From NCBI RefSeq assembly GCF_000003605.2, contig NW_003149775.1, positions 57,658 through 121,657 of the forward strand: a stretch of DNA of 64,000 nt, read 5' to 3'. This stretch comes from Saccoglossus kowalevskii (Eukaryota; Hemichordata; Enteropneusta; Harrimaniidae). Below the pieces are notes generated by a model that saw only the letters and a list, made by a program, of their open reading frames with translations, had not been told where the DNA came from and did no database searches. Below, piece by piece: positions 1-64,000 of this stretch (within the stretch, counting starts at the first letter, position 1; the number at the start of each line of letters is the position of its first letter). The position numbers and the translations under genes were made by a program.

Positions 1-153
1 GTAAAAAAAGACAAGGAAAACTTATCCTACCAGCTACCATGTCGGATGCCGAGCAGCGGCTACAACCCAAGCTATAAATCCGGACAGGAAAAAAAGCAGG
101 CGATCCAGCAAAGCTCGCTAGATTTCATCTCCACCGAGGCGGAGAGAAATTAA
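1..153 (+). CDS. 3'-terminal coding exon of an unidentified gene (partial)
   Basis: The frame is open from the first base for 50 codons and stops with TAA at 151-153. It begins VKKDKENLSYQLPCRMPSSG and ends DFISTEAERN. The stretch is clearly richer in G+C than the non-coding DNA that follows and has balanced, hydrophilic amino-acid use, as expected of a real coding end. The exon start, any upstream exons and the promoter lie outside the window. I do not recognise the protein: there are no cysteine motifs or membrane segments, only a Lys/Gln/Ser-rich tail. The first AATAAA downstream is at 547-552, which would give a 3' UTR of about 400 bases. A chance ORF is possible but less likely given the composition. 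Confidence 0.5.
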   Translation, partial: VKKDKENLSYQLPCRMPSSGYNPSYKSGQEKKQAIQQSSLDFISTEAERN

Positions 154-2593
154 GAGTGATAGACGGCTGCCTATGGCGTTGCCATGTGGCCTCGGTCACG
201 TGGGTTCGTGACGTAAGGGATAAAAGAATCTTGAGGTCATGGGGCTTCCCCTGACCTGGATTCTATCTCTCCGTCACCGGCAGAATCGCTGATTAATGCC
301 TACAGTTCAAAATAGTCATTTTGACTGACCGGAGTCTATGGTGGGTAATTGAACGTAGTGAATGAACCGATTTCCGCTGTATGTAGGTGTCCTATATTGC
401 AAATGCGAGATGAGAAATTAAAACACGTTGTACACACTCGTAGACTTTATTCATAATATAAATATGTATTTTATGACACGACAAATTACACATATTATAT
501 TTGCAAAATAATGACGAATTCGTCACATGTGAGTCGCACTTGTTGTAATAAACACAAACTCACTACTATCCACAAACTGTCGAACTCATATCCTATTTTT
601 TTCTATATTCTGCCATTGAGTTATAATTGAATCAGACGTTATATAATACAAAAGGATTGCCACCATCCAACACGAAATTTACATGACAATCAATATCTTT
701 GATAGCTGATAAAAATACTACTGCGCATGTACAAGCAAGCTAAATTACTAGTAGGTTGTTCTTAGTAGAACCACAGTCTGTGGTAGAACACTGTGATGAG
801 AAGACACTATATACCACCATAGGCCTTGTATATTACTAATTATATGCGTTGTAAGAACCACCTAAATAAGCACATGTACAGTTCTGAAGACAGGGTCACT
901 TGAAGGGCGGTAGTCATCGCGCCGCGCATGTGCGACATTTGTGTTCAAGTTGATAAACAATCCAATGCGCTTTTTTTATGAAATCACGGGTACGAGTTTT
1001 GCCGTGGACACCATTTGCACTAATTACCGCCGACGACTCCTTCAATATCTCCAAAACACCAAAACAAAATACTTAATTAAAGCTTTGTAACATCTCAGTT
1101 TGTTCTCGTTGGTGTGCGCTACAGTAAAAATCGCCATGTTTGTTTATATGAGACCCATAAATGGAACATATTAAAAACCACTGACATTACCTTGAAAAGT
1201 GCTAAAATGTTTGTATTTTTATTCAAACGGTCTGTATAATTTGCAAAGCTGTACGTACATAATGAATAGTATAGTTTGGCTTTAAAAAACATTGCCGAAT
1301 CTCCAAGTATTTAACAATAAATAACATTTTACAAAATAGAATGTTCACGTAAAATATATACTAGTAGTCACTTTGTTATATGTGACTGTGTGTGAATGTT
1401 TATGCAAATTAGTCTTCCTTATTTGCAAAACGTGCGTCATGTTTACACACACTCTAGTTGCTTACGCTCGGTTGTTATCTCCGCCAAATATGCTAAATTA
1501 CCCAGACAGGTTTTATATCTACTACTAAATACCCTCGTTTGCCCTTTGTAACCTCTAAGAATTGTTACTACACACAGGAAAATGCAAAATAATAAGTTTA
1601 TCCCGAGAACACCGCGAGGTATTTACTCAGGTAGTACGGGGTCGCAGTCGTTAACCGTACTGCCTTCGTTCATACTTTATTTTACGATATTTTGGTTTTA
1701 CTCGATTTTAGTTTACAACGTAGTGACGTCACGATTATAATGTATTGAGAATACAATCGTGACTTAATGTAACCATGTATTGTGACTGACAGCGTTACTC
1801 TGCCAGATTACCAGAGCAAATTACGTATTCAAGAAAGAAATCAGTAACCGCCTGTGGTTACCGTTTTTGTAAGATACTGACCCCTTCACACGCACGCAAG
1901 AACACAAACTGTAAACCACATATGATATTCAGAGATAATGAGAAGTATAATAAATTCATCTATACCACGTACATAGTGATACATTTCGTTATTAGTTGAG
2001 AAAAAATACATTGTCACTAAACTATTACACTCAGATATACAATGTAAATTCATTAAACTTGAAGAGAACGGAAATGCTATAGTGGTAAATTCAAGGTGAA
2101 GTTCAATGAATGTGAAATATACATTTAACTATCTATTGTGATTTTAACAGTGAAGTGAGCAGTAGAACACGTATAAAATTGAAATGCATACGATAGTGAG
2201 TAAGTTCGATTCACGGACACACAACTTGTGCGGAATGACAAATTATCCTAAGTAGCAACCATAGCGACCGCCATTGTTGGTAATATCTCTACACAGTCGT
2301 TGCCAAATACATGCGTGCATAAAATACATTGTAGTTTTAAAACAATTTTCAATCAAATATTTACATTACATTATATACAGAATATATTATATGTATATTA
2401 AACTGTTTTTTTAATACGTACATAATTTCTGACTATGACTGAATGGACGGAATATGACCAGGTTCTTTATTTAGTGTATTTCAAACAAAACACTTGCTTA
2501 TATGAAATGGACAATATGCTGAGATTTCTGCTAAACTCGAATGACGTCTATCATATATTTCATGTGTTGTTGATATTTATATACATTGTAGAA
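154..2593. other. 3' UTR then intergenic DNA
   Basis: No convincing exon on either strand. A candidate poly(A) signal for the upstream gene lies at 547-552. At about 893-1010 there is a weak resemblance to the short inverted-repeat element at 53837-53967: a shared AAGGGCGGT start followed by CGCGCCGCG. The rest is AT-rich and featureless. Confidence 0.5.
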
Positions 2594-2900
2594 AATAGGT
2601 GATTTTCCGTTCAACTGCGAGATCTCGTGAGTTGCGTGAGAGATTTCGTAGCTCACATCGAAAGGCCGATCTTTGACAAGGAAATATTCCGTTTGAATAC
2701 CCTTACTTCATCAAAATTGACCATCATCAAATGTGTACAGCACATTATTAAGCATGGAAATATTCCCCAAAATACTTTCGTATTCATTGAATCCCACGTG
2801 ATGTTTGTCGCCACTACGACACTATGACCTTTGTTTGTCCTGTTCGATTTCACCGTGACGCATAACGCGGGATCTCGAAGTGAACGGAAAATGGTCTATT
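2594..2900 (+). mobile_element. MITE-like element A, copy 1
   Basis: A 307-bp non-coding element with imperfect terminal inverted repeats. The left end reads AATAGGTGATTTTCCGTTCA; the right end, reverse-complemented, reads AATAGACCATTTTCCGTTCA (17 of 20 match). The bases GAA occur just outside both ends and may be a short target duplication. A diverged second copy in the same orientation lies at about 12891-13252. The most conserved interior is 2700-2790. Small antiparallel ORFs inside are not coding. The transposase superfamily cannot be assigned. Confidence 0.65.
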
Positions 2901-3738
2901 GAAGCTCCTGACTGTGCCACACTTAATGTTTTCAAATTTCTATAATTGCGGTAGATAAACAAACCTAAAAATGGCAATAATACTGCCCCTATCGCGTTTA
3001 GCTAATCATATACATTTAATTTACATATTTACACGTCATTACGGGGATGTTATAATATAATGACTAAATAAGAAACCGATTAATAAAATATCTATCGAAT
3101 TTAATAAAGTAATTACACATTTTACAATCAATATAGCTGTACGATTTTACTTATTAGCGCCCTCTGTGTGATTGACATTTTAATAAATAGTTATAATAAA
3201 ATACTAAATGAACAATCATTCCAGGCCATATTGTCATTGAGATCATGTATATGTATACAAATAGTCAACTGTACATATATAAATGGACGGACGGAGTATC
3301 GTCCCGTCTCGTCTTGTAATATACACTAGGAAATTTGGAAGGATAAAGTAAAATAGGCATTTTAAGAACGAATAATGAGATTCAGGTATCTTATTTGATA
3401 AGATTTTCTAAAAATACTAATGTTATATCAGAAAAAAACTGTACCATTGATACTGTTATTGATTCGTTGATTTTCGGTTAAAACGCTCTTACTGTTTGTT
3501 AAGGTACAACATATGACGTCACAAGGTGAGGTATAGAATTAGTACGTGACTAATGTAATTCACATATTTATACATGAATTTGCGTTGGGATATCGTTATT
3601 TGTTTAAAACAATGTTTAGTGCTATATCAGCAACCGACTGGCAACATTTGTAACAATCAATCATAAATTTTCATCCAAACATCAACATCACTCTAAATTT
3701 TTGTATTTATGGCAAAACTCATTAAAGTATAAAACTAC
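2901..3738. other. intergenic, nothing recognised
   Basis: AT-rich sequence without exon-like ORFs, inverted repeats or tandem structure that I can support. Confidence 0.5.
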
Positions 3739-3925
3739 GTAGTTAGTGCTAGTGAGGAGCCCAATCTAAGTAGTTGGTGTTAGTGAATGGTCAAATTTGA
3801 GTAGTTGGTGCTAGTAAGTGGTACAATCTGAGTAGTTAGTGCTAGTGAGGGTCAAATCTAATTAGTTAGTGCTAATGGGTGGTCTAAGCTAAGTAGATAG
3901 TGCTAGTGGGTAGTCCATTCTAAAT
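3739..3925. repeat. 31-bp tandem repeat, about 6 diverged copies
   Basis: Units recur every 31-32 bases from 3739, each starting near GTAGTTAGTGCTAGTG. Copies start at about 3739, 3770, 3801, 3832, 3862 and 3893. Copies differ at several positions, so the array is old. Period and base order resemble the 31-bp variant of the large array at 4267-7105. Confidence 0.7.
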
Positions 3926-4266
3926 CCAGTAAAATTGCTTAGGGGAAACCATTTTATACTGTGGTTACAAATGTTTTATATTTTCTTTCATTTGAATATT
4001 AATTTCTACTTTCCCCCAAGACAGATTATTTGTTATTGAGATTCCACCGTTACGTGTATGCATACAATAATTTAGTGTATCACTTTCATATGAGTTCAAT
4101 GAACTACGCATGTAAACACTGATGTAACATTATAAGTAATGTCGCCAGTGTATTTATCTTGAAGTCACCCACTACCAGTTGCTGCTAGGGTACCGCGTTT
4201 GGCGCTGAAATAAATAATATTTATAAATTTCAGTATAATTCGAAAAAATAGTTCTACAAACTTTGG
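3926..4266. other. spacer between two tandem arrays
   Basis: About 340 bases of AT-rich sequence between the 31-bp array and the large minisatellite; no structure recognised. Confidence 0.5.
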
Positions 4267-7105
4267 GCAGTCGTTTAAGTGACGTCACGCAAACTGTATG
4301 CAGTCATTTAGGTGGCGTCATGCAAACTATGCAGTCATTTAGGTGGTGTCACGCAAACTGTATGCAGTCATTTAGGTGACGTCACACAAACTGTATGTTG
4401 TCATTTATGTGACGTCACGCAAACAGTATGCATTCATTTAGGTGGCGTCATGCAAACTATGCAGTCATTTAGGTGGTGTCACGCAAACTGTATGCAGTCA
4501 TTTAGGTGACGTCACACAAACTGTATGTTGTCATTTATGTGACGTCACGCAAACAGTATGCAGTCATTAAAGTGACATCACGTAAACTGTATGCAGTCAT
4601 TTAGGTGGCGTCACGCAAACAGTATGCATTCATTTATGTGACGTCACGTAAACAGTATGCATTCATTTAAGTGACGTCACACAAACTGTACGCAGTCATT
4701 TAGTTGGCATCACGCAAACTATGCAGTCATTTAAGTGACGTCACGCAAACTGTATGCAGTCATTTAGGTGGCGTCATGCAAACTATGCAGTCATTTAGGT
4801 GATGTCACACAAACTGTATGCAGTCATTTAAGTGACATCACGCAAACAGTATGCATTCATTTAAGTGACGTCACACAAACTGTATGCAGTCATTTAGGTG
4901 ACGTCACACAAACTATGCAGTCATTTAGGTGACGTCACACAAACAGTATGCAGTCATTTAGGTGGCGTCACGCAAACTATGCAGTCATTTAAGTGACGTC
5001 ATGCAAACTGTATGTATGTCATTTAGGTGGCGTCACACAAACTATGCAGCCATTTAGGTGACGTCACGCAAACTGTATGCAGTCATTTAGGTGACGTCAC
5101 ATAAACTGTATGCATTCATTTAAGTGACGTCACACAAACTGTATGCAGTCATTTAGGTGACATCACGCAAACTATGCAGTCATTTAGGTGACGTCACACA
5201 AACACTATGCAGTCATTTAGGTGGCGTCACGCAAACTATGCAGTCATTTAAGTGACGTCACGCAAACTGTATGCAGTCATTTAGGTGACATCACGCAAGC
5301 TGTATGCAGTCATTTAGATGACGTCACCCAAACTGTATGCAGTCATTTAGGTAACATCACGCAAACTGTATGCAGTCATTTAGGTGACGTCACACAAACT
5401 ATGCAGTCATTTAGATGGCGTCACGCAAACTGTATGCAGTCATTTAGGTGACATCACGCAAACTGTATGCAGTCATTTAGGTGACGTCACGCAAACTGTA
5501 TGCAGTCATTTAGGTGACGTCACGCAAACTGTATGCAGTCATTTAGGTGACGTCACACAAACTATACAGTCATTTAGGTAACGTCATGCAAACTGTATGC
5601 AGTCATTTAGGTGACATCACGCAAACTGTATGCAGTCATTTAGGTGATGTCACACAAACTATGCAGTCATTTAGATGGCGTCACGCAAACTGTATGCAGT
5701 CATTTAGGTGATGTCATGCAAACTGTATGCAGTCATTTAGATGACATCATGCAAACTATGCAGTCATTTAGGTGGCGTCACACAAACTATGCAGTCATTT
5801 AGGTGACATCACGCAAACTGTATGCAGTCATTTAGGTGACGTCACGCAAACTGTATGCAGTCATTTAGGTGACGTCATGCAAACTGTATGCAGTCATTTA
5901 GGTGACGTCACACAAACTATATAGTCATTTAGGTAACGTCACGCAAACTGTATGCAGTCATTTAGGTGACATCACACAAACTATATGCAGTCATTTAGGT
6001 GACGTCACGCAAACTGTATGCAGTCATTTAGGTGACGTCATGCAAACTATGCAGTAATTTAGATGGCGTCACGCAAACTGTATGCAGTCATTTAGGTGAT
6101 GTCATGCAAACTATGCAGTCATTTAGGTGACTTTACGCAAACTATGCAGTCATTTAGATGGCATCACACAAAGTATGCAGTCATTTAGGTGACATCACGC
6201 AAACTGTATGCAGTCATTTAGGTGACGTCATGCAAACTATGCAGTCATTTAGGTGACTTCACGCAAACTATGCAGTCATTTAGATGGCATCACGCAAAGT
6301 ATGCAGTCATTTAGGTGACGTCACGCAAACTGTATGCAGTCATTTAGGTGACGTCATGCAAACTATGCAGTCATTTAGATGGCCTCACGCAAACTGTATG
6401 CAGTCATTTAGGTGAGATCACGCAAAATGTATGCAGTCATTTAGGTGACGTCACGCAAACAGTATGCATTCATTTAAGTGACGTCACACAAACTGTATGC
6501 AGTCATTTAGGTGGCGTCATGCAAACTGTATGCAGTCATTTAGGTAACGTCACGCAAACTGTATGCAGTCATTTAGGTGGCATCACACAAACTATGCAGT
6601 CATTTAGGTGACGTCACACAAACTATGCAGTCATTTAGGTAACGTCACGCAAACTGTATGCAGTCATTTAGGTGACGTCACATAAACTATGCAGTCATTT
6701 AGGTGACGTCACGCAAACTATGCAGTCATTTAGGTGGCGTCACACAAACTATGCAGTCATTTAGGTGACGTCACACAAACTATGCAGTCATTTAGGTGAC
6801 GTCACACAAACTATGCAGTCATTTAGGTGACGTCACACAAACTATGCAGTCATTTAGGTGGCGTCACACAAATTATGCAGTCATTTAGGTGGCGTCACAC
6901 AAACTATGCAGTCATTTAGGTGACGTCACACAAACTATGCAGTCATTTAGGTGACGTCACACAAACTATGCAGTCATTTAGGTGACGTCACACAAACTAT
7001 GCAGTCATTTAGGTGGCGTCACACAAACTATGCAGTCAATTAGGTGACGTCACACAAACTATGCAGTCAGTTAGGTGACGTCAAGTAAACTGTGCAATAT
7101 TTTAG
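4267..7105. repeat. 2.8-kb minisatellite with a CRE palindrome in most units
   Basis: Head-to-tail units of 33 bp and, after loss of GT, 31 bp; length divided by unit gives about 88 copies. Each unit has a GCAGTCATTTAGGTGA segment running into TGACGTCAC, then CAAACT(GT)ATG. TGACGTCA is the consensus full-site CRE bound by CREB/ATF dimers (established knowledge). Many units keep it; others have TGGCGTCA, TGACATCA or TGATGTCA. The 3' part (from about 6590) is dominated by homogenised 31-bp units and the 5' part is a mosaic, suggesting repeated local duplication. The 33-bp period (11 codons) creates spurious Cys/His/Thr-rich ORFs. The array lies just beyond the receptor's poly(A) signal. Confidence 0.95.
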
Positions 7106-7291
7106 GTGCCATTCTAACATTATATATTTTAGGTGATTAGGTGATTTTATTTATTGAGAATTATTTAAAAAATCAGTGAGAAAATATAAATGAATACTTC
7201 ATATATTATAATTTTAGCTATGTTTAGTGAGGAAGAACACAATACAAAACAGCACAGAATACGTACAGCACGTTACAGTTACTGATATCGC
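7106..7291 (-). terminator. 3' UTR and poly(A) signals of the adhesion GPCR
   Basis: On the minus strand, overlapping AATAAA hexamers (plus-strand TTTATT at 7146-7151 and 7150-7155) lie about 140 bases after the stop codon at 7292-7294. Cleavage would fall near 7120-7135, almost at the edge of the CRE minisatellite. Confidence 0.55.
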
Positions 7292-8149
7292 TCAAATATC
7301 ATAGAGTACCTGGCCTTCGTCGGTTGCCCCTGGTAGCCCCACCTGTGAACAAAATTAATAATGTTTATTTTTAATTTAAACAATAATAATAGAAAATGTA
7401 AGCTACGACCCACACTAGTGAACAAATGAGTTTAACTCAAACATAGCACGAATAAATCTTACAGTTGATGTTGATTCACTCTTAGCGACTTGCTTGGATA
7501 TCGTGTTAGTGTCTTTGGAGACAGGAACACTTATATGGTAGAGGTCTGTCTCTTCTTCAATCACAACATCGCCATCTACAGGTCAAATCGAGAATGCAAT
7601 TATTTGAGGGTCGATCGCTATAGATGCATGGAATGTATTTATGGAGGTTAATATCACACAAGTCGTGTTTGATTTCCACTTCATTAACAATATACCTCGA
7701 GTTACATCGATATGAAACCCATACGTCACGTGCCAATCGCACTGTAATGATTTCAAAGATACTCCGTTGACACGTGACAAAGATTTTTCGGATGATTGAT
7801 CGGGTGATTATTAGTATAAAAAGTAACAGTGGTATACGTACTAGATATGGCACTTGGAGTACATCTCTTGTACGGGGTGGAATCGCCGGAGCTTGAAGCT
7901 GCCGAAGTAGTTCGAGTTCTTGCAGTATAACCAGACGATGATCTCTCATACGTCCGAGTATTCTGTCAACGAGAGAATACATTATATTATGCATCATAAC
8001 ACAAACCATTACTGACGATCTGAAGCTGACATATATCAATTATAACGAACACACAACGAATTCTCGCTTACCACGGCGCCTGATGTAGTGATGATTTCTC
8101 CTTTTTGTAGTGCACGTTTCTCCATCTTTCTTTTAAAAGAATGCCTTAT
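7292..8149 (-). CDS. receptor exons 18-21: cytoplasmic tail
   Basis: Exon 18 (8149-8072) starts [17 protein letters not shown], a basic amphipathic segment just after TM7. Exon 19 (7962-7842) is Ser/Thr/Arg-rich ([18 protein letters not shown]), a likely phosphorylation region. Exon 20 (7575-7463) is acidic then polar ([18 protein letters not shown]). Exon 21 ends GQVLYDI and TGA at 7294-7292. The last three residues (Tyr-Asp-Ile) would fit a class II PDZ ligand; that role is inference only. Phases are 0,1,0. Confidence 0.85.
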
Positions 8150-11100
8150 CTGGAAATACATTAATGATAGAAATATAACCTTGTTAAATAAGCTGTTTTT
8201 GGTCCAAGAGAAAAAATCGAAAAAAAATCATGGAAAGTCAAAAATCTTACAGGAAAAGTGTCACAACTGAGAAAAATTAACGTGATATCATGCGATGCTG
8301 AACGTGCTTGGCAATCGTCTCATAGCACAAATGTGCATCGAGTATGAACACATTTGACAATTTTACTGAAAATCAGGTCTTACATTTATCATTTCACGAC
8401 CAATTTTCGCGATTATAACACAGATAAACTAAGAACTAAGATGGCGGATTTGGTGACGATTCGGACAAAAAAATATCACGTGATACTGAATTAAACGGTT
8501 TACGCATGCGTACCTCTGAATTGAACATTCCTTGGAAGAGAAACACAAAGAGTCCCTGAAGAGAGTTGAATACAGCAAAGAGATATTGGAATACTATAGC
8601 GTGTTCATTCACAGCAAACAGACCAAATACCCATGTGATGCCCAGAATGGGAAGCAAAAACAAAGCACTTCTCACGGCAGTCCTGATAAGTAAATATTGG
8701 GTTGATATGTTAAAACTGCGTTGTGAGTAAAATACATGCACAATCATGACAAACAACTGTGTCCCGAACATTTATAACAATTCTCTAGTCAATATAATAA
8801 CTACCATACGGTTTGGAAATCAGTAGAGATTATTACCTGATATATGTATGTTCTTTCTTTTCTGAGGCTGTCTTCGCAGAGACGATCACGATGCGCATGA
8901 CAACCATTAAGATAATGATATTGATCTGAATGAATTGCAGTGATATATTATTAATTACATAAAATACATATGTTATGTAAATGTAATATGATTATGTGTA
9001 CTCTGCAGCTTGTATACATCCAGGGTGGTCATCGCGACATAATGCACTAACAAAATATAAGATTGCTGACTTTTGCAGTAGATGCGTGCATGTGATGTGA
9101 CAGAAACGGATGTTCAATTGTTCGAGTTTGGGCGAAAGTAAGGCAATGTATTTGTGTGCATTTGTGTAGAACACACTCCAAATAATGAACTGATTAGCTC
9201 ACTAAACTAATTGTAATCGCCATACGGGTACATCATTACGTACCATCAACACTGCTAATGCAGGTCCCACGAATGCCCATATAAGGCCACTGCCCATATC
9301 TAGCCAGCACCTGTAATCAGAAACATGGTCAGATGTCATCATTGACACTTTTCATGCCACATTTTTCTCAAACTTTCTTAGAATTACGATAAACATGGCA
9401 CATGCGTATGTAGAACAGTTGTTCTGAATTAACTGACGGATGACGTCAGATGATGAATTTATATATGCAGTCAAGACTGTATATTTTTTGTAGGTCACGC
9501 CCTCTAGTGACAAAGCTATGAATTAAACGGATGTAAGCATAGACGATTGAGAGCTCAATAATGTTTTGATTTCTAGGCATCTGTCGATACAAATATCTTT
9601 TTATGAGAACAGAGTCGTATAATTGAACGACTTTCATTACGCCCACTACGTGATTTTTACGTCATGGAAGTGATTTGGTGTTATAGAATGAGAAATACTG
9701 TTCACATCAGAATACTTAGACCGTACTCACCCTGTGCGTGTTCCATATCCTTCTGGATTTATAGCGACTGATATAGCCACAATCACTGCTGGAATGCCCC
9801 AACCAAACAGAAGATAAAACTTGACTTTGCTACTTTCTGTTCCAAATACAATAACCACTTTGCTGTATAGATGTACCCCCTCCATTAGCATCCACATAAA
9901 CACTGCTAAGAACGATGTGTGCAGTAAAATAGCCACTACCATGCATGCTACCTGCAATATGATAATTAGTAACATACCTTATTAATCAGCGTAAACTGCT
10001 ACTGACCCGGATATTAACTACAATTGTTTTGTTGATTTTTGTTTCATTATGAGGTATCCAGATTGCATCTTCTGAGGCGGGTAAGATAAATCCACCCTTA
10101 TAACTTAGCAGCTACTTAGTTTACGCTCGCATACTCAATCACGTCATGTCACTTCCGGGATCAAGCTGTCACAAACTTGAGCGAGTCAATAATTAAGATA
10201 ATTGAAAAATCCATTAACCTTTCATTCAAACAAATAGATTGACGGCATCACTTGTCAAAAGTTTTTTTTATTTGGGTGAGAGAAACTTAGATACGTGTGA
10301 AGTAAATTATACTTTATATACTATCACCTCGTACTGACGTAGCATATTATGCCTCGCCTCAAACCCTACGTGCTCGCCTAGACATGGATATGTCTCGCGA
10401 GATGCAATACATATGAGGTAACTAGCTTATTAAATTAGGCAGTGCCAATCTTTTACGGTTCAGCACAGGGGAAAGTATAACCGTATTTCAGCGGTGTTAC
10501 GTACATACTTCGTCTGTCTCAGTAGGTCTTAATATGCTATATGGTGAATACGCATTGTGTAACGACTCTTCACTCCCCTGTGTGCAGTAGTCGCAAAATT
10601 GCATTTCCATTAGAGTTTTATTAGCACCAAGTGAACACTCGCTGTTTGGAAATTACATAGTGCATAAATATAGGGGTTGATATGATCCGTGGTTTTTATG
10701 TGAATTAGGTTTTATATATGAATGATTAGTGTTATTTCATTCATTCATTCATTCATTCATTCATTCATTCATTCATTCATTCATTCATTAATTCATTCAT
10801 TTATTCATTCATTCATTTATTCATTCATTCATCCATCCATTCATTCATTCATTCATTCATCCATTCAATGAAAAATGACATTCATTCATTCATTCATTCA
10901 ATGACATTCATTCCAGCTTAACAGTAATTCAACAATAAAGCGATAACTTATGTCACGTTAAATTATTCCAGGCATAACATGAGTCGCGGTAGGTTATATC
11001 TAAGCCTGTAATAAATTCCATGGGTATCAAACCAGGGATATGTTTGTTTATAACAAAATTTGTTCAATACGTAAAAGTAAATGGCTTTGGTATTAATCAA

Positions 11101-14100
11101 TTAGTATTAACCATATGGTATATATGGTATATCACGAGATTTCACACAGAATCACGAACTAAATTGAACAATTATCGCTAACTTCGATTATCTGACGTCG
11201 TTTGTTACTCTGAGATCTAATTTTCCATTTTACCTAATATTTTATGAATCCGCTTTCTAAGAATAAAACTATACTTAACAGGTAAATCGAACGTTACTTG
11301 TTTAATATTAATACTTGCGATTCATTGTTGGCGATAACATAACGCCTGCATATACTGGATGACTTTCTACTACTCTGCAATTTGATTGTTTGAAGTTGAA
11401 CATTGTCGAATATGAACGGATCTGTTTACTCAGAGAAGTGTGCACAGAAATATAGACACTCTGATTATTAGAAGAGCGGGGTTGCTCAAAGCAATATACG
11501 TGTTTCAAACAGTGAACAATTAATTAAGTTAGAACACGAACTTGATTAATTTACGGGAATGGGATATACTTTGACGTACGGGGATAACGTGTGTCTCTTG
11601 ATAAACGACGCCGGTCACTTGTAACTAAGAGGTTCATAAATCAATTACACCAATCTTGTATAAGTACATGGTTCTTTTACCCTATTCCAATCAGCCTTGC
11701 ACTAAGAGATGGTCAGTATGGCTTAGTTTATTGTATATCGCAGTAATCCACTTTAGTTTCTCACGTTTTGACATGCTTGTAATTAAATACTATCGCAGCT
11801 ACAGCTGCACAAGTTCAAATACAATAATGGAAAAATTCATCAAACTGTGTGTCAGAATATGTCAAATGTTCTAGAAACCGATTTTTCTTCACTATCAAAA
11901 TCATTCTTGCGGTGCGAGGTTATCTATCCGTCAATTAATAACGTACAATATTTCACACTCATTGACATTCAGTGGTAAACAAGAAATGAGATGTTATTCT
12001 GTGACGACCGTGGCAGTAGAGTGGATTCCGCGAACCGTTTCTATGAAGACAGTTTAGTCACAGAACATCTTAATGTCACAATATTTATAAATACTTCACG
12101 GCTTACGAAAATGTGAGAGAAAATTACACATGAATCTACGAATTCGAGTCGAGCACCAGCGATATTTGTAAACACCAGCGTTATGTGCACAAGATATCAC
12201 GTCAACATCACGATATATTTACGTCACGTATCACACCTGGGATATACTCATATCACATGACGTCACTTAAAAACTGCGATATATTCACGTGACGTCAGAT
12301 ATTTTGCATGAATACTAAGTAAATGGTTAACTTACTTTGTTACTGGTGGCTGATACTCCAGATAAAAACACTGTCTGTGCTATAATAAGCGCGATAATTA
12401 AATTAAAGTGAATGATATTGTGGTCATATTTCAGAGTACTGCAAATGAAAAAAATAAACATCTGTAAAAATCGATTCATTTTTGAAAATAACATGAATCT
12501 GCTACCATTTTAATACTGGCTGGTTATCATTCACCATTACTAGTAACAAAGTGAATGCAATTCGCAATGTTGTAGTAATTACTTTTTTAATAAAGCGCAC
12601 CAAAACACTTCGCCGACCTAAATTGTAACCCCTATTCAAAAGTTGTATTACACGTACCGACAGCACATCAATCTAACCGTATACCAAATAGTAGCATGAC
12701 AAGAAGGGTGTGTTAACCTGGTGCCCGGTAATTTAATGATTACATCGAATGCATTAATTAAAGTCTCCGCTGTGGGACAATCGTCCTTTAAAACTAATTT
12801 TGTGTGTCACGTGATAGTATTTGCCAGCAGCATATCGAATCAAATCGGCCGATAATGTTTATGAATTGAACAGGATTGGCTGCTGTTATTAGTAGGTGAT
12901 TTTGCGTTCACTACGAGATTTCGCATATGAAAGGCGCGCGGGCAAACGTTGCCGCAAAAACGTAATGATTTGATTATGCACTTGAACTTTTATATACTAG
13001 TATAGCTCAATGATAATGCCGAACTTTCAGAGAAGAATATTGCGCTGAAATACCTTTACTTCATCAAAATTTACCATCATCAAATGTGGACAGCACATTA
13101 TTAAGCATGGAAATATCGTAAAAATACTTTCGCGTTTGTCGAATCCCACGCGATGTTGACGCCGCTACGACGCTATGACCTTTGTTTTTCTTTTTGTTAC
13201 GTTCGATCTCACGCATAACGCGTGATCGCGAAGTGCATGGAAATGACCTATTCCGCAAGTCAATGTATACATAAGTGAAATAATCAATTGCATACAGTGA
13301 GATACAGACTATGTACAATACAGTGTATAAATATGTTAGATGAACTCACTCTAGCCATATAAACATAATTGCAGTTCCAACCAATGCAAATAACGATATA
13401 CTACATCCAACCATAGTGATGATCTCCAATGCCTTTACATGTGTTTCTGATATCTGTGTTCAATAACAGGAAATACATAATTTAACGTAGGGAAACGTAA
13501 CGCGAAGAAGTGTTATTAATTGTGTGTCGTTTTGTTTCCATAAACATAAATTGTTGTTCGGCTAGTTGCTGATGTGTTTAGTGACTTGGCAGGCTTATGT
13601 CACGTGGTTATATGTGTATGGTATTTATTACCGTGACATGGAATCATAGTACTTTTCAGGAAAACACAAAATTAATCATGATTTTAGCGAGATGTTCTAA
13701 TACTTTTGATTAGTTATGTAGGAAACGATTACCAAATATATCATGCAGAAGTTCTCGGTTTCCATGAGAACTGTGCGTCGTAGTTTATTTCGCCTTTTAA
13801 ATAATTCGAACAATCTGTACTTGAAATAAAATGGAATACGTATCTCAGTTTGTATTACTTGTAACACTGGCCTGTAATCACTGTTTTACTAATTTCGTTA
13901 AAGGGACATCTTCATTTAAATCTAATCTTACAAAAAATTTGCTTTCTGGAATAAAATTACAATGATAACAAAATATAGATTAAAATTGTAAACAACATAA
14001 AGAATAGTGTCCCATAATTCCTAGGTTTGGCAGGTTCCCCTTTAAAGGGTGGTGCTCGTCGTGCCGCGTTCTGTTCGATATGGGACTCATAGAAACTTAC

Positions 14101-17100
14101 ACAACGCGTGTGAAATACATTGTTAATTTTCATGAAATTCGAACACACGCCCTTTAATTTCACTTAGTAATAATCAAATAAATATTATATTGTTTTACCC
14201 TCAATCCCCCGCAACGCTGTTTGCTTAACTCAGAAATCTCTGTTTTTTTGTTTCATTCAAGTTAATTAGAAAGTTGCCATTAGCTCATATACAAGTATTA
14301 TTGCAATACCATAGCACGTGTAATAGTGTATGAGCTATCAGAAAGCATGAATTAAATTGTAATAAGAATCAAATGAAAACAATCATGTATCGGTAACTAA
14401 GAATATATGCACATAGCTGACGTCATTACGCGGATTAATACAGACCATATATGACATATCACCATAAACGACCGGGTGACGTTGACAGAGAAAAGTTTTA
14501 TTTATACATTTTATAAAGACGTTGAAAAACTAAGATTACTAGATTCTAATACCAATAATTAGTTTCGTCGATATCATAAAGGTCCCTACTAAAGTTCAAA
14601 GTCGCTGTCATACAAGGTGATACAATAGGTGAAACAGTAATTTAACGTTAATGAGTTTTCATAAATGTCAATCCACGGCAATGGTCGTTCACTGTTGTGC
14701 GAACAGCGGTGTATACTATATTTAGCAATGAGTTCTGATTGTTGAGCTACAATGAGTGCATAGCTTTGTATAATGGCAACACTGTTTCCATGCATACCCT
14801 GAATAGCCTAATTTATCTACAATATGAAGTTTTCAAAAATCACTAATGAGGAAAGTATGTAAGTTAATACAGAATTTATGAATGCCAGTAAAATCCCGAT
14901 GTGTACAATGGCATTTGGATTACAACTCATATTTGCTATGATGTTTGTAGTGAATAAACTCTGCCATGCTTTGCTCACACAGCCAAATTACAATGTATCG
15001 TTAGACAGGCGTGCTGGCGAATATTGAATCGCGGCGGACAGTGCTTGTACCTGTATTTATTTGTCTACGAATGTACCAATAATATTAGGAGATTACCGTA
15101 TGCATCTCACGAACGTGAATGGTTTCGGGTGAATGCATAATGAATAATCAGTCTGTCAAGAATTCTTTAAAACAGAATTGTTAAGGTGGAACTGCGCATT
15201 ATGGAGTGCAACACACTCGGGGTTAGCACCTTGCAATGAATAACGTAACCATCAACTATATTCCTCCGTGTTTGCACATATAATTTACAGTTTTGCATTG
15301 TTTGAAAGACATATTTTCATTATAACTTATAACAAAATAAAATAAAACATATTAGCGTAATCGAGTTAATCCGAAATGAAACCGCATATTTCAACGAAGA
15401 CTGTTCACATGGAAAGCTGCACGTTGTTCGGTATGGTTCTACGTAATGTTTGAGCCGATAGGAAAAAATGCCATAATCTTTTCACTTTTATTATTATGAT
15501 ATGAAAAAATACACATTTGGGTCAGTGTCAATTTTTCATGAAACAAAATTCCCGAAATGTTATGGACATGGGTCAGAATTTGCAATTTTGCTGACTTTTA
15601 TTATGAGATTATTTCTTCGTATCTCAATTTTTTCTCGGTACCATGGGATTAAAATGTCATATAGTTGATATAAATCCCACATATTTTAAAAATGACATTC
15701 TCAGTGAGTTTTCAGTGTGATATTATATTCCCATCACATACAATGGGATATTCCCATAATGCATTGCACAAATGTGCAGTGACATGCTCAGTAGTGACAC
15801 ATTTGAATTCATTGCGAACTGCCTTAAATACATTGTTTGTATATACAAAGTACGAGCACGTGCTTTGCGGCGACGACGGCACTTTCATTTCCCACTGACC
15901 ACCTCACCACGCCGACAATTGTTGACTATTGCAGTTTCGACGTGATGGAAATTTTACATGTAAAATTTGTGTACATAACTCTCACAAATGAATCGATCTA
16001 TTATTTCACAAATCAGAAATCATTATTCGCAAACCAAAGAATCATATAAAGTGTTCTGGCAAGCAGGCTAATGAATTGTTCAATACCACTGTTTCGTCTG
16101 TGACAGTTACCACATAGTTTAATTTCCGTAGATGGTTACCATTCATTCTCCATTGTTATTCGTTATCATGGCAACCAAAGCAACCCCGAACACTCAAGTC
16201 GTTGTCACTATTTCTCTCTGAATTTTAGCTCATCCCAAAATGTCTCTGTGAACTTGTGTTCAGCCTGTTTTCTTCAATTCGCTGTTCTTTTGAAAACTTC
16301 TTGAAGGGTCTTCCTGATTGATGACGACATCTATTCATGGATTTTCCGCATTTGCGACTGGTGTGCGTCGATGACTACTGCTAAAACAGTTGACCACACA
16401 GCCCCTCCCCCACCACCACCACCGACGCACGCATACACAATAATCGGGCTAAGAATTATAATGGCGGCTTGATACATGTGCAGTCATATATGTTGTCATT
16501 GGCGTGACCATGCGCGTCCGTTACAGGACATCAAGCGTGGAAGTATTAAACTGTAATCTCTGTTTATCATTACTAAATGTATACTACCAGTACATATAGT
16601 GTAAATAATTGATAGCAATGCATGGATGTCTGTGCAGTGCGAGCATCTCTCTAGTGATACCTGGAAGAATTGATAGCAATGCATGGATGTCTGTGCAGTG
16701 CGAGCATCTCTCTAGTGATACCTGGAAGAATTGATAACAATGCATGGATGTCTGTGCAGTGCGAGCATCTCTCTAGTGATACCTGGAAGAATTGATAGCA
16801 ATGCATGGATGTCTGTGCAGTGCGAGCATCTCTCTAGTGATACCTGGAAGAATTGATAGCAATGCATGGATGTCTGTGCAGTGCGAGCATCTCTCTAGTG
16901 ATACCTGGAAGAATTGATAGCAATGCATGGATGTCTGTGCAGTGCGAGCATCTCTCTAGTGATACCTGGAAGAATTCATAGCAATGCATGGATGTCTGTG
17001 CAGTGCGAGCATCTCTCTAGTGATACCTGGAAGAATTCATAGCAATGCATGGATGTCTGTGCAGTGCGAGCATCTCTCTAGTGATACCTGGAAGAATTGA

Positions 17101-20100
17101 TAGCAATGCATGGATGTCTGTGCAGTGCGAGCATCTCTCTAGTGATACCTGGAAGAATTGATAGCAATGCATGGATGTCTGTGCAGTGCGAGCATCTCTC
17201 TAGTGATACCTGGAAGAATTCATTTTTATTTTCATGCTCGGTTGTGTTTGTTGCTAAACCCGTTGTTAACGCAATTGTTGCCAACACTGGATCACCTAGG
17301 GGAAACTCTGATTGAATCATATCTCGTGAAATCTCGCCAGATTTAAACGTCGAAAGTCTCCGTAAAATATTATTGGCGAGGACTGCGTGATCACCTATCA
17401 CCGTATGTTGCACGTGTTGGTATTTTGGATTAATGGCCCCACAGTCTTCCTGTCATGTCCGTGATATAAGACTACCTGTATCGACTCGTTACTTCTTTAA
17501 TTCAATTTGGTGAGGAGACGTGTTTTAGGAGCTGTTGTCGTGCATAGAATGCACAGTAATCTCTAGCATGAATTAACGGACATGCCAAGCTGACATACCC
17601 TCTATTAAGCTTTAGTGACGGTAATATTTGGACCTAGACGCTTCGCATACAAGCTACAAACCAGTAGTTGAATCAAAGCAGAATTTGATACATCGACAAA
17701 AAATGTTGACAGATAAACTGCTCTCTGATTGGTCTAACTGTTAGATGGTCGAGTTGAGTAGCCAATCAGGTAACATCTTATAATTCGGGGATATACATGT
17801 ATTATAATGTGAACAGCACACATTTACGGTCTCTGGCGCCCTTGTTAATCATGCCGAATCGCAATAATCATCAAATAATATTAAATTACAACATATAATT
17901 CCATTTCAAGACCTATTATGGCATCACGAATGAATACTGACACATGTCAAAACGCATTGATTTTACATTTCGTTAATTTGCCTATCGTATTTGACTCTTT
18001 AACATAGACCGAAAGTGACAACGTGAAAGACGTATTTTTAATTATGTGACCATTAGGCAAGCACATCAAATATAACTACGGCTGTTTGTGTGAATTTAGA
18101 TGAGCCTGACATTGTGCATATATTTTATTGAAGCAGTTTGAGTATCTTAGCAACCATTCTGTTTCAGAATTTATGGTTCTATATTGTTACTCAACTAAGG
18201 GAATTGTTTTATTTAGTACTCCTTAACTTGCAATAGTATTTTCAATGTTAAAATTGTCATGTGGTCTGCCTTTCTGAGTGATCACTCATAGATACGAGTC
18301 AAACACAAATGGCCTTCGCAAACAAGACATATAGTGTTAGATAACACAAGTTAGATATTAAGTAATGAAAATGTCCACTGATTTCGTCACACTGCCTTTC
18401 AAACATTTCATAGGATTTTGTAACAAATTTTTGGAATATTGAATAAATTAATTATTACACATAAGGCTATAGTTACACTTACCGTGAATTCTTTGATCTG
18501 CATAAGGACGGCAAAATTAGTGGTGTGATTACATTGACACTTGGTGTGGTCATTGTTTGACGCATCGTAATCAACGCTACAACCAAATTGTTCCCACACT
18601 CTGTAATAAGATGAACAGACAATATATGCTGTATAATACGAATAACGTTGATCATTTGCCACGAGTAACATTGATAAGCGAGGTGTAACTGTACGCTGAC
18701 ATTTTCGGGAGCTACTCGGTTATTACTACCGATCGATTGTGGAATTTAATTTTAAAACAAAAAAACATGACAATTAGCCAAATTAGTAACGTTTAGCCAA
18801 TACAAATTAATAAATCTTCGTTATAACCACTCAAGTGATATTAGTATCGGTACATGCGTGTGAAACCAATAGCGATGCATGCAGTGGTATTGCGCTGATT
18901 TCCACTTGTGTCGACATTTAACGAGAATTACTGTAAATGAGATGACGATATTATGTTTCACATTAATAAACAGAGTAGTTTCAGAACCCGATATTCTGTC
19001 AGATTGCAACGCTCTAATACACGTGTACAAGTATCCTTGGTACAATGAAAGTCATGAAACTAGAAATGCGATATCCCAGTTTACACTAGCAGTAAAATCA
19101 AACTTTTCTGAACATGTTCTACACTGTATCTTTTACTTGCTACCAATTTGTCTAAAAATGTTGAAAACCATTTGCTAGAAAATGCATTCATACACAGTGT
19201 CCATTTACATGTACAGTTCAACATGTAATACTTGATACATGTGTAGCACATGTAATGAATAATCCACGTCATTTCAGTAGACTTACCTTGCGTCGTAGTC
19301 ATAGAAACTACACAGAGGCTGCTGCTTTGTCAGCGTTGTCTCAATCACCGTTGTTCTTGTACTTTCCGTACTGAACATCTCATCAGATCTTGGAATTAGA
19401 GACTGTAATACAAATACACATATAAATGGTTTTCAGTAGTATATTATAAATACACTATGCAATGAGTGAATATTGTAGTATACTGTAAATACACTATGCA
19501 ATGGATGAGTTTTAAAAGGATACTAAAACAATTAAAAGCGGGGGATATTTAGGTCTTTATTAATTAGTTATGTCGCCTAAAATATTAACAGATAATACAA
19601 TTTGAATTCAGATAGCTCCATAAAATAGACAATGGGTCAAAAGTATGCCAACTGACAAATGTGTAAAGACAATTGTAAATTAGAGTTATCACGTGATATA
19701 TATGAGAACGGACACTAATGATAAACCCAGTGGTTGTACTAACCGTTTCACATACACTAGCAACATCATTACAAATTATTGTTTTCTTTGATATGTTTAG
19801 AAATGATACATATAGCTCTGGCTAACAGGAATCTTGTATATTCAGATTGTTTTATCTCTTATATACATCGTTAACAAATATTGAGTCAAGCCATTTTATT
19901 CGCTGTGGTTGCCATTCAGTGTGTGTTATAATTTTGTGTAAACAATGTATATTACACACATTGTAAATGTCTTACACGTGACGTTTTAAATAAATATGAC
20001 TATTTTAATATTAACTGTTTTGAATAAATTGACACAGACTTGGTAATCCATGGGAACACACTGTGTTTTGGTGTAGAGTTTACAACAAGATTGCCTAACC

Positions 20101-23100
20101 ACAAACACGGTATTATAGACTTCATGGTATGACATCGCGTGTCTGGCAATAATATAGTACGGTACGATGAATATGTAAATATAACGCATTTCACCTTAGT
20201 TTGCAGAGTATAAATAACCAGGCGATTAACTTGAATTCACAATCTATAGTATACAATACAATATGAACAGGTTACCGTATACTAAATGAAAGTTCAGCAC
20301 AACCAACCTGTTGATGTTGGAGTAGGAATTCCACAGGAATTGATCTATGCACACCGTCAATCCAAAGCTGACATGACAGTACTCCGGAATTCATCACCAA
20401 TGTCGTATGCTCATTCTGTGGTTTCTCGTCTACATGACTGTGAAATATACAATGACATGTTGTTAATGTATACGGTGAAACATTTTACTTGAAGTCGTAA
20501 CGGTAATATTACTGATTTAAACATGCAATATGCAGGAAAAAGAAATATTTGTTTTTAATATTGTTCGATACTGTAAATTAAATCGGGATATGGTTTATCC
20601 TGAAGCAAAAACTCTCGCGTTCACATGATACGCAAAAACATTAGTTTAATAAAAATTCAAAACTATTAATACGCACGTGTAGTTATTGTTATTGTACGTA
20701 CCAAAACAACCAGTGCGCATGCGTATTAGAGAATGTCATTGTTTCATCGAACAAATACTCAGATGTTTTCAGGTTATAATAAATCATTGCCCAATGCAGT
20801 TATCAATATGAAGTATCAAATAATAACAATCTTTCTGTATCTTTAAAGTTTTGGGTAACTTATTCAGAACATCAATATGTAGATATCTTTTGAGCATGTG
20901 TGAGTAATTGAAAACGTACTATGTATAGTTTATTGTTTTGTATTAAATGATCGGGGCAATGAAGGTGATGTGATTCGGTCTTCACTCTGACGGATATTAG
21001 CATTTAATATATAATATGTATCTGGACTGCGGCCAAGCCCCGGGGACACCAAATGTCAATACATGAGTTGTATGTCCAAGTCATGCGATTTCATGCGACC
21101 TGAATTATTGACATGCCAGCTGATTCAAAACGCCTGTTATAATCGGACAATGTTTCGCTATATCGGCTTGGATTTCACGACAATTAAGTGAAATAAAATG
21201 TATATTAGTCAGTTTAACACTCTTGCCTACTAGTGATTTTTGCAAAGGTGCCAATGACGAACAACTACCTGTGTAATACGTGTAAGCTGAGAGAATTCCA
21301 AATGTATGATTGGAATTGTTTTGGGGCTAACACCCTTCAGTCATGTCCACATCGTATTTGTATTATTTTAAAACAAATATTCTGCGTGAGAAACGTCACA
21401 CATGTATGCCTTAAAATGTGCTGGCTGCTTGATAACTAAAAAACATTGTATCCCCCCTACTTGAAGATCGACATGTGGCACACCGTTTAACTTTTAAAGT
21501 CTTATTTTATCATGGAGCAATGTGAATCATCTGAGTGCGTTGTAAGTCTGAAACTTACATATTTACAATATTCTATTTTACAATTTTAGAATTGAATGAG
21601 CTCAATATCAATGTATTAAACGTATAAAATAAGTGTTGTACATCTGCTCCCAGTAGAAAATATATGTGCGTTTAGTAACCACCCATCGTCTTAGCCCAAT
21701 TGGTGTCATCTTTTTACCAACAAACTTGAATTGCTCGATATTATGTATAATTGGGGTTAGTATTTGTGAAAAGCTCAATTGACATGACATTCACGCGAAG
21801 TAATGAGAATTTACATTCCATTACACTTCACTGTGTCGGCAATTGCTACGCGATGAAACTTCAAATTAGTTTTCGCGACAACTATATGAGCAAACCAACG
21901 TATATGTATATTGGATAGGTTCATGTATGTGTTTTTGCGACTTCACATTGCTTCTGAAAAACACTTGATAAAACTAGTCAGACAAATTATGCAGTAAAAA
22001 TAATAAATTCTGAGAATACTGCAATCATATTTACACCCAAGGGTATAGGCACTCAGGTTAAGTAGACCCATGAGTAAGGTTAATAACAGAGCTAATAAAA
22101 CAACGCTTCCCCTCACCATTATTATAGTACGAGTGTAGATTATTGTTGACCATAAATAAACCTCAGATTGCAGTGTTGTCAGTCACTCAATACACTGCAG
22201 GTGTTTATACTTTATAACTCACTCTAATCCTACGCAAATCATTCAGTACGTCATGATACTGAACAAATATCCATTGTGTAAGGGTTTTGCATTTGATAAT
22301 ATAACGTCAGTATTTCAACAACGAATATCGCATATAATCATCAATGTAAATAATTATTCATAATTTGGAGATTTTTTGAAACTGGAATACGTTTATATCA
22401 TAACTCAATATATATTATTTTAGCGTGTCCGTACAAAATTTAAGTTGTATTTTGTGACAACTTATTGAAAATATGATCGCCACTCACACAACTATTCATT
22501 AAAGAAAGCATTCAGTGAGATGAATAAAACAGCAAACGTGTAATGGAGTACATCGTCATTTGCTATTGTATGTACCACTTACAAACGATAGAAACTGTTA
22601 TTAATTCTGCGGGCGCCAGTTCTGCCCTGTGCCGCCGAAATGATTTTGTGTAGTCTTCTTCTTCCCATATGAAATGTTGATACAATTTGACAGGCCTTTT
22701 GACTAACAACTAAAAGCAATATATTATCTATATGGTACAGCATGGTGATGACATTAAGTGACAATTTGCCGCCAAAATGTGAAAATATTTGAACTGAATT
22801 GAGGTCGGGAAAATACATTCAAAGGGTGTATAAATTATTTTGAAATAACCAAACTCTAGGGATGAAAACAAATAATTATTATTGTTTCAAAATGTTGTGA
22901 TAGGGTGACCCAGTTCACGCACCTGAAGAAGGATTTTGATTTGTATTTAATATATATTATTATTAAATTCCTACAATACTGTAATCCTTATAATTGGGGG
23001 TATAGTAAAACACACAGCAACATAATGGATTTGTAAGTTGTTATGAAATAAACAAACTATGATCCAAATAACTTATGTAGTACTATGTGTAACATGTACT

Positions 23101-26100
23101 CCACTATGAGTGACATATAATCAGAAGATTTACGACATTACTGATATGAGACGTCGACTCAATTCGTAATTATTCCAGGCGACATTGCTTTGTGCACGTA
23201 AAACTGATTCACGCTATTACCGTATCAAATTGACTGGATCCCAATACTTAAGACATTTGATATACTTAGCAGATGAAATGAGTTTCACTGTAAATTGGTA
23301 TCCAGCAGTTCAAGTATTCGCTTTCTACTATAACATCGTGCTAAAGATCTTTACAATTTTTTCAGAATCCTTGTCTTTATATAAAGCTAGACGTGTATTG
23401 CATAACATGGTTTGAATTACACGGTAATCTAACATAGAGTAGCATGAACAAACCATAAAATTTGCATATATAGAATAAATGATAAATTGCAAATTAAAAA
23501 AGGGGATGTTCGAATTTGTTTACATGGCAACTGTGACTGTGGGACGTCTCGTATCATTAATACAACCCAATATGGAGTGGATATGCTTGCTGTTTATACA
23601 CCGTATCTAACTACATCTGGTCAACAGACGAAGTTGTGCTGTGAATTGCGTTCATGCATTCTGACAATATTGTCATCCAGTTAGAGCGCGCCGTACGAGA
23701 GATCGTCAAGAAACTATGTTGTGAGTTTTGATTAGTTGCTCCAGCGAGAACTGAATGCGATTGAAATATCAATTCTGTGAGATGTAGCAATGTACACGTA
23801 CAACAGGAAATACAAGCGATTTTAATGAAGCCATTTAGAATTTAAAAAAAAAATTGTACAAAACTGTAATTCATAGTTCATCGTTTCATTCACTTACGTA
23901 CACACATGAGACGATTGTATGGCACCAATTTTGGTACAAAAAATATTTATGCGCAAATTTATTTATGCATATTGTCACATTTGTGTCTATATTATATATT
24001 AACGTATACATCAATGTGCAGTTTGACCAGCATACTTATCAAATGAAATAGAAATATTCTTAAAGTTTTTTTTAACTCGTCAATATATAGTGCAAAAACA
24101 CACATAACAGTGAAATATATCCAGAATAATTCTTAGCAAATTGAAGAGAAAACAGTTTATACTTATACAGCGAAACATTTCGTTCTCTAAGCTTTAGAAC
24201 ATCTCACTAACACTGATTCGCCAATTTTTGCATTTGTTTTTATCTGATGTTTCGTTCTCTTCCATATATCAATTGTATTTCTACACTATGGTAATTAAGT
24301 AGCGAATAGACGTCTATATTAATTGGGCTCTTCTGTTGGAATACGATTAAGAACCCCGCAAAAAAAAGCTTTCAAATTTGACACGTAGCTTTTTTAGTAG
24401 TTTCCCCTACTTCATATAGAGATAGTGACTTCATGAAGCCAGATTGTAATTGGATGACACTTACCATGACCCTTCATGAATGACACGTGTTTTCATGTAC
24501 ATCATCAATTTGTGTCGCATATGTATGCTGTACAATGGCATACATACGTAATTATTCTCGTATCTATCTAGTCTATTCAAAAAGGTGACTACAACCGCAG
24601 CTAATTAAGGAGGACTTAGCATAGAAACGTGATGATTTTTCAATTCCTGCTACCTGATGAATATTTGCGCAAAAATGCATTTCTCAGTGTTTATATATGA
24701 GGTGTATCACAGTGGCGTTTTAAATTTGACGCAAAATGACAACGCCAAAATCATCGAATTTTCGGGAAACTCTGCGTGTATTTAATTTTTAGACGATTCT
24801 GCGTCAATGTAACGATCTTAATTGATGTGCAACTAAACCTTACCCTCTATGTATTCGTAACTATGTAATAGTTCCAGATAATTTTTATATATAAGAAAAC
24901 AGGTGAATATATTCGGTAGCATTCTCTGCTTAACGGCTTGTACGACGAGAATTATTTAACAAGTTATTTTACTGCATGCGTATGATGTCGCGTATCGGTG
25001 CTTGTAAAATGTACCCTATGACGTCACGTACTAATGCTAGTTACACAGACATTATGATTTCGAAATATTGACATTGTTAAGGTGTAATGAAATCAGCACG
25101 TGTACGAATGGATATAGGTATGGAAGTTATCATTCGTGTCCCATGAACTGACGCGTCTCCTATAGCCATAATTTCGTTGCTAGCCGTATAGGGATATAGT
25201 AAATGTGGTTATGTCAAAATCGAACAAGCTCCATTGCATTATTCGATATTTAGAGTATATATATTTTTTTATTTTCAGAGACGACTATGAAAACAACTTT
25301 CATTTCGAGATAGCAACTACTGGTAGTAAGTACCTCATAAACAATAGCACGAGTAATACATATATCAAGATGTTTTGCATCGGCCCAACTTTCACTGTGA
25401 TTACCAGGCAACTAGAGTATTTGAGTGAATTTATGTGTACGCGTGAATTTACACATTGCATTATTACTGCCCATACCGACTCACTACTCCTTATTCGTGT
25501 TCTTATAATCCATTAGAATATGTCACTGTGCTCGTTTTAATTTAATTTTGATGAACATTTCAAATATAGTCAATTTTTCATTTTTTTTATAATCAGTATT
25601 ACCACGTGACAGTGAAGTTGAGACTATCTGACAGAAGCGTTTTTGTGGAATAACGTATGTATGATTAAATGTTGTTATTTCTAGTTCGGAAGTCATATTG
25701 CGAGACAACGATCCTACGTAGAGGCGGCGGCACAAAATTTTGCATGGAGGGCGAGATCTGTTCACCATCCGACGCGCCCAAGGCGCGACCTTTCTAGGGG
25801 GGTCCGAGAAGCATGCTCACCATTAAAATGTGTGAAATCTATACCTTCTGAAACGCTATTTTCTGCATTTAGAGGGGCAAATTTTGCTGGCACAAAGGGG
25901 AGCAGCTTGATTTTAAAGCGGCGACGCCCCCTCTGCCCACCTATGCCGCAACCACTGCTACGATATATCTGCGTTACTTCCTTGGTTGCAATCAACCAAA
26001 TGTACATTTATAACACAATTTTTTCTCTCCAGAGTTTGGCATATAATTTAACCTGGTAGCTTTTAAAACATGTTCGCCCCATTGATCGATTCAATTAAAT

Positions 26101-29100
26101 TAGTTGCTGTATGAGTCGTGAATGCAGCCACGCGTGTCTAATCATACACTTGCACAGTGATATTAAACGAAATACGATAAAACACATCACCACGTTTGAT
26201 TATAGATATAGGAATCTTTTACTAAACACTGATACGGCTGCGGTCCACTAAACTGTAAATATCCATAGGCATACCTATAAATATGTTTCCAAGACAGAAT
26301 CAACAAACATTCAACGCATTTTGTACCATACGGCAAATCGAAAAAAGCCAGGTTGAGCTGTCGCCTTCAATTTTCCAGTTTCTTTTTGTTAATGTTTGTC
26401 ACATCCGTGAAACGATTACCACTACGGCAAATTTACACAGTTTTAATGAACATCAAGAAAGACAGATTAGTTGTCAGGGATTTAATCGATGTACAGATCA
26501 AATGCAGAGAAGTGTTGGTGTAAATCTCAGAAAGACACAAGTCGAAAGTGATCTAATGTAATCCAATCATTCCATCACTTCATGGGCTTAGGTTATCTTA
26601 GTTTGCCAGTCAGTTTGACCAAGGAATTCCACGCCATAAACTTGTCACATTTATGCTGAATCAGGTCGTGGCTAGGATATGACAGATAATCTCCTAGACT
26701 GGATTCAATTTCCACGCGATTACAACACTTATGGTTATAGCAAGTGTATCGTTAGTATGCACCACTTGACAGTTACTGATTCTTTTATGTGGCACAACGT
26801 ACATCCGTATATGTGACCAATGTAGCATGGTATGGAAATGCACTATTCATTCTATTTTTAGATAATTTAACGGATATAATGTAACAACCGTAGTCACGGG
26901 TGGCGTGTCACTAGTATCTATTAAAAGTACATCAATTGAAACAATCAACTTGTCGCTTACACAATCCTGGATGAGATGTCTAAAAAGTTGTCATATCGTT
27001 TTTTTCATTTCTATTCTGAAACTGTTTTGGACATTTTGAAGTGTTACAGCAGCTGAACTCTCTCACCTGTCATACTAATAATACCACATCTTTAATGAGG
27101 TTTGGTTAAAGTGTGTGAACGGATGATATGGTTATTTGTTCTTCAATTTTGAACTTCATTTTTTTTCGTTTTCTTTGAAATAAATGAAAGGCACAAGAGA
27201 CTCAATCTGTTTCCCTGTTCACGACCATGTTGGCCACAATAGACAGGAAGTGTGTAATTATTTTGTCAGTACGACTATAATGAGCACATTTCAAGGAAAC
27301 CGACAATAGTCTATTTAGACAAAAGATGTGAATATTTTGTCCGAACTATAAATTGACTTTGGTTCGTGGATGCATCTTTTTCCGCACTTCAGTTTAACGA
27401 CAATACGAGTTGTTAATTTAACGTGACTTACACGCGTGGCCCTGTGTTTAAACGTGCATGTTTTCGCTCAATATATTAAACCAAAACATAATTTAGATTT
27501 TGTGTTTATTTGTCCAATAAAAAATATTGCCTGAGAATTTTGCCAACGATTTCTAAAGTTCAGATCCATGTCGTCTCTCGACCGCCGCCGGCAGCAATAA
27601 ATGAACCGATATCTAAAATCGTTCATTGGTCACATAGCGACGACGCGTACAACATTAAATTATTAAATCATGTGTTAGACCTTACTAGCATACTACTCAA
27701 AGAGAAACGTGCTTACGTTATAACACCACTGATTATGTTTTCAATTGTCTAATATCTGCAAAGTCTGCTCATAATCTTTCGGCCATTGTTGAACATATTA
27801 TTGTAAAAACGACAACATCAAAATTGTGTGATTATTGAGTAATGCTCTAGAAGTGGAATTCATAGTATTCTTTATTGTCGACAAAACCTGATTTACCAGT
27901 CTGCTAAATTTACATAATCATCAAATAAATTTCAATAATAAAACACACTTACCATACGTCGTCGTGTTCTCTAAAAAAGCTTCTTTGACATAATAAATCA
28001 CTGAAAATATCACCTTTGACCCTGTCAACGATAAAAGCAATTCGATATTGAGAGCGATTAAAATTAATCCGTATTTTGGGTTACAAACACACTGTGTCAC
28101 ACGTCGTAAATTAACACTTAATCTAGTAAATCAATTCCCATTCATAGGGCATATCTCAGAGGTACTCAGTGTCACCATGACTAAACACGGCGTACTACAC
28201 CTAAGTATTAAGAGTAATTTGAGTCCACGCGTGCTGATAATTTGACGGTACATCTCTGGTGAAGTCAGTGGCAATCAGCTCCAGCAATTATTAAACAAAT
28301 TTCGCCTTAGCCACTATACTGTCAATCGTTCGCTTATAAAATTGAATTAACTTTAAAACCCCGATTGTTGCTTATTATTTTAAAACTATATTTCCTTGAT
28401 TGAACTAATCTGTTGAGACAGTGTTTCAAATCATTGAAATTCACACTGTCTAAGATAAGTCAAACTCACTCTTACCGATTATGCTTTCAATGACGCTCTC
28501 TGGTACGGCGATAGTATTGAGAAGAGGCGCATCCGTTGTCATGGTATCTTCCAGTGTCGTAGCAGTAGTTAGCTCGCCTGGCACGGCAGTGGTCGCTGCA
28601 GCTGGAGATACCGGGTAATAGTCACCAAACTCTGCGTATAACTGACTTTGGTTGAACACCTGAATGACTGTTATATCCACAGCTGAAACTCAATGTACTA
28701 GTATTTAGATTTTGTAAAAAAAACAAAAACAACAACAACAACAACAAATAGTAAAAAAAATCAGGCTAAGGATTGAAGATTTAAGCTGACCACATCATAT
28801 CTTCGGTTATGTTTATCTGAAATTAACACAGGTAATATTCGCTGCATGTAAAGATGTTAGGAAATACTTCTTTTATCGTCTATTATAAACAGCAAGGTTT
28901 AAATTTCTAGACGCAAACAGAACGAGATCACACTTTACAATTGTAGAAGATATTACATCGTTTGAGGAATATGGAGTTTCTGTTCAGGTGTATATAAAAG
29001 TGATATCACTATGAAAATATTCTCATATGGTACATCTTTCTGACGTAAACAATAGAGGTAAACATGATTGAATACTGCAGATGTTATTATTCATTGTATT

Positions 29101-32100
29101 TCAATCGTGTTGATGTCCTGCCTAGTATGTGTATTTCAATCGTGTTGATGTCCTGCCTAGTATGTGTATTTCAATCGTGTTGATGTCCTGTCTAGTATGT
29201 GTACATGAGAAGTATAAGTTTATTAAAAATGTATATTTTATGAAAATGCATAAAAGTAAATATCATTTATCTAACATAATCCACTTACATGCCACGTGCA
29301 CCTAAAATCGTCAACGTGTTTTCCACTATCTCGTCAAGTTTACGTCATACACCGTAACATATAAACTGTGGCAATCGCTGTTAGTATAGTACACAATTCA
29401 AAAATTGTATATACACAGCGTGCACATATACTCACTTGAATAGCCGTAATGTGATTGGATATGAGCATCACCAGTGTTATCTACAAACAGTGTAGTGATA
29501 TGTTCTTCCACGGCCCTAGCCACAATGAGCTTGTCTTCCTCAGTCTGGGAATGTCATTGAATCATAACAAATTCAAAATTAGAGATGGACACAACGTGGT
29601 TCATAATAAAAATGTCGCAATACTGTCTCGCCAACACACCGGTATAAGTCATACAAAACTATTAAGATTTTGAAAAATATTTATTTAGACGTATTCAAGT
29701 CATGTGCAATTTGTATTTCCAACTTAATATACTAGTAGTAGAATTAACTCTGAATACCGTAGTTTGTACAATATATGCGATCCAATGCATTATCATAGAC
29801 ACGTGACGTTGACCTGCCTTCCTTGCGAAATCGACAACTAGATTTCATACAACACAACACAGCACCTTGCAATACAACGTAACAAAACGTACCTTTAGCG
29901 ATTGAGGTTCCATTAATTTTGAGATGACTTCAAACAGATTCTATTATAAAACAAACAAAAAACGTTTGTAACACATGAACTATTCTGTCAGATTGTTAGT
30001 ATGCATATATATATTGTACATATGACTTCATGTTGTATTATATGACGTCACAATTAATATTAACATATAGAATAAAGTTATTGACAAAGTGGCGATTCCA
30101 TTTTTTATTCCAAAGTTGGTTAATCAGGATACATCAAGTTTGTATATACATAAAATGTTTTTGATGATCAATGAGCTAACACTCACTTGGACTTTGTTTT
30201 CTACCTCTGCAACTGGATCAAATGGCGGTTGCGTTGGTGGAAACACTTTCTTTCGTCCCGTTCCTCGCGTACCTCGTTTCTGAAATGCATATTGTATGTA
30301 AGTATGATCATAACACACACATAAAACGTTGATAATTGCGAGAAGGCCCAAGCCATGTTAAAAACGTTGATAATTGCGAGAAGGCCCAAGCCATGTTAAA
30401 AACGTTGATAATTGCGAGAAGGCCCAAGCCATGTTAAAAACGTTGATAATTGCGAGAAGGCCCAAGCCATGTTAAAAACGTTGATAATTGCGAGAAGGCC
30501 CAAGCCATGTTAAAAACGTTGATAATTGCGAGAAGGCCCAAGCCATGTTAAAAACGTTGATAATTGCGAGAAGGCCCAAGCCATGTTAAAAACGTTGATA
30601 ATTGCGAGAAGGCCCAAGCCATGTTAAAAACGTTGATAATTGCGAGAAGGCCCAAGCCATGTTAAAAACGTTGATAATTGCGAGAAGGCCCAAGCCATGT
30701 TAAAAACGTTGATAATTGCGAGAAGGCCCAAGCCATGTTAAAAACGTTGATAATTGCGAGAAGGCCCAAGCCATGTTAAAAACGTTGATAATTGCGAGAA
30801 GGCCCAAGCCATGTTAAAAACAATTTGTAATAGCGACCATACAATAAATTGCTATGTGCTAATCACGACCATATAATTAGTACATGTTTACTGTTAAACT
30901 GAATTAAATCATTGATATGACTGGACATGTTTTAAACACAAACGTATTCCGTGTTTGGCAATATTCATATAATGCATATGCACTATGTATGTTACTAACA
31001 TACATTGTGAGTGATGTCATAAATTGTCTGCAAATCTACTTATGCGAGAATTCCCTTTATTGAATGGCAACATGAAAGTAAAAAGCTCCTAAGTTTTAAA
31101 ACAGGGGCAACCGTATCAGTATACGATAGTGGTTGACTAATGTACTAAGGCTAATCCAGCTTATTACAGTGCACATACTGCTAGATTGGATTAAAGTAAC
31201 CACACACAAAAATATCACGCTCAGTATAAAAGTAAATCACTCTAGATCTTAGTATATTACTTTAAATTGAATTGAGACATAATGGCGAGTGTTTGTTCCA
31301 ATACCACAGGTATCTACAGCCTTCTAAGCGGACTAATTGAATTTAAAGATTTGTCTGTCTGTGTTTTGTTACTACTATAGTAAAACACGACTTCTTTCAG
31401 TGTCCATGCTGTGTTTTAATGTTGATATATATAATGGAGATGTGTCACCATGGATACTGTATATGCGAATATTGCCATATGTATTTTTGATATTTACACA
31501 CTTTATTTGGCACGCCTTGAAAAACCAACCTTGAATCTGATTATACGGAATTGCACGCCGTAACAGTAAGTATGACTTGAAATTGCTGTCAACGTATTAC
31601 ATCAAAACATGCATTTATTATAAAATATCGCATTGAACAGGAAGGAAACATATATATAAAGATAGGTGCTTACATAGATGTGCTGTGTGCTAAGTATGCT
31701 ATGAATGAAGCGTTACTTACAATTCTAAATACACTTTGTTCACGTTCAGTCGTAGCACTGCATGCAGTCACTGAAATGGGAAACAGAAAAATCACTATGA
31801 TTCGCCCTTATATGATTTCATAAAGGCATAGGTTTATTGTTAGGGTCGTCATCATGTTTACAATTTCAAATGAATATTGCAAACATATTTCCCAGAAAAC
31901 TGTGAAATCACAAACCGTACATTATGGGAAAACGTAATGACGGAAACTCATATTGGGTAATATCAAAATACACACACACACACGCAATCGAATTACCAAT
32001 TGATTGCCAACCGTCAACGAAAAACGCTCACCGTGATTGCAAGTACCAGTTAAGGTATTGGTATAGTCAACTTTTTTAAATGTTAGCATATAACTGTAAC

Positions 32101-33045
32101 TGTGTGTGTTACATTTTACGCTGTATTGTACACCATTCTATGCTGCATGGGTTATACGTTAACCGTTGACAGATCTATATTTCACGAAACATAACGTGAA
32201 AAAGTATTCATATTTCACCCCTCCCATACAACCAATTGTAACTAAGTGAAATAAGCCACTTATTAAACCAATACCGTTTCATTTACGGCTACGTGTAAAC
32301 ACCGTCGGTATATTATGTAAATTCCGTACACCGTTAACAAAATTGGTTTTAATGAATATACAGCATTCATGCAACAGTAAATCTACTGTGTTTTATGAAG
32401 TCACAATATACATGCTTACGGACATCGTTTATTATTTTACGTATTGTTAAGCTGTTACAAAGGATACAGTAAATGTATAAATCTTTTATGAAACACTATT
32501 ATACAAAATTGACCATTCCAGTCTAGTATAAATATATAAAACATATATTACCACTGATCAAACCTCAACGTTATTATGTGCTCTTAACAATTCTTATTTT
32601 CAGCCGTTTAGTTTGAATATTGTCGCCCGTAGTAAACTAAATCTTGCATTAGAATACATATTTCCTGCATTTTGTATCCGATTTGAGCGTAGCGGAACCG
32701 GGAAGTTCAAAGTAGTCTGCATTAGCAATGTCGCTAAACGTTTTTTACTATTAAAGTGAGTGGTACATTGAAACCTGCTCCTCGAATGAGAAATATTGTA
32801 TATTGATACACGCATGATAACCCAAGCGTCACGGTCATAAATGTTCTCCATTTGTTGAATATTAGAACTATATGACACCTTATATCTTTTATCATGTTAA
32901 TAACATACGCGTATTTAACGCATATTAACAATACAGTTCATCTCAAAGATGTTGATTTCGTTATTAATTATATTCATTATTGTTATATAGATGAAATACT
33001 GCGGCAATACTTACCAATTAAGAGTATAATAATTACGTTGTTCAT
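7292..33045 (-). CDS. adhesion G-protein-coupled receptor, 21 coding exons
   Basis: Coding exons in transcript order: 33045-33015, 31770-31721, 30279-30187, 29940-29893, 29544-29436, 28682-28476, 28000-27953, 22709-22583 (or starting 22793), 20437-20308, 19402-19287, 18600-18483, 13453-13350, 12438-12336, 9951-9731, 9310-9244, 8925-8837, 8682-8514, 8149-8072, 7962-7842, 7575-7463, 7342-7292. All junctions are GT-AG and all phases join; the total is 2193 nt, 730 aa. Residues 1-16 are a signal peptide. About 59-319 form the GAIN region, 312-359 the GPS and tethered agonist, about 363-606 seven helices, and 607-730 the cytoplasmic tail. The helices resemble the ADGRD/ADGRL branch ([34 protein letters not shown]). 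In this family GAIN autoproteolysis exposes an agonist peptide that activates G proteins. The ligand is unknown. No recognisable adhesion module precedes GAIN, so the ectodomain is short. Confidence 0.9.
8514..13453 (-). CDS. receptor exons 12-17: seven-transmembrane domain
   Basis: Exon 12 holds TM1 ([10 protein letters not shown]...FIWL) and exon 13 TM2 ([16 protein letters not shown]). Exon 14 holds TM3-TM4, with Cys431 at the top of TM3, [15 protein letters not shown], then [13 protein letters not shown]. Exon 15 holds extracellular loop 2 ([13 protein letters not shown]), whose Cys503 should bond to Cys431. Exon 16 holds TM5 and exon 17 TM6-TM7 ([34 protein letters not shown]). All family signatures are present with no stop or frameshift. 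Exon phases leaving 12-17 are 2,0,2,0,2,0. Confidence 0.95.
9952..12335 (-). other. receptor intron 13: microsatellite, otherwise nothing
   Basis: About 2.4 kb between the TM2 and TM3 exons. It holds a tetranucleotide array (10737-10914) and a small cluster of CRE/E-box-like motifs (about 12190-12300). No further exon seen. Confidence 0.6.
10737..10914. repeat. (ATTC)n microsatellite
   Basis: A long run of CATT tetranucleotides, perfect at the left and interrupted by TTAT, ATCC and AATGACATT variants to the right. It lies in a receptor intron. Confidence 0.95.
12891..13252 (+). mobile_element. MITE-like element A, copy 2 (in receptor intron 12)
   Basis: The right end reverse-complements to AATAGGTCATTTCCATGCAC and the left end is TAGGTGATTTTGCGTTCAC. 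Its centre (about 13040-13150) matches copy 1 (2594-2900) almost base for base over CTTTACTTCATCAAAATT and CAGCACATTATTAAGCATGG. It is about 55 bp longer than copy 1 owing to extra sequence in its left third. Confidence 0.65.
14043..14156 (+). mobile_element. MITE-like element B, copy in receptor intron 11
   Basis: A 114-bp element bounded by TAAAGGGTGGTG and CGCCCTTTA. It shares TGTTCGATATGGGACTCAT and ACACAACGCGTGT with the copy at 53837-53967. No coding potential. Confidence 0.6.
16608..17221. repeat. 61-bp tandem repeat, 10 near-identical copies, intron-like units
   Basis: Ten units with only one or two base changes (TAGCAA/TAACAA, GAATTG/GAATTC), so a recent expansion. Read on the minus strand, each unit starts GTATCACTAGAGAG and ends CAATTCTTCCAG, so every boundary looks like AG|GT. 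The same TTCTTCCAG|GTATCAC junction ends the exon-like ORF that abuts the array at 17210. Confidence 0.95.
17210..17449 (-). CDS. orphan 80-codon exon-like ORF inside receptor intron 11
   Basis: Bounded by acceptor CATGACAG and donor CAG|GTATCA, phase 0 on both sides, open for 80 codons. It reads [13 protein letters not shown] at the start, then [34 protein letters not shown] and [14 protein letters not shown] at the end. Amino-acid use is protein-like and unlike the surrounding AT-rich DNA. I do not recognise it. If spliced in, it would insert 80 residues between the tethered agonist and TM1, which would be mechanically odd. Alternatives are an exon of a nested gene, a captured gene fragment or chance. 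Confidence 0.3.
18483..19402 (-). CDS. receptor exons 10-11: GPS motif and tethered agonist
   Basis: Exon 10 (19402-19287) ends [10 protein letters not shown]; exon 11 (18600-18483) has VWEQFGC, then [15 protein letters not shown]. This reproduces the GPS pattern of four cysteines (residues 312, 327, 341, 343), an aromatic after the first Cys, and Trp322 before GC. The cleavage tripeptide is His345-Thr346-Thr347; family members usually have His-Leu-Thr/Ser, so the middle residue is unusual but the catalytic His and nucleophile Thr are kept. Residues 347-359 ([13 protein letters not shown]) form a standard tethered agonist. A 5.0-kb intron separates it from TM1. Confidence 0.93.
20308..22709 (-). 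CDS. receptor exons 8-9: GAIN domain core
   Basis: Exon 8 ends at 22583 with a strong GTAAGT donor. Two acceptors give the same phase: TTGCTTTTAG (start 22709, 41 whole codons) or CTCAATTCAG (start 22793, 69 codons). It contains KACQIVSTF, matching the GAIN strand that usually reads RVV.s.fy. Exon 9 (20437-20308) carries [11 protein letters not shown] then [12 protein letters not shown], the classic pair of GAIN-B strands (in family members, n.s.VlS..l followed by PV.ftl.H). Its donor CAG|GTTGGT is non-optimal but is the only one keeping phase 0 into exon 10. The plus-strand ORF over this exon is a shadow. Confidence 0.7.
25603..25680 (-). CDS. candidate cassette exon A of the receptor (78 nt)
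   Basis: Bounded by an acceptor (GAACTAG, weak pyrimidine tract) and a donor (GTG|GTAATA). It enters and leaves in phase 1, so it could be included between exons 7 and 8 or skipped without shifting the frame, giving 756 instead of 730 aa. Its translation ends [18 protein letters not shown]. This closely matches the start of exon 8 ([12 protein letters not shown]), including the block CQIVST, so the two are probably duplicated GAIN exons. Splice sites are weaker than in neighbouring exons; it could be a decaying duplicate. Confidence 0.4.
26756..26822 (-). pseudogene. degenerate copy C of receptor exon A
   Basis: The plus-strand sequence AGTATGCACCACTTGACAGT aligns with AGTATTACCACGTGACAGT of exon A, and GTGGCACAACGTA with GTGGAATAACGTA. 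About 15-20 bases are missing between the two blocks. Reading frame and donor are lost, so this looks like a dead duplicate. Confidence 0.35.
27953..33045 (-). CDS. receptor exons 1-7: signal peptide and outer ectodomain
   Basis: Exon 1 starts at ATG 33045 with [10 protein letters not shown] and exon 2 continues [10 protein letters not shown]. Together they make a compact hydrophobic signal peptide with likely cleavage after ACSA. Exon 3 is basic then proline-rich ([15 protein letters not shown]). Exons 4-5 are helical ([28 protein letters not shown]) and fit a GAIN subdomain A. Exon 6 starts [10 protein letters not shown] and turns into a Thr/Ala-rich stretch typical of O-glycosylated linkers. 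Exon 7 is a 48-base mini-exon ending LENTTTY. Phases out of exons 1-7 are 1,0,0,0,1,1,1. A strong acceptor (TTATTCTGCAG) lies 8 bases before the ATG, so an untranslated exon probably precedes it. Confidence 0.8.
28718..28748. repeat. (AAC)n microsatellite
   Basis: A short AAC/A-rich run in receptor intron 5, about 40 bases upstream of the exon 6 acceptor. Confidence 0.85.
29096..29200. repeat. 35-bp tandem repeat, 3 copies
   Basis: Three nearly identical units beginning GTATTTCAATCGTGTTGATG, in receptor intron 5. Confidence 0.9.
30322..30819. repeat. 38-bp tandem repeat, 13 identical copies
   Basis: Thirteen units containing AACGTTGATAATTGCGAG and AAGGCCCAAGCCATG, with no differences seen between copies, so very young. 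The array lies in receptor intron 2 and ends only about 42 bases upstream (transcript sense) of the exon 3 acceptor at 30280, where branch-point signals normally lie. Confidence 0.95.
30820..33014 (-). other. rest of receptor introns 1-2
   Basis: AT-rich intron sequence around exon 2, with a short CA-rich run at about 31972-31984. No other exon or element recognised. Confidence 0.5.
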
Positions 33046-33822
33046 ATCGCCGTCTGCAGAATAAAACAGTAACATGAAACCAGCATTACCACAAGATGCA
33101 CTGGATGCTCGGAAGCTGAAGTTTCACCGCGAAGATATCATGAAATAATCTGTGTACGCGCATCCAATCAACAACTCGGTGACTGAGCATGACGGGTAAA
33201 TGCAAACTATTCGTTAGACCCGTAAATCACAATATAGGCAGTTAATAAGGCTGGTGTGTCCATATGAATTGACACGCTGAGCAATTCTCTCAGAGACCAA
33301 CGATAGTATATTCCGTGTATGAGTCGTATGCATGTGTTGACAAAAACATTATCCGCATCTCCGCATATTGATAGGGTTTATACTAATAGAAAACGTGAAT
33401 AGTGATGGTTCTACAGAATATAGCAATACATCGGGGAATAGGAACGTGGTGGAATGCACACATTGAAGATGTTCACTTTATTAGTTCATTATAACTAACA
33501 TCTGTCACTCTAATAGAACATAAAAAGACAAACACAACAGACACGTGTCAATGAAATTATAACGTTAAGAAAATAAAAACGCGTTGGTGACTGTAAACAC
33601 AAAAGACGTACTTGTTGTAGAATATACATATTTCAAGTCAGGATATAGTTTAGTTACCGATATTGCTAGATATTAACAATGCTTCGTTGGTCAATGGGAA
33701 ATTATATAAATACGGTCATGGAAATATTCATATTACTTCATCACGACTGAGTTGTGGAATGATTTCGAGAAATACTGAGATAGAATTGATCACCAGCGAG
33801 CTCAGTAGTTTATTGACTTACC
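33046..33822 (-). promoter_or_regulatory. splice acceptor before the receptor ATG and possible 5' UTR donor
   Basis: On the minus strand TGTTTTATTCTGCAG ends at 33054, 8 bases before the start codon, implying a spliced leader exon. The nearest strong donor upstream is CACAGTG|GTAAGT with its exon side ending at 33822. The pairing, and therefore the promoter, is inference. Confidence 0.3.
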
Positions 33823-36800
33823 ACTGTGAAAAGCATGAAATGTCAACGCAAACAGACTTCTCAGGTGTTGGAGTTTATCGCATTGTTGCAAAGTTTAGTA
33901 TTTATTCAACTATATCGTGATCACTGAGACCGGTTTTAGGTGAAAAATTCTTTGACTTATTGGAAATTGAATATGGCGATGCATGTCTGTGGCAGATAAC
34001 CATCTTGCACGGTATCTCCTGTGTTCAACAAAGTCACTCACGGCGTTAAAGTGTATACCAGTGTTCGCACAAAGAGATAAGGTACGCATAACAAGGCCGA
34101 TTAACTTGTACCGTCCTTGTTAACACTAGAATCAAGAGGTATCATAATTGACTTATTAAGAATATTAAAACTGAATTTATATTTATAATTGTTTTTGGTT
34201 GTTTGTACTGGTCATTTAAATAGTATTCATATCTACAACGGACGTCATATATTTATATGAATCCTAATGTTCCATAGACTAATATTTAATAGTGACAAAT
34301 TATAATTTAATAAGGTCTTCCTTATAAAGCATATAATTATTAACAAAAATATTGGAATTCAGCTCAAACCGCACATCACCACACGACTTAGCCATGGTTA
34401 CACCTTATTGCACGAGCCGATTTTTATGATATTGAACAGCCTTGTGTTATCGCATAATCCACTATGAATAAGATACACGTATATATTATCTACAATTCAA
34501 ATTACTAGTAACATAAAAACTATCTTTGAAATTAGGTGGAATTTAAAATAAATATGTATGGTACAATTACATTGGTCAATAGTTGATATAATAAATGCAC
34601 GTGATATTGAATATCTTGTTGACATTACCGAAACGATACACTAGGCGTATAACTATAGGGAATCAGGGTCACTTAATATGTAATTTGGTGTGCTATATAC
34701 TAGTCAATATATTTAAACTTCAAATATGCATACATATAAATAAACGTTGCAAGCATAAATGTTTTCAAACTTTTTCAAATTTCTTTTAATAATATGGTTA
34801 TGTAATAGCTGAAAGGCAATTATGGAAATAATTCATATAATAAAATAACCACATCTGTGAATAATTTTATTGTCTTAAATCATTGCATCTTACATTGCAA
34901 TTTCATACGCTATATATTGCTTGTATACGACAATTATCAATGAAATGCGTTTGATAAAATAGATTCTTTTCTTCTGAAGATAATTCTTCATTTGTGTATC
35001 AGTCATGCTGAGATGTGTTTTTATTGCTATGTGCTAGCATCTTAGAAATTCAATACGTTTGTGTTGTCATGGTGACGGTAGAATGTTTACTACCGATACC
35101 ATGCATCTTTACCCCATAGCATTTACCAATGATAGATTCTATAACTTATGTAATCAATTTCGGAATTTAAATAATTAACTTACTCTTAAACATTCATAAT
35201 GTATGATTTGAAATATGTGTAGTCAGAAGGCAATATATGGGATGTCGTTGTCAAACAGTAGGACTGATTTAACAGGACCTCTCTCTTACACATAATGACT
35301 ACATAGTGTGTTTGGTTCATTTCGAAGAGCCAAGCTTGGAAGCGAACACAGTCTGCAAACAACAGTTCGATGATCAGCGTACATTGTTGACGACTTTCTA
35401 ACGGCTGTGAACATTTATAAACAGTGATTTCACAATATGATGAATACGCTAAGCTACAATTGTTAGATATTAAATAAGCTTAACAACTTACCAAATTATG
35501 TATAACTAGATTACACGAATTCACACCAAGCTGAGACGTATCGATTCCATGTGGATTATCCCGTGGCTATTTATTTTAACTTCCTGCGTAGGTTTACCGT
35601 TACTGCTTATGTAGCCCTCAACGGTAGAGCTAGTGCACTTATAGATGGCAATACTTGATCATCATATATAGGAAATAATTGTATTCTTGTAACGAGAATA
35701 TAAGTAACTGATACAGTTCAGAAATTATAAAATATGTTAATTATTTGTAAGTCAGTCTGTGAAAGTCGCTGTTCAATGTCGTGCTATAAATAGGTAAAGA
35801 AGTATTTTTATTGTACGATGGACAATAATTTTAGTTCCGTTGTTTATTTTATATGAGTGAGCAATAATCAATGTTATCTCGATTCATACATGTAATAATC
35901 ACCTTTATTGCATAATCGTATCCTTATTTGGATATTGACTCAGAAAAAAGAAAATCACAATAAAGATGAAGAACTGAGGAAGTAGCAAAAAAAGAAAAAT
36001 AGAAATAAGATAGTTTAATTAGAGGCAGCTGGTCGTTTTTTTGAAATGAGTTTATTTGACACTGAAACAGTTATAAATGTAATTTGCTAGTTTTATTATT
36101 TTTTGGCTGTTATTGCTTGTTAGCATTGTAATATTGTATTTGTGTTATTGCAACGTATTGTATTTAAATACGTAATCTCTATATTACGGTAAATTACGTT
36201 ACAGGTACAATACGAAAATGATACAGTGTAACCATGGCTACAACATACATGCATCTACGTGATGTGTCTTATTTGAAATTGCTGACATCATGTATATTTC
36301 AGTTTTTAATATATTTTGTGTTGATGTATGTATGTTCTAAATATGAACTCTTACGTACGTTGTACATACCAAGGAATTATTTCACAAATCCATTACATGA
36401 GAAGTTTATATCACTTTTCTGTTCCACTAATTCATGCATTGAAAACCCACTTTGTATCAAGCTAATTTGTGATTTCCTCTCTTCATAAAATTCATTTTTT
36501 GTAAAAGAATGATTAATAACACAGTTTATAATGTTGATTTATCAAACCAGAAATATATATTGCATAATGTCACTTTCACAACATCAGTATTAACTGATAG
36601 AAATCTGAGTGTCCAGATAATATGAAAATAATTAATTGATTTTGAATAATGAAAGCCTCCCACTCGGTTTTCAAATCATGTATTCCAAAGGGTGTCGTAC
36701 TTAGCATACGCTGCGATCTATTGAATGTGATTAAACATGTATGTCAATTACATACCCATTACAAATAGATCGTATAAAATCACGTGATATGTATCTGAAT

Positions 36801-39800
36801 TTTCTAATATGATTTGTATTCAATGTCTTTCCTCAGAAACTCCATGCAAAAAAGTCGCACACAAAAACATCCATAAATATTATAATTTGTGAGTCATATA
36901 CTATTTGATTGCTATAGTACTAGTAAAAAAATTGTGTCATCAGCAAAATTTCGTTCGGGTACATATAGTGAAACAATTCTATCGAGGTATAAGATGGGTA
37001 TTTGTGGTTGTCACGAATTATTTAGAAAATTCAGACGAATATTATATTTCTGTTCAAAATAAAATTTCGTACTGGATGCAATAGACACAAATTTTGTGGC
37101 AAAAAGAACAGTAATCACTCTTTTCGCTATTATTTAAAATGCCCCCGAACGACCTTTGTTGACAAAAGTTATCGACCCGGATGAGTCATATCGGATAAAC
37201 CTTACAGATAATGAAAAGAAGAACAATTGCGTAATATAGTAATGATTTGTAGACAGTGCAGTATACAGCGTAATATTGCTGGTGCCACGATATGCCTGGG
37301 GTGTGTATTGTAAGTGTTGTCTCGCGAGATGTATTACGGCTCTCACATCAGTGCGAGCTGTCAGGTCTGCAACCGTACGTCATATAGGCCCGGTAATTCA
37401 GAGATATGTCAAAACTGAATATACCGACGCACTACACAAGGACATACTAAGAACACTGGATCGTGGTATTGCATATGCTCAAAATCATTCTCGTATGAAA
37501 GACAATTTGTGATTTTCTTGCGACCATGCCCACCCTGATAGAACCGACTCCCTATGAAAATAATTTGTACATACATTTGACAGAATGAGAAGTACACTCA
37601 TCCATACACGTATATTAGACGTCTTATGAACAACAAATAAAACAGTAAATACGTGACCATAAGTTGCTGTGCAGTATATAAACCTGTACAACATCGTACA
37701 CACATTGCGGTGTCTATCTCATATTCGTACTGTGACTTGTCTTGTTATATGACACTAAACTACCACCTTGCAAGGTTGTACATTGTAGCCTACTGATAAA
37801 TTCACATGTGGCGAAGGGTAACACATCGTATCTTTTATAGGTTAAATGTATAATAAGATTAGTATCGTTTTTTTTCAGGAAAGAATTTGCCAAACTTTCA
37901 AACACCCTAACCACCGAGAATTAAACTCGAATGACAGCGATAAATTCACACATTATAACAAGATAAATTCTTCAAAACAGTTTTTAATAGATGAAAACAC
38001 ATTTGAAATGCGATTATTGTGGACATGTCAAAGTCCGTCTTTATGATTTGAACTCGTTAAACATCAGAAGCGGCATCACATGCAATAGTTCCGTGATTAG
38101 ATGGTAAATTATACGTGTGAGTGTGCATCGTCAAATTATGGTACTCTGTCGTCCAAATATTGTACTCCGGCATATTGTAAATGAATAACATGAAATCTGT
38201 TGTTTTTTCGGAGGGGGGGGGTTATCGCAAATAGGTTATAGGTTTCACATCACAATTACAATTTAAATCAAGACGCGGTTCACGACTCTATTTTGAAAAC
38301 AACGTATGATATGCTTATATTTCTAACTGGCGGATTGGTACATTTAGAAGTGAGCATTCAGCCGTATCACACTCTCCTACATTGCTAATCTGCTTCATTT
38401 TGGGGCTTTTCGACATTGTGATGTTATTGTCATTTTTGTAATTGTGTGTACTTGATTCGTTGGTGCTATGTGTAAATATCCCTGCTTTCAAGTTTTACCT
38501 TGTCGTCTAAAGTGAGTTTAATTAGAATATCAATGCAACGGAAATCGACATGCACATTATAAACACAATATAGCGATACAATACACACTCATATACGGTA
38601 GTTAATAATTAGTAATTACCATGACAACAATAAAACACATATGCCGTTGATTTTCACCCTATGGATGTTGATATACTTTGCTGTCACTAAAAGTCCATTG
38701 ACATTGGGTTTGAATCTTTACTAATCGTTATTAATATGCTGTTACCTAGCAACACATTAACGCACAATATACTTGCGAGGGAAATATCCGAAAAATCATT
38801 TTAATAGTGTACAGATATGTGAATTAATAACATCTTAATAACACAGTGATCTAAACATAAACCAACTTGAGTTAACGTGATTTACGTTGTGATTTATGTT
38901 CGAATTAGGCTTCCTTAGCTACAGGATTGTGGATAAAAGTAATCAGTTTACAAAGTGTGTTTACGCTTGAATGCAAATACCCTACAAATACCTACTACTC
39001 CATGTATAATCTAATCGCGTATATATATCATTACTTGATGTATTGTGTAAAATAACGTTAATACTCATATTTGTGTAGTGTATAACGGTTGTCACTTGTG
39101 GAACACATTACATTCCATTTGGCGGCATTGACATTGAGCTGATTTGACCATGTCACGTGATACGTTCTTATGCCTCACAGATTAGATATTTCATAAACGT
39201 CTCATGCTGTTAAATTTTATAAATCGTGTTTTTTGTAAGGCGAAACGTTTATATATTTTTCAAAAAAAAATATCAGTATTCTGGTATTTTGGTTTTCTGC
39301 ATGAAACCGTTGATTCGATTATAAACAAAGTTAAAAGTTTTAAAACGGGTATACTCTGCTGACACATTTACTTATGGAACAGCAAATACACAGACACATA
39401 ATGCGTTGTATGAGAGGTTGATTCTAAGGAAATCACTTTTGACTTTTGGTGATTATAAATATTAAACTCGTTCTAGGGGAATACGTCACGCCTTGTAGCT
39501 ACGTAACGATTCGATTACATAAATGATAACACGAAGGAGGTTCAAATCGTTAATACCATTTTCTTTATAACAGTCAATCAATGAAGACTGTGTTTTTGAG
39601 AGATTTTGGTTAACGAACGACTGACCAACAAAATACTACTGTTGATTAGAACGACATTGCGTTCACCAATATACGTTATTGTGACGTCATCAAAGCGGTC
39701 CGTCACTAGAGAGCGCGATTTATCGGAATGGCCCATTGTGGGTGACGTCTTTCCGTCTGTATGTTAAGCATATGACATAACGTTTCCGCTCATGGCAGAT

Positions 39801-42800
39801 CACGTCTTCTATGTGTTTTATACAATTTCAAGGTCATATCTCAATTGCAACAGTCTGTATGTGTTTTACCGCGTTAACAACATTCTATTTATTTAATATT
39901 ATGTGTTAAACATATATGTATATTTGGTGTTCTATTAAAATTGTTAAGGTCTTGGTATCTTGTTTTTGTTTGTCTCAAAGATCACTTATTTTTGAAATGA
40001 AAAACAAACAAACATATATCAGGGACAGTATAGTCACCAAAATAACATTGCGATGTACGATTGAGTATATCTATATAATTATCCCAATGGATAGTATGGA
40101 AATAAGCAGTATATCAACGGTGCAGAACTGTAATGCACTGGGATGCTTACTTATTCCGAGTGTCCATTTCACAACAAATAACATCGTCGTTCTAATGATA
40201 TTTAGGGGTTAATATGTGGTCTAAAAAATTGTATTATTCATTATGTGAAGCCAGACTAGTATATATACATCGCTTCAAGCTCCATAGTTATCGATGTAGT
40301 CATACATCCAAGCAACATGTAGTCTTAGTAGCCAGTTATGCATAGTGTGTTAGATACAACGTGAATGCAAGTTAGTAACCAAGATATCCTACCGTTGTCG
40401 TAGGAAGACTAGTGTAGTGAAATGAATGCTTTAAGTCGGGTACTTTCATATACAGCTTAAGTTGTGTTTACATCTAATAGGTTTTCCGCTAGAAGCTAAT
40501 GAGGCTTTTACACGCAATATGATGCAATTAATATCTTCTGTGTTTGTCGGGGATTTATTGCAAAAACGCAATAACCATGCTCAATGAAGGTAATCGAAGT
40601 ATGATTTATCTCACACAAACTGCACAGTTCTATTATGGTCGTAGATTAGTTACGTTTGCAGGCAATTATCGAGATATTTGTTTAAAATAAAGAATCCTAG
40701 GCTGCCCTAGACTTAAGTGACATTAAATTGAATTACGTCACACAAGCAGAAATACACGGTTCACTGTTATTAAAAACAACAGACTAATTTGTACTTGATT
40801 GGTAAATTCATAAATTTCTGATTACAAATATTCAATTATCGGTAATTCCTAAAATAACTCTTTTGCAAGTGACGTTCAGTTTACTCTCTTCGTTTACAAA
40901 ATATATGAACAGATTGGAAGAAGGATTGTAATGGCCTTTCACGTATTTCACATATTCCATCATACCTTTCCTTCAATACACTTAAAAACATTTGTGATAA
41001 ATTTAATTTTCGTAAATAAAAAAACAAATGTATAAACATGGATAGAATAGATTACGCCCAGTTTGGGTGAAAATAAATTCATAAACCAATTTAGCGCATC
41101 TTGCTAGATCGTCACATCAGGTTACGTCATCAGAACTAATACTATGCTTTCAAAACATGCCCTCTTCTGAATCCATAGCAAGGGGTTCACATATATTCAT
41201 CGAAACTTGATATAAATGTCATATCCCTGTGTCGGCAGATATTGGTATATAGTCGGTAACACACACACAGTCATAGCGATATTGTTAGAACCATTCAATG
41301 TATCCATTAACAAATAGTAATACAAACTAATCACCTACTGCTCATTCAAAGTCAATGATTTAACTGGCCGCTAGTACTTGAAGATTCGTTTCCATGCGAC
41401 AAGGTGACGTCACAATAATGGCATTGGGAATGCGTCTGAAAGGCGCAATTGACAATGTATACACATATGAGGAGAGCGCAAATTACTCTTTTGCATACAT
41501 ATTACTTTAACTTGCAATTGTTAATCAGAACTATTGAATGTCAACAATTGTCAGCTTTTACTCGATTTATATTTTCCAAGATTTCAATTTCTATTCATTT
41601 CTGAACATAGAGTAAGACTTGTAACTTTAGAAATTAAAACATGTTATGTAGTAATGATATCTGATTGGTTTATTCCATGTTGTATATAATAACGGAAACA
41701 GTTTAGTTGACTCTCTGGTGATGTGATTAGCTTGTGTTTTACGATCATAGCTTGCACCAGGAAGAGAATTGACAATGTGTGCATTATGACCATCATCACG
41801 CATATATAAATTATTAGAACGTGCCTGTATAGCTTGTTCAGCATTAGAATAAAGTGAGTAAGATTGTTGCCACCAAGAGAAAGCATTATTTTTAATGAAC
41901 GATAAACAATTGAATTATTGATTGAAATTTGCATATTACACCACGCATAATGCATTACCTGATTACGACAATAAATGCAATGGATGACAGGGAGATTACA
42001 CGTATATACTCGCTCAGTGAATCAGTAAACAAAATCCAGCGAAAATACCATTTTCTTATATTTTACATTGAAAATTAATTCCAGCTAAAAATACGTAATT
42101 TACAATATATTGTGAATCATCTGTGTCTGGTTTCGTTTATTATCACATTTGCATATATTCTGACAAAAACGGCATAACTTGTGTACATTCTACGTACTGA
42201 AATTTACTTGGTTCGATAAACATAAACATAAACACTAAAATCATTTGATTTAAAATAAACATTTATATATTCTTAAAAACCGTAATTAAAATGATAACAA
42301 TTTAATGAAATGATATCCCAAAGGATATCCCAAATACAAGAAAACAAATATTTACACTGATTTGGATTGGACTGGGACAGTTATTTAAATCGAATTCTGA
42401 ATCTAATTCTAGAATCTAAAATTTAGACAAATCATATTTCTCAGTTATGAATTCCCGGCGTTTAATATGAAATAAATTGTTAATATTTTATCGTATAAAT
42501 TGTCGAAATGATGAAGGCGACATAATCATAGAATACCACCACAAACTCCCACAGTGTACGTGCTATATGGCTATTGAAATGTAAAGAAAGCCTAATTCAG
42601 TCAAATTCTATTTCTTGTATAATTACATTGAGCTTTATTGTAAACCAATATTCAGAATTCTTGTTAATATTTAGGTTATTAATGGAACACGATTTTTAGT
42701 AGTGGGTGAAGTCCGGTGAAATGAAAATAGCAATTACTCCGATAAATGGAGACTGTGGTTTGCCATGGAACTGTACTCGGTACTCTATTTTCTGCTGTGT

Positions 42801-44186
42801 CACCTTAAAATCTCGCAACCTTGGCATATTCGTGAATTGAGAAATAATCCAATCTAAAACGGTCAGTCACCTTTACATACAACATCCGGAGCGATAATAA
42901 CCCACTATTTTCCTACATTACACTTTTCAAAACTTTGGTATCTGATATACAGGTTAGCCATGTTTAGATGCAATATTGCTGGTACGATTCATATGCAATA
43001 CGTTATTGTAAGATAATCACGTCTCTTGTTATAACATGTGGTATACAATGAATGGGCTGCATTTCTGATGAATAATAATTATATAACATACTATACTGCG
43101 TTGATTTTCAGACTACAATAACCATATGCAATAATAAAATTGATATTTTGTGATTCGTGACACTAGTGACATTTACATGTAATAATCAAACGATTCGATT
43201 AGCCCGGGCGTCAAAGTATAGTTTTGTCACAGATTTAAACAGAATATTTTCTGTTTTATTTTGATAAATTATGTAAATTTTGTCTAAAATTACCCAAACA
43301 ATACATAAAAACAGGCGAAATGTTGCACTAAAATTTGCCAAGTACGTTTATGACGCTTAATTGGTTATTGACACTAGGGATAGAGCAATACAAGTAAAAG
43401 TCACATTCTGAAACACCTTATATTCGTGCTGGTTTGTAGCTTGCTATAAAAAAAGACATGTTATGTGTGAGAAACTAACAGCACATACAGTGCTTCGGTC
43501 ACCGTATAAAATTATCTCAGTATTCGGTATCTGAGACGACTGTTACTATATTGCCGTGTGATAGTGCAGTAGCCATACAATCACACATATGTTTGCATGC
43601 CATACGTAAAGTCTTGTTCTTGTTCGAGTATTACCATGTAGTAGTATTTGTTTCAAAATTGTACATTGATATAGCTATAATGTAGGATATCAAGTAATAA
43701 GGGACATAATATATGACATATATAGCGTGGTGTCTGTATACACTGTCAATGTCTAAGCCAGTATACTTACAAATATTTACCCTAAAATCCACCCTTGTGT
43801 AAATGTTAGTATATAGTTAATGACAACATATATCCCAATTATGCATACTAGTTACGTAACAATATGCGTTCGATTATGGGGAGTTCGTACCGAGTGCCAC
43901 GCTTTGAAGTTATTTTCAATGTCTCAAGACTCAAGTTCGGTGTCTAAAATGTACTTGTTCCAAATAAAATGTATAGCAATTTCTAGATAATCTGTTGGGT
44001 TTATCCTTAAAAAGTATTTGCTGATGGTCCATGTTGCTATGTTACATGTGTTAAACAGAATGCTACTAATGAGACATTACGTGCACAACGGAACCATGCA
44101 ATGTACATATTACAATACGTTCATCTAGATCGTTAGCATACGGCAGCTAGTTCTCAATTTAAATTGTAGACACCATGTTTCCCTAC
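33823..44186. other. intergenic, about 10 kb, no gene recognised
   Basis: AT-rich with scattered short ORFs on both strands. The longest, on the minus strand near 41611-41955, is open in two frames at once, which argues for stop-poor sequence rather than a gene. No tandem array or inverted-repeat element recognised. Confidence 0.45.
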
Positions 44187-44297
44187 CTTTGTTCTTCTAA
44201 CGATATGGTCAACGTCAGCGACGAGTTCAGTTACACTGTGTCGCGTTTGCCTCAGCTCCCGGATGTGGGTTGCTGTACGTTTCAAATTGTTTCTCTT
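44187..44297 (-). CDS. isolated exon-like segment, 37 codons
   Basis: Flanked by acceptor CCGTGGCAG and donor AAG|GTAGGG, phase 0 to 0. The translation is strongly helical: KRNNLKRTATHIRELRQTRH then SVTELVADVDHIVRRTK, with heptad-like Leu/Val/Ile spacing. G+C is higher than in its surroundings. No partner exons were found within several kb on either side, so it may be an orphan exon, part of a gene with very long introns, or chance. The plus strand over the same bases has a 47-codon ORF starting MFPYLCSSND that looks less protein-like. Confidence 0.25.
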
Positions 44298-45650
44298 CTG
44301 CCACGGTTACTAAAATAACCGTGCTTCCAACTAAGAGACTGCTGGATGAATGTTGCATCACTTGAGCCCTCGTACGTTCACTTTAATATGACTTTGCTGT
44401 TAACTCTCCGTTCTAATGTGTTTTTTCGGGGTCACATGACCATTTCAATTGTTTCGCAATTAGCTGATTAATCTCCATGACAATATGTATCAACACTTCA
44501 TTTCAGTATTTTTCAAATTGCTCGGTCATCCATCTGAGCCTGAATAAATCGCCATGGTAACACGATTATGATAACTAACTATAATTTGTTATTGACGTTG
44601 ACATAATTTATTATTAGTGCGTTACTGAGAAGTTGTACAATTATAGTGTGGTGGAAACTATTGTGTTATTTTATATCAATTGCAAGTAAAATAGCACCAT
44701 TGCAAATACTTGTAATAAATCACGTGACTGGAAAGCAGATGGGCTGAGATAAGCGTCAATGATGTCGATGCTATAGGGTAATAGGTCCGCGCAATCATCG
44801 CAATCATATTGGAAAGTCAGACTTGAAAGGACTATTTATTGTCGGTGCATCAACTAGATGCAAAAACGTAAATTCAGCGCTCAAGCCGATCCATGCATCT
44901 TCAGCTATCCGATACCTTCGCATTATATTTCTAGGACAGAGTCGTAACGATGTGAAATAAATTGATTTCTTTTTTTGACTCGCCTTCGACGAGTTTGTGT
45001 AAACTTATGTCAGGTACCTCTATCGATGGCCCTTGTTCTCCTTGGTTGACTTATCAATTTAGCTTCATAAAAACGATATACGTTTCTCGCACCTTTCACT
45101 TCTGGTACCGTTCAAATCACATTTAAAATTATGTATGTATGTGATTATTTATAAACACACGAATTATTCGCTGAGTTGCAGTCGGCATAACGGGCCAATC
45201 ACAGCACAGAAACTACAATAATGAAGGTTCTTAACAATATTCAAACGCACTCAATTTAAAAAGGACGTTGTGTTGGCCACTGCATGCTGCATTCGATTCT
45301 TTGGATAAGTCCGTTCTAACTCACTGTCACCGACTGCGTTTTGCAATTACCTGGCACATTTATACAATGGTTTATTTCCTATCAATCATTCAATATCTCC
45401 TTTGACTCTTTTCTCGTCAACATTGTCGCCATCTAATTTGTGTATCGGTGCGCTAAAGAACCCATCCTGTTTACACTGTACACCGCCCTCTTGTGGCGAC
45501 ATATTTACTCTTCATACATTTATGTTATACTTTATGTCGACGATTCTAAGCTATATATGCTATGTTATAAACCATTTGATTCAATAAATCCGCTAGAGAA
45601 GTGTATTACGCGCACCAGTGTACCATGTATTTCTATAGGCTCTGCGCGAG
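44298..45650. other. intergenic, nothing recognised
   Basis: Only a short inverted repeat (CACGGTTA...TAACCGTG, 44314-44335) stands out. The plus-strand ORFs at 45402-45766 lack start context, splice and domain support. Confidence 0.4.
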
Positions 45651-46390
45651 CTCTATGTGCCCTCTACGAGATCACAAGTGTGTCCTCTCTCCTTCTACGA
45701 GATCACAAGTGCGCCCTCTATGTTGCAAAACGAATCTGTTTTTTTAAGGTAGAAGCCTGGTCATAATTTTTGACAAAATTGATCATAACTCGCATGACAA
45801 TGTTCATTAGTTTATTATGTACAATCATGAAGCTAATGGCTCATGGTACAATGAAATAGCATTAATTTGTTATGCTTTTTGAGAAACGTGTCCTAATATT
45901 TCTTGAAAATTGCTATTTTTAGAACAATTCCATAAAACACAATGTTAAAGAAAAATTTCATTTTTTGACACTTTTTAAAACCAGGATTTTTTAAATAATT
46001 CAGAACAACAAAAGTACTCCATCTTTAACAAGGCTACATTTTGAGATATTGCATAATATCTCTGCCATAGAAACCTGTGGTAAAAGTGTTATAATAGTGT
46101 CAAAATGGCGATTTTCCACTGAAATACAACCATCAATTTCTCGAAAAAAAAACTGGTGACCCCCAACTTTTTTTAGATCAATATCCTTAAATTGCCTTGG
46201 AGTACAATTTATTGCAAAATAAATAAATTCTGGGTTTTTTAATTTATGAGTAAGTGTGGACAACTATGACGCGAGTATTAGGATCACAAGTGCGCCCTCT
46301 ATTTTATAAAGCGAATCTTGTTAGTGAATATGTCTTTGAGTAAGTGTGGTCCAAATATACGAGTATTGGTATCACAAGGGCACTTTCGTT
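45651..46390. repeat. direct repeats flanking a 540-bp insert
   Basis: GATCACAAGTGCGCCCTCTA occurs at 45701-45720 and again at 46282-46301 (last base differs in context), each followed by related sequence ending CGAATCT. A diverged copy lies at about 45669-45690 and an 85-bp partial tandem copy (GAGTAAGTGTGG...CGAGTATTGG) at about 46333-46386. The intervening 45745-46245 is AT-rich. Its minus strand has an 87-codon ORF (46263-46000) starting MSTLTHKLKNPEF, of unknown nature. It looks like an insertion into a tandem repeat, but no element family is recognised. Confidence 0.5.
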
Positions 46391-46487
46391 CTATCCCCGT
46401 TCACTATATCAGAAAGAAAGCAACTTCCAATAATGTCTTTTGATTCTATGTATATGTCATGAATTTGTTTTTGCGTATCTGTTAACC

Positions 46488-47039
46488 GACTTAATTAGCT
46501 GATTATTAGCGAATTGCTGTGTTATGTCTGTCATCGTTTAGGCCTATTTGAAGTTTTGGACGGAACTTGGCTCAGTGATTTGGAACTAATTACCAGATAA
46601 GCGCCGCTATTCAGACTACTCATTTTGACAGTTTATATTCATAGTTATTAATGTAGTGAACGATTAATCAAAAGATATGACGTATTCAGTACTTAGTGTG
46701 ATTGGCTTTATGATTGAAGGTTACGCCCTAGAGTCTTTTACTGTTTTGTAATTGGTTAGAGTTTTGAAAATGAATAAAGAGAGTTTGAGTTGGTCTTGGC
46801 GAATACTCCACGACAGACGCAGTCGAGAGTCCAGTCCAGGGGCGAGCCTTGAGGCAGTCCAGTCTTGGGCGAGTCTTGGCACAGCCTTGAGATAGTCTTG
46901 GGGATTTTTTCCCCAGGGCGCTGTAAGGCGTAAGTGACTTTCCCGATCCCGTACCTCAAGGGGACGAGATAGAGAGACGAGACGAGTTTTCCCCCTGGCA
47001 AGTGTGGAGAACCCAGAGGAAAAGAATTTACCCCTGACA
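46488..47039 (+). repeat. dispersed repeat R, copy 1 (possible solo LTR)
   Basis: About 550 bp homologous, in inverted orientation, to 63293-63759. Both begin ACTTAATTAG and end near CCCCTGA. They share TCAAAAGATATGACGT, TTAGTGTGATTGGCT, GGTTACGCCCTA and TTGGTCTTGGCGA. Copy 1 has about 80 extra bases in its last third. Two internal poly-CAGTC/CTTGG degenerate stretches make the minus strand open for 106 codons (47076-46756); that ORF is not a gene. Its twin adjoins a Ty3/Gypsy fossil, so it may be an LTR, but TG...CA ends are not evident. Confidence 0.65.
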
Positions 47040-47403
47040 TATATATGATATTGTAAAATCTGATAAACTCGTGCACGTTGAAGATTTACTAATTTTCTGA
47101 GTAAATCTTGTAAAATAAAAAGTGATCTACAAAAAAATGTAATGTGCTCTCAGTATACGTACCCATTTCGCGAAACGACGAACTAAGCTGTGAAAACCAT
47201 CATAGGTCTTACCATGATAAGATGCGACTCACTAATGAACATCCCACTAACACGCACCGCTGCGATTCTGAACTGTCATCAACTCTAGTAAATAGTGTTC
47301 GGGCTTTGTGACCTCCAATTATTATATTGTTATATTATTGGTGACTACTGAATATACGAAATTATGAAAAGAAAAGACAGAAAATGTGCATGCTAAGATT
47401 TTT

Positions 47404-47699
47404 TTTTATTGCCGAAGTTGATTCCAATTGTTGAGCGAGTCAATTCAGTATATTGTGCTACAATACCATTTCAAGTACAATGTAACAGTATATTAAGTAC
47501 AATAGCCATACATCAATGTGCTCCACAAACCATGGCATTTGTACACCAAGAACGAGTTTACATTGTACGCACTTTGTGGAATCGTAAACATAATATTTAA
47601 AAATGTACAAGCAACTATATCTAACTATAGGCTGTCATACTATCTTACGTTTATGCATATTAATTTATGTTTTTGCATATTAATTCATGTTTATGCATA
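47404..47699 (-). terminator. 3' UTR and poly(A) signal of the subtilase
   Basis: On the minus strand the stop codon is followed by about 290 bases and then AATAAA (plus-strand TTTATT at about 47405-47410) inside an A-rich run. Confidence 0.5.
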
Positions 47700-47706
47700 T
47701 TAACAG
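47647..47706. repeat. 20-bp tandem repeat x3 overlapping the subtilase stop codon
   Basis: Units ATGTTTATGCATATTAATTC recur with exact 20-base spacing (GCATAT ends at 47660, 47680 and 47700). The last unit overlaps the TAA stop (47700-47702). Confidence 0.85.
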
Positions 47707-48549
47707 TTATGCAGTAGAGGGGTGCCATAGGCAAGTAGATTAACCGATTCAGTCCATGCTTCTACGTTGATCAGTGCGCCATCAGTGGCATCTTCTAAAA
47801 TTTTATCCAGCATAGCGGAATGGTTTAATGTGTCATTAACACCCAGCAAAGAAGCACACAGGCCTGCAATACAAATAATTACATTATTTAAGATATTGTG
47901 GAACGAGGTTGAATTCTAAGAAACGGGTTTGGAAATTTATGGAACGAGGTTTTGTATTTCATGGAAAGAGGCTGCAATATGAGAAGGAGGCTGAAATTTA
48001 TGAAACGAGGTTGAAGTTTAAAAAACGAGGTTTTGAAATTATGGTAAGAGGTTGAAATTTAAGGAACGTAGTTTTGAAATTTAAAGAACGAGGTTTTGAA
48101 ATTTATGAAACGAGGTTGAAATTATGAAACGAGGTTTAAATCTATGAAACGGAGTTGGAATTTTATGGAACGAGATTTGAATTTATGGAACGAGGCTGAA
48201 ATATTAAAACGATGTTTAAATTTATGAGACGAGGATGAAATGGTGGAATGAGATGGAAATGATGATGTCTTGTACAAACAATAATGTATTTATTATATCT
48301 AATCTACGTAATACAACACAATGACATCCCGCAAGTGTCACTTTGAACATAATACACTGATATTGATAATAACATACCTGCTACCAAAGGTGCTGAGAAG
48401 GAGGTTCCCGACCTTAAAACCACCTCGGTGTCACCGGTATGAGACGCAGACGGTAGAGCATACCCCGGAGCGTACAAGTCCACAGCGTACCCAATATTAG
48501 AAAATCCACATATTTTGTCCTTCTTCGAAGATGCACCGACAGTAATAAC
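47700..48549 (-). CDS. subtilase exons 7-8: nucleophile Ser and C terminus
   Basis: Exon 7 reads VITVGASSKKDK, then CGFSNIGYAVDLYAPG, then RSGTSFSAPLVA with the catalytic Ser. Exon 8 finishes LCASLLGVNDTLNH and ends GTPLLHNC before TAA. The 0.5-kb intron between them is largely filled by a degenerate tandem repeat. Confidence 0.9.
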
Positions 48550-51500
48550 CTAAAATATATCACAGCGTGTGTCTTTAAATTGAGGTTACATTTTCTAAAT
48601 ATTGTTGTCATATTTGTCAAAATTGTGGTGAGGAAAAGTGCCAATTACGCATCTGATGAAATATTACGATTTACGTTTCCCATAATTAGCCGCAATATTG
48701 ATTGTATATATCGCAGCAGCTTTTTGAGAACAAGAAAATGTGACCATATTGCATCGACTTTTGGTTAATCTAGCGTCCAGAGAAGGATCGGATAAAATAG
48801 TTTAGTTCGTATACCCTCAACAGCCAGGCCCAAATAATATTAACGAAATGTGAAATCTTCAGTTGTATTATAATAGTCAAATGCCAAGTCATGTGACCAA
48901 ATGAGCCGATAATTCATTCGAAAAAGTCATTGTTTAGAAAAGCATATAATTTATAATGCTTCTTTCTTTGTTACAATTGTAATTTATGCCATGTGCTCTT
49001 GATCAGTTATTACTGTAAATACTGTAATACAAGTAAATAGTGTAATACAAGTAAATACTGTAATACAAGTAAAGAAATTGTTATACTTAAATCAATACTA
49101 CATGCTTGGAAATTGTCACGTGTCATCAATGTTCACTTTGACATTGTTAGTAAGGTACATCAATGTTCACCTGCTCAACTTTCATAACCATGTACGGGTA
49201 ATACAGTGAGAAGCATAAAACTGTGCCTCTTAGTTAATAATTAATTACAAATTATAAATCTCGATCATCATGGGCGCGCATGCCTTATGTGACATAACAC
49301 CTTTGACCGGTCACTTACTTTGTTCTAACTCATTAAATATTAATTAGTACTAACGGTGATGTCACAATACCACTTCTTGATTGGTCAATTTGAATTCTAA
49401 CATCTATTTTGATTTATGAAAATGTTCGTTTAAAAAGCATTTTTAACGTTTCCAGTTCAATGTTCTTCACTGTATGTGTTGAACATTTTACGAGAAGCGA
49501 ACTCATTTCGTACGATCGAACGTAGTCCCAACAGCGTCACAAAGCGCAGTCAACGATAAGAAAAGTTTGACTGCGTAAACGAAAATGAGCGAAATTATCG
49601 TCGTAATCAAGCACACAAAACACAAGTACTGTACGCTTTTCACATATCGAGTTAGGGGGTAAGAGAAAGTTAAACGAAACAAAAAAGTATGTTGCTCGTA
49701 AATTACAATTTTAGCGTGGTTTTGCAATAGAGGGCGTGGTTTCTAAAACATGAGCTTAACTTGAACAATTCAGCATACCCATTAGCATTAGTATTGGCAG
49801 AAATGTATGTATGTTGTGGAAGTATATGATCATATCATAATAACTCGCCTATAACACATTTGCATACTATCTTCATCTATTTCATATGAATATATCTCTG
49901 CCACCACACGATCTTTGTTATGTTCGTTGTTGATTTGCCGATGCATCACAGTGGTACTACTTTCAAAGCTACCAACCAACATAATAGATTATGGTTGTTT
50001 TCAAAGTAAGAACCTCACTTGTTATTTTCAATAGCACAGACCGAGTGGCAGTGGGCGAACCAGGCGTCAATACTACGTGTGCTTTCAATTGTTTATATAC
50101 ATATATGCCTTGCAGTTGACAGAACGGTAAGCTTGACAAACAGAGTTCATTGCTTTCAGAAAAGCCACGGATTATGAACATGAAACATTTATGAATTTGA
50201 AAATTTGATTGGCTTTGTGGCTCATCGTGGAACTACGCGTGAATTGTTATAGCGTTTCACCACAAAATGGTGGTGTGTGGTTGCAAAGAACTCTGGGAAG
50301 GAGAATGACTAGTATATACCACCATTTTATACATCTATGTTAATAGTAAATAAATAACAATCACGAAACTTACAAACCCACTTGACGCTGGAAGATAATA
50401 TTCTGCAAAGTCCGCATCGTTGCCTGCACCTGTTACTAAAATATGGCCGGCATTAACAGCTTGGGTAGCTAAAGCGTTGAAACTGGTTATCCAGGGTACA
50501 TATTCATCGTCGTATGCTGGCGCAAAAGCTGTGACAGACATAACAATAATACCTGGAGGACTACCTGAATCCAATATGGCTGTTATTGCTGAAATGAAAC
50601 ACACCACTCCAGACAATGAGTCATATACTCCCCAAATAAAGTGAATGAGGATATAACAAGGATACTAAAAAGTATGCACGAAAGCAGAACGGTGTTCTAT
50701 GGTGTGATGCGTAGCGGAGGTCGATACGTTACCGTACCATCTCAGTGCAAACTTTATGGCAGGAAAGATCACCATTTAAATAGCCGACTAGACTACCTTG
50801 AATTAAAACGCTAACTATCCTAGAAATTGTGAATGATTTAATCTTCAAACATGCCAAGGGCCTGGGATGTGTTTTTCATACGCAAAAATGTTTAAGTTAG
50901 AATGCTACTACATGTATATATATGTGCGCACATTTTAGCGCATATAGCAGTAGCAATATTTATGTCAAAATATGTCCTCAATTATTCGGTAAAATAATAT
51001 GCATAAAATAACATTTGAGTAGTAGTTACCATAGATCACACCGAAAAGACATTTACTCGTTAAAAATTCACTAAAATATTGTCACTTGTTTAACACTTTT
51101 AGGCAATCAAACGGTACCTTGTAAGACACTAAATATATTTTTCCATCGATGCGATAAACATGGTGCGCAGGAACTGATGACGACATTGCTTAAGCGAATA
51201 TCTTGGCACTAAACGTCATCACTATGATTGTTCATGTGACATGTCATTGATGAATTGTAATTTGTCAATTTATATTATATTTACCATATTCCAGGTGACT
51301 TAGGTATGTGCCATCTACACAGTTGAATATCCTTACATCAAACAGAGAAGCTTGATTTGAAACGCCGTAACTGCCGCCCGCGGCAACAGACGCTACCGCA
51401 GTGCCGTGGCCCAAGCAGTCGGTTCCAAATCCCTGCAAACACAAGCAATGTATTGAAAATCCCATTCAAGTAAATTATTTCACGCCCCCTGAGCGACACG

Positions 51501-54331
51501 TACCAAACTAGTGTATAAAACAGAGCAATGTCTCGAATATACAGATCATTGGGAACTTAGAAAGTATATAGCTTGCCGTAACCATGGCAGCGTAACGTAA
51601 TGTAACGTGTTTAGACCGTTAGTTAACTATTACAGGGTTGTGGGTTGTTTACAATATATGTATCTTTCATTTAAAGATGCAACAAGGGTGAGAATATTCC
51701 ATTTTTAATTCTGTTTGTCGGTACTGTATGTTGGTGAATACATTGGATTATGATTTCACATGAACTAAAAAGTTGAAGCTCATGCCAAATCACCGTTCGA
51801 GGAAACCATGAAAGTCTACGTATAATTACGCACACTAGCAATCATCGCTCATGCCTATTAAAAGTTTGTATTACTCATCGAATGAATACAGTGTGCTTCA
51901 AAAGTGAAAAGCCAGTTAGTGTACAATAAATCATACTCGAATTTGGTTCTCAAAATTGCACATCTAATGACATCGTTAAAAGTACGTTTTCATTTGTATT
52001 GTGAAACCTAACAAACTCAAATCGTTTTGAAAATGTAGCGTCACATGGTGATATTTCTAAACTATTAATATACATTTATGAGATTGAAAAGCCTGTCCAG
52101 CAGTTGAAATAACACCCGGTGTAAATTCTCTCTTACCGCTCCTCCAATGATATCCTCGAGATGTACCACTCTGCTAACGCCATTTCTTTGGAAATCTACA
52201 TGCGTATCCCGAATTCCACTGTCTATCACATATATGTTTACATCGCGACCACGGCAACCTAAAGAAACAAATGATTACATGATAATGAATTCATATTTAC
52301 AATAATGTATTCTATTGTGATTGGAGGAACCTTACAAAAATACATTTTCTGATCGTGCGAAATATTATTTTTGACAAAATTTTGGATATACAGATTTTCG
52401 GTACAAAAATACATTTTCTGATCGTGCGAAATATTATTTTTGACAACATTTTGGATATACAGATTTTCGGTACAACATCGGAATCTACTTAAGTCATGAA
52501 CATAAATGATAAACCATTTTAAAACTTACATTTATTTCCGAAGGAAAAAGCTCCATCCAGTGGTAATGCGCGTTGGTTTATTCGGTCCAGATGCCATGGC
52601 ACGTCATCTGTTGGCGTCATTACAACATCTGGGTTCCCTTGAGGAGGATCCAGACGGATATCCTTAACAACCACCTCCACATCGTCGTGTGTTTTGACCT
52701 ACGAAAGGTTAAAAAAGAGGTCAACATCTACTAACTGAAAACAAAATCTCACAATATATCTTTTGAACAAGGATTTGATAATGAATGACAGTGTATATTC
52801 ACCATGGAAACAAGAAGGAGATTGAAAGTGTTCGTCATTTGGTTTAATTGTTATGGTATGTGTAATATTGGTCTATTTTAGAACATGTTAGGTTAGACTA
52901 TATTGGTATGTATTAGATTGGTCTATTTTAGAATATGTTAGACTAGAATATATTGGTATGTGTTAAATAGGTTCAGTATATTGGTGTGTTACTAGTATTG
53001 CACTCAAGTACGTATTTCAAGTTATTCTCCGGCTGACATCCGGGCATTTTATCGCTTGGCAACAATCTCTAGTGAAAACTAAAGCCGAAACCTCTTAGAA
53101 AACTGTACTTGGGGATAGTTGTTGAGACTCTCAACATATCTAAATTTGGTTGCGCAGGGTTACCTCAAAGTTGAGTTTGTGCTGTTTTTTCTTCGACTTT
53201 ATTTGTTTAGACAGGCTCTTCGACTGGCGTTCCACAGCAGCAACGGTCAAAAAACTGTATTTTGAGCTCGTTGCTGACACGCTTCTGAACGATGTAAAAA
53301 GATTATATAAATTTTGTTGTTCATGATTGTCTCGTAGTTGATTGTGTGCGACCGGCCTTCCACGGCAGCTCGTAGTGCACCCATAGAAACACACTGCACA
53401 GTGATGCGCGTCCAACCAACTTAAACAGTTATATGACGTAGCTCTGCCCAAGACTTTGGTTGTACTCACCATATCAAGAGCCGTCAAATCCATTTCTACC
53501 ACCATAGTGTTCCGTTTCCTTGATTCCATGGTTCGTCTAAATGTGTGTCCTTTCAATTCGGCTTCACTAGCTAGCGTATCATGGACATGACGTACGTCCT
53601 TCCCCTCCTGAAACCAACAAATCAAATACGACTGTATTCGTGCACAGTGGGAAACGTAGTCAACAGAAATACAGCAATAAAATACGTTCGATTCGCGAAG
53701 ATGGTGGTTTTCAAGCTGATCTAAAATACTGAATTAAGAGGAAGAATGAGACGTTGTACTACTATTGCTTGCAGTCACACTAGAATAATGTTAAGTCTCG
53801 AATAAAATATATTTGATTGTCATAATAAACATCATTTAAAGGGCGGTGGTCGGCGCGCCGCGTCCTGTTCGATATGGGACTCATGGCGAGGTACACAACG
53901 CGTGTAAAACACATTATTTGTTTACATAAAATCCAAACACACGCTGCGCGACAACCACCGTCCTTTATGCTTTTTGATAATGTTTACGTAGTTATAACGC
54001 AATGGTTATCGGATAAATTAAAGCGAGGAGGAATCGTCACCTGCGCATGAGCTTTTGTGTTTTTAGCGTGTGTTGTTATCGTCGTCTGGGACTCAATTCC
54101 CGCGCGTACGCAGTTGACGACCCTTCTGTTTTGAAACAAGTACGATACGAGGTGTAAACATTGGTTAAAGTGACAATTATGTGTATTTACCTTCAATCGT
54201 ACAACATATCGGTTGTGATCTTGGTTTGCGACTTTCGGTAGTGTTCTTGCAGGATGTCGTACACAGAACGACGTAGTGAGCAGGCAAAGACAACAAAGTA
54301 GTGCGACCAATCCTCGCATTTTCGACTTCAT
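47700..54331 (-). CDS. secreted proteinase K-like subtilase (peptidase S8A), 8 exons
   Basis: Exons in transcript order: 54331-54191, 53607-53470, 52698-52530, 52258-52137, 51432-51285, 50588-50374, 48549-48378, 47863-47700; 1269 nt, 422 aa, all GT-AG, all phases consistent. Order of parts: signal peptide (1-23), I9 inhibitory propeptide (about 40-115), catalytic domain (about 135-400). Catalytic Asp162 lies in IYVIDSGI, His199 in LGHGTAVAS, oxyanion Asn296 in TGAGNDAD and nucleophile Ser361 in SGTSFSAPLVAG. Spacing (37, 97, 65) is close to proteinase K (30, 92, 63). The family cuts itself free of the propeptide and hydrolyses peptide bonds; the substrate here is unknown. The usual NMSLGG substrate-strand motif is replaced by VMSVTAFAP. 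No C-terminal extension, so it is soluble and extracellular. Confidence 0.92.
47901..48258. repeat. degenerate 20-23-bp tandem repeat in subtilase intron 7
   Basis: About 16-17 units of the form GAAACGAGGTTGAAATTTATG, variable in length (GAAATTTATG/GAAATT) and diverged, filling most of the intron. Confidence 0.85.
48550..50373 (-). other. subtilase intron 6
   Basis: About 1.8 kb. Only a 3-copy 20-bp repeat (AATACAAGTAAATA(C/G)TGT, about 49012-49075) stands out; no exon or element recognised. Confidence 0.5.
50374..52698 (-). CDS. subtilase exons 3-6: Asp, His and oxyanion-Asn segments
   Basis: Exon 3 completes the propeptide and starts the mature enzyme (PWHLDRINQRALPLDGAF, a hallmark of the proteinase K subfamily). 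Exon 4 carries the Asp (CRGRDVNIYVIDSG), exon 5 the His (DCLGHGTAVASVAAGG) and exon 6 the oxyanion Asn (AGHILVTGAGNDADF). All four have good splice sites; phases out are 1,0,1,0. Confidence 0.9.
50589..52136 (-). other. subtilase introns 4 and 5
   Basis: Two introns of about 0.8 and 0.7 kb flanking exon 5. AT-rich; nothing recognised. Confidence 0.5.
52334..52470. repeat. 69-bp direct duplication in subtilase intron 3
   Basis: Two adjacent copies starting ACAAAAATACATTTTCTGAT and ending ACAGATTTTCGGT, differing at one visible base, so a recent duplication. It ends about 60 bases from the exon 3 donor. Confidence 0.9.
52869..52980. repeat. about 50-bp tandem duplication in subtilase intron 2
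   Basis: GGTCTATTTTAGAA(C/T)ATGTTAG followed by TATATTGGTATGT occurs twice in tandem with modest divergence. Confidence 0.8.
53470..54331 (-). CDS. subtilase exons 1-2: signal peptide and I9 propeptide
   Basis: Exon 1 starts MKSKMRGLVALLCCLCLLTT, with likely cleavage after SFC or thereabouts, and ends DHNRYVVRLK, the first propeptide strand. Exon 2 (53607-53470) reads EGKDVRHVHDTLASEAELKG then NTMVVEMDLTALDM. This is the expected I9 pattern of Y(I/V)V..K(E/D)G, helix and second strand. Intron 1 holds a short inverted-repeat element. Confidence 0.85.
53837..53967 (+). mobile_element. MITE-like element B, copy in subtilase intron 1
   Basis: A 131-bp element with terminal inverted repeats TAAAGGGCGGTGGT and, reverse-complemented at the right end, TAAAGGACGGTGGT. 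It shares two blocks with 14043-14156. Local G+C is much higher than the intron. It is non-coding and the family is unassigned. Confidence 0.7.
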
Positions 54332-56763
54332 TGAATCAGATATACAAATGTCAACTTTATTGATTCGAGTGTTTTAGTTAAATGGTGACCGTTTTTAAAA
54401 ACTGAAAGATTGTATTTGTTATGGTTTAAAATATAACTTCTAACATCAACAATGATAATTTGTTTAAAGCTCTAATATCAAGTTATGGAAAATACCAATA
54501 AAGCTAGTCACGTGAATATAAACACGTGAACGAAATATTTTGTTCAATTAAAATATAATTTATCCTGGTAAATACTAATGTTAAATGTAGCTTACATATC
54601 TACTACTCATTTTAAGTCAACTCGAATAAAATCTTTACAGACATACAGTCCATATTGGATATAACTTTAAATAGTTTGTGAAATAAAGGAAACAGATTAA
54701 ACGCCGTGGGAGAAATATCTGAAAGCATTCTTAATATTGAAACGTATTACTTGGAGATGACTGAAGAGTTTTCCCGAAGGAATCGGGTAACCCAACGTCC
54801 GAATGAATCGGGTAACCCAACGTCCGAATGAATCGGGTAACCCAACGTCCGAAGGAAGAGGGTAAAAGCAGTAGTCAATCCAAATCTAACATACCTTAGT
54901 AATGGTTCAGCCTCAGTAACAACACTTCCGACTCACGAATGGCAAGTTTGTCGTATCAACATAAAATGCTGTTAATATAGATCCTTGGGAACAATGAATG
55001 CGATATGTCCATTGTATGACCCACACAATTGTGAATATGATATATGACTTGTACTACGGTCACACAAAACACTGAGTATTGTGTATGTGGTGTCTTCAAT
55101 GGGTAGTGAGTGATGGTATGTACACTTCCGTAAAGTACATATGTTGATAATGTGTATGTTTTGTTAAATACTAAATCACGCATTATGATTAGACATCTAA
55201 GTAAGGGTAATGCAATATGGTCTCGTTTAATGTAAATAAGCGACAATTAATAACGACACATAAAATGAAATATGGTAAATTTGCACCAAGTACAATTTTT
55301 CGAAATTGAATATACACAGTCCCTATGTAGGTATATGTAACAACAGCATACGACATAATATCCATTTCGACTGAATCTGGAAGGTAATATTACTGGAAGG
55401 CGCATTACTCGTAATGGAAAAAAAAGCGGAAGGTCCAACTTAACCACCCCGACAAGAACGATTACTCTGTCAGGGAAAACTGGTCGCCATACATGCCTAT
55501 ATGTTTTTCCAGATGTCCACCAGTTGCTGGTTATAAAATTTTATCAGTAAAACCGAATCATCTTGAATACCACGTTCGTTCGTTTCTATGCAGAAAAATA
55601 CAGTATTTTTATCAAGTAAAATCGTATTAAAGTTATTGTTCTTACATAATTGTTGAACACACTACACAGTTCGTAATATCTTTCAGCTTTCTTTTTAATC
55701 AATGATGAAAAACAAATAAAATGTAAAAATATGGATATATATATATATAATGTTTATAAAAAAATATTGGTGTGCATATGAAATACAGTTTATTTTGAAA
55801 TATCTGGATATCACTTTGGTTGATGTTTTCGGGTTATAACATTTTGAAAATGTGATCTGGATTTTTGATTCGGTGGTAGCAATCTGTGAATTCAGTCAAA
55901 ATAATATTGTGTTTCATAAATTACCCAAAGTATAACGTTCAGCTAAACACTATGCATTGCCATTTAACTGGGCTGCAAATACAGGTATGCCACCCAATCT
56001 GTGTTTTGGAATAGTAATACTGATTGACACATCTTAATGTACTTCAATTAGTGATGAATATTAATTAGCAGCCATGTACCTTTAGACATCCTTTAATATG
56101 CGTTAGTCACAAAGACAGCGAGATAATGTTGTAACTGTGGGCACGTCAAACTGGTCTTTGAAGTAAATATGTTATTTATGCAATGTTGCTGAACTGATAC
56201 TGGATAGCACTACTCTATTGGCACTCTGTACATGCCATAAATTGTTATAAATACGATATAAGGTATATATGAAGCATATTGTACGTTTCCATTCAACATT
56301 AAATTGTAATCATGTGTTTATATATCCCCCACTTCATCATACAATCGATAACGATAGAACATTTACGAGGAGTGTTACTTTGAACAATCTGGACTGAAAG
56401 AAATCAGAGTCTGTTGTTTTTCATTGATTCCATTTGATATATCTCTCTCCACACCAACAATGTTTGTATTATTCATAATTGATATCATTTAAAATATACA
56501 ACATATGGTCTCAAATGAGGTACACGAATGATGACTACTTAAATGTAAGCTGCCACAATTTAAATCGCTTTGGCATATTTTCATATATTTCAAGTGTTCA
56601 TAAGTGTTTTGTTTTCTTTATCTTTTTCCTGTTTTCTTCATCAAAATCCAGACGAGGATACGAGAGCCCTTGTTTTATTATAAATAGAATAAAGCACCTT
56701 TTAATCGTGATTGAATAGTTGTGAATGGACCGTTCCACAGAAACATCCCATATGTAAAGTGAA
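54332..56763. other. subtilase upstream region and intergenic DNA
   Basis: The region directly above the subtilase ATG must contain its promoter, but no TATA box or initiator stands out. A 25-bp repeat (AATCGGGTAACCCAACGTCC, 3 copies, about 54780-54860) is present. The rest is AT-rich with no supported gene. Confidence 0.5.
54776..54862. repeat. 25-bp tandem repeat, 3 copies
   Basis: Units GAATCGGGTAACCCAACGTC, nearly identical, the outer ones flanked by partial GAAGGAA(T/G) variants. Confidence 0.9.
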
Positions 56764-56817
56764 NNNNNNNNNNNNNNNNNNNNNNNNNNNNNNNNNNNNN
56801 NNNNNNNNNNNNNNNNN
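56764..56817. other. assembly gap (54 N)
   Basis: Unknown bases directly beside a (TA)n run; probably an unresolved microsatellite. Confidence 0.99.

Positions 56818-56861
<44 letters not shown>
56818..56861. repeat. (TA)n microsatellite next to the gap
   Basis: An uninterrupted TA run of at least 44 bases, bounded on the left by the gap, so the true length is unknown. Confidence 0.98.
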
Positions 56862-56865
<4 letters not shown>

Positions 56866-56889
56866 CATTCCTGTCTCATGGAGGGGGGT

Positions 56890-57262
56890 ATTGCGTTGAG
56901 CATCGTATATTCACTGACGTCACTGTAAGACACTTGATACTCAGCAAATATATACTAGTATACTGACTTCATTGTGTGGTGGGATATGCTGATCAACGTA
57001 TATGCATTGACTTCCCTGTGTATGGGGAGGGGGAGGTGTGTGCTGAGCAGCTTATATACGGACGTCGCTTTATGTATGGAAAAACATATTGCACTAAACA
57101 GCGTATATACACTGGCGTCAACTTGGCGGTATTAGACTGAGCTATACACAGCTATTCACTGTCGTCACTATGTGTGCAGGGGAAGTACTGTGATGGGCAG
57201 AGTATATACACTGACGTCACTGTGGGTGATATTATGCTGAGCAACTTATATATACAGGTCAT
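56890..57262. repeat. degenerate 46-61-bp minisatellite with CRE-like sites
   Basis: About 8 diverged units built on (T)GAGCA.CGTATATACACTGACGTCACT. Perfect TGACGTCAC is retained in the first and seventh units; others read GGACGTCG, TGGCGTCA, TGTCGTCA. Sequence outside the CRE core is unlike the 4267-7105 array. Confidence 0.75.
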
Positions 57263-58297
57263 AGGGGAATTAACGTCGTGACTCTATGTCACGTTTGCTT
57301 GAGGTACAGGATCGGAAAAGTCACTTAAACTTTACAGTCAAATAGACAAAAATAGAAATACGTTTTAACTCTCGTCTTTAGACGGACAGTCGAGTATTCT
57401 ATAAGACTGCATTTATCAAATCATGTGCCTCAAGCTGGTGGAAAAATCTCAATGTTCAAATAAAACATGACATGTCATAGCCCTCCCCTCAGAAAACAAT
57501 GTAAAACTGATATTGGTTTGTGTCAGAGTGAATTTATCCATTATGAGCTGTACTAAAGTTTATTTATTAATTGTTCAGAATTGATGTGAAACAATTTTAG
57601 GGGATGAGGTAAACAAATAATAATTGTCTCAGACGAGCTAAATAAATAACTTGAACAACATATAAATAACGCGATGTGTTCATTCAAAATATATTCAATC
57701 AAACAAGTCAGGAATGACACTGCCTTCGCTTGTTGTCATTTAAAAGTTGCAACATATAATATAATCACTTGTTGGCACGGACACACATTGGCAAACGTGA
57801 TTTCTATGATATTTTCAAGTTTATAGCACACTCCATCCCGGTCAGCATTATTCTCAGCAAGAAAACCAGATATAAACAGAACAGTAAAACGACAAGTAAG
57901 TATGCAAATCAGATCTGAAAAGAGTCTGTGTTGTGTCTGTTTGGACACACTTTCTTGTACATCTGTATTCTAATACAAGGACACTATCAATCACCGAACT
58001 GTTGCAGTAAAAAAAAACTATGACATTTTTGACAGTACCAGGGTAATGCTACTGCTTGTCATACAAGTACTAGCACCAGATGAGGAACTGCGAAACTGCA
58101 ATCATCCTTGGTGTACAGTACCTGTAACAATAACCCTACTTACCGGTTCTTTACATACATATCTACATGTAGTTTGTGTCCGAGGATTAGTTTCAATATC
58201 TCTAATAAGGACAAGAGTACTTCTCATATGACAATGATACATTAAAAGTGCAAGAATCTAGAAAAATATTATAAGTTTTTATTACCACATATTAGTA
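57263..58297. other. intergenic, nothing recognised
   Basis: AT-rich. A plus-strand ORF at 58046-58231 has the phrase NCNHPWCTVPVTITLL but no supporting splice signals. Confidence 0.4.
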
Positions 58298-59589
58298 TTA
58301 ACAAATCGTGTGAAATTGAACTTCTATGTACAGAGAATATTCATGGTTTGGTTGACAGCACTTCTCAAAGTAAATAAACAAGGCCTGCGAAACTTTATAC
58401 AATTGTAAAACGCGCAGCGATAGTATTGTTTTGTAATACATGCAGTTCCGGTGACTTTGCTTTCTGAGAACAAATTCTGGCTCTGCACCTGCGAAAAAAA
58501 CACACACACACAAAAAACAACAACATTTAGTCAAAAGTAAGCAGAGGTATGTGCTCCCATTTGCTGTTAAATTTAATTAAAACAGACATTTGTGTACAGA
58601 GTATTTTGAGTACGAACACATATTATTCCAGCCAGAAAGAAATTGCAGTTTACACTGTGCTATTTTTAACATGTTCCACCAAAGTCTGGAATGAACTAAT
58701 TCCCCAGTCTGTTCTACTCTACAAAGTTGTCAAATTAATATTCACGGGATTCTGTACACAAAAAATATCAAGGATGTGCATAATTCCAGAGTACTTGTGT
58801 TTTCAATGTCATTAAAATCTGACCACAGATATGCAGAAAATTTCACCACAACTAAAACAAATGGGTGCCAAGATATCTAAAGAAATAAAAAATCATTTTG
58901 TTAAAAATACAAAAAAATAATACATTTAATATAAACACAGATGGATTTGCATAACAAACTAATCAGCATAGGCAATGTGCATGTAGTAAGTGTATGCCAA
59001 CTTGGTAACTTACTTGGTAATGACTTGAAAACTTTAAAAGTTTTAACCTCACAGTGAACATTACTACAGTCGGTCCAAACGCTCTGACGATATTTTCCCT
59101 TTAACAACCTCTTGAAAAATGACTGACTACACACACTGTATAGTTTAAATATGGTTATTAAATATATTCCTCGACACGGGACAGATACATGTACTTTTTA
59201 TACTTACATTGGTTGTATTTCAGCTGCTTCAAAATGTTTTATATCAGAGCAAATATCTTACATATGAAATTTAAGAATATTCGATGATAAATCTATTGAT
59301 AAATTAAGGGTAACATGCAACAACGCATTTAACGAGATTTGATTTCTATTCCCACATTTGAAAATGCGCCGTTATGCGCCCGACCATGTTGTTTCTGAGA
59401 TGAGTCTATTGTACAGGAATTGATCTAAAGCGGGTGTGTTTGTAATATTCTACTTTGTGTGTTCTTATGGGATTTGTTATTTGTCCCGAAATAAATAATA
59501 AATAAAAATAAAATGAATATATCGTCACCGAGAACTGACGTACCAGACGGTACACAAAGAAACGTCAACTCCACAATCTTTAATATAAT
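58298..59589 (-). CDS. tentative three-exon chain, unknown product
   Basis: Three minus-strand segments have GT-AG borders and matching phases. 59589-59544 reads YIKDCGVDVSLCTV; 59126-59014 reads QSFFKRLLKGKYRQSVWTDC then SNVHCEVKTFKVFKSLP; 58488-58298 reads AEPEFVLRKQSHRNCMYYKT and ends in a stop. Phases are 2 then 1. The acceptor of the last (poly-T then CGCAG) is excellent. The pair DCG and CSNVHCEV recalls, weakly, integrin alpha leg-domain cysteine motifs, but those lie far apart in true integrins, so I do not assign a family. No upstream exons or start codon found; chance remains likely. Confidence 0.22.
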
Positions 59590-60784
59590 CTACGTCAGTA
59601 AAAACAAACGTATACGAATTAGCGTATTCATATAAATATGTTGAAGTAGGATATCCCTGAAATATATCAAAGAAAAAAATAAAACTTGACCTCAACTAAT
59701 GATTTTAAATGTGCTAATAAATTCCTCAATAAATATTGATGGCTATGTTCATGCATGATATGGTGGGTGTAGTATACGTCTATAATAATATGCCTATTCA
59801 CTTAGTCCGTTTAGACCCCCTACTTGAGTTCTGGTATTTCTCGTTATTTGTACATATAGAACGTCTACGAGCGAAAGTGCTGACGTCAGGTAACAAGAGA
59901 ATATGGAACACAGTATGAGACTTTGACTGAATATTTGTAATGTTGTAACCATTACTTGTTACCGACCTCTGATAGCTTGGTACGCCATAACACTTGGGAC
60001 GGGAAACAGTCAAGGGCGTAACAATAGTTGTAACAAATCGTCGTAATTCAAAATAGTTGTACTGTTCTTTGTACAGTGGGTCACACATTCACCACAGTTC
60101 AACTAACAGATCACAATTAACAGTATAGAATTACTATACTGGATATCATCAGCCGCCATATTATGCCACTTTTCAGCTGTTTTTGTGATAAATGAGAACT
60201 GGTGTCACCACAGGTTCACTGACAGTTCAGGTTTAGATTCACCCAATCTCACTGCTAAGGAATTCTTGAAATACAGCTGCATTTTGTTTCGGATGCCCGA
60301 AAACACACAATATTTTGTTTTTCGTCTCATAAACTAGCTGAACAGGGAAACTACATTTCAGCTGAATCTGGATTTTTGCAAGATTGTCCAACATACTCTT
60401 GACACTGTAGGAACTATCTGCTTACTAATTCAAATGTGCAAGCTAAACTAATATCTCTACAGGGGGTAATTCAACCATTGGATTCACTGTGCGAGTTTTA
60501 CGTCATCACAGGACGCACATTGGTTCAATACAATTAAACCATATTCCGTCTAGAATGAATGACACATAACAAAAGCAATATAACATGTATATAAAGTTTA
60601 CTCGATATGTCTGAGAACGTCTAACATCCACTCGATAGACAAATCATTGACCTAGCGATAAAAATCCCCGCTGTGTGGATATTTTCTTTCCACAATATGT
60701 ATGCTAATTGTCTGGAAATTTCGGTTTATTTACTCATCTCTTGACAACAATTCTGACCCTAATGTTTCCTTATTTGCATACACC
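59590..60784. other. intergenic, nothing recognised
   Basis: A minus-strand ORF at 60088-59798 ends at a weak donor and fits no neighbouring phase; otherwise AT-rich non-coding sequence. Confidence 0.4.
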
Positions 60785-63293
60785 TGCTTTCAGTTCTTGG
60801 CTTCGCTCTTTGTAGGCATACAGCTCACCGTAAGCAAACTGTCGGTAGGAATAGCTTCAAAAGAATAATTGTTGGATTCACTAAACTATCTGCAATGGCC
60901 TGAATACTACATACATACAGCGTAGTGTGTACAACACATGGCTTTCACATCTGATCTGCTAATTTGTGGCCATGAAAAGGTCGATCTAGGAGTGGCCCAT
61001 GGACAAAACATTCCCTTCTGCTCTGCCATCCACCAATGTCCTAGAGCATCTAGATGTGCAGTCCGATCTACATAAGTCAGTGAAGTATTATCTGTTACAA
61101 CAGTGAATTTGTTGCCATAGAAGTAATCACGGAATTCAGTTCTTACCGCCTATATTTGTCAAGTGAATGAGCAGGACAGTTTCGCTCATTAGCTGTCAGT
61201 CTCCGACTTGTATAAATAATCATTTATGTCTCATTACTTTCTTCTTTGTACAGAACTCCCCCAACCTTGTAAAACTTGAATCTGTTTCTAATTCAAATTG
61301 TTGGCTATAATCTGCATAAGCCAATACTAGGGCATGTCAATTAGGTTATCAAATGCCGCTTTCCCATGTGAATACTGGTGGCGTTACGTTCTTTTTTAAC
61401 GAGAGGTCTTTATTGGAGATACCATGATTAGGGCATCTAAAGGTCTAGCAATGATGGCCTAACCCTCTACATATTTTCTATAATATCCAAAGAAACAAAC
61501 TGGTTGGTACTTTTTTTGAGTGAGTGAATGCCCTGATAAAATTAAAGCAAAACATACAAAATAAACATAATATTGACATTCACATTTTTAAGTGGCATTT
61601 AAAGGACTGTCTATTTTGTATACTTTTTATGTGATCGGGAAGTGAGTTCAAATGTTTAGTAGAAGCGTATTTCAGAGTATGTTGATTTAATGTGAGATTG
61701 ACCTTGGAAGTATAATAATTGTCGTCTTTAGCATGCCTTGTAGAGTAATTATGGGACAGTGTGTCTAGCTAGATATTTGTCAATACTATGGGTTCTGCTT
61801 CTTCGTTTAGTAAACAACTAACAGACAGGCTTGCAATATACAGAGCTTATGAATATTTAGAATACCAATGATTTGAATGGTGCAGTTAAAAAATAGGTGT
61901 TTATTTGCCGGCGTGAGGGTTTCATTAATGAAAAAAGTGTTATTTCCGGGTAATGCCATATCTTTGGTAGTTTTGTTTCTTAATTGTTTTCTTGAAGCAT
62001 ATAATTCATTTTAATTGCACGCCTGGTGAATTTGATTATAATTGGTGCTGGTTCTTGATTATGACGAGTTGATCTGTGTGGAAGTTTGTGTTAAATGTCA
62101 ATATCCAGTGGTGAAATATGCATACCTGCAGGATAGCTACCTTGAAAACAAAGTTTTGTCAGCGGTTCATCTTTGGTTTTTGTCAATATTGTTCTCTTCC
62201 CTCAGTGCCGTCATTTGTTCCTTGAAATCGTCAAAGAAATTACTCACATAGTTCACACAAGTTTGAAGATCAATAATATTGGTTTCTAGTGTAGTTAACT
62301 TGTCTACCTTTGCTGTAATCATTGCTAGTGTTTTCACAATGCTGTCAAGCTGTGTTGTATCAGTTCGTTGCTCTTCATTGTTTATTAGCTTACCATTAGT
62401 TGCCGCCATGTTGTCTGTTGAACTTGGACTCTACTTACGGAAAAACATTTATAATTGTTTGCGCAGTTGAAGGTCGTCTTGGCATAAAGTTGTTTTACCA
62501 CAAAGATTGCAGAAAATGCTTGCGCTAATATGGAAATCTCTATAAAATTGCGATGTAATGTCAAGCGCAATTTTTCTTTCTATTCAGGCATCTCTAGTTT
62601 TCCTCGGGCTGTTCTAAATTCCATGCAGCATGTTTTAAATATTGTGTCGAGGAAACTGACACTTGCTTGGTTTAACTTTCAACCGTTTTTCGTGGAGACA
62701 TTCAATACAGTTGCTAGTCAATACAGATATTTATCAAATGTTATGCCAAAAATAAATATACAAGGCATATATTCAAATTTCAATCATGCAAGAAGTTTTC
62801 CATGCATCTCTGGAAAAGCTGTCTTTTCCATATCCTCTTATGCCATTCCTATAATTTCTGCCTATAATGAGATTTTAAGTCGAGGGATGAAAATAATCTG
62901 GCTCCTCCCTAAACTTTCATCTATGCAAGGAAGTGCACATGAACCACGAATAGTGCGTTCGTTTGTGTATCTGTAATCTATACAGAGGTAGACCATTCCA
63001 TCCTTCATGCGAACCAATACTATCAAGGCTGTCTACGGACTACGTACTCATAGGATAACTTTACTATCTTACATTCCTGTTAAAATCATATTTAGGTTGG
63101 TTCTGCGATATCGTTCTTGTATGGGCTCAGTGTTCGTGGGTTGTATGTGATGCTTCTCAACTTCAGAGTACTACAAATCATGGTCATGAGTTGGCAATAC
63201 AATACTACCTTTTGTAGCTGTATTCCATCAATTGTAGATTAAGACATATCAAATTCTACATCTTTTTGTAACACAATCGTTCTGGTACGTTAT
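60785..63293 (-). mobile_element. Ty3/Gypsy-type retrotransposon pol fossil
   Basis: Minus-strand remains of a reverse transcriptase (about 63200-62590) and RNase H (about 61370-60985) with linker sequence to about 60785, recognisable by short family motifs such as HDHD, EKTAF, KPSKC and VTDN in the expected order. It is broken, with several to many breaks, and partial: no gag, protease or integrase was recognised. A LINE (61385-62590) has inserted between the two enzyme parts. Repeat R copy 2 abuts it at 63293 and could be its 5' LTR. The decay suggests an old insertion. Confidence 0.75.
61385..62590 (-). mobile_element. internally deleted non-LTR retrotransposon (CR1/jockey-like LINE)
   Basis: Read on the minus strand. 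An ORF1-like start at 62409-62167 (MAATNGKLINNEEQRTDTTQ, then coiled-coil MITAKVDKLTTLETNIIDLQ, 80 aa) is followed almost at once by the C-terminal tail of a LINE reverse transcriptase. One frame ending at 61580 reads HNYSTRHAK, then KYASTKHLNSLPDHI and SFKCHLKM, the conserved YNTR...WN.LP...FK.HLK tail. AATAAA (plus-strand 61409-61414) and a short A-rich 3' end follow. Most of ORF1 and nearly all of ORF2 are missing, so it is a dead or trans-mobilised deletion derivative. It lies inside the Gypsy fossil and is therefore younger. Confidence 0.7.
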
Positions 63294-63759
63294 CAGGGGA
63301 AAATTCTTCTCTGAGGGGTTCTCCACACGTGCCCTGGGGAAAAGTCCCCAAGACTATCGCAAGGCTGACCCAAGACTGCCTCTAGACTGCGTCAAGACTC
63401 GCCCCAAGACTCTCCAGGTCTGGACTGCGTCTGTCGAGGTGTACTCGCCAAGACCAACTAAAACAACTATATTCATTTTCAAAACCTTAACCAATTACAA
63501 AGCAGTAAAAAGACTGTAGGGCGTAACCTTCAATCATACAGCCAATCACACTAAGTACTTAACACGTCATATCTTTTGATTAATCGTTTACTACATTAAT
63601 AACTGCGAATACTAACTGTCAGAAATAGTAGTCCGAATAGCGACGGTTATCTCGTAATTAGTTCCAAATCACTGAGTCGAGTTCCGTCCAGAACCTCAAA
63701 TGGGCCGAAATGATGACAGACATAACACAGCCATTCGCTAGTAATCATCTAATTAAGTT
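63293..63759 (-). repeat. dispersed repeat R, copy 2
   Basis: About 467 bp, the reverse-complement partner of 46488-47039. It shares AATCACACTAAGTACTTA, TGACGCAGTCTAGAGGCAGT-like runs and a CCCCAGGGCACGTGTGGAGA segment near its end. In transcript sense it runs directly into the Gypsy pol fossil, so it may be that element's LTR with the intervening gag lost. Confidence 0.65.
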
Positions 63760-64000
63760 TTGCACTTCCTATATATATTCTATAAGGATTGGTGAGCACT
63801 GGAAAATGTGTGAGGAGGTACATTTGAAGAAAAAGATATCGAAGTCATAGGAGTGGTAGTGAAACAACAAAGGTGAGTCCTGAACTGAAAAGAACACGTG
63901 GAGTGGATAACAGAAACATGGCGGCCGACATGACAATAGACACACAATGCAAAGTTAATAGAAAAGCTTGACAAAACAAAAGCTGAAATAAAAGAAGAAA
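63760..64000 (+). other. possible 5' end of another element or gene, cut by the window edge
   Basis: A purine-rich plus strand with SPELKRTRGVDNRN leading into MAADMTIDTQCKVNRKA and a stop. It resembles the basic leader plus MAA- start of LINE ORF1 proteins, but the frame closes quickly and the window ends. The minus-strand 64-codon ORF here is probably a shadow. Confidence 0.25.

Follow-up and report, generated by a model that had tools for sequence, protein, structure and literature searches.

The systems closest to the locus described here come from human and fission yeast work and from the general class of noncoding minisatellites. The GGAA microsatellites associated with EWS-FLI1 place a transcription factor motif in tandem repeats (PMC2654724). 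Human satellite III (SatIII), reported to be pericentromeric and transcribed under stress, is a tandem repeat linked to a stress-activated transcription factor, HSF1 (PMC8144429). In fission yeast, the M26 and CRE-like sites of Atf1-Pcr1 share a related core and the ATF/CREB protein family with the sites considered below (PMC9775316). In addition, CRE methylation at the mouse insulin promoter has been reported to lower CREB/ATF2 binding in vivo and not in vitro (PMC2735004).

We analysed a stretch of 64,000 nucleotides from Saccoglossus kowalevskii (contig NW_003149775.1), hereafter the window, and identified a small array between genes. This array is known from sequence alone, and it differs from the GGAA microsatellites in both motif and unit length and from SatIII in its size and location. 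The M26 sites, as described, are single sites with the heptamer ATGACGT, which was found in 7 of the 88 units here, and the mouse insulin promoter CRE is a single site in a mammal, whereas we are dealing with an array in another animal. In common with noncoding minisatellites, the array has head-to-tail units of 31/33 bp, several unit types, a higher-order period and a block of apparently recent expansion; unlike them, it carries a strong known transcription factor palindrome in each unit. No report of a natural CRE array was found in the literature covered, which took in few subscription journals. Judged from one sequence, the best reading of the array is that of a noncoding minisatellite.

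Structure of the array and the neighbouring receptor gene

The array and the features around it are as follows.

4267..7097, plus strand: minisatellite of 88 head-to-tail units of 31/33 bp, each with one CRE or CRE derivative
6404..7066, plus strand: most homogeneous block of the array, receptor-proximal, 21 units
3731..3923, plus strand: unrelated tandem repeat with a 31-bp period, without a CRE, 340 bp before the array
7146..7155, minus strand: two overlapping AATAAA, putative poly(A) signals on the receptor strand, at plus 7146 and 7150
7290..7345, minus strand: candidate last coding piece of the receptor, with a stop codon at its end, after a plausible splice acceptor
8439..9978, minus strand: receptor exons with 7tm_2 domain pieces (8439-8771 and 9730-9978), from Pfam and PDB matches

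TRF placed the array at 4267-7093 with a period of 33, 87.9 copies and 87% matches, and an additional row gave a higher-order period of 130 bp. Splitting by hand yielded 88 head-to-tail units of 31-34 bp, a length well inside the range of roughly 10-100 bp that characterises minisatellites. There are 48 units of 33 bp, 39 of 31 bp (counting the degenerate last unit, which was trimmed to 31 bp) and one of 34 bp, and a 2-bp gap distinguishes the 31-bp form from the 33-bp form, AAACTGTATG against AAACTATG. With unit lengths of 31 and 33 bp the reading frame is not kept across units, and a coding repeat was therefore rejected. A hairpin or cruciform unit was likewise rejected, as single-strand folds of two unit forms were no better than those of shuffles (z 0.12 and -0.29), and the units and sites of the array had no helical phasing (P about 0.75). 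The tandem repeat at 3731-3923 has a similar period; a kinship between the two was rejected, since shuffles scored as well in 85/200 and 68/200 cases.

The consensus CRE bound by CREB/ATF, TGACGTCA, is exact in 43 of the 88 units; a further 35 have one mismatch and 10 have two. Thus 78 units carry the palindrome or a one-base variant, and the statement of the first-pass annotation that most of about 88 head-to-tail 31/33-bp units do so stands on both counts. Across the whole window the exact palindrome occurs 56 times (43 in the array and 13 elsewhere) against 1.3 expected, with a maximum of four in 100 shuffles. The 43 exact sites in the array are copies by descent, not independent events. 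They are dispersed along its length, the longest run being three consecutive units. Such a concentration of sites in one place could in principle make the array a decoy that titrates CREB/ATF, and decoy sites are reported to titrate factors in engineered bacteria (PMC7826281). However, one array of 43 sites is probably small beside all the CREs that an animal genome is likely to contain, and we regard titration as highly improbable.

The neighbouring gene was earlier noted as a GPCR, and our searches identify it as a minus-strand gene for an adhesion GPCR. Matches to Pfam 7tm_2 fall in the minus-strand frames 8439-8771 (E 2.7e-13) and 9730-9978 (E 9.8e-22), and a Pfam GPS motif lies in the minus-strand frame 18411-18719 (E 6.2e-10). 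The PDB sequences nearest to frame 9730-9978 are ADGRD1 and ADGRL3. The AATAAA pair at 7146-7155 puts the start of the array about 50 bp beyond the likely poly(A) signals of the receptor, close to the distance of about 40 bases given before. On the other side of the array, no nameable reading frame was found in 1-4266, where frames were judged without a Pfam scan.

Substitution in the CRE core and at CpG sites

We aligned the 88 units by hand, leaving out one base of the 34-bp unit. Raw deviations from the consensus were seen in 55 of 704 cells in the core, in 113 of 2024 in the flanks and in 74 of 352 in the four CpG columns. Since unit counts overstate the number of events, parsimony steps were counted on a tree that takes each of the 56 unit types once; under this tree model, which exchange between units violates, the core took 20 steps in 8 columns and the flank 44 in 23. 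Core columns were then matched to flank columns by class (CpG, other G/C, and A/T), with permutation within classes. In this matched test, which weak selection could escape because it compares eight core columns on a tree with poor resolution, built from 56 short sequences, the core showed 20 steps against 18.4 expected; totals of at most 20 came up in 56% of the permutations and totals of at least 20 in 54%. Unit counts led to the same picture, with 55 deviations observed and 65.3 expected (P 0.47 and 0.56).

By this test the site is not conserved beyond its surroundings. Of the unit's 31 octamer windows, taken circularly, that of the CRE, intact in 43/88 units, was tied for 13th-14th lowest and had the 8th most steps. 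Loss of the first half of the palindrome through A12G was independent of CpG loss (both in 7 units; Fisher P 0.79), which gives no sign of half-site protection. The core columns T10, T15, C16 and A17 are nearly invariant, but the A/T columns of the flank are nearly invariant as well, and for this reason the matched test offers selection no support. Pointing the other way, once the CpG columns (22 steps in 4) are set aside, the core has fewer steps than the flank, with 7 in 6 non-CpG core columns against 35 in 21 non-CpG flank columns. Overall, the CRE of the array changes as its bases predict. The first-pass annotation had left open, as a matter of inference, whether the array is a decoy, an enhancer or an inert satellite, and this caution was appropriate. 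It had also named a core mutating as fast as its flanks, together with closed chromatin in all tissues, as the sign of a neutral satellite; the first of these is the pattern that we found (20 steps against 18.4 expected), and the functional reading that it suggested is not supported.

Reporters usually carry far fewer CREs than 43, and among the functional alternatives an enhancer is the most testable. The array might be a cAMP- or stress-responsive regulatory element, either an enhancer or a 3'-end element, that serves the receptor or another gene through CREB/ATF on the intact sites. Its 2.8 kb hold 43 intact palindromes and adjoin the 3' end of the receptor, an intron of the same gene contains the four-site CRE cluster described below, and GGAA microsatellites with EWS-FLI1 are reported to show that tandem motif repeats can be enhancers (PMC2654724). 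Against this, the CRE is not conserved in excess, and the GPCR neighbour is one fact about one gene that has no weight alone. We consider a regulatory element of this kind unlikely.

The consensus unit contains two CpGs. The first has been lost in 25 of the 88 units, 21 of them as CA or TG, and the second in 48, of which 46 are CA or TG, so that 67 of the 73 losses follow this course. Inside the array the ratio of observed to expected CpG is 0.84 and the TG+CA ratio 1.83; the corresponding values outside are 1.00 and 1.26. Deamination of methylated cytosines would fit this pattern in the array, and the surrounding stretch has no general CpG loss. The CA forms could be ancestral, and transitions from G/C to A/T are also frequent at non-CpG positions of the array, so methylation is something that we infer. 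The earlier suggestion that methylation of the CpG within the CRE could act on the array is plausible.

These same values would also fit an array that is maintained in a methylated or heterochromatic state, in which ATF-family proteins perhaps aid its silencing, and Atf1 is reported to participate in heterochromatin assembly in fission yeast (PMC9389250). The yeast comparison is remote, however, and both the possible ancestry of the CA forms and the transitions at non-CpG G and C tell against such a state. We find it quite unlikely as the explanation of the array.

CRE sites elsewhere in the window

Two further groups of CRE-like sites were found.

12188..12300, strand not assigned: cluster of four CRE-like sites, two of them exact, spanning about 100 bp of a putative receptor intron, beside what we take to be a candidate TM2 exon
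56883..57263, strand not assigned: second tandem repeat, in a decayed state, with a period of about 50 bp and seven units bearing a CRE or a derivative

Outside the array, TGACGTCA occurs 13 times against about 1.1 expected, an excess of about tenfold (shuffle mean 1.08, maximum three in 40 shuffles), and it is the most over-represented of the 256 palindromic octamers there. Sites with at most one mismatch number 47 against 25.6 expected (shuffle maximum 34). When 19 repeat intervals were masked, including the clusters at 12.2 kb and 56.9 kb, nine exact sites were left against 1.13 expected, and the CRE word ranked third of 32,896 octamers with strands pooled. Above it stand AGAGGGCG (6 against 0.23), which we take to resemble the CTCF core, and CACGTGAC (12 against 1.65), presumably resembling an E-box. 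Next below is TACTAGTA (9 against 1.13), which together with TTACGTAA is an example of the palindromes matched to TGACGTCA. As these words rank near the CRE, the excess is not confined to it. The 56.9-kb repeat holds five CRE-like sites within 300 bp and the 12.2-kb cluster four; the highest number in shuffled sequences was three, reached in 5/40. Twelve other TRF repeat intervals in the window contain no CRE-like site, indicating that CREs are not general to the repeats of this window.

The two exact CREs of the 12.2-kb cluster are 32 bp apart, and the spacer between them resembles the array spacer on the opposite strand with a score of 23. In a first comparison of this pair with the array unit, 11/300 shuffles were as good. 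On the minus strand, 1/2000 mononucleotide shuffles and 0/5721 window positions were as good; on the plus strand, 304/2000 shuffles were; with both strands pooled, the numbers were 5/3000 mononucleotide and 31/3000 dinucleotide shuffles. A profile of the array unit gave an E of only 0.4 at 12256-12271 on the minus strand and did not pick out the cluster. The segment 12258-12297 may be related to the array unit in inverted orientation, or be a relic or relative of its seed; this is a post hoc lead with modest support. In addition, the cluster and the 56.9-kb repeat have the stretch TATATTCAC(G)TGACGTCA in common, with 6/300 shuffles as good. The cluster is a candidate regulatory cluster or repeat relic.

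In the 56.9-kb repeat, the exact TGACGTCA is found in 2/7 cores, with 3/7 one base off and 2/7 two bases off. In a register anchored on the core, agreement with the consensus was 49 of 56 cells in the core and 135 of 210 in the remainder. With a mean pairwise identity of 0.774, the core octamer ranked third among the 31 windows, behind two (0.804) that are offset from it by one and two bases. Because this repeat was discovered through its CREs and anchored on them, its apparent conservation is biased toward the core. The 50-bp period is absent from the TRF output even at a score of 30. Sequence kinship with the main array unit was rejected, since 300/300 shuffles were as good on either strand.

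It is conceivable that the CRE sites themselves drive array growth, if chromatin opened by ATF/CREB-type proteins were prone to meiotic breaks and CRE-bearing repeats expanded more readily as a result. In fission yeast, ATGACGT bound by Atf1-Pcr1 is reported to be a meiotic hotspot, but the full CRE TGACGTCA in ade6 was, in the same report, neither bound nor recombination-promoting (PMC9775316). Within its 64 kb the window does hold two or three CRE-bearing tandem repeats; however, the active heptamer is present in only 7/88 units of the array, and the 12 other TRF intervals lack a CRE-like site. We judge site-driven growth to be very improbable. In a broader version, the CRE palindrome would be a recurrent seed of tandem repeats, with independent arrays arising, growing and decaying near genes, through ATF/CREB-driven exchange or because some are retained as elements that respond to cAMP or stress. 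Three ages of a single process would then be represented in the window, by the main array, by the 56.9-kb array and by the intronic cluster; we hold this idea to be quite improbable.

Several other features of the window were recorded. Near-perfect minisatellites without a CRE-like site lie at 16607-17220 (61 bp x 10.1, 99%) and 30323-30821 (38 bp x 13.1, 100%). Pieces of a subtilase-like gene occupy 48307-54331 on the minus strand, with a Pfam Peptidase_S8 match in 48307-48549 (E 4.6e-9) and no Pfam match in frames 50338-50664 and 51268-51465; the 56.9-kb repeat is about 2.5 kb from the likely start of this gene. A weak RT_RNaseH match at 60910-61149 on the minus strand (23.2 bits, under the cut-off of 24.8) was read as a retroelement remnant. 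Translations of 46724-47149 (minus) and 63238-63516 (plus), compared by eye among the reading frames listed below about 31 kb and above about 38 kb, both contain GKFFSSGFST.../FIFKTLTNYK..., and these appear to be two copies of a dispersed repeat.

Origin and growth of the array

The 88 units comprise 56 distinct types, one of which occurs 9 times. Mean identity between units is highest for units four apart (0.902), all other lags from 1 to 24 giving 0.864-0.889. In a comparison of blocks that took in 87 of the 88 units, the block at 6404-7066 had a mean pairwise identity of 0.911 and a next-neighbour identity of 0.93, and the three other blocks had 0.854, 0.885 and 0.880; the block at 6404-7066 is probably the most recent expansion. 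The number of unit types, the repeated type, the lag-four peak and the more uniform end block fit exchange and local expansion, and they show the relation by duplication and exchange that is typical of minisatellite units.

A transposon carrier was rejected, as the flanks of about 1 kb had no terminal repeats (direct score 25 against a shuffle mean of 25.1; inverted score 27 against a mean of 25.0 and a maximum of 37). No RNA families or tRNAs were found in the window. The unit profile run against the rest of the window gave a best E of 0.27, below the best shuffle score, and scans with the array-unit pattern gave 0 matches in viral and prokaryote contig collections, neither of which is animal.

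The explanation that we favour, and consider probable, is a noncoding minisatellite that grew from a CRE-bearing seed, with its CREs hitchhiking and decaying. A local sequence containing a CRE palindrome would have been duplicated and, to judge from the unit structure, would then have grown to 88 units by unequal exchange or slippage. Other TRF arrays are present in the same window, so minisatellites are common there. The CREs would have hitchhiked with the seed unit, in a genome where the CRE word is apparently common; the occurrence of CREs outside the array above chance argues against the pure accident of a single seed. The array CREs now appear to decay about as fast as their bases predict, and most rapidly at CpG; this pattern is seen directly in the units and resembles the decay of methylated cytosines. 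CREB/ATF may well bind the intact sites where chromatin is open. Nothing in the sequence seems to point to selective retention of CREB/ATF binding or to service to the receptor gene.

If the array is ordinary in this sense, then it exemplifies a conspicuous motif array that calls for no selection, only for the growth of a repeat and the decay of its CpGs, as a test that uses sequence only can show. If CRE-bearing tandem repeats recur genome-wide, it could be asked whether transcription factor sites influence what sequence is turned into a tandem repeat, and whether natural arrays of many CREs respond to cAMP.
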